The notes beneath the pieces were generated by a model. It was not told the DNA's origin and did not search any database. It was given only the letters and a program-made list of their open reading frames with translations. A DNA stretch of 64,000 bases, taken from assembly GCA_905221615.1 (NCBI GenBank), contig CAJNDT010005868.1:248001-312000 (forward strand). The letters are read 5' to 3'. Shown here in pieces: positions 1 through 64,000 of this stretch (position 1 is the first letter of the stretch; the number at the start of each line of letters is the position of its first letter). The position numbers were made by a program, and so were the translations under genes. This stretch comes from Symbiodinium sp. CCMP2592 (lineage: Eukaryota > Sar > Dinophyceae > Suessiales > Symbiodiniaceae).

Positions 1-195
1 ATTTAGGGTTTTTATATGATTTAGGATTTGGGTTTTAGAGTTTTGGGATTTAGGGTGAAAGACGTAGGATGCATTTCAGTGTAGGATTGAAGGTACAGGT
101 GTCAAGGCCTTTGCGTTTTTATCAGTTCCTAGCCAGACTGAGGTTTTAGGATTCCTGTCAACGGTTCCTCGTGCCATAAGGATTTGTTTTGTTTT

Positions 196-254
196 CATAA
201 ATGGGGCTAAGTCCCCAGTCACTTTTTCATAAATGGGGCTAAGTTCCCAGTCAC
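196..254. repeat. Direct tandem repeat, period about 32 bp
   Basis: Two near-identical units begin at 196 and 228 (CATAAATGGGGCTAAGT core), differing by a few bases. Confidence 0.7.
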
Positions 255-652
255 TTGGTATAGGGGCCTAACTAGTAGTCAAAACGGGGTGTCCTGGCAT
301 ATTTTCGCATAGTTAGAATATGGTAGCATATTGCAGAAGAGTAAACCTCAAGGACCTTAAGGAACATGTCAGATTTGTCCAGGGGCTTGGATTAGTAGGT
401 TTCTAGGCTATAGCATCACAACAAGCCTATTATGCGGTTCAAGGAAGAGGAACCCCTAAACTTTTGGTCATATAGTATTAACACTGTATATCAACTCGTG
501 GATAAAGTTTTGCCACAGCCGATCTCTAGGCCGGAAAGGTTGCTCCGTGCGGTGGAGCGACGATGCCAGCGACGATGCCATCGATCTCTCCGTCGCGGCC
601 TGGCACACGTCGATCCGAAGCTGGTGCTGCCATAAACAGGATCAAGCACAAT

Positions 653-746
653 ATGGGTGGCTGTCACTATGAGGGTCCCTGTTTGGGTCCGTATTATTTT
701 AATACCGCACCGAATATTTAGGCTACCCAAAAAGGAACCCTAATTC
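653..746. repeat. Foldback element family A, copy 1
   Basis: Family A is a 95-110 bp inverted repeat with arms beginning ATGGGTGGTTGTCAAAATTA, then AGGGTCCC..GGG, and a centre with TACGGCACC. This copy is the most worn of four. It has no coding capacity, like a MITE or an introner. Confidence 0.55.
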
Positions 747-965
747 GGAGTTCGGCTTGTATCAGATGTACTTGGGAAGACTTTGCTCCAGACTGCCAGG
801 ACAACCGAGCACAGCCTGTATGCCCCTGCACCGCACGGGAGCCCGGTATATCACTTGCAAAACCCCATGAAGTGTTGATTCCACCCCCTTTCCCAACAAA
901 TGTCCTTGACAAAGTAGGCCTTAGGCCTACAGGAAAGCCCTGCAACTCCGACTCTTGTTCCGAAG

Positions 966-1011
966 GCCATGGCAGAATCAGAAACTGATTCAGACGTGCA
1001 GAGCATCCAAG
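966..1011 (+). CDS. Candidate micro-exon, acidic
   Basis: Between an AAG acceptor and a GT donor (CAAG|GTGCGG) one frame reads AMAESETDSDVQSIQ. Short and acidic; function unknown. Boundaries are chosen from splice-like signals and codon sense only. Confidence 0.35.
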
Positions 1012-1231
1012 GTGCGGAGCGGGTATAGGGCTTTGGGCTCAGGGCTCATGGGTAATGCTAGTGCTTAGGTTTCAGGCATTCAGGGCTCAAGAGCATTGCA
1101 GCTGTGCCGTCGGCTTCGGATTTTGCAGGGGATGTCGGGGTTGGGATTTCATGCTGTTTCACCAGGTTTGCCCGTCAAAAAATTCGGAGTTTTAAATTGG
1201 ACCCAAGCAGTTTTGCCTTCAGTTCCAAGTT

Positions 1232-1268
1232 GGGGTTTAGGGTTTAGGGTCCCTAAACCCTAAACCCC
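1232..1268. repeat. Head-to-head telomere-repeat palindrome
   Basis: A perfect 37-base palindrome is made of GGGGTTTAGGGTTTAGGG, one central base, and its reverse complement. Flanks are direct repeats: GCCTTCAGTTCCAAGT at about 1215 and GCCTTCAGTTCCCAAGT at about 1282. Confidence 0.8.
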
Positions 1269-1330
1269 GAAACGCAAAACTTGCCTTCAGTTCCCAAGTT
1301 TGGAGGCGAGAGTTCGGGATTTGCTCCAAG

Positions 1331-1419
1331 CGAATTCGAGGACAACGGGTTGATTCTTGTCCAGCAGAGGTTGAGATGATGTGGATGGCGTACAGCCCTG
1401 ATTCAAAGGAGCTGCAAAA
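1331..1419 (+). CDS. Candidate exon
   Basis: The frame after a CCAAG acceptor stays open and reads, in part, VDSCPAEVEMMWMAYSP then DSKELQ, with amino-acid content unlike the neighbouring intron sequence. A GC donor (AA|GCCGAT) would end it. A shorter form could start after CCAG at 1354. Confidence 0.4.
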
Positions 1420-1843
1420 GCCGATGAATTAGCACCCTCACCGTAATTTGAGCCCTTATCGAGCCCTATAATAGTTTAATCCATCCCTTGGACATCCCTT
1501 TATTTAAGGAACCTCACAGCAACCATGCGCAGACCGTTTTGCTCTGCTGGATAAACATAAGCGTTTGCATACACACTTATTTGCTCCTAGAATGCACGAC
1601 CTGCAACACCATATGAAAACTCTACAGAGCCCGTTGTTCTGTCAGATGCTTTGCATCTTCTCATCTGTAGCTTTGGGCAGCGCGCGGTTCACCCCGAAAC
1701 CAAAGCTCGACACGGGTTTAGGGTTTGTGTAGCCGTGTGACTTTACAAATCGCTCTGTAAGAGTTCCAGAAGGCTTTCTAGAGCTTTGCTTAGGGTTGCG
1801 CACATAGAACACATGTTCATGTATGTACATATGTGTACGGGCA

Positions 1844-1849
<6 letters not shown>

Positions 1850-1894
<45 letters not shown>
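1850..1894. repeat. (TCTG)n microsatellite
   Basis: About eleven CTGT units, continuing imperfectly to 1970. Confidence 0.9.
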
Positions 1895-1895
<1 letters not shown>

Positions 1896-1974
1896 CGTAT
1901 ATCTGCGTGTGTATGTGTGTCTATCTTCCGTCTGTCTGTCTGTGTGTCGTCGGTCTGTCTGCTTGTATGTTTTA

Positions 1975-1979
1975 ATATG

Positions 1980-2014
<35 letters not shown>
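1975..2014. repeat. (TA)n microsatellite
   Basis: Imperfect TA dinucleotide run. Confidence 0.9.
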
Positions 2015-2021
2015 GATGTAT

Positions 2022-2527
2022 CTATGAGGCATGATGTGAATAATTGCGCATACATATGATTTTTATCACGAGCAGAAAAAGCACATAAACATAAACTTTC
2101 GGTAATCGGTCGACATAGTAGGGACAGGCAGCGAGAAGGCAGTCCCCTGCCAGTTTACCAGGTCCAGTGCTGTGAGGGAACGGATAGATCGCAGCAGCTT
2201 GGGCATAGTAGCATATTCCACTCGCGAGGCGAGGTTGTAACAGACCGGCCTTCTCGCTGCATATACAGTCGGCGCATGTGCTTCCATTATGTACAAGTGG
2301 TATTTGCCGTATTTTGGCGACCCACATAAACTTCTCCAAGCCCGCGGACATCCCCGCACGAAGCCCGCGCGTCCCGAGCAAAAAAGTTTGATACTTTTTT
2401 GTGGGAAGAGTACTTTGCCTTGTTTTTGCAGGCACATAAATTTTCTTAGGCGCTGATCTCTCCGGACGGAAATTTCCCGGCATCCCCGGTGAATCTCAAC
2501 AGCGTGTTCAGCACTAGGTCTTTCCAT
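2022..2527 (-). other. Two overlapping open frames, minus strand
   Basis: Two different minus-strand frames stay open for about 153 codons each over the same stretch, up to about 2483 and 2527. Neither has a recognisable domain. The double openness may reflect an old coding sequence or chance; I cannot tell which frame, if any, is used. Confidence 0.2.
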
Positions 2528-2954
2528 CGAGTGTTACAACAGAGCTGGTGGGAGGTGATTTAACCATGACGGTAACTGTATGCAAAACATGGATTCAGTT
2601 CTTGCCTGTAACCTTGCCTTCGACCTGTGCACACTGCACACCCGGTGCCGTTGTTACCTTCACTTGTTGGTTTCTGTGTTGATGTCTTGCCGATTCGTCC
2701 CGAAACCAACGTTTATTAGTTTATGTAGTTTTTTTGCCCTTAATTTTTTTCAGAAAGAGACAAATACATACATGTACATGCAGTCAGGCAAGGTCATGCG
2801 ATGAGATTGTAGAACGGAGGCAAGCGATCCAATCAGTTAATGTAGAAGCCTAAATAATTGCCTGTACTATTTGGGGAGTTCCTTATTGTAAGTATGGCAT
2901 AAGGTACCCCGAAACCCTATGCTAATCATTACCCACCCCGTATTGTACATGAAG

Positions 2955-3013
2955 AGACGAGGGCATGAGACGGACGTGATGAGGTCCAAGCTCTCGGTGG
3001 AAGATCTTGAAAA
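2955..3013 (+). CDS. Candidate micro-exon
   Basis: After a GAAG acceptor the frame reads RRGHETDVMRSKLSVEDLE and runs into a GT donor (GAAAA|GTAGTG), which removes the following in-frame TAG. Charged and helix-prone; function unknown. Confidence 0.4.
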
Positions 3014-3998
3014 GTAGTGCACGGCACCAAGTCGGAGGGTGTGTAAAGATTAGGGTTGTTTAGGGTTTACGGTTCAGGGGCCGGCACAGGGGCTTCGACA
3101 TGTTTGGAGCGAGTTCTTCAGGGCCTTCTGTGGGTTTTGCTGGTGCTTTGAGGCGTTGGTTCTTCGAGTTTGCGGCGTGTCCGAGGTCCCAGGAGTTCGG
3201 ATGTTGCTGCTGCTGGGTTGCTGTGGTGTGAACATGGTCTTTGTAATTGCTTTTCGGTCGATGCTTCAACATTTGAGTCAGCTTTTTGTAGGTAACGGCA
3301 GAAGGATCGCAGGGTTTTGTATGTAGCTCTTGCGTTTTGAGGACCTTAAATATTGCTTGTTTTGGTGCGTGAGCCTCAGCTTTCGTATCAAATCATCTGC
3401 GCCAAAAAACCCTAAACAATAGACCAGAAGCCCTCAACCCCAATCCTCAAACCTGGCCGTAAACCCTAAACCCACAACAGAAGTCACAGAGCCCAAGTTG
3501 AAACATGTAGGTTCACGGGGTCCAGGACAGGAAAGCCGTATTTTGGGGTTTGTCAAGGTAATGTGTGGAGTTCATAACAAGGTTTCTGCTTTTAACATTC
3601 TTGTAATAGTGGGCGTAGTCTAACCATGAGCAGACCCCGCATCAAAGCTTTGAAAAGCCTTATGAGTCCGTGGAAACCTCTGTGAAGCCCTCTAAGCCTC
3701 TCTGGGAAAACAGCTGTAACACCATTGGACCATATCCTTAAATCCTAACCCCTAAACCGTAACTGTCATCTCTATAACTCCGTACGAGGCCTGCGTGCTG
3801 CTTCTGGGAGTATCAGCTGTCGCCGCGGTGTCAAAGCCTGGGCCTATATGTTCGGTAGGAGTTAAGTGTAGTGCAGGACTTCACACAGGTTCTAGGACGT
3901 CTTGAGATGGTTAAGCGACATTTACAGGCTGTAAAGGATCAAGATTGAGGGTTTGGGGTTAGTTTTGGAAATGACGTCCATTCTACTCTTGTGCGCAG

Positions 3999-4135
3999 GC
4001 AGTATCAAAAACTGCTCTATCTTTTGGGATGCCGTTTGACATGCCGCATTCCGTCCACAGAGTGGCGTGTTGATGCCTTGCAAACCGAAAGTGCCCGAAC
4101 TCCTAAAACCCCTACAAGTGCTGAACGCGATCGAC
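3999..4135 (+). CDS. Candidate exon
   Basis: After GCGCAG the frame reads QYQKLLYLLGCRLTC and continues open with IPSTEWRVDAL to about 4163. The 3' boundary is not resolved. The start of this stretch looks most coding. Confidence 0.3.
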
Positions 4136-4370
4136 ACCGTAACCCCCCTTCTCCAAGCCTTTAATCCTATGAATCGTCCGCAAAACCGAAAGCCACCGTT
4201 GTAGACTTTTTCCCACAAGACTGCCGCCTCTGTGGTTGCGTGTTTCAGTGGTTGTGTGTTTCAGAGTGCAAAGCTTGTCCGGAAGCCCATCCCAGAGGGC
4301 CCAAGTACTCCCTATCAGAGGACTGTAAGGCTTTTCGAGGTACCAAAAACCATGAATACGGACTACTTCT

Positions 4371-4468
4371 GTTGATGATATAAATCCTGCATTACCCATA
4401 ATAAGGAATAGAACATAATTCCCATAGTTTAGGGTCCTTAAGGTAATGCAGGATTTATATCATCAACA
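4371..4468. repeat. Foldback element family F, copy 1
   Basis: Arms GTTGATGATATAAATCCTGC and its reverse complement enclose about 45 bases. A second copy is at 61.7 kb. Confidence 0.8.
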
Positions 4469-4932
4469 GTTGGACCCTGAGGGTATGAGAAAAGCCCTCT
4501 ACTGCGAGCCCGGGTAATTACTTAACGCTCTACAGACACTTTGTCCCACCAGGAACCTAGAACCCTCTATTACTAGTATCATTACCAAACATTTATTCAC
4601 TGCTGAATTAGAATTCCTTTCTTATTGTTCACTACTAGCTTTCCATCCATTACTATATATGGTTAGTCTGATGAATAAATATTCTTACCATGGTTAGAAG
4701 GATCAAGAGATAGAGATAGAACCCTTATAACGGACCCCTAAACTTACACCCTAGCCCTTAAAGGAACCTTTTGCAGGAACCCTAAGCAGACCGTTAGAAA
4801 ATGAAGGGTATTGCAGTCTTTAGAAGCACCCCAAACCCTGAACCTGAAACTCTAAAACCCAAAACCCTAAACCCCTAAATCCTGAACCTGAAACTCTAAA
4901 ACCCAAAACCCTGATTACCGTCGCCAGCCATC

Positions 4933-4979
4933 AGTGCTCAGGTTTGGCCCGAGCAAGGAACCGGAGCCAGCCCTGTGCC
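4933..4979 (+). CDS. Weak candidate micro-exon
   Basis: CGCCAG acceptor, then PSVLRFGPSKEPEPAL, before a possible GT donor (CCCA|GTGAAG). Other frames are also open. Confidence 0.25.
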
Positions 4980-5060
4980 CAGTGAAGCAACTCTAATTTA
5001 GGGGCTTCAGTAGTTAGACTAGGGTTCCCTTAAAGGGTTGAAAGGAGGTAAGGGCTCTGT

Positions 5061-5164
5061 GATATAGGGGCCTTTAAATTGGTTTGATGGGGATTTGGGG
5101 TATTTTTTACCATAATTATCATCAGGAACCCACCAAAACAGCATCATAGGAATTATTAAAGCCC
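5061..5164. repeat. Foldback element family E, copy 1
   Basis: Family E has arms TATAGGGGCC..AATTA and TAATT..GGCCCC(TATATTA) with an inner CTATTTTGGGG-like segment. This copy is diverged. Confidence 0.6.
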
Positions 5165-5403
5165 CTTCTCTAGAGATAATTGGTCCAGAGGGTTCGGGTT
5201 TACGGCCCTTAGGTGCAGAGGGTTTAGGGCTCTTAGGTTCGGGGTATAAGGGGTTTAGGTTTAGGGTTGAGGGTTCTTTGTCTACGGCCTTTCGTATCTC
5301 TTAGTCGGGTTTCCCCAAGCTAACAACTTCAGTACAATTCAGCCTTGCTAGTTTGTCGGCGTGAGGGGAAAGACCTCACAGGTTCATACATTAGGGAACC
5401 CTA

Positions 5404-5480
5404 ATAGTGTGCCCTTTAGTAGGATCCTTATAATGAGGGCCCCAAATTAAGGCAACCCCTACTTCTCGGAAACTCCCATT
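5404..5480. repeat. Family C fragment
   Basis: Only the right arm (CTCGGAAACTCCCAT) and the centre GTAGGATCCTTATAATGAGG remain; compare complete copies at 6998 and 7853. Confidence 0.6.
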
Positions 5481-5881
5481 CTTCTGTGTTCAAGAAGTGT
5501 GGGCTCAGGGAGTTAATATGCTTTGGGGTGATCCACTGTGGACGATTCTGTCGGTCAATTTCGAACCATATCTCAGCTACCGGCCGAACGATCGAACCCA
5601 AAGGTTCGCGACTGTTCAAACATTTCACCAAGTTGTCTAGAGTCTACAGTTGTTGCAGCTTTGAAGCCCTGTGTTTAAGATCCCAGACTCCGAAATGAAA
5701 GTTGCACGAATTCTGACATTGAAGTCCAAACTCAAGGTCAGCCCTTCAGAACATCAGCCCCCGTCAATCTAGAAACCCTGGAATCCAAACCCCTTTAACC
5801 CTGAACCCTTCTCCAGCCCGTAAACGCGACTCAACCCCGCTCGTAGAACCTGGAGCCTCCCCAAGCCCAACACATCAGCCT

Positions 5882-5994
5882 GATACAGGGGCCTTAATCA
5901 TTTCCAACACGTACTATGCTTGGGGGTTCATCAGTCTAATCTGGTATAATAAAACCCAAAACCCTATTCGAATTATTCAGGCCCCTATATTACA
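5882..5994. repeat. Foldback element family E, copy 2
   Basis: TGATACAGGGGCC arm at 5882 pairs with GGCCCCTATATTA ending near 5994. Confidence 0.65.
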
Positions 5995-6004
5995 CCGACC
6001 GAAG

Positions 6005-6044
6005 CCCGAACCTTCATCCGCTTCCTAGCGAAGGCGAAAATCAG
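6005..6044 (+). CDS. Weak candidate micro-exon
   Basis: Between GAAG and a GC donor (ATCAG|GCTTTC) the frame reads RTFIRFLAKAKI, basic and helical. Confidence 0.3.
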
Positions 6045-6265
6045 GCTTTCTAAGCCAGGCTAATCCTTGCCCGAGCCCTTCGGCGAAGTTCGTTCAAGCC
6101 GAGTCAAGCACAAAAGATGCAATGCTTGAAGTACCGAAATTAGTTCAGGCCGTGACGACAGCAATCATGCTAAGCCCTAAATTAAACCCTAAACCCCATA
6201 AAGCCCGAAACCCTGCCTAGTCCTACAGTAGTGTACGAATGCTGTGTCATCTATACTCCGAAGAG

Positions 6266-6337
6266 ACTCAAAACCTCGAGCTGAAGGAATACACCTACGC
6301 GTCCTTCAAGAGACGAGAGGAAGGGCCTTTGCCGGAG
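6266..6337 (+). CDS. Micro-exon, charged helix
   Basis: 72 bases, exactly 24 codons, between GAAGAG and a GC donor (GAG|GCTCGC). It starts TQNLELKEYTYASFKRR and ends in Pro-Glu; in-frame stop lies just beyond the donor. The following 203-base intron consists mostly of one family B foldback. Confidence 0.6.
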
Positions 6338-6362
6338 GCTCGCGCATCTTGAGTTCCGGACT

Positions 6363-6491
6363 ACTTAGAGGATCATGGGACTTAGTAAGTAGGTTATAAC
6401 TGGGTTATAAGTCCCCTAAGTGTAAGTGGGGTTATCCTAATCATAACCTACTTATAACCCTACTTACTAAGTCCCATGATCCTTTAAGTAG
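6363..6491. repeat. Foldback element family B, copy 1
   Basis: Family B has arms near (A)CTTGGAGGATCATGGGACT followed by TAGTAAGTA..TTATAA, about 125 bp. Here the arms match for about 30 bases. Confidence 0.85.
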
Positions 6492-6540
6492 GGTTTGTAG
6501 GGTTCAGGGCTGCCAAACCGACCCTTGTGTCCTCGCAAAG

Positions 6541-6567
6541 GCCGTGCAACGAGCTCGGAGCCAACTG
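6541..6567 (+). CDS. Candidate micro-exon (27 bp)
   Basis: CGCAAAG acceptor, nine codons AVQRARSQL, then GT donor (CTG|GTGTGG). The frame stays open a little further if the donor is wrong. Confidence 0.35.
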
Positions 6568-6584
6568 GTGTGGCCGTATGCCGT

Positions 6585-6689
6585 ATGGATTATTGTCAAA
6601 ATTATGGTCCCTTTTGGGGTCCATATTAGAATACGGCACCTGATATTTAGGGTACCCAAAAAGGGACCATAATTTTGACAACCACCCAT
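6585..6689. repeat. Foldback element family A, copy 2
   Basis: Arms TTGTCAAAATTATGGTCCCT and AGGGACCATAATTTTGACAA are perfect complements over 20 bases; about 60 bases lie between them. Confidence 0.85.
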
Positions 6690-6997
6690 TTGCATTCAAA
6701 GAACCGGCCCTGAACCTGACCACCGAACGAAAGGGTTGCCAACAGCGACGGTCTTCGTCTTATCCTCAGCCATAGACGATATGTATAAACCAAGTCTTGA
6801 ACCCATAAAGTAAACGCCCGAACCAGAAACCAGAATTCCCTTTTGCAGCCCAAAATCCTAAGCACCCAAAGCTAAGTGTAATCCTGCCCAATGTAAGAGC
6901 TTGAACCTAAACTGCAAGTTCTGATGGAGCCCAGTTGCACGTGACACAAAGTGGCCAAGATATAGGAGAAGCCAGGGAACCGGCCTGGACCCCTAAT

Positions 6998-7102
6998 ATG
7001 GGAGTTTCCGAAAAGAAGGCAGCATAGAAATGGCACCCGAAATACTAGGATCCTTTTGAAGGACCCCATACTAATACCCCTCAGTTTCGGAAACTCCCAT
7101 AT
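6998..7102. repeat. Foldback element family C, copy 1
   Basis: Family C arms are TATGGGAGTTTCCGAAA and TTTCGGAAACTCCCATA; the centre usually contains TAGGATCCT. This copy ends 39 bases before the next exon. Confidence 0.8.
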
Positions 7103-7140
7103 ACACCTCAAAAGCCCAGAAATCGGAGGTGCCCAAAGAG

Positions 7141-7200
7141 GTTTGGGACGAGGCTCGATCACAATTCCGCGTGCGCATGCGCGAGTTGGAGGAGCTCCCT
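7141..7200 (+). CDS. Micro-exon, coiled-coil-like
   Basis: 60 bases, phase 0 at both ends, between CAAAGAG and a GT donor (CCT|GTCCGT). It reads EARSQFRVRMRELEELP after VWD. Glu/Arg/Leu spacing suggests a helix. Codon content contrasts sharply with the repeat-like flanks. Confidence 0.6.
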
Positions 7201-7771
7201 GTCCGTTGAGGGTGTTTAGGGGTTCAGGGTAGGGCTTAGGGACTTGGGCAGGTTTTCGGGGTCTAGAGATTTGAGTCGCTGTGGGGATGTAATTACTGGG
7301 TTTTAAGTTGGGTTTGTCAGGGTCAGGTCGGGTTTAGGACTTTTGTGTGCATGGCCTTTTTTGGTGTGTTTTGGCGGATTTGAGGGCTTGTTGTTGAATC
7401 TGGGGGACTGTTAAAGCTGTTTCTGTGGGTTTAGTGGCGCGAGAGGACTTGGCAATACAGAAGTTTAGAGTTGTACAGGGAGTTTAAAGTTTAAATGTCA
7501 CGTATGGTTTTGCTCTTTCCTGGTGTTCTGCGATTTTACAAGGAAGCGATATGCGGAACTATCGCTTTGCAGGGTTCTTTAATCTCTCTGTAAGGCTTTG
7601 CTCGGCTGCGACGAGGCTGTTCATAAGGACTTGATGTGGCGCATTGAGTCTACTAAATCCCAAACCCACCGAAACTGTAAACTGTAACTAAACTCTACCA
7701 CCCTCAACTGAAACCCTAGAGCCTAAACCTAAGCTCTAAACCCTCAGCGTCTTCTCCTCCCACGTCACCAG

Positions 7772-7822
7772 GAGCACCGGCAACGTGCAGCAGATCGGCG
7801 CGAGCGAGAAGCCGAAAAAGAG
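7772..7822 (+). CDS. Micro-exon, strongly charged helix
   Basis: 51 bases, 17 codons, EHRQRAADRREREAEKE, between CACCAG and a GC donor (GAG|GCCCAT). A typical coiled-coil composition. Confidence 0.55.
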
Positions 7823-7852
7823 GCCCATGGCAACATACCGGCTCAGAGGACT

Positions 7853-7961
7853 ATGTGGGAGTTTCCGACCATAGGGGTACCTTATTTGGGAGTCCTTATA
7901 ATAGGGATCCTACTATTTAGGGTACTATATTAGGGTCCCCTATTTTCGGAAACTCCCATGT
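7853..7961. repeat. Foldback element family C, copy 2
   Basis: TATGTGGGAGTTTCCGA arm pairs with TTTCGGAAACTCCCAT; centre has GGGATCCTACTATTTAGGG. Confidence 0.8.
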
Positions 7962-8008
7962 AGACTCCAACTCCTCAACCCCAAAGCCGAACGGATCATA
8001 GCATTCCC

Positions 8009-8125
8009 CTAAGGGTCCATGTAGCCAAATAGCGTATACGTTGGCCTTAAAGTAGTCCCCATATTAGGTAATTTGGGTACATTGGGCCTAGAGTATATAC
8101 TATTCGGGTACATGGACCCTTAGGG
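8009..8125. repeat. Foldback element family D, copy 1
   Basis: Arms CTAAGGGTCCATGTA and TACATGGACCCTTAG; centre has two TAG-rich tracts. Confidence 0.8.
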
Positions 8126-8281
8126 CTCATCATCTATGTGTCAGATTCCGACTTAATGAGAACTATAAACCCTAAACCGTAGGGATCCGATCGCTGGGTT
8201 ACCTAGTACGCTTTAGGCCAGTTCGGAGGGTTCACAGCTTCAGTTTCAGGGCTGTTCGGGTTGAGTAGTTGCTTCACGTAG

Positions 8282-8319
8282 ACCTCGGATGAATACCCCC
8301 TGCCTGAAAGACGACAAAA
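8282..8319 (+). CDS. Candidate micro-exon
   Basis: ACGTAG acceptor, then TSDEYPLPERRQ, with a GT donor in AAAA|GTCGTG. Confidence 0.35.
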
Positions 8320-8365
8320 GTCGTGCACAGGGGCCGGGGCCTGAAGGCCCTAAGGAAAGACAGTT

Positions 8366-8480
8366 AATACAGGGGCCTAAATACTTGACTCTACTGTTAA
8401 TTTTGGGGGCTCCTTGTTATACATCTTGTATTATGGGCCTCAAAACCCTGTTCTAATTTTTAAGGCCCCTACAATATATC
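8366..8480. repeat. Foldback element family E, copy 3
   Basis: AATACAGGGGCCTAAAT arm pairs with TTAAGGCCCCT near the right end. Confidence 0.65.
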
Positions 8481-8606
8481 AAGATGAAGGCAGGTGTTGG
8501 CACTCAGGGGTTAAACTATCGGGGTGCAGAGCGTGGGGTGCAGGCAGCATAATCTGCACCTATGCCATAAACTCCAAACCTTAAGCTCCTTAAGAGCAGT
8601 ATCGAC

Positions 8607-8798
8607 ATGCTGCTTGCTGTCAGGCTACTTGGTTGCAAGTCTGAGCAGTCTGTGGTTGAGTTAAGACATGAAGGGCTGGCTTCGAAGCGCTTAAGCATTC
8701 CGCCCTTAGTTGCGATGGAACCACGCGCTCACCTCGTTCCTCAAGATTTGGAGTTCATGGCGGAAGCACTTGTCTTGAATGGCCTGATTTATGGCTAG
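8607..8798 (+). CDS. Open frame, probably part of a larger exon
   Basis: 63 codons from ATG, with segments SEQSVVELRHEGLASKR and PQDLEFMAEALVLNGLIYG that look like a real protein rather than intron translation. The stop may be an intron start. It is the longest coding-like stretch in the left arm. Function unknown. Confidence 0.4.
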   Translation: MLLAVRLLGCKSEQSVVELRHEGLASKRLSIPPLVAMEPRAHLVPQDLEFMAEALVLNGLIYG

Positions 8799-8902
8799 GG
8801 TACCTCAAACGAACTACAATACAGGTAAGCACAGAAGCACTGTAATTATATGAGTCTGACAAAATATTCAAAGCCGCTAGCCTCATCTGGCTGAACCTTC
8901 GC

Positions 8903-8950
8903 CCTAAACCCTAAACCCCTAAACCCCTAAACCCTAAACCCTAAACCCTA
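8903..8950. repeat. Interstitial telomere-like tract
   Basis: Six CCCTAAA-type units, ending 27 bases before the acceptor of the next exon. Confidence 0.9.
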
Positions 8951-8977
8951 GCCTCATCTGGCTGAATCTTCGTGCAG

Positions 8978-9034
8978 GTGGAGAGACGGTTGTGGGCCGA
9001 GGCGGTCGCGGAAGCGGAAGCAGAGTACGGCGAG
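8978..9034 (+). CDS. Micro-exon, Glu/Ala helix
   Basis: 57 bases, 19 codons, VERRLWAEAVAEAEAEYGE, between GTGCAG and a GC donor (GAG|GCAAGG). Coiled-coil composition. Confidence 0.6.
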
Positions 9035-9111
9035 GCAAGGGGGTGCTTTTCTGGGTATTGTTACCCCAAAAGTCCATGACGCCATCCCCTTATCCAACAT
9101 ACCTTAACCTA

Positions 9112-9202
9112 CCAAAACCTACAAAAAAGTAGGGTCCCGACAAGTTCCATATTAGGGTGTATAATAGGAACCACAAAAAGGTAGGGTTTGGTAGGTTAAG
9201 GT
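9112..9202. repeat. Foldback element, single copy
   Basis: Arms CCTTAACCTACCAAAACCTAC and GTAGGGTTTGGTAGGTTAAGG. Confidence 0.8.
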
Positions 9203-9912
9203 GCTTTAGTCTCAAAGTAGCTACATAGAAGCCACTCGAAGACTGCAGTATAGTAAGTTATAAGAGTACCTGGAATCTTAGGGCCTTAAGGTTAAGTCGC
9301 TAAGTAAGTTTTCACAGTAGTAGACGCTCTTATCAAGCTTTTCTAGTGCGTAGAAGTTGCAGCAGACGCCCCTAGTCTGACTCTAGCACGGTACCTCAAA
9401 CCTACACCCTAAACCCCAAAACTGCGTGTCAGTCTTTCAACGTTAGAGCCAGCCTGCTCCTGGTTCGGGGCAGCAGTAATCTGGGGTACTTAAGCGTTCT
9501 TGAGTTCTAAAGTTTGGGGCTGCAGGTGCCAGTGTTGGCTTTAGGGTTTAGTCTCAGAGTACCTACGCCCAAAATCCCTTAACCTCAAACCCGATTCCCC
9601 AAACCCTGACAGACACTAAACCCTAATCGTAAACCCTCCCTAAACCCTAATCCTAATCCCTAACCAAATCAATCCGAAACCCTAAACCCAGTGAGCCCTT
9701 GACCCGAAGCCCTAGTCTTAAAGCCCCGAAACCCCCAAACCGCGAATCGATCCCAAAGACCTGCACTGCAGGCCTCTGCACCCGAGAGAGCTTCAGCCTC
9801 GGGGGGTTCCTGGGGTTTCCGCCACAGGGTCGATTGTACACTACTGTAATGGAATTGGGTACCCAAAACCATAATGGGGATGGTCTTGTAGGGCTTCATG
9901 CCATAATGATGG

Positions 9913-9917
<5 letters not shown>

Positions 9918-9949
<32 letters not shown>

Positions 9950-9970
9950 CATACACACACACACATACAT
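9918..9970. repeat. (AT)n followed by (AC)n
   Basis: Compound dinucleotide microsatellite. Confidence 0.9.
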
Positions 9971-10236
9971 AGACCCTCTAGGTTCTGAAGTACCATACCT
10001 TGGAAGCTGGGTAGGTGACCTTTAACCTTGTGGGGTTTATGCAATCCTACCATACTTGAACAGGTTAACCTCTTCTGGGCTAGGGTATTCAGCCCCTAAA
10101 ATACTTTACTGATTTGTTCGTAGTACTTCTTGCTTAAGAGTTGGTAGATTTTGCTGTGTTCGTACCTGTTTCTCTTCATGGAACCATGATGATCATGAGA
10201 TGAACATCTGTACTTTTTTTCCCTGGTTACTTGCAG

Positions 10237-10275
10237 AGTCGCGGTTCTGAGCCGAGGTCTTCGCGGTTCACTAGA
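10237..10275 (+). CDS. Candidate micro-exon
   Basis: 39 bases, 13 codons, SRGSEPRSSRFTR, between CTTGCAG and GT (AGA|GTTTGT). Confidence 0.35.
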
Positions 10276-10370
10276 GTTTGTTTAGTTGGGTTTCAGGGTT
10301 TGTGAGGCCTCAAATTCCTTTGGGTTTAGGGTTTCGGACTTAGGGCTTATAGGGTTTAGGGCTCAGAGCT

Positions 10371-10506
10371 TACTTGGAGGGTCGGGGTTAGTAACTGGTT
10401 GTTTTAAGGACTTACAAGTACCATAACCCCAATTTGGGTCCCTTTTAGGGTAGTTATAAGTCTACTTCCTACGTAGTTACCAAGTCCCCCGACCCTCCAA
10501 GTAAGG
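10371..10506. repeat. Foldback element family B, copy 2
   Basis: TTACTTGGAGGGTCGGGG arm pairs with CCCCGACCCTCCAAGTAA; differs from copy 1 in the same positions on both arms, so the arms have kept complementarity. Confidence 0.8.
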
Positions 10507-11284
10507 TTTAGGATTATGAAAGAGGGGCTTGGCGTGTAGGATGTTTGGGTTTGGTTTTCAAAGTCCAATATGCCCCGGGTTTAGTTTTATAGGGTTAAGA
10601 AGAGGGGCGGACGGGCATTGGGTGTAGGGTTATATATTAGAGGTCCTTTGAAGTTCTTAAGTCAAAGTCCGAGCAGAGACTTTCCAAACCCTTTGGCAAT
10701 ATGGGCCCTCTGCTGGTTGAACTCTGTCATTCACTGAACCTCGAAGTCATATGAGCACGTTGAGCCGTTTCTTCCACAACCCTTAGCCGTGGGAACGCTT
10801 GAAAAATGCATTCGGCCTTGGAACAGAGGTCTGAACATTTCGATATAGTATTCCATAGAGCGCCGTGTAGTGGTAGTTCATTATACACCGAAGTTGGCTT
10901 GAGGTTCTGAAGGCTCCAGTTTTGCACTCTGAACCGAACGAGGTCGTCAAATGGTCCGGAAGGCCACATATAAGTTTGAACACTCTGTTACTTGCTGTTT
11001 TCTAATCAGAAAGGCACTGCCTAAAGGTCTTATTCTGCAGACTCCTAAATCCTAGCCGCAAACACTTGTCAGTGTGTGAGTAGGGGTGGAGTTGAAACCC
11101 GAAAGACAGAATCCGAAACCACAAACTCCACATCGTAAACCCCATGGCTGGACAGAACAGGGGAGTTGATCAGAATTCCTAAACCCTAAGTAAACCCTAA
11201 AAGCCCAAAAAGGAGCTCAAAAAACAAAGAAAAACCTAAAAGCCCTGAAAACAAACTGGCTCCTAATCCCTGGCCCCCCCCTAG

Positions 11285-11341
11285 GGACTCTTCGACCTCT
11301 TCGACCTGCTCCACCAGCAGGATCCGCGAAGGGAGTTCCGG
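11285..11341 (+). CDS. Micro-exon
   Basis: 57 bases, 19 codons, GLFDLFDLLHQQDPRREFR, between CCCCTAG and GT (CGG|GTTTTA). An amphipathic helix is likely; function unknown. Confidence 0.55.
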
Positions 11342-11431
11342 GTTTTAGGGTTTCGGGTTCGGGTTTAGGGTTCAAGTCTTAGGGATCAGGGGCTACGGTT
11401 ACGGGTTTAGGGTTGAGTTCCGCGGTGCAAT

Positions 11432-11536
11432 ATTGGTGGTTGGCAAAATTAGGGTCCCTTTTTGGGCGCCTAATATAGTACGGCACCTAATATTTAGGGT
11501 GCCCCAAAAGGGACCCTAGTTTTGACAACCACCCAT
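11432..11536. repeat. Foldback element family A, copy 3
   Basis: GGTGGTTGGCAAAATTAGGG pairs with CCCTAGTTTTGACAACCACC. Confidence 0.85.
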
Positions 11537-11612
11537 ATGACAGCCTGAATAGTTGCTTCAGGTTTACAGGTGCTAAATGGAAGATTATTCGAGATGTACT
11601 GAGGCTTGTCTT

Positions 11613-11702
11613 GATATAGGGGCCTTAGTAATTACCTATGCTATTTTGGGAGGTTCCTTAGTATAGCTATAGAAAAAAGGGGGGGATGACGGCCCCTATA
11701 AT
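11613..11702. repeat. Foldback element family E, copy 4
   Basis: TGATATAGGGGCCTTAG at left; GGCCCCTATAATAT at right. Confidence 0.65.
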
Positions 11703-11895
11703 ATGTGCAGATTTCCGCTTTCCTGTGCTATTGGGGTTTGGGGTTCGAATATGTTCTTGCATTTGTTTGCGTTTTCTTCAGCTGGTTTGGGCTTCTTTAT
11801 GGCTTTATGCCATGAAATTTATGGTTTAGGCTTTAAGTTCAGATATACAGTTGCCAGGCAGGCCAAGGAGTTGAACTCAGATACAGGGTTTTTAG

Positions 11896-11928
11896 GCACG
11901 AGCTCTTGCCGCGAACCCGAGTCAGTCG
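11896..11928 (+). CDS. Weak candidate micro-exon
   Basis: TTTTTAG acceptor, 11 codons ARALAANPSQS, GT donor (TCG|GTTGCG). Confidence 0.3.
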
Positions 11929-11985
11929 GTTGCGATCGCCACTGATTGCCATGCAGGCACGGTGATGGAACCCTAATGAGCCCGT

Positions 11986-12089
11986 ACGGTCCATGTTAAA
12001 TAATATATGCTTTGGCCCCAATGTACCTGTATAGGGACTATACTTTAAGACCAAAGTATATAGTATATGCGTACATGATATGGACCCTT
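11986..12089. repeat. Foldback element family D, copy 2
   Basis: GGTCCATGT at left pairs with the right TACATGATATGGACC in imperfect form. Confidence 0.6.
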
Positions 12090-12233
12090 GGGGGGACCGC
12101 CGCCTCGGGCGAATATGTCCATGGGGCCGGGCGACGTGGGTGTCAACGGTTTAAGGTTTAGGATTTAGGGTTGTATATGGTTTAGGGTTTAAGGTTTTGG
12201 GTTTAAGGTTTAGGGCGGCTACTCTTAGGTTAG

Positions 12234-12292
12234 GGCGTTCGCCGATGGCTTGAGGCGACTCGGATCGATCAACCAGAGAACGTTGAACGACA
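12234..12292 (+). CDS. Candidate micro-exon
   Basis: After GTTAG the frame reads GVRRWLEATRIDQPENVER, charged and helical. The 3' end is uncertain. A second frame over the same bases (RTLNDKDLDLIGRDGG, 12281-12330) is also convincing, so frame choice is open. Confidence 0.35.
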
Positions 12293-12456
12293 AAGATCTT
12301 GACCTCATTGGTCGGGATGGCGGGGTGCATGTATATACAGAAAAGAGCATCACACGCTGAGCTCAGTGTTTGACACCCTGCTTGCCACAAATTATGTTGG
12401 TTTATGTAAGGTTTGGGGGTTGCCTGTTTAGGGGTGAGGTTTAGCATATAGGGTTT

Positions 12457-12565
12457 CAAAGGGTCCGAAGCACCTTTATAGTAGAATGTAGGTTTTTCTT
12501 TGTCAGGAATTACTCTTATGACTTGGGGAAGTATCCCCCACAACAGTACGTAGGACCCTTTGGGG
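12457..12565. repeat. Foldback element family G, copy 1
   Basis: CAAAGGGTCC..AGTAGAATGTAGG..GTATCCCCCACAACAGTAC..GGACCCTTTG; second copy at 16.49 kb. Confidence 0.75.
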
Positions 12566-12621
12566 ATGGGTGTTTGAAGAAGTGAGCCTCTGAAAGCAGC
12601 GGCTGATGACCAGCCTTCCCA

Positions 12622-12728
12622 ATGTGGCTGGTTGTCAATATTAGGGTCCCTTCTTGGGTCGTTATTATATTACGGCACCTAGTATTCAGGGTACCCCAAA
12701 AGGGACGCTAATTTTGACAACCACCCAT
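12622..12728. repeat. Foldback element family A, copy 4
   Basis: TGGTTGTCAATATTAGGGTC pairs with the right arm ending CAACCACCCAT. Confidence 0.8.
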
Positions 12729-12939
12729 GTGAGTTGTGGTTCGTATGTCGCTTTTGTTGCATCATGTGGTATCCCTTCCCCTCACCTCCTCAAACGTCGC
12801 GGCATATTCATCAACAAGGATCCAGAGCTTTAAATCCTAAAGATGATGCAGACTATCGTCCATCGACGGCGGTTTCGTGGTTTCGGAGTTCTGTGCTGAG
12901 AGTTCAGATCGGGAACCACGGCACCAAGCCTCCAAAGTA

Positions 12940-13020
12940 TGGATGCTGCTAGAAGGCCGTTTGGGGATGGAGGAAACAAACAGGCTTCGCAGCGAGATAA
13001 GAAGCAGGAGGGGTGCTCGA
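12940..13020 (+). CDS. Candidate exon, frame unclear
   Basis: After CCAAAG two frames read like protein: WMLLEGRLGMEETNRLRSEI, and DAARRPFGDGGNKQASQRDK. The first is coiled-coil-like as in neighbouring exons. Confidence 0.35.
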
Positions 13021-13519
13021 TTCGGGATGCCGGCCCCACAATCGTTGTAAATTGTAGTTCCGAATTCTGTATCGGGGGGGCTACCCGGCCGCCCTAGGCA
13101 TGATGTAATACACAGTTTGGCGTCTCTTCACCACCCACAACCAAAGAACAGCTTGAGCTCGTCCGCGGCCAACCCGAGCCCTGAACACGCTCCTGCGTGA
13201 CCAGGACAACAGAGGCGGCCAGGCCCGCACCAGCAGCCTTGACTTCATAGTGGTTCTGAATCATATGATAGTAAGTGAATGAATAGTAACCAGGTGTTAT
13301 ACATTAAAGGTAATGACGGTGATGGTAAGATCGTATTTGCCTTTAGATTTTTATTGGGTGTGTCTTTGTGTGTGTTGATTGTTGGAACAGGCCAAGGACA
13401 CATTTCAGCCGTAGTAGCCGAAGGTGTAAGGTTTGAGACAATGTACTTGCCTGTGGGTTCGGGGTTTAGGTAGCTTTCTCTGCAACGCCTGTCCAATTGT
13501 CATCTGCTTGGGGTCTGCC

Positions 13520-13590
13520 TCGTCTTGAAGGATCTGAAAGGCAGGAATTGTTCTTTCGCCAGAGGAGATGCGAAGACTGGTCGTAGGCTC
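13520..13590 (+). CDS. Candidate exon
   Basis: One frame reads GSERQELFFRQRRCEDW before a GT donor (TGGTC|GTAGGC). An overlapping frame (DLKGRNCSFARGDAKTG) is also open. Confidence 0.3.
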
Positions 13591-13726
13591 CAGGAACATG
13601 TGTTTGGCCTCGTTCTGGCTTTGGGGCCACTTCAGCCGCAGGAAGGCCTTTCAGTCCAGTCTAACTCTAAGGGTCCAAGTACCCAACAACGAACTACTCT
13701 CCCAAATACTAACCTACATATCTGCT

Positions 13727-13815
13727 CCTTAACCCTGAATAACCTACCTTTTTCTGGACTTATATAAAAAAATCATTTTATGGAACCCTGAAAATGTAGG
13801 TTCTTCAGGCTTAAG
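13727..13815. repeat. Foldback element family H, copy 1
   Basis: CCTTAACCCTGAATAACCTAC at left; GTAGGTTCTTCAGGCTTAAGG at right. Second copy at 61.18 kb. Confidence 0.75.
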
Positions 13816-14314
13816 GCTATCTTAGCCCGAGTACCTAATTAGTGGGTCCTTTGCACCCTTAGGGTAAGAATGGGAGTCGATCATAGTAAACTTTCGAGAA
13901 CACAACCCCCACATTGCAGCATCCACGTAGAACTCCTGACTTTAGAGGGCATTTCCTAAGAAGGCAGTGTTGAACCCTAAATCCCAAACCCTAAACCTCT
14001 AAACCGTTTGAGGCCAAACCCTAAACCCTATGCCATTACGGCTCTTTTGCATGGCTACAAGACACTTAAGGTCGAAACACACAACACTACGGTTTATTGA
14101 TTAAAACCTTGAATATTACAGAGAGTGTCCACGTACTCCTTCTTATACGACTTTAGGGCTTTTTGAGGTACCAAGAAGCAAAATGAGGACTACTTGGACC
14201 TTTATGGTTAGGTTGTTTTGACTGCATAGCCCTAAACCCTAAAACTCTCAAAGGCTTAGGGTGTCTTGGCTCACGGTATCGTGACTTCGCAGAGCTTTGG
14301 CACAGGCCGTGCAG

Positions 14315-14348
14315 GTGGACAACCAAGAAGCCAAGGCACTGAAGGCCA
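14315..14348 (+). CDS. Weak candidate micro-exon
   Basis: CGTGCAG acceptor, VDNQEAKALKA, then GT (GCCA|GTTTGG). Confidence 0.3.
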
Positions 14349-14365
14349 GTTTGGGGGGCCTTCCA

Positions 14366-14490
14366 GGGATCTTATAATGGCTCCTTTAAACCATCCTTTA
14401 AAGTTTAAAGGATCTTATAAGGGCTCCTTGAAGGGGGGATCCTTTCAGGGATCGTATAAGGGCTCCTTTGAGGGATCCTTTAAGGGGCTT
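14366..14490. repeat. Imperfect tandem repeat, about 45 bp
   Basis: Units with GGATCNTATAANGGCTCCTT recur about three times, starting near 14368, 14412 and 14451. Confidence 0.65.
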
Positions 14491-14899
14491 TAGTTGTTTT
14501 CAGGGCTTTAGGGGTTTCCACCGTTTGCAGTTGAGGGCTTCAGGGATTCAGGGCAGAGTTTACGGTTTAGTGTTTAGGACTTCAGGGTTTAGGGATTCAG
14601 AGCTTTAGGGGCTTATGGTTTGGGGCTTCAATGGTTAAAGGTTTAGGGGTTGATGCGTTTTTAGGACCCCCGCCCCGGCAGGGTATATGTAACCAACCCT
14701 TATGGTACGCAATGGTGGCTATTTAGGGTAGCATAGGGTACCTAATGGCACCATGCAGGGTTTAGATCTCATGGTTCACCATTGAAGTTTTCGGGGCCCT
14801 TCAAGCGGCTAGGATCATGCGAGTGGGTGATGTGGAATCAGGGGTCAGCTTTCACGATCGATTGTACCGCAAGCCTGCCGTCAGGCGCATCACGACCAG

Positions 14900-14965
14900 C
14901 ATGCGGAGGAAGAAAACACGCCGGCGGATCCGAACGATCCGAACGTCAAGAAGATGATGCTGCAG
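14900..14965 (+). CDS. Micro-exon
   Basis: 66 bases, 22 codons, between GACCAG and a GC donor (CAG|GCCTGT). It reads HAEEENTPADPNDPNVKK and ends MMLQ. Acidic, then basic. Confidence 0.55.
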
Positions 14966-15122
14966 GCCTGTAGAGCTTGGGGTTTAAATTCCCCCATGGG
15001 GTCAGAAGGCCAGGTGCTAGGTCCATGTGGTCTTAAAGGGGCTCCTTTAAGCTTCACATGAAGATTCCACTAATTCGTACAGCTTGATTGGGTTTGTGGG
15101 TTTTGTAGGATTATTTACCGTA

Positions 15123-15235
15123 GAGTCTTCTTCGGTCATAAGTACTTCTTTCGGGAACCCTCAAGAGGGTCGTTTCTTGATTCGGCGTCTGGTTACCGCA
15201 AACCCTGCTTCCGAACCTCCCCTGCCCGATCGTCG
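15123..15235 (+). CDS. Candidate exon
   Basis: After CCGTAG the frame reads GNPQEGRFLIRRLVTANP then ASEPPLPDRR up to a GT donor. The opening Ser-rich part is encoded by TCTTCTTCG. Confidence 0.4.
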
Positions 15236-15247
15236 GGGTTTACACTG

Positions 15248-15357
15248 TAATATAGGGGCCGAAATAGTTACCTACACTATTTTGGGGGGTGCCTTATTCT
15301 AACTTCAGTATAACAGGCCGCAAAACCCGAGACAAAAAAGAAGGCCCCTATATTACA
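15248..15357. repeat. Foldback element family E, copy 5
   Basis: TGTAATATAGGGGCC pairs with GGCCCCTATATTACA at the right end. Confidence 0.8.
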
Positions 15358-15784
15358 GTACCCTTCTAGATCCCTTATAGTAACCCTTATAGTCCGGGCT
15401 CCTTATTATAATTACAGTATACTATAATTACACACAATTTCTATTTCAATTATTTATAAGGCCCCATATTAAGCACAGCAACCCAAAACCCCCTAAACCC
15501 TACAGTCTAGACCTCAAAAGCTTTTCAATGTGGGGATCATCTACCCGCCTCTAGGTGTCGAGGGGCGTGACGTCTACTAAATCAGGCTGGGAGCCATGCG
15601 GCGGCTCAATTTTCATGTACAGGCCCTTCGAACTTTAGGGGTAGGGTTGCTTCTGCTAGCCACTCACTTCTTCTAGCAGCGTCAAGCTAGCAACCGGTAC
15701 ATAGACCCTAAACCCTACGCAGGCCCGACACACCTAAACCCTCAAACTAGTACAGCCAAGGGTTTAAGAGTCCAGAAAGAAAGA

Positions 15785-15846
15785 GAACCCTCGGTCTCAA
15801 CCTAATCAATGCGCTGCTGGGCGGCATAGCATCAGACCAGAGGATT
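15785..15846 (+). CDS. Candidate exon
   Basis: RTLGLNLINALLGGIASDQR is open after an AAAG acceptor; a TAG follows within three codons of the proposed end. Confidence 0.4.
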
Positions 15847-15892
15847 CAAGGCTAGGGTTAGGGTCCTACTGTTTAGGTAGGCGCCCCAGAAA

Positions 15893-15960
15893 AAGGGATG
15901 GATCAGAATTTGGAGCAGCGCGCTCTCATATCCGTGTGGACTGCGCTTGCCAGATTGGAT
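15893..15960 (+). CDS. Candidate exon
   Basis: The frame MDQNLEQRALISVWTALARL looks like a protein helix. Acceptor probably CCCCAG or shortly after; donor not resolved. Confidence 0.35.
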
Positions 15961-16091
15961 TCTTGAATGGGGACCCTAAACCCTAAACCCTCCGTATTGT
16001 CGTTTCATTAATAACATCCCAGGTCTCACTGCCATAAGCCTAAACCGTAAAAAATCTCCTGAATCCAATGTCTCATTATAGACCTTTTCAG

Positions 16092-16170
16092 CAATCTTTC
16101 TAAACTGACTGAACTCCAGAGCCTGTACGGCCCCAAAAAGTCGTCAAAAAGACTCAAGACGCCAACACGG
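16092..16170 (+). CDS. Candidate exon
   Basis: TTTTCAG acceptor, then NLSKLTELQSLYGPKKSSKR. Leucine spacing suggests a helix; the frame stays open well past 16170, so the end is unknown. Confidence 0.4.
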
Positions 16171-16346
16171 AACCGGTGGAATGCCCAAGGCTTCCGAAAC
16201 CTGAGGCATGCATTGCTTCATATTGCAGTGTTGAGGGTTTGGGGGTTTCATATTCGGGCTTCATATTGTTCAGTTGAGGGTTTTGAGTTTGTTGTTTTTG
16301 AGGGGAGAGGTTCTGCGATTTTGGGCTTTGGTGGACAACCCCAGAG

Positions 16347-16385
16347 AGAAGACGAGTTGCTGAGGTCGACAAGCTGGCTGGCAAG
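16347..16385 (+). CDS. Candidate micro-exon
   Basis: 39 bases, 13 codons, RRRVAEVDKLAGK, with a GC donor (AAG|GCGTGG). Confidence 0.35.
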
Positions 16386-16488
16386 GCGTGGCTGACGAGC
16401 TTCACAGTATGTGCTTCGTAGTTTGGTTCGTTTATCAGCTCCTTGGTAGTTCTGGCTTCAGGATCTTCTTACCCTAACCCAAAGGGTA

Positions 16489-16585
16489 CAAAGTATCCAT
16501 ATAGTAGAATGTAGGGTTTCCATATTAGGAACTACTATTACAAGTTGGGGAAGTATCCCCCACAACAGTACCTAGGACCCTTGGG
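16489..16585. repeat. Foldback element family G, copy 2
   Basis: Shares GTATCCCCCACAACAGTACC with copy 1; the outer arms CCCAAAGGGTAC/GGACCCTTGGGG face each other. Confidence 0.75.
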
Positions 16586-16869
16586 GTAAGCCCATCACCC
16601 TAAAAAGCCCCATGCCATGAGCCATAAGCCCGAACTAGGGGTCTTCGAGTCTTCACCCCAAAGCGCTTGGGTTTGGGGGTCGGAAATAGGTCTATTAGGG
16701 TTCAGGTTTGTTTTGTTTTGGGGCTTAGGGTTATGATGGTTCCGGGTTTAGGATTTGGGATTTTGTGTTTAAGTTTGGGGGCCCTAAACTGCCAGCTCCA
16801 AGCCATCAAGACCTCGGCCTTGCATGTTCCGCCAGCCCTTGAACCCTAGCACTTCCCAGCCGAATCTTT

Positions 16870-17003
16870 ACTTGGAGGATCAGGGGATTTAGTAAGTTAG
16901 GTTACAAGTACCTTAATTGGAGTTATAAGTTATAAATACTTCTAGGTATATTTACCTGCTTTATAACCCTAGTTACTTTACTAAGTCCCATGATCCTGTG
17001 AGT
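16870..17003. repeat. Foldback element family B, copy 3
   Basis: ACTTGGAGGATCAGGGGATT at left; CTAAGTCCCATGATCCTG at right. Confidence 0.75.
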
Positions 17004-17105
17004 ACATCCAAAAAGGTTCAGGTTCTAAGGCTTTGGGTTTAGGGTCTATAGGGTTTGGGCCTCACACGTTGGTTGTTGAGAGTTTAGTGCTTCATGCCAG
17101 TCCAG

Positions 17106-17150
17106 AGTCTAGAGGAGAGATTGCAGGATTTAGGAGAGGCTTCGGCCAGG
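17106..17150 (+). CDS. Micro-exon, coiled-coil-like
   Basis: 45 bases, 15 codons, SLEERLQDLGEASAR, between GTCCAG and a GC donor (AGG|GCTAAA). Confidence 0.5.
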
Positions 17151-17179
17151 GCTAAAAGCGTAGCTTCAGGGTTCATAGG

Positions 17180-17226
17180 GTATGTGTGTCTCTATATCTA
17201 TATATCTATATCTCTATATCTCTATA

Positions 17227-17257
<31 letters not shown>

Positions 17258-17258
17258 G
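17180..17258. repeat. (TCTATA)n/(TA)n microsatellite
   Basis: Imperfect TA-rich run directly after the exon above. Confidence 0.9.
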
Positions 17259-17334
17259 GGAGTTCTGTGGGCTTAGGGGCTGACAGGATTGACGATGTAG
17301 GGCTTAGGGACCTGCAATGTGATCCCGACGTGGG

Positions 17335-17392
17335 TAGTTCTCTGAATTAGGGACCCAAATCGGGTCCCTAATTTTTTGTCGAACTGCCCCCG
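17335..17392. repeat. Minimal hairpin
   Basis: AATTAGGGACCC, five bases, GGGTCCCTAATT, with weaker outer pairing GGGTAGTTC/GAACTGCCC. It resembles a family A element stripped of its centre. Confidence 0.8.
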
Positions 17393-17438
17393 TCAAGGTA
17401 GCTGAATCCAAACGCCTGCCAGGTGAATCCAAACCAAG

Positions 17439-17490
17439 GCGCAGCTACCTTCAACGCGGACACGGAGGCTACGAGACGGGAGTGTTTCAA
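17439..17490 (+). CDS. Weak candidate micro-exon
   Basis: AATFNADTEATRRECF between CCAAG and GT (TTCAA|GTCTAG). Confidence 0.3.
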
Positions 17491-17616
17491 GTCTAGGGTT
17501 TAGGCTAGGGTGCTCAGATTTCGGTTGCAGAACTCGGGTTGAGTCTTCGTCTTAAGCTCGAGCTAAACTGTCGAGGCCAGTAGTGTGAGATCGCGGCTGC
17601 ATCGGGAATTGTGAGA

Positions 17617-17709
17617 ATGACGGGCCGTGATAGTTGGGACCACAAACAGAAGAGGTCAGTGAAACTCGATCTCACGGGACCCTACATAAATCCAAAGCTC
17701 GTTCGGAAG
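17617..17709 (+). CDS. Candidate exon
   Basis: From an ATG the frame reads MTGRDSWDHKQKRSVKLDL then TGPYINPKLVRK to a GC donor (AAG|GCCTGA). It could be an internal exon joined after GTGAG. Basic; function unknown. Confidence 0.45.
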
Positions 17710-17946
17710 GCCTGACCCCCAAAGCCCATCGAACGACCCCGCAGCAAGGCGAGAAGACCACCGCCCTTTTCTTTGGAAAACCTGGAGCCCTCGTACCTCT
17801 GTGACTTTCGGGCTTTAGGGTGCCGGGTTCAGGGTTTGGGGTTGAAAGGTTCAGGCTTTCGGGTTTCGGGTTTAGGGCCTAGGCTTCCGAAAGAGCCCTC
17901 AGCATTGCCTTGGTCCTTTGGACCCAATGGAGCTGAAAGCCTTTGA

Positions 17947-18043
17947 CATACTACATATTTACTATTACTATTTTGAGGCTTCCTTATCATAAGTATGGGC
18001 CTCCAAAACGCCCAGTCTAATCGATTCAGGCCCCTATATTACA
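17947..18043. repeat. Family E, copy 6 (left end worn)
   Basis: TTACTATTTTGAGGCTTCCT centre and a clear GGCCCCTATATTACAG right end. Confidence 0.55.
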
Positions 18044-18127
18044 GTACCCTTATAGACACCCTTTAAAGGAACCCTTAAAGGACCCTTTAAATCTAATAAT
18101 TACTAAGGCCCCGATAGTGCGCACCAG

Positions 18128-18177
18128 AGTCCCTGGCCCAGGCCAAGAAGGCCGCTATGGCCGCGATGCTCAAGAAC
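18128..18177 (+). CDS. Micro-exon, Ala/Lys helix
   Basis: SLAQAKKAAMAAMLKN ends at a consensus-like donor (AAC|GTGAGC). A shorter exon could start after GCCCAG at 18142. Confidence 0.5.
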
Positions 18178-18229
18178 GTGAGCCGGGCTTATTTTTCAAA
18201 GGCTTTAGAAGCCCCACCTAGATAGGGGC

Positions 18230-18389
18230 CTTATCTGAACCCCAAAGTATGTGGAAGAATAGCCTTTTATTGGTTTTGGGCCATTATTCCACCTACTTTG
18301 GGGGTTTATGTAGTGGTTAGGCTAGGGTTTTGGGACCCATTAGTTTAAGGAACCCCAAAATAGTAGTCGTAATTATTCCGGCCCCCTAC
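18230..18389. repeat. Family E copy 7 with a nested foldback
   Basis: Outer GATAGGGGCC and GGCCCC ends enclose a second inverted repeat, AACCCCAAAGTATGTGGAA (from 18248) with its complement ending near 18315. Confidence 0.7.
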
Positions 18390-18696
18390 AGTAGAGGTTA
18401 TGGCACTTCACATTTTTGGCGTTTGAGGGCTTTCTTTGTTGGTGGCTTGCGCAGTCTTGTGTTTGAGAAAGGTGTTGCTTTCATTGGTGGCTGTTGGGGT
18501 TAAAGGTCTTAGGGGACGGATGCAGGCTGTCGGGTTTCTAAGGGTTTGACGGTCGTGGTTGCAGGGCTACGGCGTTGGAGTGCTGGGGTCTAGGGCTTTA
18601 AGGGATTGTCTTTGCGGATTTCGTCGAGCCTTGCAAGAATTTGTGTGGTGCCAAGTTGCTTTTTCCCGGAGTCTTTGTGGCCTAGCATGGTCTTTG

Positions 18697-18752
18697 TCGC
18701 GTACACCTGAAACGGCCCGAAACGCGGATCCCGAAATCTTGAAACGCTACGG
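18697..18752 (+). CDS. Weak candidate exon
   Basis: TPETARNADPEILKRYG is open and protein-like. Boundaries unclear. Confidence 0.3.
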
Positions 18753-19017
18753 TCCTTCTAAGCCTGTAATCCTTAACCCTAGCACCCTACAACCCTCACC
18801 CCGCACCGAACCGGTCGTTCGTGTGTAGAGTTTAAGGCTAGCCGACCAGCAGCACACGTCCAACCCCTCCAAAAGAAAACCGCAGGAACTTCTTTCACTC
18901 CTAAACCCCAAAGCCCTAAGTTAGCCTCTGAAATCATACACCCTCAAGCGCCCTTATGAAAGTTACAGCCCAAACCTGGAGCCTCATGATCGAAGCCAGG
19001 GTGGCAAGAGGATGCAG

Positions 19018-19091
19018 CACAAGGATCCGGAGGCACCCGAGGATTTAGAGTGTAGGAAACGGTGCTTTCTTTCAGGGCAAAACGGAGAGGG
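19018..19091 (+). CDS. Candidate exon, last seen in the left arm
   Basis: GATGCAG acceptor, HKDPEAPEDLECRKRCFL then SGQNGEG, ending at a strong donor (GAGAGGG|GTAAGC). The matching downstream exon was not found before the AT-rich island. Confidence 0.45.
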
Positions 19092-19189
19092 GTAAGCCGA
19101 AGCGGGGGAAGGGACGACCCCCGCACGAACTTCGTCGAACCCCGGCGCCCTTCGCCGAACCCCCCCCCCAAACCCCCCCCCAGCATTAA

Positions 19190-20350
19190 TAAATATTAAT
19201 ATTATTATTATTAGTATTATTATATTATTATTGTTATTATTACTATTATTATTATTATTACTATTATTATTATTATTACTATTATTATTATTATTATTTT
19301 TGTTATTATTATTATTACTATTACTATTATTATTATTATTACTATTATTATTTTTATTATTATTACTATTATTATTTTTATTATTATTACTATTATTATT
19401 ATTATTATTACTATTATTATTATTACTATTATTATTATTACTATTATTATTATTATTAGTAGTATTAGTATTATTGGTATTATTGTTGTATTATCAGTAA
19501 TATTGGTATTCTTAGTAGTATTATTGTTTTTAGTATCTTAGTATTATTGGTATTATTAGTATTATTGGTAATATTAGTGTTCTAAGGTATTATTAGTATT
19601 ATTATTTCAATATCAGTATTACTAGCATTATTAAGGTATTCTGAACTTAATATTATTAGTATTACTTCTATTAATAATATTATTTATTATTAACCTTAGC
19701 ATCATTATTATGATTATGATTATGTCATACTGATAGGATTGTTACTGGTAGTAGTCTTTTTTTATTAGTCAATAGGCATATATATATATATATATATATA
19801 CATGTGTATATATATACATGTGTATATGTATATATATAACATATGGATGATGTTATGGTTTATATGGTATAGCATTTTGCTAAAATTAACATTTGTCTAT
19901 CTTAATTATAGCATAATATTACAATCTTATGTCAGATCATACTGTCTGAAATCCTATAATATTTTACTGTGCCTCACCATTTAATACTATATCATGTTAC
20001 AGTAATAATAACAATTGGTCTGCATATTGATTTTATATATTACATCAGTGCTGTTCTGTAATAATATATATGGTGTACATATTCATATTCCATGTTTATA
20101 CAACAGTGAGTGAATATTACATGGCATATTAGGACATTTTGTGATACATGTCTGATATGCTATAACTATTGGAATATGCCAGATGATATTAGGTAATGCT
20201 GTATTTTATCGTATTATTCGACTATTTGTTTTGCATTATGGTGTTTATGATGGTGATGATGAGTATCGTCATGATGACAAATATTACCCTTCTGATTATG
20301 ATCATTCTGATATTTTGGTACAAGTGCAGTTTTTAGCTTAGCTTTGAGTG
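19190..20350. other. AT-rich island with (TTA)n array
   Basis: 19192-19560 is an imperfect (TTA)n array and 19778-19840 a (TA)n run. The rest to about 20350 is strongly AT-rich without a convincing frame. The poly-Leu frame over the array is a repeat artefact. It forms the border between the two sequence styles. Confidence 0.85.
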
Positions 20351-21420
20351 GCATTGCTCATAAGAGTTTGTATCGTTTGAAATCTCACAACTTCAGTAGC
20401 AGTGGTAGTAGCGGTATTCGACTTCGCCTTCGTATTCGCATTGGCATCATGAAACTTGAAGCTTTTGTCACTGCTATTGATTTCGGTATTTAGATAATCG
20501 CGATTATTTCTAAAGCGCGGTTGCGGGTCTGGCTTGTATCGCCTTCGACTTCGTCGTGTGCTACATCTTCATGGTCTTCAGGCGGGGCGTGAGTGAGCTT
20601 CAATTTTAATTTCAGGGTTTTGGTGGGGTTTCGGGAACTGGTTTTCCAGCATCTTATTAATTAAACAGTCTGACAGTTGCTCTTGGTCCACGGCCATAGG
20701 ATTCAAGTGTTTTGGGATTTTGGGATTCAGAAATTCAGGGTTGGCAGTTATGGTCATGGTTTAGGGGTCCGGGGTAGGGGACCAGGGTTGAGGGTTCAGA
20801 AGGGTGTGGTCGTGAACCTATATGGATTTGGGGGTTCCTGAACTTAGGGGTTGGGTGGTGCAATATTCATAGGTCAAGGTTCCTTAAGGGTTGTTGGGGT
20901 TCAAAACTTCTGGTATGCATTTGGAGTTGAGGGGATCAAGGTTTAAGTGTACTGTAGGGATTTCGGGTGTAAGTTGGGAGTGTGGCTTGGGGGTGTTCAG
21001 GGTCCCGCCGAACCCCCAATGACCCAACTAATCACTAATCAGCAACAACAATCAAAAATCAAGAAACCCTAAACCCCTAACCATCCCTAAACCATGAACT
21101 TCCTAAGTGGTGGGATTAACTCAGGCGAAACCCACGAACCTGAAAATCCCCCAATAAAAAGGACCTCGACTCATATTATAAAACACAAACATAAATAACG
21201 AAGGCGAAACCCACAAATCTCAAAATCCACCTGATAATAATGATAAGTCCTAATATCGAACCCATTAAGTCGTCCCCCGAAAGCCAAAACCCCTAAACCC
21301 TGAACCCTTATTAAAGCCCGAAACCCCATCGTAGACCGCGGACACCACGTGGAGAGGAGGCCGGGGGCAAACCCCGGGGGTTTCGGGGTTTGACAGGTTG
21401 GGTTTGGGGGTGCTGATTGG
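20351..21420. other. No gene seen
   Basis: The first TTCGCCTTCG motif of the central zone is at 20425. The rest holds only short frames and scattered GGTTTAGGG-like words. Confidence 0.4.
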
Positions 21421-21990
21421 GCGAGCTCTGTTCTTTCGGGCCCCAATCACTGGGTGAGCCCCTTTGGGCCCCAGTATCGCTGGGCGAGCTCCATCGTGGG
21501 CCCCAGTGACCACCAGGCGTGCCCAATCGGGCCCTGGTCAAACTTTGCTGGGCGAGCTCCATCGTGGGCCCCAGTAACCTGGCGTGCCCACTCGGGCCCT
21601 GGTAAAACTCTGCTGGGCGAGCTCCGTCATGGGCCCCAGTAACCAGGCGTGCTCACTCGGGCCCTGGTTTCACTCTGCTGGGCGAGCTCCGTCATGGGCC
21701 CTAGCAACCAGGTGTGCTCATTTGGGCCCTGGTAACCCTGCTGGGTGACTCCGTGGGCCCCAGCAACCAGGTGTGCTCGATTGGGCCCTGGTTTCACTCT
21801 GCTGGGTGAGCTCCAGTGTGGGCCCCAGCAACCAGGTGTGCTCGATTGGGCCCTGGTTAAACTCTGCTGGGTGAGCTCCAGTGTGGGCCCCAGCAACCAG
21901 GTGTGCTCGATTGGGCCCTGGTTAAACTCTGCTGGGTGAGCTCCAGTGTGGGCCCCAGCAACACATTTATCAGGAGAGCTTTCGGGCCCT
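21420..21990. repeat. GC-rich minisatellite, 65-bp unit
   Basis: About eight units marked by GCTGGG(C/T)GAG at 21479, 21547, 21612, 21677, 21740, 21801, 21866 and 21931 (steps 68, 65, 65, 63, 61, 65, 65). Each holds two GGGCCC palindromes. Open frames across it change phase each unit and are not taken as genes. Confidence 0.9.
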
Positions 21991-22009
21991 GATTCCACCC
22001 CAAGCACAT

Positions 22010-23520
22010 GACATTCTTCATCTTTGTGCTTCCAGATGCCAGGTCTATCATGGTGGACGACGTCATGACCCTGATGGTTTGGGAGGCAAATGCGTGGCTC
22101 TTGATTTCGAGTGTGTTTCCCGCTTGGTTGCCAGGTCCTGGATTTCGGCTTCGGTCAGCTTCGAGGTAGGTGAAAGGCAGCAGCATTCGTGTCGATTCCA
22201 ATGCCTGGCACGGCCAGGTCACATCCTTCGACTTTGATTTGGACAAGGCCAACAGCCTAGATTCTACCAGCTTCCGATTAATGAAATCCCGCTCAGTGAG
22301 GTCGTTTATGCCATCTTCGTCATGGAGACAGCGCCTGAGCTAGTTTCGCAGCTTTTTATCGGCCTGGTCGGAAATTAGATGATGGTCAGGTCCACAATCT
22401 CGACTTCGTCTGCGAAGGAGGTGCCTCTACTGTTTGCTGAATGAACACGGTAATTGGTGAGATATGGACAGGCTCCATGCCAGAGCTGCTCGAATGGCTT
22501 GGAGGCAGCTGCCTTAGCAGCAGTTGCTCAGAATTGGTGTAGGGCCTGATTGTGGTTCATTTCGAGATGCCAGGTCCAAGACTTCGTCTTCGACTTCGAC
22601 TTCGTCCGCTCTCATGATGCCTCTGGGAAGAGTTCCCCTCAGCTGTTTGCACATTGCTGAATGAGTTGGTTGATGCACGAGAGGTTTGGCACTATAAGTG
22701 TTGCTTTGCTTGTCGTGTCGCCGGCCTCAAGTGACTTTTTGCCACATGTCACATGGATTTGACTCCAATATATACTCCGATCCTTGGAACATGGGTTAGG
22801 ACTTAGGTGGCTGATGCTAAGGTAAATGCTTTACTGATCTGGTCCTCTACACGGGTTTGAGTCCTGGGATCCGATGTCCAGATTCTAAGATGACTTGCAG
22901 TGTAACTTTTTATCTCGTTCAACTATGACTGTCGCCCGAATCCTGGAACTCAGTAGGTTCAGAAGTTTAGGCAGGATGGCATGGCGTATTATTATCGAGG
23001 TCACTTCATCTAAGTCTTGAGCATTTGACTTTAATTGAGGTTCCGAGAACTGGTCGGCCGTGTGGAGTCGCCTTCGCCTTCGTCTTGGAGTAAGCGTCTC
23101 GGCTCTGCTGGGACCCCTGGGATTAAAGGCTTTCTCGTCTTCGTAGTCTGATTTGCGCTGAGCGCTGCTGCCATGAAACTGTGTCCACTGCATGGAAGCA
23201 ACAAGATATCCAGAGTACTGCATGGTGGTGATGCTTTGCATAGATTGGTTATTGATGTTACCCTGGAGATTCAGATGCGGAGATGGCGCGCTTTGCGGAT
23301 ACCACAAGCAAGTATCATGGACCTGCTGTTTTTGTATGAACGTGAAATGGGACGTGAATCAGCCTTCTGCAACTTCTGGGATATGTGGAAACATTTTCAG
23401 GGCCATGAGCGGATTGAGATGCTTGAGCGTATCTCCCTCATATTCCCGCAGTTTGCTTATAGCATGCTGGATCAATGGTATTGCCACTCGATGCGTATTC
23501 ACCTGGATCAGCTGGATTAG
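22010..23520 (-). CDS. Probable multi-exon gene, minus strand, unknown function
   Basis: Several minus-strand segments read as protein. From 23520 down: NTHRVAIPLIQHAISKLREY followed by GDTLKHLNPLMALKMF. From about 23040: DEVTSIIIRHAILPKLLNLL. From about 22545: KPFEQLWHGACPYLTNYRVH. From 22339, just after an in-frame TAG that would be the acceptor: HDEDGINDLTERDFINRKLV, then KSKSKDVTWPCQ and an open frame down to the minisatellite. The (T/C)TTCG motif becomes Glu-Asp codons on this strand. Exon borders are not resolved and some parts may be decayed. A plus-strand frame (23173-23520) is also open but less consistent. Confidence 0.4.
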
Positions 23521-23895
23521 ACCTTCTCAAGGCCGGCATGGGACAACTCCGAGCAAACAGCTTATTTCTGTGAGCGAGACAAACACCAAAGAGGGTACGA
23601 GCAGTTGGGCGCATAAATTTAAATATCTGGCGTTCTTCTGATTACTTTTGGAGTCATCTGCTTGCAGGGCTTCTGGGCTTTTCTTGTGGGTCTTTGTCAT
23701 GGATGGGGTCTCTCCTGGAATGGCAGACCCCCGGAATTCTTGCTAAACCATGAATTGGCGGATGTGCATCCCTCTCGTGATCGTTGCCGAGTGCTCCGTA
23801 TAACCCCTGCTTTCCTCCAACAACTCTGGCGATGCAGCCGCCTCGGGCTTCTCGCGTCCACTTGTGTAGCTCACTTACCTGCTCCTTAGTAGTAC

Positions 23896-24249
<354 letters not shown>

Positions 24250-25560
24250 CCCTGGCCAAGAAACCAGAGCAGCACTAACAAGCGACTGAATTATAATAGC
24301 CACAAAATCTTAAATCCTAAATTAGAACACAAACCCTAAACCTTCTTGAACCCTAGGATGGCAGGTCCCCGCTAGCCCTTCTCGAACCTGAGCGAAGAAA
24401 GTCTGACTCGTATCTGGCAGCTACAGAAGTGATGTACCAGTGTTCGTGAACCCGTGGCATTGGTTGGGGCTTGGGGTTTCTGTTGTTGTACGTATTGATT
24501 TGGTTCGGCGTACTGGGCCCCATGACGGACATCGTCAGACCCCCGCACAGACCCCGTCGTCACTCTCAGGCCGGAACAGCTGATTTTGGGCGGAGGATTG
24601 GGCTGCCGTGGCGAGGCCGGGGATTTGTCACCAGAGGCTCTTCCTTGAAGCCTAAAAACCCTGAAGCCTCAACCCTAAAGCCCGTAGACCCTTTAAACCC
24701 CAAGTTTGGAGGGCTTTTCTTCCTTGGAACCCTGAACACCCTAAGCTTTTCAACCCTCAACCCTAAACCCGTTAACTACTTGCACTAATTTCTGGGGCTC
24801 TGGGTCGTTTTTGGGTTTTGGGTTCCTGTTTACGGTTAGGGTATCAGGGTTCCTGTCACTGGTTCCTGTCGTGATTTAATTCAGGTTCTGGAGTTTGGAT
24901 GTTGGTAAGGGAGGTCTAGGACCGGATCAATGCTTGAGTAAGACGGTTATGCTCATTTGTTGGCATAGGTTCTTGAGGGGTTCCTTTAGGGCCTTCAGAG
25001 TTCTCAGTTTTAGGTGGGTTGAGTCCTTCCGGTTCAGTGCGGAGGTTTCAGGTTCTTCGGAGTGGGATTGGTTTTCTGCGCACATACAGACAACATTAAA
25101 CCCCGACCATGCCCATGGTCAATGGGGCCCTAAACATGTGCAGGCAGCCAGGGGACGCATGCTCGCACACACAAAGCCTTGACCCAATCACCATTGTCAT
25201 TCTCAGTGTCATATTAGAAACCCCGTTATGTTGTTGTGTGTTTGCCCTTTCAAACCCGTTAACTATTGTACCTATGCCACCGCAAAGAGAAATCACTCAA
25301 TCCTGAACCGCTGCCCTAAAGTTTTAAACCCTAAGCAGGATTTGGACGGGTTTCGGAGCCAGGTTCCAAGCTTCTGGTGAAATAGGCAGGAGGACTTGCA
25401 TGCAAAGAATGCAAAAACAAAGCAATTTTTTGACACAACAACTACCACTGCGGGATGTCCTCCTTAGTTCTAGTGGGGAGGGTTGCCCAGGGGAGGTTGC
25501 TTGACTTGGGAACACTTCGGCTTCCGGCGGGTGGCTCCATTGTTCAGGGTTATAGGCGTC
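24250..25560. other. No gene seen
   Basis: Short frames only, with some degenerate CCCTAAA words near 24330 and 24650-24770. Confidence 0.4.
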
Positions 25561-25579
25561 AGCTGTTGGCGGCCAACCA

Positions 25580-26080
25580 CTGGACCACACAACGCCTTTT
25601 CACTTGGCGGCCGAGTCCGGGCACGTCGAGGAGTTCCAAGTGGTGGACAGCCAGTCGCAGGTGCATCGCACCATCCGAAAGGACTTGGACAGCCATTCCG
25701 CCGACAACAAGATAGCGCCTACCTCCATGGTGACCCTCTTTACCTGAGCGTATACCTGCTCAGACGCTAGTGGGTCCATGAGCACCGGAGCATGCTCGGT
25801 CCAAGCTTCTAGCCCAGGGCAACAGAGCCAAGCCGAGAAGCGGCAGGCAACCATGGTGAGCGAGGAACCACGGAGCCTCCAAGACATGGAAAGCGGCATG
25901 TTCCCCGATGTTTCGACTGTTGGGAACCACTGCCACTGCGCTGGCGGGGACAACCCTCAGGTTGGCGTCATGCGCTGCACTGCCTGCGGGCTCCTGATCT
26001 CCTGCAAGGGGAGTGAACCAACGCCCAGGACCGGGCTGGCATGGACATGTCTCGTGCATGGCGTAGGCCCAACCTAAACC
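25580..26080 (+). CDS. Possible two-part gene fragment with a cysteine cluster
   Basis: The frame ESGHVEEFQVVDSQSQVHRT (about 25607 on) is protein-like and stops at 25748. A second frame from ATG 25778 gives 99 residues, including SLQDMESGMFPDV and a cluster CHCAGGDNPQVG..RCTACGLLISC that could bind zinc. An intron between the two is likely but not placed. Opposite-strand frames are also open. Confidence 0.3.
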
Positions 26081-26767
26081 CAACCTTAAACTCCCATGCC
26101 TGCTCGAGGTAATCCCCCTAGTGATTTAGTCCATGGGGATTATGGGGAAGACATTAGTAGGGGCTGGATTAATTACGGTGGCACCCTTTGATTGCTCACT
26201 CGTCCATAAGACCTTATTACTGATTCTGATCATTTGGGGTTTGCGGCCGCTTCGCCTTCGTCTTCGCTGGCTGCTGCCGGCAGCCGTCGTCGGCCGACAC
26301 GTTTGGGGGCTTCCCTACTTAACCTTGCCTAGCAGTAGCAGCCCAGCCCCAGCCCCATTAGGATTAATCAACAAAGGCGAGTGAGCTTAAGATAGGCACA
26401 TGCGAACCCGTTTTTTTCATGTCCATGGTAAGGCGGTGCCACCTTAGGCCAGCCACTAGGCGTAGGAAGTAGCATGTCATGTTGCAGCCTCGAGGCCACT
26501 TTCCCAGCCCTCTCCTTCCCAACCTGCATCCCTTGCGATCATCGAAGAAGGTCACAGACCCCTGTAGGACCCCCCTGGTGTCTGGAATCACCCGGGTCCG
26601 CGTGCAGGCTGCCATGTGCCGCCGTTTTGGCCGCTGTGCCAGTCCGGAGAGTCGTGTGAGCCTGAGCTTGGGGACAGTCGTTGCAAACGACTTCGGGTAT
26701 GTGTTCAGCTATCACATATACTAGCACTGTTTCTTTGGTTTGCGACTACCGACCTCACTGCACACTT

Positions 26768-27005
26768 GCCAGGTCCTGCATTTGCGGTCGTCAGTCAAGG
26801 CCAGTGTGCATTCAGCAAGCTTATCCCTTGAAGCTCCCGCCTGGTCTAGCGTTTGAGGTCATCACTTACATTAGTTGGACTTCGTCTTCGTCAAGGCCAG
26901 TGTGTATTTGCAGGCAATCATATTATACCTTCAAGCTCCTGCCAGGTCCTGCAATGAATTGCCATCGTCACTTACTCGGACTTCGTCTTCGTCAAGGCCA
27001 CTGAC
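26768..27005 (-). repeat. Three exon-like repeat units
   Basis: Units start at 26768, 26839 and 26941 with GCCAGGTCCTGCA or a variant. On the minus strand the best unit reads LDEDEVRVSDDGNSLQDLAG; the others carry stops or frame slips. They resemble duplicated exon pieces, related to the 22-kb minus-strand segments that also end in (I/V/L)DLA. Confidence 0.5.
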
Positions 27006-27761
27006 TGTCGCATTCGTCCAGGAAAGAGTTTAGGGTTTAGGCAGGGTTTAGGGTTGAGGAGGTAAGAAAAAGCTACCGTGAAACTCAGCTCGCACGCTAA
27101 GAATCAGAAGCTGCCTCCTCGCACCACGACCTGCCTTGCCCCTATGCTCCCCAAACCATATTTCGGGTGAAGACCCCAAACCCTTCCTAAAGTTGCAGAG
27201 GCGTAATCGGGTTCCACATCGATTGCCATTCTAATCCCGGATTTCCCTGGAACCACTTGGGCCATTGAATTGATCTTCAGCACCCTTGGACACGAAATCC
27301 CCTTCTGAGTAGATGCAGGGTTTTGCTCAAAGAATCAGATTCCGCAGGATTTAGGGATGGTCTTGGAAGCTTCTGTATTCTTGCCGTGGTCAAAAACCCA
27401 GTAATGTCTAGATGTCCCGGTAGATAGATCTGTAAATAAAGTCAAACTCGGGACCAGCCTATCCATGAGACTCTCCTGTTGATTCCGACATGTGCGAAGA
27501 CCATGATTTCTGGCATTGGAAGGTTCAAGCGAGGTGTAGCTGATTGGGCCATTTAAGGCCGTGAAGTCTGAAGCTCGTGTAGTTTATTTTGGTGGAGTCA
27601 GCAGAACATTGTAAGGTCAAAGTGGATTCTTCACGTCAGACAGAGCTCACCACCTTTTCCACAGAGCAAAGCCTTGAAGTCTGAAGCGGGTTAGAACCCA
27701 GGGTTTGTAATACAAGTTCTCAGTAGTTAACGTAGGCCGGTTATTCCAGTTTTTTGTAGTA
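27006..27761. other. No gene seen
   Basis: Only short frames. This is the upstream region of the next gene; no promoter motif was recognised. Confidence 0.35.
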
Positions 27762-29271
27762 ATGCCTCGCAAGCGAAAGGGCGAAGATGGTGCCACTGCT
27801 GGCTCTGAGCCCAAGCATGCGCCTGATCCTTCGGCGCCTTCGTCTTCGCCGCCTTCGGATGCAGCGGCCAAGGCGGCTCCAGCAGCGGCTTCGCCTTCGC
27901 CTTCGAAGGCCGAGGGTCCAGCGGCTTCGCCTTCGTCTTCGACGGCCAAGGCAGAGGCCAAGGGTGCAGCGGCTTCGGCTTCGCCTTCGAAGGCGAAGCC
28001 GAAGGAGCCACAGCCCAGAGAGACCAGGTTTGATTTACGTGTCATTTTTCTCATATTTCCTAGCAAGAGTGTTCGCGTAAGGGCTGAGCTGTCCTTCCCC
28101 CACAGGCCGTTATATTACCCCTCACCGTTTTGCCCTATTCAATTGAATTGCCCAATATCTTCTAGATCCAGGATCCAACGTCGAACCGGAGCGTGAAGAG
28201 GGCGAGATGGCAGCAGCAGCAGCAGGGCAAGGCTAGTGCCTTGGCATTCAATCAGGTCAAGCTCTTCTAACTTGTAAGGCATGAAACAGTACATCATTAT
28301 GTTTGCTGCTTCGTAAGATTAAAAACAGTCAATAATTAATATAAAGGCCAGGCATGCGGATTTGGAACTTCAAATCCCAGGCAGTACTCCAGTTGGTGCC
28401 ACACCAATCGCTGCCAAAGCTCCTGCAGCTGCTGTCTTGCCGGCGGAGGCAGGTCTGGGTGCCGACATGGCGGCGGCTCCCATTCCGCCGCCGCCGCTTC
28501 CGCCGCCGGCTTCGACTTCGCCGCCGGCTTCGACTTCGTCGCCGGCTTCGTCGAAGGCGCCTCCGGCTTCGAGTTCGCTGCCTTCGTCGGCTTCGTCTTC
28601 GTGCTGTCCAGTTCCCCCCCCCCCGGGGGACGTTTTCAGCTTGTGGACACAGGCCATGAATGAGCTGGCGGCGATCAAGACTCGAGTGGTGTGGATGTTG
28701 TCAAGCGACAACTATGCCACCGCCCAAGACCATGGGCTGGACCGGCAGTCCTTGAACATCGCCCTCCCGCCGACGCCCAGAACACCTGGAGAGGCGCGTG
28801 ACAGCCTTCAGGCAGGGCCTGGTTCTTTCAACTTACTAAATAAGGTTCCAAGGACTTGTACTTACTATGATCGGCTTTGAGTCAGCCTCAATTTCTAGGG
28901 GCTGGTTTCGCGTGCCCATGTCAGTTCATGCAGCGGCAGATCGCGGAGTTCGCCCAGTGGGAGGCGTTATACGCCTTCCACACTCCCGAGCTCGCGATCT
29001 ATGCCAGGTATGTTCAGTCAGCGACGACCGTTCCCTGAGCAGACTTGGTATTTTATTTACAACAATAAACTTTTATGTTTTATATTCTATTTGTAGGTAA
29101 GTAACATGACTTGCTACATAGCCCAGAATCGCTAAGGGGGGCACCACCAGCCAGCTGCATGGCCTGAGAGGCCCTCCGAAGCCGTGGCGGCCGCTTCCCG
29201 AGCACCTGGGAGGGCCCGGCAGAGGTAGCGACAAAGGCAAAGGCAAGGGCAATCCCAAAGGCCCGGCCTAG
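27762..29271 (+). CDS. Multi-exon gene, Ala/Ser/Pro-rich protein with Gly-Lys tail
   Basis: Exon 1 27762-28027 starts MPRKRKGEDG, a basic start, then Ala/Ser/Pro/Lys low complexity. A short acidic exon (NVEPEREEGEMAAAA) ends at 28226 with a GC donor. Exon 28352-28811 holds GHADLELQIPGSTPV, a Pro/Ser linker and FSLWTQAMNELAAIKTRVVW; GC donor. Exon 28934-29007 reads RQIAEFAQWEALYAFHTPEL, GT donor. Exon 29127-29271 ends in a Gly/Lys-rich tail and TAG. The last three joins keep phase exactly; the join of exon 1 to exon 2 is unsure. Possibly a nucleic-acid-binding protein by its basic ends, which is inference. No family recognised. Confidence 0.65.
28072..28137. repeat. Segment shared with 55.42 kb
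   Basis: TTCGCGTAAGGGCTG..GTCCTTCCCCC(A/G)CAGG and CCCCTCACCGTTTTGCCCT also occur at 55423-55482 on the same strand. Here it lies inside an intron, ending with an acceptor-like CCCCCACAG. Confidence 0.8.
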
Positions 29272-29336
29272 GCTTTTTTTTGAATTGGTGTTCGCCTTCG
29301 TTGGGCGTTCGCCTTTGTTTCGTCTTCGCCTTCGCT

Positions 29337-29719
29337 TCCTACAATGTCATGTGGGAAGTTGAAGTGAGCAGCTTGAAGACGCATGCCGACAAAATGCTTC
29401 AGAGCAATCCTGAACAATGATGATAACCAGGGGTTGCTGAAATCATGATTACCGCTCACATTGTCTGCCGCCAGGTTTGATGACACCTTGGCCATGCACA
29501 TCAGTCATTACAGATGGTTCGGGACTGAGTAGATGCTGCTTCGTTCCTACAATGTCATGTGCGAAGTTGAAGTGAGCAGCTCGAAGAGGCATGCCGACAA
29601 AATGCTTCAGAGCAATGTCATGATTACCGCTCACATTGTCTGCCGCCAGGTTGGATGACACCTTGGCCATGCACATCAGTCATTACAGATGGTTCGGGAC
29701 TGAGTAGATGCTGCTTCGT
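29337..29719. repeat. Tandem duplication, 208 and 175 bp
   Basis: Copy 1 29337-29544, copy 2 29545-29719. Copy 2 lacks about 33 bases (the CCTGAACAATGATG.. stretch). Otherwise nearly identical, so recent. Confidence 0.9.
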
Positions 29720-30172
29720 GCCAAGTCAGTCAGTTCGGGCACTTGCATGAATGAATGTCCTTGGTTTGTGCCAGCTTTTTAATCATTGCTCAAGTGAGGG
29801 AGTGAGCACATGCACATGTCTACGCATGCAGCATTCTATACCAGGACATTGAAGCCGAGTTAATTCTTAATAGAAGAGTAGGCTGATGTCGTTATGAAAC
29901 AGTGTCACTGGAATTGATGATTTAGCCGGCAGAAGCAGCAGAATTTTAGCCGTTTTCTGTCCCTGGCTTGGACGGCCGCGTCGAGAGAAGGAGCCCAGCG
30001 TCGAGAGAAGGAGCCTGCCACGTGACCTTGCAGTGAGAGCATGTAAGTATTTCATTTCATGCGAAATTCCGCGATCCCAGGACCTTCGTCGTCTTCGCCT
30101 TTTTCGCCTTCGCCTTCGTCGCCTTTGGCGTCATCCTTCGTCCTCTTCGCCTTCGTCGTCTTCGCCTTCGTC
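29720..30172. other. Upstream region of the next gene
   Basis: No coding frame. 30087-30172 is rich in TTCGCC/TTCGTC hexamers leading directly into ATG 30173. Confidence 0.4.
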
Positions 30173-32404
30173 ATGACGACGTATTTGTGCGTCGAGCTCG
30201 ACTGCTGCATCGTCGCGGCGCACGGCAACAACCCGACGCACATCTGCATCTGGACTGAAATTAACAAAGCGTCCTCCTTCAGGTAGGCCAAGGTTTTTTT
30301 TTGTAATAAGGTAAAAGCCAGAAAGTTGGAATATGATTATCCTAACTCTTCTATGGTAAATTATAGGGTATCCTACCATTAAACCATATTCCAACTTTCT
30401 GGAGTTCCCTGTATTATAGCAGAAGCTGAGATGACGCGAAGAGCTACTGGCCGACAGCGGCCGTTTGCCTGCTGGACGTCCAGCGGCTGTGGCCGGGGGA
30501 GCTCCCCGACAGCCTCCGTGGCGGAAGCTTGGCGGCAATTTACTTGAGCTGTTGCGTTGGTGCCAAACTTCCTTGCTTTCTGATCCGGCCAAGGAGACCC
30601 TCTGAGTTCACAAAATGACTTTTACAAGCTCATCTTGGAGGGCTCCGAGGCCATGGTGTCAGTGCTGTGCGTGGCATCTCGGCTGATTCCGTGTGCTTGG
30701 ACAGAGACCTTCCTTTTTTTGGGAATGTTGAATGCTGAGCCCACCCAGGTCATGGGCATCTGCGCCGCCAAGGATGGACGAGACGACAAGGCCCACGTCA
30801 TCATCCTCACGTGCAACTTGGCGATCAGTCACTGGTCCTAGGAGTGAGTTGCACCATGTCGAGTCAGACACTGCTTGGTACTTAGGCGGGGATGGTCGCC
30901 TTCGTTCCGTCGCTACTGCGATGGTGGTGGGCTGGTGCTTTATGGTTTCGCTATGGGTGCCGGGAAAATCTGCCTTCTACTCAGACATGGACGACATTCC
31001 AAGCTTCGCAGAGTCGAAGAAGATCACAGCTGCGATAAAAAATATCCAAACAGAGGCGGAAAGGAGGCCGATGGGCTGCATAGTCAATGTTCAATCAATT
31101 CAACGTGTTCTTCCTTAATTAGTCCTGCTTCCTCAGGTTCTTGAACACCGTCTTCCACATGAACATCCAGACCTCAACGCCGAAGACGGAGGACCGTAAA
31201 AAAAAAAAAGGAAAAGGCGGACGTGGAGGAGGAGAAGAACAAGGAGGAGAACGATGACAACGAGAAGAAGGAGGACAACAAGGAGGAGAACCATGACAAC
31301 GAGAACAAGGAGGAGGAGAACAAGGAGGAGGACGAGAACAAGGAGGAGGACGAGAACAAGGAGGAGGACGAGAAGAAGGAGGAGGACGAGAACAAGGACG
31401 ACAAGAAAAAATTTCTCGAGAAGGAGGAGTCGTCATTACCGGATGATGATGATGATGATGATCAGCCGCCCCCAAGTGGCAGCAAGAACAAATGTCCGTC
31501 TTGGCCTTCGCAAACGGCGAAGTTTTTGGAGTCTCTTGGTCCTCCGCCGCCTCCGCCACCGGGGAAGCCGCCTGCTGATGATGACGACGATGGTGACGGC
31601 GAGGAAGAGTCTGAGGAGGAGGACCTCACACTGGCACAGCGAATGGTCAGAAAATACACGCCGGAGCTCTTCGAGCTGATGATCCAGATGAACATCGATG
31701 ACAGTGCCTGGGCCGTGACTTGCCTGCAAGCATGGACTCAGTTGTTGCCTGCTTCAATATTCAAACAGATGGTCTGTTTTGCTTCAGTCCAGGGGATGGC
31801 AGCATTGTGCGAAGAAGACAAGACGAAAGCCCGGGAATTTATGGCCCATATTCTTCGGAAGCTCGGGCGGCATTTCATCAGTAGAAAATCGGATGTTTTA
31901 ATGAATTATCATGTCTATGAAAAGAAGTTGTTTGAAACCTCACTATCTGATTGCCTTGGCCGTTAACTCAGGGAGAGGAGCAAGAAGGGCAACTGTCCCC
32001 TCGACGAAGTGTTCCGCAATGCGTCCGCCAGCGTGCAATTTCATGTCATGTCCCGCTTGAATGTGAGGACTTTTCGCTTCTTGGATTATGCCCGACTTCT
32101 TCCTTTTGCAAATTTTTCTTGCTTCTAATTACTTTGTCATTGACGATTTATGGAGTCAATCATTCTCCTCTTCACAAGGACCAGGAGAGGGACCAGGAGA
32201 GGGAGGGCCTTCGTCGTCTTCGTCCCAGCAGCACCAGGCTGCCGCATCTTCCCAGCATCCGTCGCAGTCGACTTCGTCTTGGCACCAGTCGACTTCGTCT
32301 TCGCACCAGAGCTCGCAGGATGGCTTCTGGTCTTGGAATAGTTGGTGGGAAGATTGGGAGTGGGTGTGGTATGACGACAATTGGAAGAAGTGGAGCTGGC
32401 ACAG
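30173..32404 (+). CDS. Multi-exon gene, acidic and Trp-rich protein, unknown function
   Basis: Proposed exons: 30173-30282 (MTTYLCVELDCCIVAAHGNN), 30444-30555 (YWPTAAVCLLDVQRLWPG), 30629-30827 (LILEGSEAMVSVLCVASRL), 30985-31066 (MDDIPSFAESKKITAAIKN), 31137 or 31171 to 31926, 31972-32062 (KGNCPLDEVFRNASASVQF), 32179-32404. Phases fit at most joins; donors are GT and GC. The large exon has a Glu/Lys/Asp-rich stretch (31223-31420), Asp and Pro runs, then a globular part (TLAQRMVRKYTPELFELMI). The last exon is Ser/Gln-rich and ends in a cluster of tryptophans with acidic residues, before a consensus donor (CACAG|GTAAGT), so the gene goes on. The 32062/32179 join and the A12 run at 31198 are unsettled. 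Confidence 0.55.
30318..30402. repeat. Foldback element filling an intron
   Basis: CCAGAAAGTTGGAATATG and its exact complement (30385-30402) sit inside the 161-base first intron of the gene above. It is the only clear foldback of this kind in the central zone. Confidence 0.85.
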
Positions 32405-32509
32405 GTAAGTTTCTGGCCAGCTTTCTTGCGAGCCGTGCCGAAGCCTGAACTACATTAGAACACAAAGGACAGGACCAATTAATAGTTTAGTCAAGACTGG
32501 TTTTTTTGC

Positions 32510-32760
32510 ATGGCTCGCAAGACCACGAGTCTTCCAGGCTCTTCCAGCGAAAGACCTCGATTGCAGCACAAAGTGGTCCAAAAGTGAAGAAATGCTTTGC
32601 TCAGCTATTTGCGCTTCCTGATTCCTTGGTCACACCCCATTCCCTTGGAGTTGAGGTCTTTGGCCGACGAGATGTTCTTTTTGTCTGCCCCTTGGCAGGT
32701 GCCAGTGCCAGTCGTCTTAGTTCGCACATCTGCAGATACACTTTACTGCCAGGTCTGACC
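32510..32760 (+). CDS. Possible exon(s), frame uncertain
   Basis: ATG 32510 opens MARKTTSLPGSSSERPRLQ, which stops at 32585. An overlapping frame reads KKCFAQLFALPDSLVTPHS then GVEVFGRRDVLFVCPLAG to about 32700. It could be a first exon of the H3-like gene at 33.8 kb (the start recalls an H3 tail), or downstream exons of the previous gene. A minus-strand 186-codon frame is also open here. Confidence 0.25.
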
Positions 32761-33227
32761 AGCAGCCATCTTCTCTCATTATTGCAAACAAGATCTAAGC
32801 CGGGGCCTTGGATTCGACAGTCGTCCAAGCACTCCTGTAGAGTACCCCAGATTCCGCAGCTCGACATGCTTAGGTCCAGTAAAGCATCGAGTCCAGTGCA
32901 TGTGAACATGGGGTCGTGACGTGCACATTTGGCACCGAGATGACTCCGAGGTCCTGGCCGTGGAGTCTCGACTTGGTGTGACTGGCAAGGCTGAGTAGTC
33001 ATTCTGCCGAAATCTGAGTTGCAATAAATCCTGCAAGCTTCTGGCGCATGAGGCCATTGGCGATCAGAGAGTCTGGCACCTGGGTTTAGAAGTCCGTGTG
33101 TCTCATATTGGGCTGCCGTTGTGTGAGCAAGCAGCAGGAATCGAAGCATGTGCTGCAGCATTTGTTTGCTCTGGGTTCATTGCTGGACCGTGCGAGTCAG
33201 TGTCCACCGGGGTAGAATCCAGCAGAG

Positions 33228-33410
33228 ATGGTGCGAGTGCCTTGCCAGTTTGTTCGAGACGCACTTGCTTCTGTGTGTTTAAATTTCAGAGGAAATTTGC
33301 AACAGCTGAGGCAACACGGAACAGAGGCAAGGAAGCTGGAGTGCCGTGGTTGTAAGCCAGTCTTGTCATTTATTGTTGCTAGATTAGAACTTGTGCGAAG
33401 TAGTGACTGA
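33228..33410 (+). CDS. Weak candidate exon with Cys pair
   Basis: MVRVPCQFVRDALASVCLNF then ARKLECRGCKPVLS is open for 60 codons. Three copies of an ACACGGAA(G/C)A-led segment start near 33314, 33421 and 33540; the third also codes a Cys cluster. Either a decayed zinc-knuckle repeat or chance. Confidence 0.25.
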   Translation: MVRVPCQFVRDALASVCLNFRGNLQQLRQHGTEARKLECRGCKPVLSFIVARLELVRSSD

Positions 33411-33801
33411 ATCTAAGGCCACACGGAAGACAGGCCAGCTAGAGAAGCAGAGGGTGGTTGTGCTCTGCTCGCAAGTATGCGTCTCTGGCCGAAACGCTCG
33501 CTCTGGACCTGTCACTTAGTTCCTGACCAAGATGAGGCTACACGGAAGACGGGCAAGCAAGCAGAGCTGCAAGTGCCGCTTCTGCAATCAGTTGGTTCCA
33601 GGACTGGAAATTCACAGACAATTGACAAGCACTGTTGACAAGATTCTTCTGATGTGAGGTCAACAGCTCGCCTTCGCCTTGCACACCCCCTCGGCGTTCC
33701 AATGTTCCTGTGACTGCAGAGTACGCAAGACGTTACAGTTACAATGCAAAGTGTCGTTCTGCACCTTGTCCTCTGAATGGTGACCAACGTGTGAGGTTCA
33801 G

Positions 33802-34202
33802 AGCTCGCCGTCGTCTTCGTCGGCTTCGCCTTGGTCGTCTTCGGGGTCGTCTTCGGGGTCGTCTTGTGCCTCGAGTAAGAAGTACCCCGTCAAGATCAAC
33901 CGGCGACTGGTGGAGCAGCAGATACATGATCTGCAAAGTATAGACAACTACCTGTCCATCCCGAAGAAATCGTTCAAGGCAGTAGTTCACAAGCTCGCCT
34001 TGGATGTGGCTCCCCAGTCAAAGCTGCATTTCAGCAGCGAAGCACTAGATTGTCTTCAAAAAGCCACAGAGGCCGGGCGGTAGGTATGAGCTGACGTTTC
34101 ACTCAGATTCGCCTTTATGAATTGGTGCATGCAGGACTTGGCCAGTGACTTCATCCTGACAATGTACGCGATGTCGCCTTCGCCTTCGGAGTCGACCTTG
34201 CG
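33802..34202 (+). CDS. Histone H3-type fold, candidate centromeric H3
   Basis: Exon 33802-34071 follows GGTTCAG. Residues 1-25 are a Ser-rich tail coded by TCG-TCT-TCG. Then comes KINRRLVEQQIHDLQSIDNY, LSIPKKSFKAVVHKLALDV and APQSKLHFSSEALDCLQKAT. These line up with the H3 alpha-N helix, helix 1 (IPK-x2-F-x2-VV), loop 1 and helix 2 (SSEAL-x2-LQKA). After a GC donor and a 63-base intron, exon 34135-34202 gives DLASDFILTMYAM, continuing helix 2. From the VV of helix 1 to LQKA there are 24 residues; canonical H3 has 22 and CENP-A 24. The C-terminal part (RVTI..KDIQLA in H3) is not placed; KKDIGRVGQLEGVR at about 34401-34442 is a candidate. The family match is clear to me; centromeric identity is inference. 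Confidence 0.6.
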
Positions 34203-34341
34203 GTTAGTTCGGGGGTTGTGCAACACGTTTTCCGAGCCTCTGCGCAGAACCTTGCTGCAAGCAGCAAAGCCTTGACTTGTTCCTGCACACATGTTCTGTG
34301 TGACTCGGCCTGGCCTTCCATTGGTCTTGGTCTCACTGTGG

Positions 34342-34470
34342 GGTCCTGCAGACGACCATCGTGTCGCCTTCGAGTTCGCGCTCCGGGGGGTCGTGGAGAC
34401 AAAAAAAGGACATCGGAAGAGTCGGCCAGCTGGAAGGCGTTCGTGTTTGCAGAGGGCGTTAGTCTTTGCA
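34342..34470 (+). CDS. Possible terminal exon of the H3-like gene
   Basis: The frame ACG-ACC-ATC reads TTIVSPSSSRSGG then RQKKDIGRVGQLEGVRV and stops. KDI and the following hydrophobic spacing recall the H3 end. The first 29 bases (34342-34370) match 27 of 29 bases of the coding region at 48425-48453. All three plus frames are open here, so this is tentative. Confidence 0.3.
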
Positions 34471-34900
34471 CAGCTTCATGCGAGCATTGGTGGTTCTTAG
34501 AATTCTAGTCTATCTAAGGTCCCTGGCCATGGTCTTCCAGGAAATTTGCGGAATCCGGAGGCCCGGCTTCATTGGCAGACCTCAGACTCGACAGAATCCT
34601 TTTCTTCAATTGAGGTTTGTTGTGAATTCTTGCAGTGCCATGCAACATTATCTTCAGCAGTTTAAGTACCGCAGGTGACAGGTCGCCAGGTCCCGCGTGC
34701 ATTTTTCATTACGTAGGTTTCAATTCTAGTAGGGCAGGCAGCGCCGTCCGGTCCAGGTCGACATGGAATAGACAACACTAACAGGGCGAGCAGCTGGAAC
34801 ATGAGATCGCCAAGCAGGCAGACGTTTCAGGCACGGCAGACACATAAGACTAGCGAGCAAGGACGAGGAGGCGATAGACGATGATAGGTCCAGACAATAA

Positions 34901-35284
34901 GTGCAAACTCCATGTGCCTGCATGTTCCAGATGAATATGAAAGAAGGTTCGGAGGAGGAAGCCCCAAAAACAGGTCTGATGACTTTCTCTTGCTGCCTGT
35001 GTCCGGAGTTCATTCTGTTTTGCCAGGAATGTTCCCTGCCGTGGGACGAGCTGAAGGAACAGTGGTCAAGCAGCCAGCCCAGGAGGAGGCGAAGATTGCT
35101 GGTTCTGAAGTTGTTTCGCATGCAGCACATGCGACTTTGCAATAAAGACAGCAACTTGTTGGTGGCATGTGCCTTTTTTGTTCAAGGCCAGTCTGTGAAG
35201 TTCGGACGGAGGGTTTCAGAGACATCCACACACATAGCAAGATACATCGCAGGACATTTCAAAGGCATAACTGTCATACAGTAA
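34901..35284 (+). CDS. Candidate gene, 127 codons, CxxC pairs
   Basis: One open frame with an inner ATG at 34934 (MNMKEGSEEEAPKTGL). Features: a cysteine cluster CCLCPEFILFCQEC that could bind zinc, LPWDELKEQW, an RRRRR run, and VKFGRRVSETSTHIARYIAG. Partly overlapped by an open minus frame. No family recognised; may be an exon set of a larger gene. Confidence 0.35.
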   Translation: MQTPCACMFQMNMKEGSEEEAPKTGLMTFSCCLCPEFILFCQECSLPWDELKEQWSSSQPRRRRRLLVLKLFRMQHMRLCNKDSNLLVACAFFVQGQSVKFGRRVSETSTHIARYIAGHFKGITVIQ

Positions 35285-35365
35285 TACTGTAGGATTAGTG
35301 ACTAGAGTGCTCATGCTAGTTATTCACGGCTGGTTTTTTTCGCCTTCGCCATTTTCGCCTTCGCC

Positions 35366-36970
35366 ATGTTCTCCACGGAGGGTCTGCCCCCATATTTTGT
35401 GAAGATGCTGCGAGACACCTGCGAGTTTGTCTTCGAGGAGTCCTATATGACGGAGGACTGCTTTTCCAGGGACGTGGACCTGCTGGAGGTTGCCTGGGCC
35501 CCTTCGGTGGGGATCACGGCTTATGCCGACTTTCAGCTGCACTAAGAATAAGAGAACACCCGTGGCCAAGTTTGCTGGTAGCCAATCATGTCGTAGAATT
35601 GCGGAATTCTGTGGTTGTCTCAGAAGAATTGAGGCTGGACTGAAGACTCAGTTCGCCTTCGATGGTGATCTCACGACCTACGAAGGCAAGCGGCAGTGAG
35701 TCTTGGATAATTTTTTGTTAGACCATGACATGACATCATGTCATCAAAACGCGAAACTGCTACATGACAAAGGCTTGGCCTTGTTGGCAAGAGTTCGCCT
35801 TGGTGGCCTTCGCTTCAGCGGCATTTTCTCGAGCCTTTTCATGTTACCTGTTTGCATCCTCTAGCTCGTGCTTTAAAATAGAAGATCTGTGGCAGCAGGC
35901 TATGAAAGCTTTGGAAAGTAACTGTTCTGAGGCAGGCGAAGCAAAAGATGCAGGAACCTGAGGATGATTTGGCAGAGCCATGGCAGCATGATTCTTTCTG
36001 AGGGGCCATGAGGTTTGTTGCGATGCCAGGATTCATCGCAGTGCGTCTCTACGGCTCATTCATAAGGACTTTGAAGCACACTCTGCGATCTTCTGCCGCA
36101 ATGCGAGAATCTGGTCCGTCTGCGAACAACCTTTGGGTTCCTGGCTGCCTGGGTGGCCTGCAATGGAAGATCCATGTCTGCAGAAGACTGCGGCCGTACG
36201 TGCCGGCTTTACGGTTACGTTCGTTATTAACTGAGCCTGCAGCAGGATGCCTGGACTACGTGTTCCCAGGAACGGGCGACGTTGAAGCTGGGCGCTTTCG
36301 GCTTCGAAGCCCCGTGTCTGGGCTTCCTTACTGACAGGCTACTGACTTGCATGGGTGCATTATCAATGTCATGTTACTCGAGGCAGCCCTTCCAATTGAT
36401 CGGCAACGACAAATTTTTATTGAGATCCTTCAAGTTCTTGGAGAAGCATCATCTCATGCAGAGGCTGCCGCCTGCAGGCAAGAGGGTTTAACCGACTGGT
36501 AGAAAAAGAAGGAGAGAGCCTGTGCTGCGTCCAGTGTGGATAAAACTCAGGTTTCTGGCAACGGCAGACTTGCCCAACCAGTCCGCAACTTACATGGCAG
36601 TGACGGACAAGCGGCGGCACTCGCGGACCTTCGACGAAGCAGCCACTCGGTTTGCAATGCTTGCTTCTTCGCACACATCAACATTTGGGAAAGTGCTGTC
36701 TAACCTTGATCGCCAGGTCGTTTCTCTGCAAAGACTTCGCAGCAGTATGTCACCTTCGCGATTGAGGCTATGTTTACAGGATCGTTTGGAGGATCTTGCG
36801 GTTCGGCTTGTGGAGCAGGACAGGTCTCATTTTACAATCGGCTTTGTGCCTGGATTGATCGGTTTGGGACAGAAGAGACTTACTACGGCAATGTCTTGGC
36901 GCCCATCACTCTGCCAGGACCTGGACCACAGGCTGCAAGGAAAAACTGCTGCCGACTTGGAGCCTGCGCG
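35366..36970 (+). CDS. Probable multi-exon gene, unknown function
   Basis: ATG 35366 follows TTCGCCTTCGCC and opens a 59-codon frame starting MFSTEGLPPYFVKMLRDTCE, with DCFSRDVDLLEVAWAPSVG (stop 35543). Further islands in the same strand: GLKTQFAFDGDLTTYEGKRQ ending at 35696; FQLIGNDKFLLRSFKFLEKH within 36282-36480; TYMAVTDKRRHSRTFDEAAT within 36554-36716; and QYVTFAIEAMFTGSFGGSC with SFYNRLCAWIDRFGTEETYY in 36743-36970. The last two are in different frames, so an intron or a frame error lies near 36.69-36.74 kb. Whether all belong to one gene is inference. Confidence 0.45.
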
Positions 36971-37110
36971 TTCGCGACCTCGCCTTGAGCTGGTTCTACA
37001 GGACCACGGAAAAGTGAAAACATGCATCACGGCACACTAGTAGAATGCTTTCCTCCTTCTAGGAAACTGACTTGGCAGCTCCGTACGACGCCCTGCCTCG
37101 CCTTCGTCGT

Positions 37111-37251
37111 ATGTTGAGGCACATCCCGGAGGCCATTCTATATTTGATTCTTGCGGATGGGAGGGGGGTGGTTTCAATCATGTGGCAATTTCGCACAAAA
37201 GTCAGAGACTGATCTGGGAAGCAGGACTTGGAGGAGGAGGAGCAGCAGTGA
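37111..37251 (+). CDS. Weak candidate small gene or first exon
   Basis: ATG 37111, preceded by CGCCTTCGTCGT, opens MLRHIPEAILYLILADGRGV for 33 codons. A 24-base GT..AG segment (37201-37224) would join it to DLEEEEQQ. Confidence 0.25.
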
Positions 37252-37859
37252 TCGGCGAAGTTTTCTCTGGTCTTCGTCTTCGTCTTGGGGTAAGAAGACG
37301 ATTGCTGCTGTGAAGGCATATCCTTCTCACTGAGAAGGTGAGAGTAGAGTAGCATGTCTTGCTACTTTAGTTCCGCACGATCTGTCGGATGTCTCACACA
37401 GAGCAGCTGTGGAGAAGGGGAGTCCGGGATCTTCGAAAAGGGTGCCGTCCAGAACATCTGAGAGCTGCATGCAGGAAGACACAGTGTGTTGTCCGAAGCT
37501 CCGCTTAACTTGTCTTGCGATGCCAAGGCACTCAAGCCCTAGAAGGACATCGCCAACCGAGGCATGCAGGCCATGCGGTGCAGGACTGTGTGCCGGCTCG
37601 GTGGATGTCCTGATAGGATACAGGATCGGAAGCCGGTGCACAGCTTGCCAGAGTGCCAATTGAAGCTTTTGTGTTGTGAGAAGTAGCCCCCTCAAGCAGG
37701 AACAGACGTATTCCAAACAGAGGCCGGACAGTTGGGGCAAAGCCTGGCTGTATGGCAAAGCTGGGGTAAAGCATGTTTCGAGAGTACTAGTAAAGTCTGT
37801 TGTGCCAGGGAGACCCTAACTTTAAAAATTCAATACATTACATGAGCAGAACCACAGGC

Positions 37860-39060
37860 AAACGCCAATTCAAGCTTTTCAGGCAGGCAAAAGTTGTTTT
37901 CGGCTTCCCGAGACAGGTTTTGTGGCACTCTAGAAAAGGCAGGCTGGGCAGTGGAGAGAACCGTGTCAGTCTCGATAAATTGAAATCAAAAGTTTGCTTG
38001 GCATCCAAACAAGTCGGAGGCTGGGAGAGTGGGCACGAAAGTCAGTTGTTGCTTTGTCACTTTGCGAGACTGCCAATTCAAGCTTTTCAGCTTGGCAAAA
38101 GTTGTTTTCGGCAGCCCCGGGCATGTTGTAATGTATTCCGTCGAACAAAGACAGCCTGAGAGGTTTGGTTTTTATCAAAGAAAGAACACTGTACTAGGGA
38201 GATATGCAGCAAAAGAGCAGGCTGCGAAGTTGCGGATTCAAGTAATCCTGGCTTTGCTGTGTGAGACTGCCAATTCAAGCTTTTGGGGTTCCGAAAAGTC
38301 GTTTTCGGCTTCCCCCAACAGGAAAGGACGTCTTCCAAAAGCACAGGACAGACAGCTGGAACAGTATGGCAAAAGCACAAGAGGTATCCTTGTTGTGGCC
38401 GGGAGACCTTAACTTTAATTAAGTACATTACATCAGCACAACCATAGGGAAATGCCAATTCAAGCTTTTCAGGGTAGCAAAAGTTGTTTTCGGCTTCCTG
38501 GGACAGGTTTTGCTTTACTCCAGAAAAGGCAGGCTGGGCAGTGGAGAGAACCGTTTCAGTTTGGGGTTAGTAATAATTTGAAACCAAAAGACTGCTTGGC
38601 ATCCAACCAAATCGGAGGCTGGGAGAGTGTGCACGAAAGTCAGTTGTTGGTCTGTAACTCTGCGAGACTGCCAATTCAAGCTTTTCAGCCTGGCAAAAGT
38701 TGTTTTCGGCAGCCCCGGGCAGGTTTTAATGTATTCCGTCGAGCAAAGACAGACTGGTCGCGTGAGACCGTACAGGCTGAGTTGTTTTAAGCAAAAGAAG
38801 ATCTGGTCAGAAAGCAGGTTTTGAAGGTTTTTTCCTGGCTCTGCAACTGCACAAGACTGCCAATTCAAACTTTTCGGGCTGGGAAAAGCTGTTTTCGGCA
38901 TTCTCCGAGGCATCTGGAAGTATTCCAAGCCAAACACAAGCTGTTCTGTTGTCTAGCACCCCAGGTTTTCATGGGGACCTACCAAATTGCCTGAAGCTGG
39001 GAGAAGAACGATTTAAGCTTTTGGGGCTGGGAAAAGTTGTTTTCGGCATCCTCGGCACGA
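37860..39060. repeat. Seven hairpin-bearing repeats, about 200-bp spacing
   Basis: The core GCCAATTCAAGCTTTT..GGCAAAAGTTGTTTTCGGC recurs near 37865, 38072, 38270, 38454, 38670, 38859 and 39010. Each core can fold (CTTTT..AAAAG; the sixth has GCTTTTC/GAAAAGC). Copies 1-2 and 4-5 share longer flanks, so a block of about 590 bp was itself duplicated. Confidence 0.9.
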
Positions 39061-39470
39061 TCTCGAGTGGGGCCAGCGGGGCTCGCAGGAAGCCTTGGCG
39101 GGGTTCAGAGCAAGCCTTCGCAGGGTTCGCAGGGTTCGCCGGGCCCTTCCGGGAAGCCTTCGCAGAAGGGCCTTGTGTCGGAGAATTTCGCCGGAGAGGG
39201 TGCAGAATTCGATCGCAATCGGGCTCGCCTTCGCAGGGCCCTTCCCTTGACTTGGGCAAAGAGAAGAGCAGGGTTCGCAGAAGGTTCGCGGAAGGTTCGC
39301 GGAACCAGGGTTCGTGGCTGCGGGGGCCCTTCGTTACGAACCCTGCCCGGGTTCGCGGAGGGTTCGCTCCGAACCCTTCGGAGGTTCGCAGGAGGCCTTC
39401 GCAGAAGCTGCCCGCGAGAGGTTCGCAGCTCGCATTCGGGGTTCGTGGAGTGGTTTTGGGTGCAAGATCC
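39060..39470. repeat. GGTTCGC-rich low-complexity region
   Basis: GGTTCGC(A/G)(G/A)G words recur more than fifteen times in both orientations (also CGAACCC). Frames across it are Arg/Gly-rich and not taken as genes. Confidence 0.75.
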
Positions 39471-39533
39471 GGTCAGGGGGGAAAAGTAAAGTATACAAAG
39501 GTTTGGGTAAGCCAAAGCCTGTGATTTGGTAGT

Positions 39534-39541
39534 CGTAGTAT

Positions 39542-39621
<80 letters not shown>

Positions 39622-39622
39622 T
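39534..39622. repeat. (TAG)n array
   Basis: About 28 TAG units. Confidence 0.95.
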
Positions 39623-39741
39623 CGTACTAGTACTACTTGTTGTCCCACGAGTGCTTGAAAGTACGACTATTTTCTTCCTGTAGTAGTATAAAAAGTAGTA
39701 CTTGCAGAAGACCTTACCAGGAAAATATTCTATTTCGCAAA

Positions 39742-39834
39742 ATGCAGGAACTTCCGCTGCTGGTGCAGTGCCTGTACGAGGCCACCTGGGCCACAGTTGA
39801 TCGGTGCTGCCCGTGTGTCTGTGTTTATGCGTGC

Positions 39835-39881
<47 letters not shown>

Positions 39882-40499
39882 GTGTGTGTGTCCGTCTTTG
39901 CATGTGTCTGTGTCTCCGACATGAACTGTGCAAGTGCAGGCATTTGTTGCAGTACCTCATGAGGAGGCCGGCCGGTTTTCTCACATGTTGTTGGGTCGCC
40001 GTCCTGTGCTGTGGCGCATGTTGCCGTCATTGCTTGAAGAGCACCGGTGGCATGAGTGCATGTTGTGTGATGCAGTGGACATTCCGAATCGTTTCACGTC
40101 GCCTGGTGCAGCCTATAACGTTCACTGAACATTAAAGGACATGCGGGCAACGGGTGCCGGCATAGTCACAGTCCTGAGCTCAGTTCGTTGAATGCACAGT
40201 TTTGCGAGTTCGGGAAATTGAAGGCAACCGCCCACAGCACGTGCACTGGGTTTCTGTGAAATGTGCGAGGGTTTGCAGCAACGTACCTGTGCCCCTCTTT
40301 AGTTTCAAGCAGCTTCTTTGATGAGGATGGGCAAGCGGGTCTGGATTCTGAGTCCCTGCCGCTGTGCCAGGTGTGTCGTCTTCGCCTTCGTCCACCGTGT
40401 GCAGTGCCGCAGCGAGGTGCCCACAGCAAGTTCACAGAGGTTGCTCCCAGAGTTCATGACCTCATGAGCGTGGCTGCCATTGGTCTTAGTCTGATTTGA
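39742..40499 (+). CDS. Probable multi-exon gene, unknown function
   Basis: Island 1 from ATG 39742: MQELPLLVQCLYEATWATVD, then a (TG)n tract that would lie in the first intron. Island 2 (39936-40128): AFVAVPHEEAGRFSHMLLG, RRPVLWRMLPSLLEEHRWHE and CMLCDAVDIPNRFTSPG. Island 3 (about 40310-40499): FFDEDGQAGLDSESLPLCQV and FTEVAPRVHDLMSVAAIGL. A GT donor ACA|GTTGAT (39794) joined to GTGCAG|GCATTT keeps phase 0. Cys pairs (CMLC, CQVC) could bind metal. The gene begins close after a (TAG)n array. Confidence 0.4.
39838..39880. repeat. (TG)n microsatellite
   Basis: Probably inside the first intron of the gene above. Confidence 0.95.
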
Positions 40500-40713
40500 G
40501 GTGGCAACTCAGCAACATCCGACATGAGGAAATCACTACTTCTGCCATTTTGCTCAGAATGCAAGAGACATGCACGGACAGGGTCCAATGCAACAAAAAG
40601 GAGACATGCTGCCGACAGGTGCTACATTATATTCTACTGTCATAGCAGGAACTACACTGTAAGTGCATGTGAAGTTGATAAGTACTTGGTTTTTATCCTC
40701 AATCCCTTCCTTC

Positions 40714-40895
40714 GCAGAGGTCAGGTCTATAACACAAACCCGGACTTCCAGAACCTGGACACAAATATAAGCTTCCAATTGCCAAGATCCTCCATCCCTT
40801 CCTTCACTTTTATATAGCAGAGGTCAGGTCCTTATTAGAACACAACCCGGACTTCCCGAAGCTGGGCACAAATATAAGCTTCCAATTGCCAATTC
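40714..40895. repeat. Tandem duplication, period 104 bp
   Basis: GCAGAGGTCAGGTC begins both units (40714, 40818); both end in ATATAAGCTTCCAATTGCCAA. Confidence 0.9.
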
Positions 40896-40962
40896 GGCCG
40901 CCATAGCCGGTCCAGTGCCGCTCCGTATAGCCGGTCCATTGCCACTCCGCTCTCCCTGAGAC

Positions 40963-41618
40963 ATGTTCGAAAACAGAGGGCATGACGGGCAAGACTCTGG
41001 CGGGGTCATCGTCCCCTTCGGAGCGGAATTCAACTACCCGAGCATGAGCAACTTGGAGGCAGTTGGAGCAAGCAAAGAGGGATTGTTCATCATGCACTTT
41101 CAACGTCTGCTCTGTCAGCTGAGGTAACAGACAAGGACCAGGCAAGGGCAGAGACGTCATGGCTGGGTACCTTGGCTAAGGCAAGAGCGAACATTTGGGA
41201 ATTTGGCATTAGCTTTTCCAGCTAAGGTATTGCCACGAGTTCTACAAAGGCTACATTCACACGACTTGGGACGTCCGCGGAAAGTGGCCGAAAAACGTGG
41301 CAGACAGCAAAGGGAGACACATGTCCCCCGACAGTCACTTGGCTCCTTTGAAATACTTTGAGTTTTCTTTCGTCTTCGCCTTCGGTACCCCCTGACCTTG
41401 TATGCTGAGATGCCGTCGCCTTCGCCTTGGAGGAAGAAGACCAGGGCCCGGAGGGAAAGCCGAACCCCCTCATCAACCAGAAGTTTTTGTTGAGAATGAT
41501 GCAGGAAGGTTTTGACGCCTTTGTTGCTGGATTGGTCTTCGTCTTCGGTCTCCGAAGTGGCCATTCCCCGGACGACTGGCACTGCGTCGCCTTGGCCTGT
41601 TCCTTTGCTTACATTTGA
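40963..41618 (+). CDS. Multi-exon gene, unknown function
   Basis: Exon 1 40963-41123, from ATG: MFENRGHDGQDSGGVIVPFG, FNYPSMSNLEAVGASKEGLF, ending IMHFQRLLCQLR. GT donor (GAG|GTAACA), 103-base intron, exon 2 from 41227: YCHEFYKGYIHTTWDVRGKW, NVADSKGRHMSPDSHLAPL. The phase 2 join is exact. Exon 3 holds EEDQGPEGKPNPLINQKFLL and MMQEGFDAFVAGL. It joins either by a 25-base segment 41385-41409 or by a phase-0 intron from 41372 to about 41432. Stop at 41618 unless spliced on. It may be the 5' part of the next gene, 120 bases away. No family recognised. Confidence 0.6.
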
Positions 41619-41737
41619 AAACGGTCCGTTTTTTGTCGCTTGCTTCTGGCACCGTCAGATTGGACCCAGCAGACTGAGGCTCAGCAGGATGCCATCGCTC
41701 GCTGAGCATCGCCATCGTCTTGGCCTTCGTCTTCGGC

Positions 41738-43011
41738 ATGTCGCTTTGGGCGCCTTCGCTGAAGAAGGGTTTCGACGACCCGGCGAAGATCCCGGTGCTG
41801 GAGGCTGCTCTGGGACGCAAAAACGGCAGCCTCTTGCTGGAGAGGATCAAGGAGCTCTGCGAACATGCAGAGCTCAAGCCATTTGTCAGAAGTAACATTA
41901 GAGGATTGTTTGGTAATTTTTGGTTGCCAGTGGCCCACTGGGTCTGTACTTATTTTTGCTTGTTGACATAAGGATCCTCTCCAGTTGCAACAGCATCGGG
42001 ATATCGCCTTCGTCGTCTTCGCCTTCGACTTCGAAGTCGCCGCCTTCTTCGTCTTCGAAGGAGCTGCCGAAGCAGAAGACCCCACTGCCCAAGGCGCGGC
42101 CGATCAAGAGGAAGCCTCCCGCTCCGGCTTCGTCTTCGAAGGAGCCGCCCAAGCAGCCCGATGGACCAAAGAAGAAGCGCCGGCAGGATGATGATGACCA
42201 GCAGCACCACGCCTCCTCCCGCCAGCTCGCCTTCGCCGTCGACGACTCCGAGCCCGAGGCTGTGGAGAATCCCGTCATGAAGCGGGCAACCTGACCTGAT
42301 AGATGTTTTTGGGTTGTGTTCGTTGGTCCTTCCAGTTTAGGTGTAGCTTCTTCCCATTGAAGTCAAGTCAGGTCAGAACCAGAGTCTTGGACCTGGCTCC
42401 CAGCCTCTTCAGGGTGTTGGAGGATCTCGGCGTCGACGAGGAGGCGTGGTGCTGCATGGAGGCCTTGGCGTCGCACCCCAACCCCCAGGGGTTGGGGTTC
42501 GCCTTGGACTTCGTCGCCACTGGCATGAGCGGCCTGACAATGAAGTCCATCAGGCATTCTCGTGTCTTTTTCGGTATTGGTGGCTACTAATCAAACTTCT
42601 AATTAACTTCTCCCAGATCCGAGGCGCTCTCCACGATCCTCATGCCGGATGGGACAATCCCAGCGCCGTGGCAGTCGACCACTGCAGAAGGCGATCGCGG
42701 ATTCTCTCAGGCTCTTTGGATTTGTCGAATCGGCAGAAGCTTTTTCAGATGTTTCTTAAAGTTAAGATTCACAAATTTCTAGCCTAATTCCCAACCTGCC
42801 TGAGGCCATGAAGACCTCCCGGGCAACTCCAACAAGGGTTCTGTGCCTTGCCACTACATGAGAACCGTTAGGGTACGGGTTACCCTGCTACTTTCTTGGA
42901 GCGTCGCACAGTGACGTCAAGTTTTTGAACCCCCTGCAGGGCGCTGGTCCTTGGTACCAAAAAGGAAAGGGCAAAGGTGGCCAGCAAGGCAAACGCCGTG
43001 GCAAGAAATGA
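41738..43011 (+). CDS. Five-exon gene, 264 aa, basic Gly/Lys tail
   Basis: Exons 41738-41871, 41973-42285, 42372-42553, 42617-42710, 42940-43011 sum to 795 bases, 264 codons plus TGA. Phases agree at all four joins. Donors GC, GC, GC, GC by this model, acceptors AAG or CAG. Residues 1-45: MSLWAPSLKKGFDDPAKIP and a helical stretch. 46-148: Ser/Pro/Lys-rich, with KKKRR as a possible nuclear signal. 149-210: VRTRVLDLAPSLFRVLEDLG and DEEAWCCMEALASHPNPQG. Then MPDGTIPAPWQSTT and the tail WYQKGKGKGGQQGKRRGKK. ATG 41738 follows TTCGTCTTCGGC. The first join is the least sure. An unknown family; the tail suggests RNA or DNA contact (inference). Confidence 0.7.
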
Positions 43012-43035
43012 GTGCCAGGATTAGGAAGCTTGTCC

Positions 43036-43560
43036 CAAAGTCTTCCGCAATCAGGCTTTTTGCTCTGCGGTCGCGGCATGGCATCAGAGTACCTATTAAT
43101 AACAAAGTCTTGATCTAACAGTCTTCGCCTTCGCCTTCGACCGAAAGAGCCGTCTGCCTGCACATCAACTCTGCTGCGTGCACCCAAAAGAAGTCGGAAG
43201 CTCTTCCAAAATCTTCCGCTAGTTCAGGCTTTTTGCTCTGCGGTCGCGGCATGGCATCAGAGTACCTATTAATAATAAGAAACTCTTGATCTAGCAGGCT
43301 TCGCCTTCGCCTTCGACCGAAAGAGCCGTCTGCCTGCACATGAACATCTGCTGCGTGCTGCAGAAAGGAGTCGGAAGCTCTTCCAAAGTCTTCCGGTAGT
43401 TCAGGCTTTTTGCTCTGCGGTCGCGGCATGGCATCAGAGTACCTAGTTAGTAATAACATACTGTTGATCTCACAGTCTTCGCCTTCGCCTTCGACCGAAG
43501 AGAGCCGTCTACCTGCACATCAATTCTGCTGCGTGCAGGCAAAAGAAGTCGGCCTGGATT
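43036..43560. repeat. Three tandem units, 173 and 177 bp
   Basis: GGCTTTTTGCTCTGCGGTCG starts at 43054, 43227 and 43404, each followed by TACCTA..TTAATAATAA, TTCGCCTTCGCCTTCGACCG and AAGAAGTCGG. They begin right after the stop of the gene above. Confidence 0.9.
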
Positions 43561-43924
43561 CACACTTGTGCTGCCATGACGACCCCTGAAGCCCTGCGGC
43601 CTCATGCTGTTAAGTTGTCGCGTGGCCAGGTGCTGAGCTGCAGATTCCAGTTTGGATGCACGGAGCCTCAGGGACCGAAAGGACCATTGCAGAATCATTC
43701 ATGTCTCGAAGTTTTTTTTAAAAAATTAATCTTGTCTAATCCCAGCAAGGCCAAAAATCTTGCAAAATAGAGAAAGAAAGCCCGTTTGCTTAGAGCCCCA
43801 AAGCGTAAAAGCTCTTTCATTGTAATCTGCAAACCCCCTGCCTAAACCCAGCCTTACAGCAGGAGCTCAGGGTTCAAGACATTCCCAATACACTAAATCA
43901 AGGGCTGCCTACTAGTCAAACTGG

Positions 43925-43962
43925 CACAATGGATATGGCGTTGGCTTCTGTGGCTGGACGGA
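43925..43962 (+). other. tRNA-Arg-like 5' half
   Basis: TGGCACAATGGATATGGCGT fits the A-box and D arm of tRNA-Arg genes closely, and an anticodon-like stem-loop follows. No B-box (GGTTCGANNCC) or T arm follows. Likely a tRNA fragment or tRNA-derived repeat head, or chance. Confidence 0.2.
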
Positions 43963-44064
43963 GCTAGTAGAGTGGCACAGATGCACTTTTCCACAGGGCA
44001 GGATTAAGAACTGAAGCCATGAGAAATATATCAAGGTTTCGGACTCGGGCTTTTTTCATTTAAG

Positions 44065-44164
44065 NNNNNNNNNNNNNNNNNNNNNNNNNNNNNNNNNNNN
44101 NNNNNNNNNNNNNNNNNNNNNNNNNNNNNNNNNNNNNNNNNNNNNNNNNNNNNNNNNNNNNNNN
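44065..44164. other. Assembly gap, 100 N
   Basis: Exactly 100 N, so the true distance and even the join across it are unknown. Confidence 0.99.
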
Positions 44165-44326
44165 ACACAGTGAGAGAGAGAGAGACCGTGACACCAGGGG
44201 AGGCCAGGAGAGGGAGAGAAGGTCTCAGATACAGAGAGACAGAACCAGGGAGGAGAATTCCACAGAAACCTGCTTGAAATTTTTAACTACCTAGCGATCT
44301 TTAGAAAGGCAACACAGGGAGCCCTT

Positions 44327-44700
<374 letters not shown>

Positions 44701-44857
44701 ACTAGAAGTAGTACCAGTGCGACTAAGTTCCCAGACCATATATTATATTAGTACCCGTCGGTGCAAATCCAAGGAAATTCCTCAGCCAGAAGGAAAGTTG
44801 TGGCTGGTGCAGTACCAGCTGCCTAGACCCGAGCACGGCTGCCGCTACTTTTGGTCT

Positions 44858-47800
44858 ATGTCCTGCTTTTGCAGGTTACAGCCGGCGGATGTGAGCAAGG
44901 CCGCAAAACGGTCATGGACCGAGATGGGCAAGAAGATCCTGGAGTCCGAGCAGCACTTTCTCTGGCCTCTGGGCAGCCAGGAGAAGTCGTCTTCGCCGGA
45001 TTCCAGGGTACACCAGGTGGCGGGCTCCACTCAGATGATGCTGCTGGTGCTGTTGAGTTCTGCTGTGTCAGGAAAGACAGAGGAGCAAAGAATTTCCTCC
45101 AGAGATTATTTGCATAAGCTGCTGAAATTCCTGTCGCCTTGGGCATGCACGGTGTCGGTAGAGGGAGTGGACTTCGACTTCGCCTTGGATGCAGATGCCC
45201 TGGTCGACCTTCGGGAACTGCTTGGGTCTCAGTCATGGCGGCAATGCCTGGCAGGCAAGAGGAGCCCTTTCAAGAAGCAGTTCAAGGAAGAGAAACAAAG
45301 ACTGTGCGATGTTCTGATTAGCCTTCGCCTTGTCGAAAGGCACCATGACCTGCTGCGGCAGATCCTTCTTGCCATTGCTGCTGGGGTCGAGATCGCCCTC
45401 GACTTCCTGCCAGACGCTTTTATGCAGGACAATGAGATCGACGAACAGCAATTGGAACAGGGCCTGGGCTCAAAGACCTCGAGGGACATGGCACAGAGAG
45501 TCCGCAACGTCAGGTTTCTGCGCGGCCAGGAGCAGGCTTCGAAGTCTTCGTCTTCGAAGCCTTCGAAATCGACCCCTTCGTCTTCGAAGTCGACTTCGTC
45601 TTCGAAGACCCCCCTGAAGCTGACCACTCGTCAAAAAGCCAAGCTTCGCCAGATGAAGGCCAAGGTGAAAGGGTTGGTGACGAGAAAGGACAGGCACAGG
45701 GAAAGGGCATTATACTGGCAGGCAGCCCGACGCCATCTGCAAAGCGCCAAGCGGCTCGGCGTGGCCTTCGATGCCAGTCGCGTCGGGGGGCGAAAGCGGA
45801 CCACTTACATCTTGCAGCACCTGACCTCTGGGCAAGCGGCCTGGGGTCCGCCGCAGGCCTGATCTATGCTTAAAATAACTAATTCAAAGCTCCAGGTGAG
45901 AACCATCATTAGTTGTAGCCGTTATTATAAGACGTTTCCTTAGATTGACTGACTACTTAGACTACTTGAAGAAATGTCGTTGCAGGTGCACCAAGACAGT
46001 GGTTACCGCTTGGCGGGTACAACCGCAGCCCCTGACGACGCAGTCGCCTTGGATCGGGTCGCCTTGGCCTTCCTGCGTGCCTTGGCGTGGATTAATTCAT
46101 CAGGAATTGGCTTGAGTGAGTTTTTGGAAAATGCCTACCTTTCTTTGCTCTTCTCTTTCGTCTGTTTGAGTCTAACATCAGCAAATCAGGTGGCGAGCAA
46201 AGCAGAGAAGCCAGTGACAGAACGAACGACAGCGACGTCGCCTTCAAGAAATACAAAGGTCCACCTGAACGTGCTGCTGCCTACGACTCTTTGCTCGCCT
46301 TCGACCATTGTCTTCGAATCATGCATGATGATTCCGGCTTGCAGGCTTTCCTGCCAAAAGAAGGCGAAGGTCAGGAGGCAGAGGACTTGCGGCACAAACC
46401 CATTCTTTCTATCACATCGGACCACGGCTCCGAGCAAGAGTCAGCCCGATGGTTTCTTCTTTACGAACTCGGGTGTCGCGGGCTGTTTCTGTACGACGCG
46501 CGGCATCAACTGCACAGGGAGTTTGAAAATGCCACGAACCTTGCAGGCATGCGAAGCAAGATGAAAATGGCACAAGCCATACTTTCTTATTGCAGGGGGC
46601 CCTACAAAGGCGCCAAGTGGTTTCGCGTCCTCCAAGAAGAGGCCTTCGACTTCGCGAAGACCCTGGCCTTGGCTCAGGACGGCGCTGGGGAGGTCCTGCT
46701 GAAAGCCATCGCACCCCGGGTGGCCCGGGAGAAGGGCTTGAGTGCGGAAGAGTGCAGTCCGAAGGCTCTTCTCAAGATGCTTGAGGAAGCTCGCTTCCTC
46801 CGGTCGTACACCGGCAGCGGCAACTTCTCACGCTGGGACGAGTTTCACTCCGCATGGCGGAGCCGCCGAGACGAGAGCGGGCTGCTGCTGCTCATGCAGT
46901 CTTACTGCCTGCGAGCTGGCATTTTGAAAGGGTCGTCTTCGGGTGTCGACTTCGCCTTCGGTGTCGCGGAAGCGGCGGCCGCCGCCTCTGCAACGGCCAA
47001 GGCGGAGAAGGAAGGCTCCAAGACCATGAAGGAAGCCAAGGCCGCGACCACTGCCTTGTACAACAGGTGCAAGAACAAGTTCCACGTGGTCTGTCTGCTT
47101 CTCATGGACTTGGACCTCATGACCGCCTTGAACAGCTGGCATGCAATCACTTTTCCTCTGTCCAGACAGTTGAACACTTTGCGTAAAGAAGTCAGGGGAA
47201 GGCAAGGCGCTTTGGCCATGTGGCGTTCGTTCGCCTTGGGAGACTGGATTTCCGTTGTCTCTGAAATGCACGACGCCATTTTCGATGCCGATCTTCATCG
47301 TCGCCTTGGCCTTCTAACGCATGAAGATTGCGCCGGCTCCATGTTCTACAACAAGTTGAGCGAGGAGCACCCCCTTGTCAGTCAACAGGACATGCTTTTC
47401 GGCCAGCTCTGCGACATGTTCTTCTGCGCAAGCTACCAGAAGTGCCTGACCAGCATGGCCTTCTTCGACTTCCCGCACAAGCTCGTCTTGCTGACCGGCA
47501 ACGACACGTCGGCCATCCAAACAGTGTGCGTGGAACTCGAAGATCAGGCAAAGGCTTTTGAGACTGCTCAAGGCATTCGAACGAAGTGGTGCAAATCTGC
47601 CTGCCAGACCTCCCCCATGCAGCACCGGCTTGTGAAAGATGTGCTCCAGGACATTCGCCAGAACAATGGCAGCGCCACACCGATGCTGCGGACGGTCATG
47701 ACGGATCTCTGGTCAAACTTAGCCTTTACCTTCAACGAAGAAGGATTCCGTGCGATGCGACAGCATGAACAAGGCCAGAACTTGAGTCACGCAATGCCGT

Positions 47801-49360
47801 CCATAGATGGCTGGGCGAAGCTAACAGGCGACAACATCCTGGGGTCCTTCGGCTACCAAGAGATCGAGCCGGATGATGCCGAGGTAGGGGATTTGGAGAA
47901 TCAATGTTCGCCCCTGAAGCATTGAACGGAAAATCCAATTCAGTAAAGTCCTCCGTAATTTGAATCAAATAGCTTCTCCTCAGTCTTTTGTTTAATAACC
48001 CCCAAAAGGTCTCAGTCGGGACAGTGCCTTCGACTTTCTTCCACACTCGAAAGCTTTCGCCTTCGACGGAGGATCTGCGGACAATCCTGAATCGCAAAAC
48101 ATGGCCTTCGCTTTCGCCTTTGCGTGCCTCCGCCATCCCTGCAGAGTCAGCACTCATGGTGCGGTTCCACAAGGAGGGGCGGCTGCAGGACCTCGTCCAC
48201 ACCTGGCGGACCCGCTTCCTCCAGCGTGGGCTGGTTGTGAAGGACAGGAGATGCCCGGACTTGGTCTTCTTCAGCCTTGGTCCCTGGCCCACCTGTGCGG
48301 CGGCCCTTTGCATTTCCGTGCAGAAAGTCGAGGCTGCGGACAAGAGTGTGTGCTACACCTTGCCAAAGCCGTTGACACGGGGGCATCTGCACTGGAAGGT
48401 TGTGGAGAAGTTTGCCGACTGGCAGGTCCTGCAAACGACGATCGTGTCGCCTTTGCACGCAGGGATTCTGCAGAAAGGCAGCGGCAACAAAAAGAAACCT
48501 GCAGAGTTGCAGGTCCCACACCTTCCTGGGATGTGGCGCGAGCGTGCCAAGAATCCTGTCGCCTTGCTGAAGCATGCTGCTGCTCATGCCTACTGGGACA
48601 TCAGCAGCTTCTACGTCAAGCTGCTCCTCCAGGACTAACCGGCTTGGCTAACAATACCTTTTTGAAATTTTTGTCACACTCTCTCATTGCTTCGTAAATT
48701 AATTAATGAAACTGTCGACAGGATGAGTTCGGCTTGGCAGAGGCGGAGACGGATTGGCGCGAAGACGACTTGGGCTTCGCCTTGGAGGCCGCAGTGGAAA
48801 AGGGCATGAACTGCAGCCCGGAAGAAGTTGCCAGCATTCTGGAGCGGAACATCCACTGGCGCTGTCCATCTGCGAATGAGGAGCTCGACGAGATTCTGGC
48901 TTCAGACATACTGGACGATGTCCTCGGGAAGGATGCTCAAAAGGACGTGGAGGCTGCGCAGCGGACACGTCAAAGCCAGGCTGTCGAAGCGGCGATGCTG
49001 ACCAGAGCTGTGGCGAGGATTCGCAAGCGCATTCGTTCGACTTCGGGATCGGCTTCGAAATCGGCTGCGTCTTCGTCGTCTTCGACGAGGCGCAAAAAGG
49101 TCCGATTCGAGTCCAATGCTGCCTGGAGCGTCGAGGACTTGCAGCAATTGCTGCCGCCTTTTTACAGAGGCTACAAGGATCAGTTCAACAAGTGCTGGAG
49201 AGTGTTCCAGAGGCAGCACCGATGGAGCGCCTCCAGGTCTTGGGGTCCCAGCGGAGCAGATAGCAGGTGCTGCTACAAGCTACTGCACATGAGCTGGAGA
49301 CGCTACCTGCAACTGAATCCTGGCGAGACTTGCCCGTTTGAGTTTCCGCCCGAGGTCTAG
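44858..49360 (+). CDS. Five-exon gene, 1361-aa orphan protein
   Basis: Exons 44858-45856, 45986-46115, 46190-47883, 48009-48632, 48722-49360 total 4086 bases, exactly 1362 codons with TAG. Introns are 129, 74, 125 and 89 bases. Donors are GC (CAG|GCCTGA), GT (GTGAGT), GT (GTAGGG) and GA (CAG|GACTAA); acceptors all AG|G. Each intron carries stops in the frame and every phase fits. ATG 44858 is a choice: the frame is open up to about 44780 (KLWLVQYQLPRPEHGCRYFW), so the start may lie nearer the gap. Visible features: Ser/Lys linker at about 224-255, basic helix to 300, Ala/Lys helix near 636 (AEAAAAASATAKAEKEG), QLCDMFFCASYQKCLTSM near 780, an RRKKVRF stretch and CYKLLHMSWRRYLQ near the end. 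No family, signal peptide or membrane segment recognised. Confidence 0.8.
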
Positions 49361-49372
49361 CGGGAGTCGCGA

Positions 49373-49590
49373 CTTCGCCTTCGACTCAGGCCTTCGGGGC
49401 TTCGAATCATCGCGTCTTAGTCTTCGCCTTCGAATCTGAAGGCTTGGAGGCTTCGACTCGCGTCTTAGTCTTCGCCTTGAACTGAAGGCTTCGGGGCTTC
49501 GACTCGCGTCTTACTCTTTGCCTTCGACCGATGGCTAGAGAGATTCGAGTCTTCGCCTTCAACAGACGCTTCAACTTCGACCAACTTCCT
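49373..49590. repeat. Tandem TTCG-motif repeat
   Basis: About four units of GCTTCGACTCGCGTCTTAGT plus TTCGCCTTCGA..GAAGG, spacing 47-60 bp, directly after the stop of the large gene. Confidence 0.75.
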
Positions 49591-49719
49591 GGGTTGGTTT
49601 TGCGATGGCTCGAAGGCTGGTAAGAAGGCTGCAGCGGCAGGCGGAACCAAAACAATCGGCACTTGCACTGGGCAAACAGTCAAAGTCAAGTCCTCATCTC
49701 AGACGATCACATGATGGAC

Positions 49720-49950
49720 CACATCGTCGTCTCATTGCCTTCGCATGGCTTCGACGACGTTCATACGGTCCATGACGTTTCGGGGTCCTATGACGCCCTC
49801 GACTCGACCACCAGAATGCCCTGGCCAACGGCGATTCGGAGACGAGGCTGCCGAGCGACATGAATCCACTCCAATGACTAACAAGTTCGAACTGTCGCGG
49901 TGGCCTTGGATATCCTCGCCTTGGTGACACCAGCACTTGCCTCCTTCTGA
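49720..49950 (+). pseudogene. Decayed copy of the 51.6-kb gene, exon 1 part
   Basis: GGTCCTATGACGCC..GACTCG, GGCTGCCGAGC, ACAAGTTCGAACT and GTGGCCTTGGATATCCTCGC follow the same order as in 51830-52020. Reading frame is broken by small indels; the peptide NKFELSRWPW parallels NKFRLLTVPV of the intact gene. No start, no second exon. Confidence 0.8.
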
Positions 49951-51644
49951 GATGGGGGACAAAAAAAAACCTTAACTAATCAGCGAAAAACCACCAGCCA
50001 AAATTATTTCTTCTCCCGACAGCTACACTCAAACCCATCAGCCTTTTAAATCGTCCTGCGACTTGCTGCCGCTGTGCGCAGGAGAGCTCTTGGCCACCGA
50101 CTCTCAGGGTCCCAAGATTGATTGCTCTTGGGACCCTGGGATAAACTTTTCTTCTCGGCCTTGTCAGGGCTTCGCGCACTCGGCTGCCCATTGTTATTGA
50201 CATGCCTGGTCTGAGAGAACCAAGACAGACACTGACTTCTGCTAGATTTGTTCAGAACTCCCCTCCGTCCGTCCTTGGACTGCATGCAGTCCAGCACAGT
50301 ACAACCACTTTTGCTAAGATCCTGTAGTCAAGCCAAGGATCCCTATTTTAATGACATTTACTCAATAGGCTTTCAGATCAGAGTTTGGTCTTTTAAAACT
50401 TCAGGGGTCAGACTCTCAGGAGTACCTTTTTCAGGTATTTCCTAATTCGTTGTGGAGAAGACGATCAGAATCAGGGATTCGTCCCCCCCCGACTCAAGGC
50501 CGATCCTGTCCTCACGTACTTCAGAACGACCACGACAAGGCACATCAGGCATCGTTTGGGCGTGACTGTTGGAAGTGTAATTTACGACCCTCAACCCTAA
50601 AGACTGAAACCTCGATTGACTCAGGGTTGTTTTAATTGTTGACAAACTAGGGCTGTTTATTTGGGTTGAGCTATACAAAATTTTAGGATTGCAAAGCAAT
50701 AAACAGTCGATACTGTATTCGTTCATGTCTCTTTTCAATTCCCTCACTTGCCTCTACCTTTACGTCTACTGTAGCACTCTTGGGTGTCAACGCCTATTCT
50801 ACTCGTCAGTCGTGCCAAAAGCCCCTTGCGCCTCCCGCTGCTGCACAGCAAGGTCTTCGAGTGTCCATTGATGGGGAAAGGAAGGAAAGAGTTTATTATA
50901 CAATGCAACTTAACTTGGAGCTCAGGCGACAATTAGTTTTCTTCCTGTCGGTCAGGTTTAGATTGTGTTATCCGTCAAGGCCGGAAGATTCTGCTTTGTT
51001 TTGATTACTTTGATTAATTAACGAAGCCTCTGATCCTAAGACATCAATATTTTATTTAAACTTGAACTTGCCCGAACCAAAGGGAACCCCAGACCGTCAA
51101 CAAGTCAGATGCCCATTCCCTCGACTTCAAACCCTGATTAGACTTCAGCTGTTAAGCCCGAAAACCCCACATGTCCGAGCAACACCGAGGGCGTAGAGCA
51201 CCTTCCACACTAAACACCCCAAACTTTTTCAGGAACCGTAAACCGGACAGCCTGAATTTAACATTCAAATCCAAACGATTCGCCCGATTCGGACTGCTTG
51301 ACCACGTCGTCCTGCTGCTGATTCTGTCATCATGTAAGGATTATACACTTCTGGTTCCGGGGCGGAGCGGGCAGGGAATCTACAGCGTTACGGGTTTCTA
51401 TCAGTGACAGCATTCCGACTACACACATTCGCAGGTTGCCAAGCCCTGGTGACAACTGGGACTTCGCCTTCGCAAGGTCCACCCAGCCTCGCTTGTATCG
51501 CGACCCTTCTCTTGTGCAAAGTCAGTGACACTCAAGACTCATGCCGTTCAGAGTGTGCATGCTCCAACGAAAAAGCAGCTTTTTCGGCTTCGATTCGCCT
51601 TCGAGCAAGCTCTCTCCCTCCATCTTCTCTCGCCTTCTTTCGCA
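49951..51644. other. No gene seen; two palindromes
   Basis: 50105-50137 is a hairpin (AGGGTCCCAAGA, loop, TCTTGGGACCCT). 50278-50293 is a perfect 16-base palindrome GGACTGCATGCAGTCC. A 78-codon frame at 51171 is open but not convincing. The 60 bases before ATG 51645 hold TTCGCCTTCG words. Confidence 0.5.
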
Positions 51645-52773
51645 ATGGCGCCCAAGGCAGCTGGTAAGAAGACCGCGGCGGCGGCGGCTGGGGCCAGCAA
51701 GAAACAGCGCCTTGCCGAGAAGAAAAGTGAGGCCGTGAGGAGGGAACAAAAACAGGTGTTGTCCAGCGAAAAGGCTAACCAGGCCATCATGATGGAACAG
51801 ATCGTGGAGTGGTGCGAGTCGCACCCAAGGGGATTCGAACACATCCACCGCTCGATCATGCTCGGTTCCTATGACGCCTTGGACCAGAAGAATGCCCTGA
51901 CGGACGCCGATGCGGACACAAGGTTGCCGAGCTACATGAACAAGTTCCGACTCCTGACCGTCCCGGTGGCCTTGGAAATCCTCGCCTTGGTGACGCCAGC
52001 AGTTGCCTCCTTCATAGAGAAGATGCTGAAGAAGGGGCAGAAGATTTCCAAGTTCGACGTCACGGAGGTCGTCGCCTTCGTCCTCCATGTGGATCTGCGC
52101 AGCGCCTTGCCCAGCAAGCAGAAGAGCCAGCTGCTCCAGTGGTGCAAGACCAGAAGCGAGGAGTCGGACAGTCCTCTCAAGTCTTGGTCTTCGTCTTCGG
52201 AGCCGGTATGCGAGACCTGGGAGGACGGGGATGTTCTGGTCTCAAAATAGGTACTTAAAATACCTATATATCAGCCTTACATTAATTAATTATGTACTGG
52301 ATTGTTTTTTTTGGCCGGCCTGAAGCTTCTTGCAGGACTTCGTCGCCCATCCGCTCTACAAGTACTGGAACTTTGAGCATGCCGCCGATGACGGGGACCA
52401 GTCGACGTTCGGGGTCGTGCGGTACCTGAAGACGGACATTCGCCTTCGGCTTCCGAAGGAGATCCGCGGGTTCCCGATGAAGGGCCCCCACCTCTTCTTC
52501 ACGGCCTTCGTGAAGGGCTGCATCAGCATCCCCATGACCCACGTCATGGAGCACAATGGGGCCGAGGCGATGCCTGAGAGGCCCCTCTTCTTCGAGGCGG
52601 TTCCATCAGGCTCGTCTTCGACTTCGCCTTCGAAGCCCAAGGAGGCCGAGCAGCAACCCCCGCCGGCTACGCCGAAGAGGAAGGCTCGCTCCGACCCGAA
52701 GACTCCCGGGTCCGGGCGCTCGGGCAAGGACCCGGTGAGCCCGCCGCCTTCGTCCGGCAAGCGCAAGCGCTGA
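51645..52773 (+). CDS. Two-exon gene, basic protein of 332 or 343 aa
   Basis: Exon 1 starts at ATG 51645 (MAPKAAGKKTAAAAAGASKK), a basic Ala/Lys start like that of chromatin proteins. It ends at 52205 (CCG|GTATGC) or 52238 (CTG|GTCTCA); both are phase 0. Exon 2 52336-52773 follows TTCTTGCAG. Residues 60-190 are the best-formed part: HPRGFEHIHRSIMLGSYDAL, YMNKFRLLTVPVALEILAL, KISKFDVTEVVAFVLHVDLR. Exon 2 gives DFVAHPLYKYWNFEHAADDG, VRYLKTDIRLRLPKEIRGF and a Ser/Pro/Lys-rich tail ending GKRKR, a possible nuclear signal. No family recognised. The decayed copy at 49.7 kb shows the locus was duplicated. Confidence 0.8.
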
Positions 52774-52929
52774 GCCGGTCGTCTTCGTGGTCCTGGTCTT
52801 CGCAAAGACAATGGCCTTCGTCTTGGATTCGCTCATGTCCTAATTCTCACCAATACTCACTGCCACGAGTCCGAGTATAATCATTATTACTTTATTAGTA
52901 CCTAGTAGTACGACTAGCCGTACTAGTAC

Positions 52930-53480
<551 letters not shown>

Positions 53481-53549
53481 AGTGGTGATGTACTACTGCA
53501 ACACGTCGTATTCGACAAAGGCCGTTGTTTTTGCAGTGACTCTCTAGCC

Positions 53550-54617
53550 TGATGAGAGATTGTCTGCTGGGGCCAGCCCGGACACTGAAGTCCCCATGTC
53601 ATTCGCTGTGGCCTTGGTCGTGTACTGTACACATACTCATGTTAGTCAGTAGTAGGATGCAAATCGTCCTTCGACTAAAGGCCTTGCCATCATCGAACAT
53701 GGGGATGCAAGTGCATCGCTGGCGGTAGCCTAACTCACAGCTTCAGATTTTGATGAGCTCGGATGGCATGTCGCCGCTGGGGCCAGCCCGGTCACTGAAT
53801 TCTCCATGTCATTCGCAGTGGCCTTGGTCGTGTACTGTATACATCCTCATCTTAGTAGTAGGGTGCAAATCGTCCTTCCACTAAAGGCCTTGCCATCATC
53901 GAACATGGGGATGCAAGTGCATCGCTGGCGGCAGCCTCACTCACAGCTTCAGATTTTCATGAGCTCGGATGGCATGTCGCCGCTGGGGCCAGCCCGGACA
54001 CTGAATTCTCCATGTCATTCGCTGTGGCCTTGGTCGTATACTGTTTACATACTCATGTTAGTAGTAGGATGCATTAAATCGTCCTTCGACTAAAGGTCTT
54101 GCCATCATCGAACATGGGGATGCAAGTGCATCGCTGGCGGTAGCCTAACTCACAGCTTCAGATTTTGATGAGCTCGGATGGCATGTCGCCGCTGGGGCCA
54201 GCCCGGACACTGAATTCTCCATGTCATTCGCAGTGGCCTTGGTCGTGTACTGTACACATACTCATGTATACCTAACATATAGTCGTAGGATGCAAATCGT
54301 CCTTCCACTAAAGGCCTTGCCATCATTATCGAACATGGGGATCAAGTGCATCGCTGGCGGTAGGCTGACTGTGAAAATCTCATTCACAGCTTCAGATTTT
54401 CATGATCTCGGATGGCATGTCGCCGCTGGGGCCAGCCCGGACACTGAATTCTCCATGTCATTCGCTGTGGCCTCGGTCGTGTGATGTACACATACATACT
54501 CATGTTTTCATAACATGTAGTAGTAGGATGCAAATCGTCGTTCCACTGAAGGCCTTGCCATTGTCGAACATGGGGATGCAAGTGCATGGCTGGCGGTAGG
54601 CTGACTGTGAAAATCTC
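53550..54617. repeat. Five tandem units, about 210 bp
   Basis: GGGGCCAGCCCGG at 53569, 53779, 53985, 54194 and 54428 (steps 210, 206, 209, 234). Each unit has CCATGTCATTCGC, GTGTACTGTACACATACTC and CTAAAGGCCTTGCCATC. The last unit carries an extra GACTGTGAAAATCTC. Frames inside shift from unit to unit, so it is not a gene. Confidence 0.95.
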
Positions 54618-55250
54618 TCTGAAGCCGCCTCAAGGCATGAAAAAATACTGCTGTCTCGGCTGACTGTGCGGCAAATTTGGTTGATCGCTCAAGCCTGTTG
54701 TTTCTCATTGTTGCTGCTTGCCAGGCTATGCCGAAACCGGGACTTCTCAGCCCGCAACTCAATCACAGTTTCGCTCATGTCGGAAGGATGTTAACTGCAG
54801 GAAGTTGCCTCGCCGATTCTTTTCTTGTTCAGACAACCGTGTCATGACAGCTGCCCAGGTTGATGGATCTCCCGGCGTCTTGGTCTCTCTCCTGGCGACG
54901 ACTTCGGCTTCGCCTTCGATTCGGTTTAATTGAATTCTATTTGTGGAATCCACTAAGAATGATTCATACTTGTCGAGCAAACGTCTATGTGAACCTTTAC
55001 TAGATATGTTCTACCAATTGGAAGGATAGTTTCCGAATATCCTGACTGCCAATCAAAATGAAACACCCTGCCTGCTCCCCCTGCTGTGTCCATGTCATTT
55101 CATGTCCAAAAGGCTGCGGTGGTAATTTAAAGATACACCCAGGTTTTGCAGTGGTGTTTTTGATTTCTTGATTCCTGCTAATACAATTTATTTTTGTTTC
55201 TCTGTTGGAGCCATAGAAAAGCTTCCTTTGAAAAAGTAGATGCATTTGAT
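54618..55250. other. No gene seen
   Basis: One TTCGGCTTCGCCTTCG word at 54903; otherwise short frames only. Confidence 0.4.
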
Positions 55251-55422
55251 TGATTACTACAAACAAAGTTCTCCAGAATCACGTTGTCCCCCCCAGCCCC
55301 CCTGCTGCTTCACAATCCTCACATTACCCACAGCTGTTGCCGAAGACACAGAATCCCACGAACCCACTACGAACCCCCGGACCTTCTACGAAGTTCGCGG
55401 CAGCCGTTTGCTTAAAACGAAG

Positions 55423-55482
55423 TTCGCGTAAGGGCTGTCCTTCCCCCGCAGGCCGTTACCCCTCACCGTTTTGCCCTTATTC
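55423..55482. repeat. Segment shared with 28.07 kb
   Basis: Same strand and order as 28072-28137 with two small indels. A 130-codon frame (55250-55642) runs through it but looks like chance. Confidence 0.8.
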
Positions 55483-55869
55483 TTTATCACGCAGGGCCGC
55501 AAGTGCGGTGGTTCAGTCAAGCTTGACGTTTCGAATCCTGGGGCCTGAATATCATCTACCACTACCGTTCGTTAAAATTCCTTTGTCTTTATTCCATAAT
55601 GGGAATAATGTATCCCACGACCCTATTTCAATCGTGGGTTGAGGCTCTCAGCCTAGGTTACAAGATTTGCAGGGGGATTCGACGGGGCAGGGTATGACGC
55701 GGGCTTGAACCTTCATCCTGAACCCTAAACATTAAAGCCTTTAAATTAAACTCCATAAGCCTCAAATCCTAAACCCTAGACCCTAGATCCTCTGAGGGTT
55801 TGGCCTAATTTTAATGCACTTCACACGGTGACAGCCCTGGCATTTATGTCGACGGTGCAATCTTCCGGA

Positions 55870-56465
55870 CTTGTAGCACTGCAGTGACCACTGAAGTTCG
55901 GGAGGACCGGGCTAAGTCTGGTGAATGGTGCAAGGCGGCTCGGTCCAATGTGACGTGGGAAGCCACTCTCACCACATGAAGCAAGGGCTTTGCTCTGGAG
56001 TTCGCGGCACCTCCCTCAAGAACCTGGAGCTGCAAGGAGGATACACCGACACGGGCAATGCTCAAGCCGCTGGGCTCCAGGTGCCAAGCCACCGGAAGAG
56101 TTCCACAGAAGCGGAGACGATGCTATCTTCTGCTGGGTTGATCTTCATGGTAGCCAACATACTTGCGGTCTACGCAAGTGGCCAGCTGCTCAAACCTAAG
56201 GTCGGCGAAGTACTTGCGAACTTGCTACGACGAGGGTGGGGCACATGCTTCCATTGGTCGGGCTCTGGGTACCATCATCCTGAAAGACGTGAACAAAGAC
56301 TATACCGATGGACGGGAAGCTCACGGGTATGGCAACGCTGTCACAGGAACAGTGCAGAAGGGCTACAATCTGGCTGCTGTCTGGGTGCTACTCAAGTCAC
56401 TAGTGCCATACGTCTCCGCCCACCTCGATCGCAAGGGTACAGTCCTACACCTGTCATGGATTATA
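55870..56465 (+). CDS. Possible gene or gene remnant
   Basis: Three plus frames take turns in reading as protein: TTEVREDRAKSGEWCKAARS (to 55978), then MLSSAGLIFMVANILAVYA (56120-56180, hydrophobic, membrane-like), then ASIGRALGTIILKDVNKDY and GYGNAVTGTVQKGYNLAAVW (56235-56400). Either several exons with unplaced introns or a frameshifted pseudogene. It lies between the central zone and the right arm. Confidence 0.35.
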
Positions 56466-56479
56466 CTCCCTAAACCCTA

Positions 56480-57090
56480 AAAATCTAAGGACTCATATAT
56501 TAAGGGTTTTTGGCCCGAAGACCATACTATACAAGGCTTTTGGGCTATTCTGATCCCTAGGGAAATCCTTTGAACCCGAAGCCTTAGAAACCTACGGGCC
56601 TACGGGCCCTCGACCTTGGTGGGTGGCGAGTTTGCAAACTAGCCGTTAGGGGGTAGGGTTTATGATCTGTAGGGGTTGAGGGTTTAGGGTTTTGGGGGTT
56701 CGGGCTTTATCATGTGTTGGGGTTTAGGGTTGAGGCTAGGGTCGGATTTATGATGTGTACGGGTTGAGGTTTTAGGGTATAGTCTAGACAGAGTATGTTT
56801 CATGCCTCGCCAGGCGAGTCCGAAAGTGACTTGAGACTTCATGGGTTCAGGCTTCAGAGTTTCGATGGTTTCGGTATTTTCGATTTCAGGGTTCAGGATT
56901 GCAAGTTTCGGGTTCAGGAAGAGGTCGAATCTCACGCATTGAGGTTCAAACGTTTAGGATTGGGGTTTAGGATTTGATCCCAGATCTTCCAGAATCTCTT
57001 AGTTAAGGAATACACCTCAAACCAAATCAAAACTCCCCACCAACTATAAGGGAATTACATTCCTCAGTTCAGGCAGTTTGGAAAGTCTGG
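56480..57090. other. Intron-like sequence
   Basis: GGTTTAGGG-like and GGGTTGAGG words, no convincing frame. Confidence 0.5.
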
Positions 57091-57093
57091 GAG

Positions 57094-57155
57094 GCTAATT
57101 TGCGGCTTGAGCTTTGCTGCGGCCCGAATGATCCGATGAAGAGCCTTCTGCCGAA
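57094..57155 (+). CDS. Candidate exon, first of the right arm
   Basis: After GGGAG: ANLRLELCCGPNDPMKSLLP, ending at GT (CCGAA|GTTAGA). The frame stays open further. Confidence 0.4.
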
Positions 57156-57430
57156 GTTAGAACATCGGCCTTGCGGCCAAGGCTGTCCAAGTAGTCCTTG
57201 TTTGTGGATTTGGGTACGTCACAAGGCCCGAAAGTCCTATGATAGGGAGCCTTTGGACCCTCTGACTCTGGGATTCCGAAGTTAAACTTCCTAAAACGCC
57301 GGACCCCAAATGCTTCATCCCTATAGTCTCCAATCCCTGCCGCTCGACACTACACACCACAAATCCCTAAGGCCCTTGGAAAAAGCCTTGCCTTACGGCC
57401 GAAGTTCTCAGATCCACCGAAGCCCTAAAT

Positions 57431-57503
57431 CTCTGAACGAGAAGCCTTCGGCGCATGGCCAGGCCCTGAAGCGTGAGTTCGAGGAGCCGTGCCGCTGCTT
57501 GGG
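57431..57503 (+). CDS. Candidate exon
   Basis: LNEKPSAHGQALKREFEEP then CRCLG is open. A GTGAGT inside it (57473) could be an earlier donor. Confidence 0.35.
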
Positions 57504-57771
57504 GTGTCGTCGACAGCCTGAAACCTGAAACCCAAAGCAGCAAACCCTAAAAACCCAAAACCTTAGCCCTCAACCCTAAACTCTGAACCGAAAACCCAAA
57601 GCCCCAGACGCTGAACCTTAGACCCAAAAACCCAAGCCCTAAACTTTTTAAACCCTGAGCCATAAGCCCCGAACCCTACGTCTTACACCTTAAACCACAA
57701 GCCTTGAACCCTCAACCCCGAGCCCTAAACCTTAAACCCCAAACTCCCGAACCCTAAACCTTAGACCCTGA

Positions 57772-57880
57772 AACCCTTTAACCCTAAACCCCTAAACCCC
57801 TAAACCCTAAACCCTTTACCCCCAAACCCCTAAACCTTACACCCTTTAACCCCTAAACCCCTAAACCTCAAACCCAATCT
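57772..57880. repeat. Interstitial telomere-like tract
   Basis: CCCTAAACC and CCCCTAAACC units, ending just before the next exon. Confidence 0.9.
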
Positions 57881-57889
57881 GCGCCGAAG

Positions 57890-57934
57890 GAGCTCCAAAC
57901 CAAAGCCAAGGAGAAGGCGAATCGAGCCAAAGAG
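57890..57934 (+). CDS. Micro-exon, coiled-coil-like
   Basis: 45 bases, 15 codons ELQTKAKEKANRAKE between GCCGAAG and GT (GAG|GTTCAC), phase 0 at both ends. Confidence 0.6.
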
Positions 57935-57984
57935 GTTCACCGCTGGCATTGTGTCAGCTAGTAATGACCCTTACAAGTAGGGAC

Positions 57985-58166
57985 CCTATACCCATCCACT
58001 ATGAACCCCTATATGGCATATGAACCTTAAACCCTTTTAGGGTTCATGTCGTCCTTAAGGTAAGCACCAAACTAAGTCTGCTGGTCGGGAGGATCTAGAA
58101 AGTAGTTCCCCTAATTTCGGGCCCTAGACTACTAAAGGGAACTTTACAGGAATCCCCATTTAGGGA
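57985..58166. repeat. Two adjacent worn foldbacks
   Basis: ATGAACCC..GGGTTCAT around 58000-58048, then TCTAGAAAGTAGTTCCC and GGGATCTACTTTTTGGA around 58096-58166. Confidence 0.55.
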
Positions 58167-58441
58167 TCTACTTTTTGGATTTTGCCGGGGTCTGGGCAAT
58201 GACATCTTCTTCCCCTGGCAATGACAGGCCGTCACTTCTATGTCGAGTCCGTTTGTTTTCGGGCTTAGGGCAATGCTTGTAGTCCCTACTGCTGCGTTGT
58301 GCCGCCTTGCGCTTGGGCTCCAAGTGCAAGCAAGGACTTGTAGTCCTTCCGTTTCTGGTCAGGAAGCCCTAAACCCCCAAACCCTATACCATGCTCTAGA
58401 CCCTAGGATTTCGTTGTTCTTCCGTTGTCTCTGCGCGCCAG

Positions 58442-58495
58442 ATATTCGAAGCAAAGCGGGCTGCTGAGATCAAGCGCCTCAAGGAGAAGCAAAAG
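58442..58495 (+). CDS. Micro-exon, coiled-coil-like
   Basis: 54 bases, 18 codons IFEAKRAAEIKRLKEKQK between GCGCCAG and a GC donor (AAG|GCGGGG). Confidence 0.65.
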
Positions 58496-58557
58496 GCGGG
58501 GTTTGGAGCTTAGGGCTTATGGTTTGGATCGGATTCATGGGGGTTATTGGGTAGAGT

Positions 58558-58862
58558 GTACCCTAAACCCTAAACCCTAAACCCTAAACCCCTAAACCCT
58601 AAACCCTAATTATTATTGGGTAGAGTGATATGGGGTTGGGCAAGGTTTGATATGGTGGTGTCGTGGGGCTTAGTGGGTGCGCAGGCGCAGCAGTTTCGAG
58701 GGTTTTGGCTTCATTGATGGGTCAACCCCAAACCGAAACACAACTCTCCCCCAAAAAATGCTAACCCGCTAAACCCCAAACCCTCTAACCCCCAACAAGT
58801 CTACCCTAAAACCGTAAACCCTAAACCCTAAACCTGTTTAAAACCCTAAACCCTAAACCCTA
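58558..58862. repeat. Telomere-like tracts
   Basis: CCCTAAA runs at 58558-58610 and 58803-58862 with a related, worn stretch between. Confidence 0.85.
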
Positions 58863-59137
58863 TACTAAGCCCCAAACCCCAAACCCAAAGCCCTATTCGA
58901 ACCCCTAAGGCGCCAACTGGATGTTATACCTTAGGTACTGCCCCCATACAGTAAGAGTCTATAGTAGGGCTACGATTAAGGTCCTAATCTATCTATATTA
59001 TGAATATTATTCAACTATTGCTGATTCGGGGGCCGTACCCGAGTTATACCCTAAACCCTGATAACCCCTTATAGATCCCTCAAAGGAACCCTTAAAGGAG
59101 GACCCTCGAGGAACCCAATGCTTGCTGACCTGAGCAG

Positions 59138-59183
59138 GAAGAGAAGGAACGACTTCAAGACCAGTTGAAGCAGAAGCTGCCTG
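59138..59183 (+). CDS. Micro-exon, coiled-coil-like
   Basis: EEKERLQDQLKQKLP between GAGCAG and GT (CCTG|GTGAAA). 46 bases if this donor is used. Confidence 0.6.
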
Positions 59184-59646
59184 GTGAAAGCTCGTTGTGG
59201 TCAGAAGTGGGATTTTGGGGTATAGGGTTCAGGGGTTTAGGGGTTTAGGGCTTTGCGGGTTTGTGTTGTAGGGTTCAGGGTTCAGGGCAATTAGGCTTAG
59301 GGTTTAAGGTTGAGGGTTTTGTTCGTTATCCTTAGGGTTCAGGGCTTAGGACGTTTAGTTTTGTAGATAGGGTCTAGGGTTTAGGCTTGGGGGCTTTGTT
59401 CTTTAGGGTTCAGGGTTTGGGCTTTACGGGTCACAGGGGCTTCCATTAAGGGATCTATATGATATATTTTTAGGGTTCCTTTAAAGGGATCTATAGGGGT
59501 ACCTTTAAGGGCTTCCATTAAGTGCAGGTGGTCCTTATCTATGGGTTTTGGTACCCTCAAGAGGCCCTAAAGTCCTAGAGTAGGGAGCACACTGGACTCT
59601 CTGGGACAAGCATCACCTTAGGCATTTGCAGAGATGATTTTGACAT

Positions 59647-59757
59647 GAGTGTTTCCGAAAATAGGGGACCCTAATATAGTACCCTATAAATAGTAGGATC
59701 CTTCTTATCAGGACGCCAAAATAAGTTACCCCCCACCCCCTAATTTTCGGAAACTCT
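59647..59757. repeat. Foldback element family C, copy 3
   Basis: GTTTCCGAAAATAGGGG pairs with CCCCTAATTTTCGGAAAC; centre has TAGTAGGATCCTTCTTAT. Confidence 0.8.
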
Positions 59758-59864
59758 AAACCCTTATAGAGCCCTTAGAGGAGCCCTTATAGTATCCTTA
59801 TGGTAACCCTTTAAAGGAAGCCTAAGGTATCCTAATACATGGGGGAAACTCCCACATCTCACAG

Positions 59865-59921
59865 TTCCGGGATGCTCCTGCCAAAGGACGACTCACCCAA
59901 ACGAAGGCTCGGAAATGCGAT
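59865..59921 (+). CDS. Micro-exon
   Basis: 57 bases, 19 codons FRDAPAKGRLTQTKARKCD between CTCACAG and GT (GAT|GTAGCA). A second frame is also open, so phase is not certain. Confidence 0.5.
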
Positions 59922-59951
59922 GTAGCAGAGCTCCCCCTGGATTTTTGGGCC

Positions 59952-60089
59952 CCTACTTAAAGGATCATGGGACGTAGTATTTGGGGTTATAAGTTATAAG
60001 TAAGGTAACTACAGTTATAAATACATATAACCTTAAGTAGGGTACTTGTAACCCTATACTTACTAAGTCCCATGATCCTCCAAGTAGGA
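59952..60089. repeat. Foldback element family B, copy 4
   Basis: ACTTAAAGGATCATGGGAC and TCCCATGATCCTCCAAGTA; more than 50 kb from the left-arm copies. Confidence 0.85.
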
Positions 60090-60538
60090 TTTGTTGCGGT
60101 TTGACCCCTAGGGTGTTGCGGTTTCTGCGTGGTGTTTGTTCAACCTGTTCCGCACCTGCATTCTGTGCTTTGGACTTCTAGGGTTCGTGTTGAACGAAAC
60201 CTCGAGTTGAGAGTTTGACGCTTCCGCATAGCAAAGAGAAACAACAAGAAGTGTATCAGGTGCTAGCGATGCCTGCAAGGTCCTCAATCTTTGAATTCGG
60301 TTCAATTTTTGGGGATATTGGGTCCCGGCGGTATACGATGCGAGTATAACAGTATAACTGCATTCAGCGTCATGGTTTGTGAAGTCTGATTATTTGGCTG
60401 GCTGGTCTCTCGATGAAGAGCTTCAGGGACAATACACGGACCCTACGCCTTAACTCTGTGAGCCCAGTACATGCCAAATCCAAAACGCCCAAGCCCCAAG
60501 CCCCAAAAGTAGAGCTTCAGATCCTATGACTTTCCCAG

Positions 60539-60578
60539 GAAGTTGAAAGAGCAGATGGAGATACTGAAGGCTGAAAAT
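60539..60578 (+). CDS. Micro-exon, coiled-coil-like
   Basis: KLKEQMEILKAEN after TTCCCAG, up to GT (AAT|GTGTTT). Starts in a split codon by this reading. Confidence 0.45.
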
Positions 60579-61180
60579 GTGTTTAAGGTTCAGGGATTAA
60601 GGCTTATAGGGATAGGCTGCACGGAAAGATGGGTGTCAGCGTTGGTGTGTAAGATTATGGGGCTTGGGGTTAGGGTGCACGGAAAGATGGTTGTCAACGT
60701 TGACAGCTTCATGTTTAGGGTGCAATTCTAAAGAGAGGTGCCTGAATCTTCGGTAATACTTCAGTTTTCTTGGGTATTCTCTATAGCATTTTCTAGAGGT
60801 GCATGTTTGCGGCTGCTGCTGTTCAGGGGCTTCTCTGCAAGCAGAGGTCCAGCTGTCCAAATATTATCGGCCTCGGAATATTGAGAACTTCTTTACTGGA
60901 TAATGGTTCCTATGAGGTCCACGACAGTGATTACCGTAAGAGTTTCTATAGTAGTTCCTACTAGTTCCCAAAAGGTTTACTACCATGGTTACTATACAGG
61001 TTTCTAAACTCACTTTACCGTTCACTGCTATACAGTCCTGTGACTGATGTGTAGTTGGACTGTCTAGGAATATGAGTTAAAGTTTAGGATAGGTGCAGGC
61101 TTGTGCGGTTTAGGCTTCAGGAGGACATGTTTTACTATTCCCTGAACATGAAGGGAGAGTGTCCCAAACCCTAAACCCTA

Positions 61181-61271
61181 CCTTAACCCTGAATAACCTA
61201 CCCTTTTTAGGGCTCCTTATTATGATTTCTGTATATAAGTCCTTAAAACTGTAGGTTCTTCGGGGTCAAGG
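61181..61271. repeat. Foldback element family H, copy 2
   Basis: CCTTAACCCTGAATAACCTAC is identical over 21 bases to copy 1 at 13727. Confidence 0.8.
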
Positions 61272-61333
61272 TAAACCCTAAACCCTTAAACCCTAAACCC
61301 TAAAGCGATCATCTGCAAGCTTAAAGAGTACAG

Positions 61334-61387
61334 GAGCGTGAGATCAAAGCAAAGATCCACGAGCAGCGCATTCAAACCGAGCCGGGG
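61334..61387 (+). CDS. Micro-exon, charged helix
   Basis: 54 bases, 18 codons EREIKAKIHEQRIQTEPG between GTACAG and a GC donor (GGG|GCCCCT). Confidence 0.6.
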
Positions 61388-61420
61388 GCCCCTTCTGCAT
61401 CGCACATCCGATCACTAACC

Positions 61421-61600
61421 CTAAGGGTCCATGTACCCACATAGGGGGTTCTTTTAAGGTTTCTATAAGGGCCTAGGGATGTTTGAAGAATATAAGGGTC
61501 CATGTACCCAAATAGTATATACTTAGGCCCCAAAGTACCTACATAGGACTGTTTTATTAAGGCCTAAGTATCTACTATTTTGGTACATGGAGCCTTTGGG
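61421..61600. repeat. Family D, copies 3 (partial) and 4
   Basis: CTAAGGGTCCATGTACCCA at 61421 and again, as TAAGGGTCCATGTACCCA, at 61492; the latter pairs with TGGTACATGGAGCCTTTGG at the right end. Confidence 0.75.
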
Positions 61601-61699
61601 TAACTGTGAGACCTCTTCGTCTCCATCTCTGCCTCAAGCCCTGTTCAAGACGTCCCAAAGCCCCGAAGTCTAAACCGGAGTTTGGGTGTAGTGCTTCGG

Positions 61700-61796
61700 T
61701 TGATGGTATAAATCCTGCATTACCTTAAGGTCCCTAAAGTATGGGAACTATGGTCTTTTCCTTATTATGGGAAAATGCAGGATTCATATCATCAGC
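61700..61796. repeat. Foldback element family F, copy 2
   Basis: GTTGATGGTATAAATCCTGC at left; GCAGGATTCATATCATCAGC at right. Confidence 0.8.
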
Positions 61797-61848
61797 CGTT
61801 CCGCATAGTTAGTAGATGTTAATAGCATAGTAGCATCATTCCCCAGGC

Positions 61849-62034
61849 TTGCCTAACAGGCATTTTGCGAGTCCCTGGTATCATTATGAGGGCTTGGACG
61901 ACTTGCCTTGGTGTGTCGGGTATGGAGATAACGCTCCATGGCTCCATGGACTCGTATTTCAAGCGTGCTTCGGGGGTTTTGCTTCCCAAGCAGCATTCAG
62001 CTGCCGGTCTTCAGGGCCACAGGTCCAGGATTGA
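61849..62034 (+). CDS. Candidate exon
   Basis: HFASPWYHYEGLDDLPWCVG, YGDNAPWLHGLVFQACFGG reads as an aromatic-rich protein. Boundaries unclear; an overlapping frame is open too. Confidence 0.35.
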   Translation: MPNRHFASPWYHYEGLDDLPWCVGYGDNAPWLHGLVFQACFGGFASQAAFSCRSSGPQVQD

Positions 62035-62100
62035 GGTTACGAGTTTAGGGGCTTTAGAGTTTTTCGGGATGAGGTTACTGGTTCATGTGACACTAAGAAG

Positions 62101-62142
62101 GCACCAAATCCTGTACCCAAACCCAGCATCCGAAGCTGTCAG
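62101..62142 (+). CDS. Micro-exon
   Basis: 42 bases, 14 codons APNPVPKPSIRSCQ between AAGAAG and GT (CAG|GTAACA). Confidence 0.45.
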
Positions 62143-62340
62143 GTAACATGAGTGTTCAACTACAGCCCAGAAGGTTGTTGCATCTAGCGGAGAGGTTTTA
62201 GAGATTTCAGTTCCTTTCCTAGAAGGGCTTAGGAAGTAGGGTTACTGGTTGTGGCTATTATTGTCGACGCTGCACAGAGGAACACCCCAGCAAAAGGATG
62301 TTCTTGCATTCCCATAACAAACATCGACTCTTGTCTTTCC

Positions 62341-62490
62341 TTTAGGGTTTAGGGTTTCGGGGTTTAGAGCTTAGGGTTTAGGGTTTAGGGGTTTAGAGCT
62401 TCGGGGTTTAGAGCTTAGGGGTTTAGAGCTTAGGGGTTTAGATTCAGGGGTTTAGGGTTTACGGGTTTAGGGGTTTAGGGTTTAGGCTAC
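62341..62490. repeat. Interstitial telomere-like tract
   Basis: TTTAGGG and GGGGTTTAGAGCTTA units, opposite orientation to the 57-58 kb tracts. Confidence 0.9.
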
Positions 62491-62551
62491 ATATGCAGGG
62501 CTCTTGACCGCTTAGGCTTTTGCGCACTCCTCTGGCTCTTGTATGGAATGA

Positions 62552-62653
62552 TGGAAGTTTCCTAAAATGGGGAACTCTAATATAGTACACTAAATAGTAG
62601 GATCCTTATTATAAGGAGCCCAGAATGAGGTACCCCCTAATTTTCGGAAACTC
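62552..62653. repeat. Foldback element family C, copy 4
   Basis: GGAAGTTTCCTAAAATGGGG and CCCCTAATTTTCGGAAACT; centre TAGTAGGATCCTTATTATA. Confidence 0.8.
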
Positions 62654-62745
62654 TAAGCCCGTATAGAGCCCTTTTAAGGTAGACTTATAGTAAATAACCA
62701 TTTAAAGGAACCCTAAGGTGTCGTAATATTGCTTGAAACGTAAAG

Positions 62746-62817
62746 CGCTCCGACGCCGAGGGTCAGCCTATACTGCATGGCTCTGATGATGCCATTCGGG
62801 TGCGCCGCCGTCAAGAG
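62746..62817 (+). CDS. Candidate exon
   Basis: RSDAEGQPILHGSDDAIRVR then RRQEG after GTAAAG. The 3' end is uncertain. Confidence 0.4.
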
Positions 62818-63014
62818 GGGGGCTAAGGGGCTTTGGTGTACTCTTCCTTGGGGGGTTCCTCAAAAGGGGTTCCTTAAAGGGGTCTATAAAGTCTATAAGG
62901 GGTCTATAGCAGGGTTCTATAATATAGTAAGGTGCTCCATTCTGCGAATCCAAACCACTGCTTGCCGGATGACTGAGATTTCTTGGCCCATGGTTTCAGG
63001 GTGGAAATGCTAGA

Positions 63015-63145
63015 GTATTAGGGTTCAGGGTTTAGGGTTTAAGGTTTAGGGTTTCAGGGTTTAGGGGTTGGGGTTCAGTGTTTAAGGTTTAGGGTTTCAG
63101 GGTTTAGGGTTTAAGCTTCAGGGTTTCAGGCTTTAGGGTTTAGGG
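63015..63145. repeat. Interstitial telomere-like tract
   Basis: TTTAGGG units with TTTCAGGG and TTTAAGG variants. Confidence 0.9.
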
Positions 63146-63290
63146 GTGCTGGTGCCAGCACAGGGAGGCTGTATTGCGGAAACGATGTGCAAAGTTCACG
63201 GGGTAAGGGCTCGTTTACAGATTCGAGGTTGACTGCGCTAGGCCGTTTATAGGCCCTAAACCCAAAACCAGAAATCACGGCATTTGGGGG

Positions 63291-63388
63291 CTCTTACCTT
63301 TGGTTAGTAGGGAATGGAAGAATGGTAGTGATAGTAGTTATGATTCTACCCCATTCCTCCATTCCCTACTAACCAAAGGTAAGGGCTA
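63291..63388. repeat. Foldback element, single copy
   Basis: CTTACCTTTGGTTAGTAGGG and CCCTACTAACCAAAGGTAAG are perfect complements; about 40 bases between. Confidence 0.9.
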
Positions 63389-63483
63389 GACTAGTGCCTT
63401 TCCAGTTCAGCATACACACGGGGTTCTCGGCTTCAGACATAGGACTTCGCTCGCGCTCTCAGTGCTTTCTTTTTGCTTGGCAG

Positions 63484-63545
63484 GCAAAAAAACAAGCACC
63501 AATATGTGGACACAAGAATCATTTCAAGAATCTCTGCCACGAGTG
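63484..63545 (+). CDS. Candidate exon with Cys/His spacing
   Basis: TTGGCAG acceptor, then AKKQAPICGHKNHFKNLCHE. The C-x2-H-x3-H and C-H pattern is suggestive of metal binding only. A GA donor after TGCCAC would join it in phase 0 with the next exon. Confidence 0.45.
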
Positions 63546-63620
63546 GTAACCGCTTCCCACTGGAAACCTATAGCTGTAAACTTACGTAACTCTACACCCG
63601 ACGGGCCCTGATTCACTCAG

Positions 63621-63683
63621 GTAGCTTACAAGGATCGGTTCCCCAGCCCTACGGTGACGATGTCTTTGACAAGCAATGAATAC
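63621..63683 (+). CDS. Candidate exon, last in window
   Basis: CACTCAG acceptor, VAYKDRFPSPTVTMSLTSNE, ending near TACAG|GGG. The gene probably continues past the window. Confidence 0.45.
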
Positions 63684-64000
63684 AGGGGTCGGACTAATTG
63701 GGCCTAGTATGCCCTATAGTCCCTACACTGGTATACCGGTATATTGGGAAGTAGAATGACTAAGTCCCTCATACAACTTTAAGTCAAGCCATGCAAATAA
63801 CTCAGGGTGCAGCTTTAAGAATCGGTAAGACAGGTACTACATATAGATCACAGAAAGAAAACTCTTAGAATTAGACCCACTGCCAGGTACTCCTAAACTT
63901 CAGCTTACCTAAAGCCACGTCCGGACAAGAGGAACTCGACCTTCGCTGAACCTTAGCCTCCTGCATCTGGTTTATTTCCGGAGCCACTATGATGCAACCT

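Follow-up and report, generated by a model that had tools for sequence, protein, structure and literature searches.

A divergent, spliced histone H3-type gene inside a 36.4-kb transposon-like element of Symbiodinium, possibly encoding a chromatin protein of the element

Introduction

The closest precedent for the gene described here is H3L of Pyrenophora tritici-repentis, which lies inside a hAT DNA transposon and, according to the available text of the report, was described as a case of transduplication (PMC3538342). There as here, a divergent H3-like gene sits between the inverted repeats of a DNA transposon and occurs in many near-identical copies; its authors placed H3L in neither H3 nor CenH3. 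The fungal element is 5.6 kb long, with an additional 2.3-kb form, and carries a hAT transposase, whereas the element studied here measures 36 kb, carries a transposase-like family without a Pfam match, encodes a protein whose loop 2 appears shortened, and has an H3-like gene that recurs in a diverged repeated unit.

It is a puzzle why dinoflagellates, which make so little use of nucleosomes, retain many unusual histones. Marinov and Lynch found dinoflagellate H3s to be mostly deeply divergent, none of them robustly CenH3 (PMC4751559), and a review calls CenH3-type labels for such proteins premature (PMC6723414), although Symbiodiniaceae transcripts have been named CSE4- and CENP-A-like (PMC3329448, PMC7710908). 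The described variants resemble our gene in their strong divergence, in extra residues within the fold and in an altered SAV motif; unlike it, they are treated as host genes, and the portions of the papers at hand mention no mobile element (PMC4751559, PMC11508785). Two further systems invite comparison. The KDZ and EnSpm elements of Ectocarpus are likewise giant (above 10 kb and reaching beyond 30 kb) and carry additional genes, but their transposases differ as far as Pfam shows and the accessible part of the report does not mention histone cargo (PMC12477816). Large DNA viruses also provide histone genes on selfish DNA, with a longer loop 1 (PMC9145170, and the viral sequences L001 and L002 examined below).

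Here we analyse a stretch of 64,000 nucleotides of Symbiodinium sp. CCMP2592 (hereafter the window), in which we delimit an inverted-repeat element of 36 kb whose transposase-like family lacks a Pfam match. After the fungal hAT element, this would be a second case of an H3-like gene carried by a DNA transposon, and here there are signs that the gene has long been conserved; the literature searched yielded no histone gene in a dinoflagellate transposon, which is not proof of its absence from print. If some dinoflagellate histones are transposon genes, the question of histone diversity becomes directly testable.

Results and Discussion

The window contains a divergent relative of histone H3

An ORF reading of the window shows an open frame on the + strand from 33784 to 34080, followed by TAG. 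Together with the exon structure discussed below, the gene is made up as follows:

33787..33876, + strand: Ser-rich N-terminal coding stretch, open in 22 of 22 loci tested, with a comparable tail in the paralogue C821
33877..34071, + strand: H3-like exon with the alpha-N region, helix 1, loop 1 and the first half of helix 2
34072..34134, + strand: GC-AG intron of 63 bp, its donor shared by four lineages, its acceptor as in C821
34135..34275, + strand: second exon with the stop, predicted to hold the remainder of helix 2, a shortened loop 2 and helix 3; matched in C821

A preliminary description of this DNA had recognised a divergent H3 fold in the segment, and the homology is borne out by H3-directed profile matches and by paralogues. 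Taken by itself the window protein matches weakly: Pfam Histone gives E 0.0082 (16.8 bits) for 33877-34080 and E 0.00097 (19.8 bits) when the Ser-rich part is included, both below the curated cut-off of 26.4 bits, and the locus is absent from the 64 Pfam Histone matches found in the genome at E <= 0.001. Profiles built for H3, several of them from H3 and CenH3 sequences, single the frame out among the 1642 window ORFs of at least 25 residues. With eight H3 and CenH3 sequences it ranks first (E 5.4e-5, next 5.5); it scores E 2.9e-4 when HTR12 is left out (next 2.7), E 0.018 with two canonical H3s only (next 1.5), and E 3.7e-6 with six H3 variants of the same genome (L003, L004, L006, L008, L009 and L010; next 0.63). 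Pairwise shuffle tests point to H3 and CenH3 (p mostly 1e-3 to 1e-5; Cse4 0.013) rather than to H4 (0.56) or H2A (0.71), with H2B weak at 0.025.

The likeness becomes clearer at the level of the family. Pfam Histone is matched by all four members aligned (the window, C821, C5163 and C69; best 2.9e-5), and their alignment (A3) retrieves, at E <= 1, 168 distinct PDB sequences. Among the 60 listed, 59 bear the name H3 and the remaining entry is a hypothetical protein; the best match among them is 7d69_A (E 9e-4). Profile-profile comparison gives the H3 alignment a probability of 97.1% and single H4 and H2B sequences less than 1%. The sub-threshold Pfam score of the window protein and the single-sequence PDB searches, which listed no histone at E <= 10, might suggest that a random open frame looks like H3 by chance; this is contradicted by the family-wide Pfam and profile matches and by exons conserved in paralogues, and we give it next to no credence. 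Judged from sequence, the segment is a real, if very unusual, relative of H3, with homology shown over the predicted helix 1, loop 1 and first half of helix 2. The profile alignment stops before loop 2, and by eye the HAKRVTI stretch is missing after helix 2 in both the window and C821.

A long loop 1 does not identify a centromeric histone

The preliminary description had counted two more residues in loop 1 than in canonical H3, equal to human CENP-A, and had taken this as a mark of a centromeric histone. Counted by eye from the helix-1 Phe to LQ, the distance is 26 residues in the window and 24 in human H3, L003 and L006, so that the count itself is correct. The same distance of 26 is found in human CENP-A and HTR12, and equally in C69 and in 7d69_A, which the PDB labels Histone H3 and which has the same +2 loop in the A3 alignment (by eye); C821 has 25, L008 29, L010 30, and L004 and L009 more. 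Loop 1 thus varies inside the gene family (+1 in C821, +2 in the window and C69), ranges from +0 to more than +6 among the six H3 variants of this genome, and reaches +3 and more in the viral H3s L001 and L002. Since sequences not called CenH3 share a long loop 1, we rejected its length as a criterion for CenH3 identity.

Other features do lean towards a host centromeric H3: the frame has no Gln at the FQSSAV position, an ungapped stretch resembles Arabidopsis HTR12, and a CenH3-only profile gives the frame its highest score (21.0 bits, against 12.0 for the two-sequence canonical profile, which is poorer in sequences). Trees with H3 and CenH3 sets, computed on 64-66 columns, point neither way: a grouping of the family with all six CenH3s has p-AU 0.156 and one with the plant CenH3s 0.101, so that the link is neither shown nor rejected, and the window exon, taken by itself, sits on a terminal branch of length 2.93. 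The letters EAL fit the first three of a motif in Crypthecodinium H3 variants which, in the available text, are not called centromeric (PMC11508785). With 24 near-identical copies inside a mobile element, a loop length that is not diagnostic and undecided trees, a centromeric histone of the host is very improbable. Because the gene rides in a 36-kb multicopy element, its product is more likely to be a chromatin protein of the element itself than the centromere histone of the host cell.

The gene has two conserved exons

The junction at 34071/34135, proposed in the preliminary description, is supported by comparison with C821. A short way 3' of its first exon, C821 contains a match to window 34126-34272 (E 9e-12, 42% identity over 48 residues) that ends at an identical stop position. 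The TGCAG|GA acceptor is common to the window and C821, the two lineages in which the second exon was found, and the GAG|GC donor at the end of the first exon is common to all four lineages compared; in C69 and C5163 no second exon was found by similarity. Introns of the GC/GA-AG type are described for dinoflagellates, as are TTTAGGG telomeres (PMC11453091); TTTAGGG-type repeats are also present in the window. H3 similarity was a misleading guide to splice junctions, placing the one that C821 supports at 368th among 1075 candidates. Nor did H3 similarity reveal a helix-3 exon on the window's + strand or within about 6.6 kb downstream in three paralogues.

Both exons are open in all 22 loci tested, which represent 21 distinct copies, the window's own included. 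Changes among these copies comprise one in-frame deletion and one KK to NN replacement in the N-terminal part; one diverged copy, C3613, is frameshifted. The Ser-rich stretch has no ATG in any of the 22 loci, while C3613 has one at a position where none of them does, and C821 has an ATG together with a Ser/Pro-rich tail comparable to the window's stretch. The idea that this stretch is repeat noise was dropped, since C821 has such a tail. Between the window and C821, pS is 0.88 and 0.77 and pN 0.38 and 0.42 for the first and second exon, with synonymous sites saturated; dN/dS is 0.35 for C821 against C5163, on 46 codons, and 0.31 for C69 against C821. Codon usage is a weak guide, in that the H3-like frame is the best of the three, yet 216 of 1420 open stretches score as high.

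The gene lies in a 36.4-kb element with terminal inverted repeats

Comparison of the window with the copies C271 and C4969 delimits an element with the following features:

19072..55479, strand not applicable: element with terminal inverted repeats, 36.4 kb, delimited by C271 and C4969 homology
19072..19135, + strand: left terminal inverted repeat, imperfect, about 60 bp
55417..55479, - strand: right terminal inverted repeat
19067..19071, strand not applicable: left target-site duplication TTCTT (6 bp with the next T)
55480..55484, strand not applicable: right target-site duplication TTCTT
28115..28137, - strand: internal copy of the right-end sequence

On the left, homology of both C271 and C4969 to the window starts at 19072. 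On the right, the C271 match to the window runs to 55480, and C4969 stops at the same place when compared with C271. The flanks differ between the three copies, and each of the three is bounded by its own 5-6-bp target-site duplication (window TTCTT, C4969 ATATG, C271 TATTTA). A genome scan for the end pattern, with one mismatch allowed, gave 62 matches and the backwards control none. Pairing these matches by hand yielded 13 elements with both ends, spanning 23-53 kb (23.4, 32.4, 35.2, 35.4, 35.7, 35.7, 36.4, 38.6, 42.1, 42.5, 42.8, 47.1 and 53.5 kb). All but one carry the H3-like gene (12/13; C5071 and C5083 have two each), the exception being the complete element C890. The other 10 of the 24 gene copies adjoin incomplete ends or no recognised ends, several of them on contigs under 50 kb. 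Most or all of the 24 gene copies are borne by the transposon-like element.

Some structural features of the element are recorded here. The second, right-end-like terminus, 9 kb from the left end, is present in complete elements and is duplicated together with the H3-like gene in C5071 and C5083. Between 27800 and 49550 of the window, CTTCG-type short repeats are frequent, in coding-like and other stretches, and the G+C content is higher. Searches of the window for spliced leaders, Rfam families and tRNAs found nothing.

The element carries a candidate transposase and further conserved genes

Besides the H3-like gene, four coding regions of the element were delimited:

46120..47922, + strand: ORF of 601 aa, candidate transposase, a multicopy family with conserved motifs
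41213..41968, + strand: conserved element gene of at least three exons, matched in the C821 unit (E 2.6e-20, 3e-23 and 1.8e-25)
31613..31963, + strand: conserved element gene, matched in the C821 unit (local score 82, shuffle maximum 54 in 1000)
28323..29268, + strand: conserved element gene of at least two exons, matched in the C821 unit (E 1.7e-15, 1.8e-11 and 1e-5)

Among the 73 of 389 candidates that were scored, at least 16 copies of the 601-aa ORF stay open for 579 residues or more, and its relatives, at 30-35% identity, are multicopy as well. By eye, D, D-x-R-H and NEE..SH are kept between this ORF and a 1428-aa relative (L071, 1387-5670). Neither protein matches Pfam, and for this reason we infer a transposase role for the 601-aa protein as a candidate function only. 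The family also includes 378-aa frames in many identical copies, and its 601-aa, 1428-aa and 378-aa members are together candidate transposases of several element families.

In size, inverted ends and duplications of about 6 bp the element resembles Polintons, which raises the alternative of an integrated virus or virus-like element, a relative of Polintons or of large DNA viruses, with a viral histone. Viruses do carry H3 genes with a long loop 1, as in L001, L002 and the available text of PMC9145170, and an H3 alignment search of viral contigs returned these two viral H3s. Compared with them, the window exon does not score above shuffles; scanning the viral contigs with the exon gave no relative, nor did a search of phages. 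No match to a polymerase, integrase or capsid was obtained with Pfam or PHROGs (the latter covering prokaryotic viruses only) among the ORFs scanned, which are part of the element's ORFs; the viral contigs differ from the window in having recognisable H3s, and here no viral gene appears among the ORFs scanned. We regard a viral origin as improbable. The IMG/VR contig L001 has, by eye, one open frame with H2B-like, H2A-like and H3-like parts in a row, as in a fused viral histone.

A second, diverged repeated unit, present in C821 and C4976 and 99.99% identical between the two across 11.1 kb, has the H3-like gene and the genes at 41213-41968, 31613-31963 and 28323-29268 in common with the window element. 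In the genome scan no end pattern was found near C821, and the 24 kb read there contained nothing related to the 601-aa ORF. Window 30732-31115 and 41678-41968 match one and the same C821 block, so that the element seems to hold two paralogues.

A possible chromatin protein of the element

As the C821/C4976 unit has it together with three shared genes, the H3-like gene looks like a conserved component and not recent junk. The competing possibility is that of a transduplication passenger, in which an ancestral element captured a host H3-variant gene whose protein is useless to the element and perhaps not made. The missing ATG, the frameshift in C3613 and the complete element C890 without the gene all speak for a passenger and against a gene of the element; many divergent H3 genes in this genome were available for capture, and the fungal H3L offers a parallel. 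Against it stand the same three neighbours accompanying the gene in the diverged C821/C4976 unit and the conservation of both exons in C821. The shared neighbours in diverged repeated units and the conserved exons make it more probable that the gene is a component than that it is a random passenger, and we consider the passenger explanation rather unlikely, though clearly less so than a viral or centromeric one.

We therefore favour, as the probable though far from certain explanation, a giant DNA transposon carrying a spliced, divergent H3-type gene whose product is an element-encoded chromatin protein. Such a 36.4-kb transposon, with inverted-repeat ends and 5-6-bp duplications, would bear the H3-type gene, the candidate transposase and at least three other genes, and the H3-like gene would be kept as part of the element. 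Its product may act in the nucleus on DNA of the element or of the host, paired with H4 or with some other protein of the histone fold. There it could protect, package or expose the element while it transposes, or help it to evade silencing. Since loop 2 seems to be shortened, contact with DNA may be altered, and a decoy that ties up H4 is therefore a conceivable variant. The simplest role is probably that of a nuclear protein handling the chromatin of the element, pairing with H4 or interfering with it. A bolder extension, which we advance only as a tentative and on balance doubtful idea, is that large transposons of this genome encode, as a conserved part of themselves, a dedicated H3-type histone to build or disrupt specialised chromatin in a host that perhaps makes little use of nucleosomes, and that part of the dinoflagellate histone diversity is cargo of selfish elements.

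Copies and relatives in the genome

Copy counts from the assembly searched (1.098 Gb, 5383 contigs) are lower bounds. The first exon has 35 matching rows. Of these, 23 (counting the window) are 99-100% identical, C3613 is 87% identical, eight rows lie at 50-54% (C5163, C821, C1169 twice, C4976, C69, C113 and C5129), and the other three are weak. The 441-bp gene region has at least 24 copies. Among 20 loci of 3.4 kb that were read, the window and 19 others, identity is 99.4-99.9% over the aligned parts; the first C5071 copy diverges from the window at 35058, and about 175 bp are missing from two loci. For probes at 28900, 46200 and 51600, near-identical copies number at least 23, 19 and 19 and mostly sit on the same contigs; the probe at 51600 has 21 weaker matches besides.

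Two copies, in C4352 and C1066, match parts of the element at about 95% identity; they represent an older relative and may be of use in dating it. Of the genome's 64 Pfam Histone matches, 18 rows have a 202-aa open frame in common and seemingly represent one multicopy gene, and 10 rows have one TAG and one TAA, as if from a multicopy pseudogene; these too may be element-borne.
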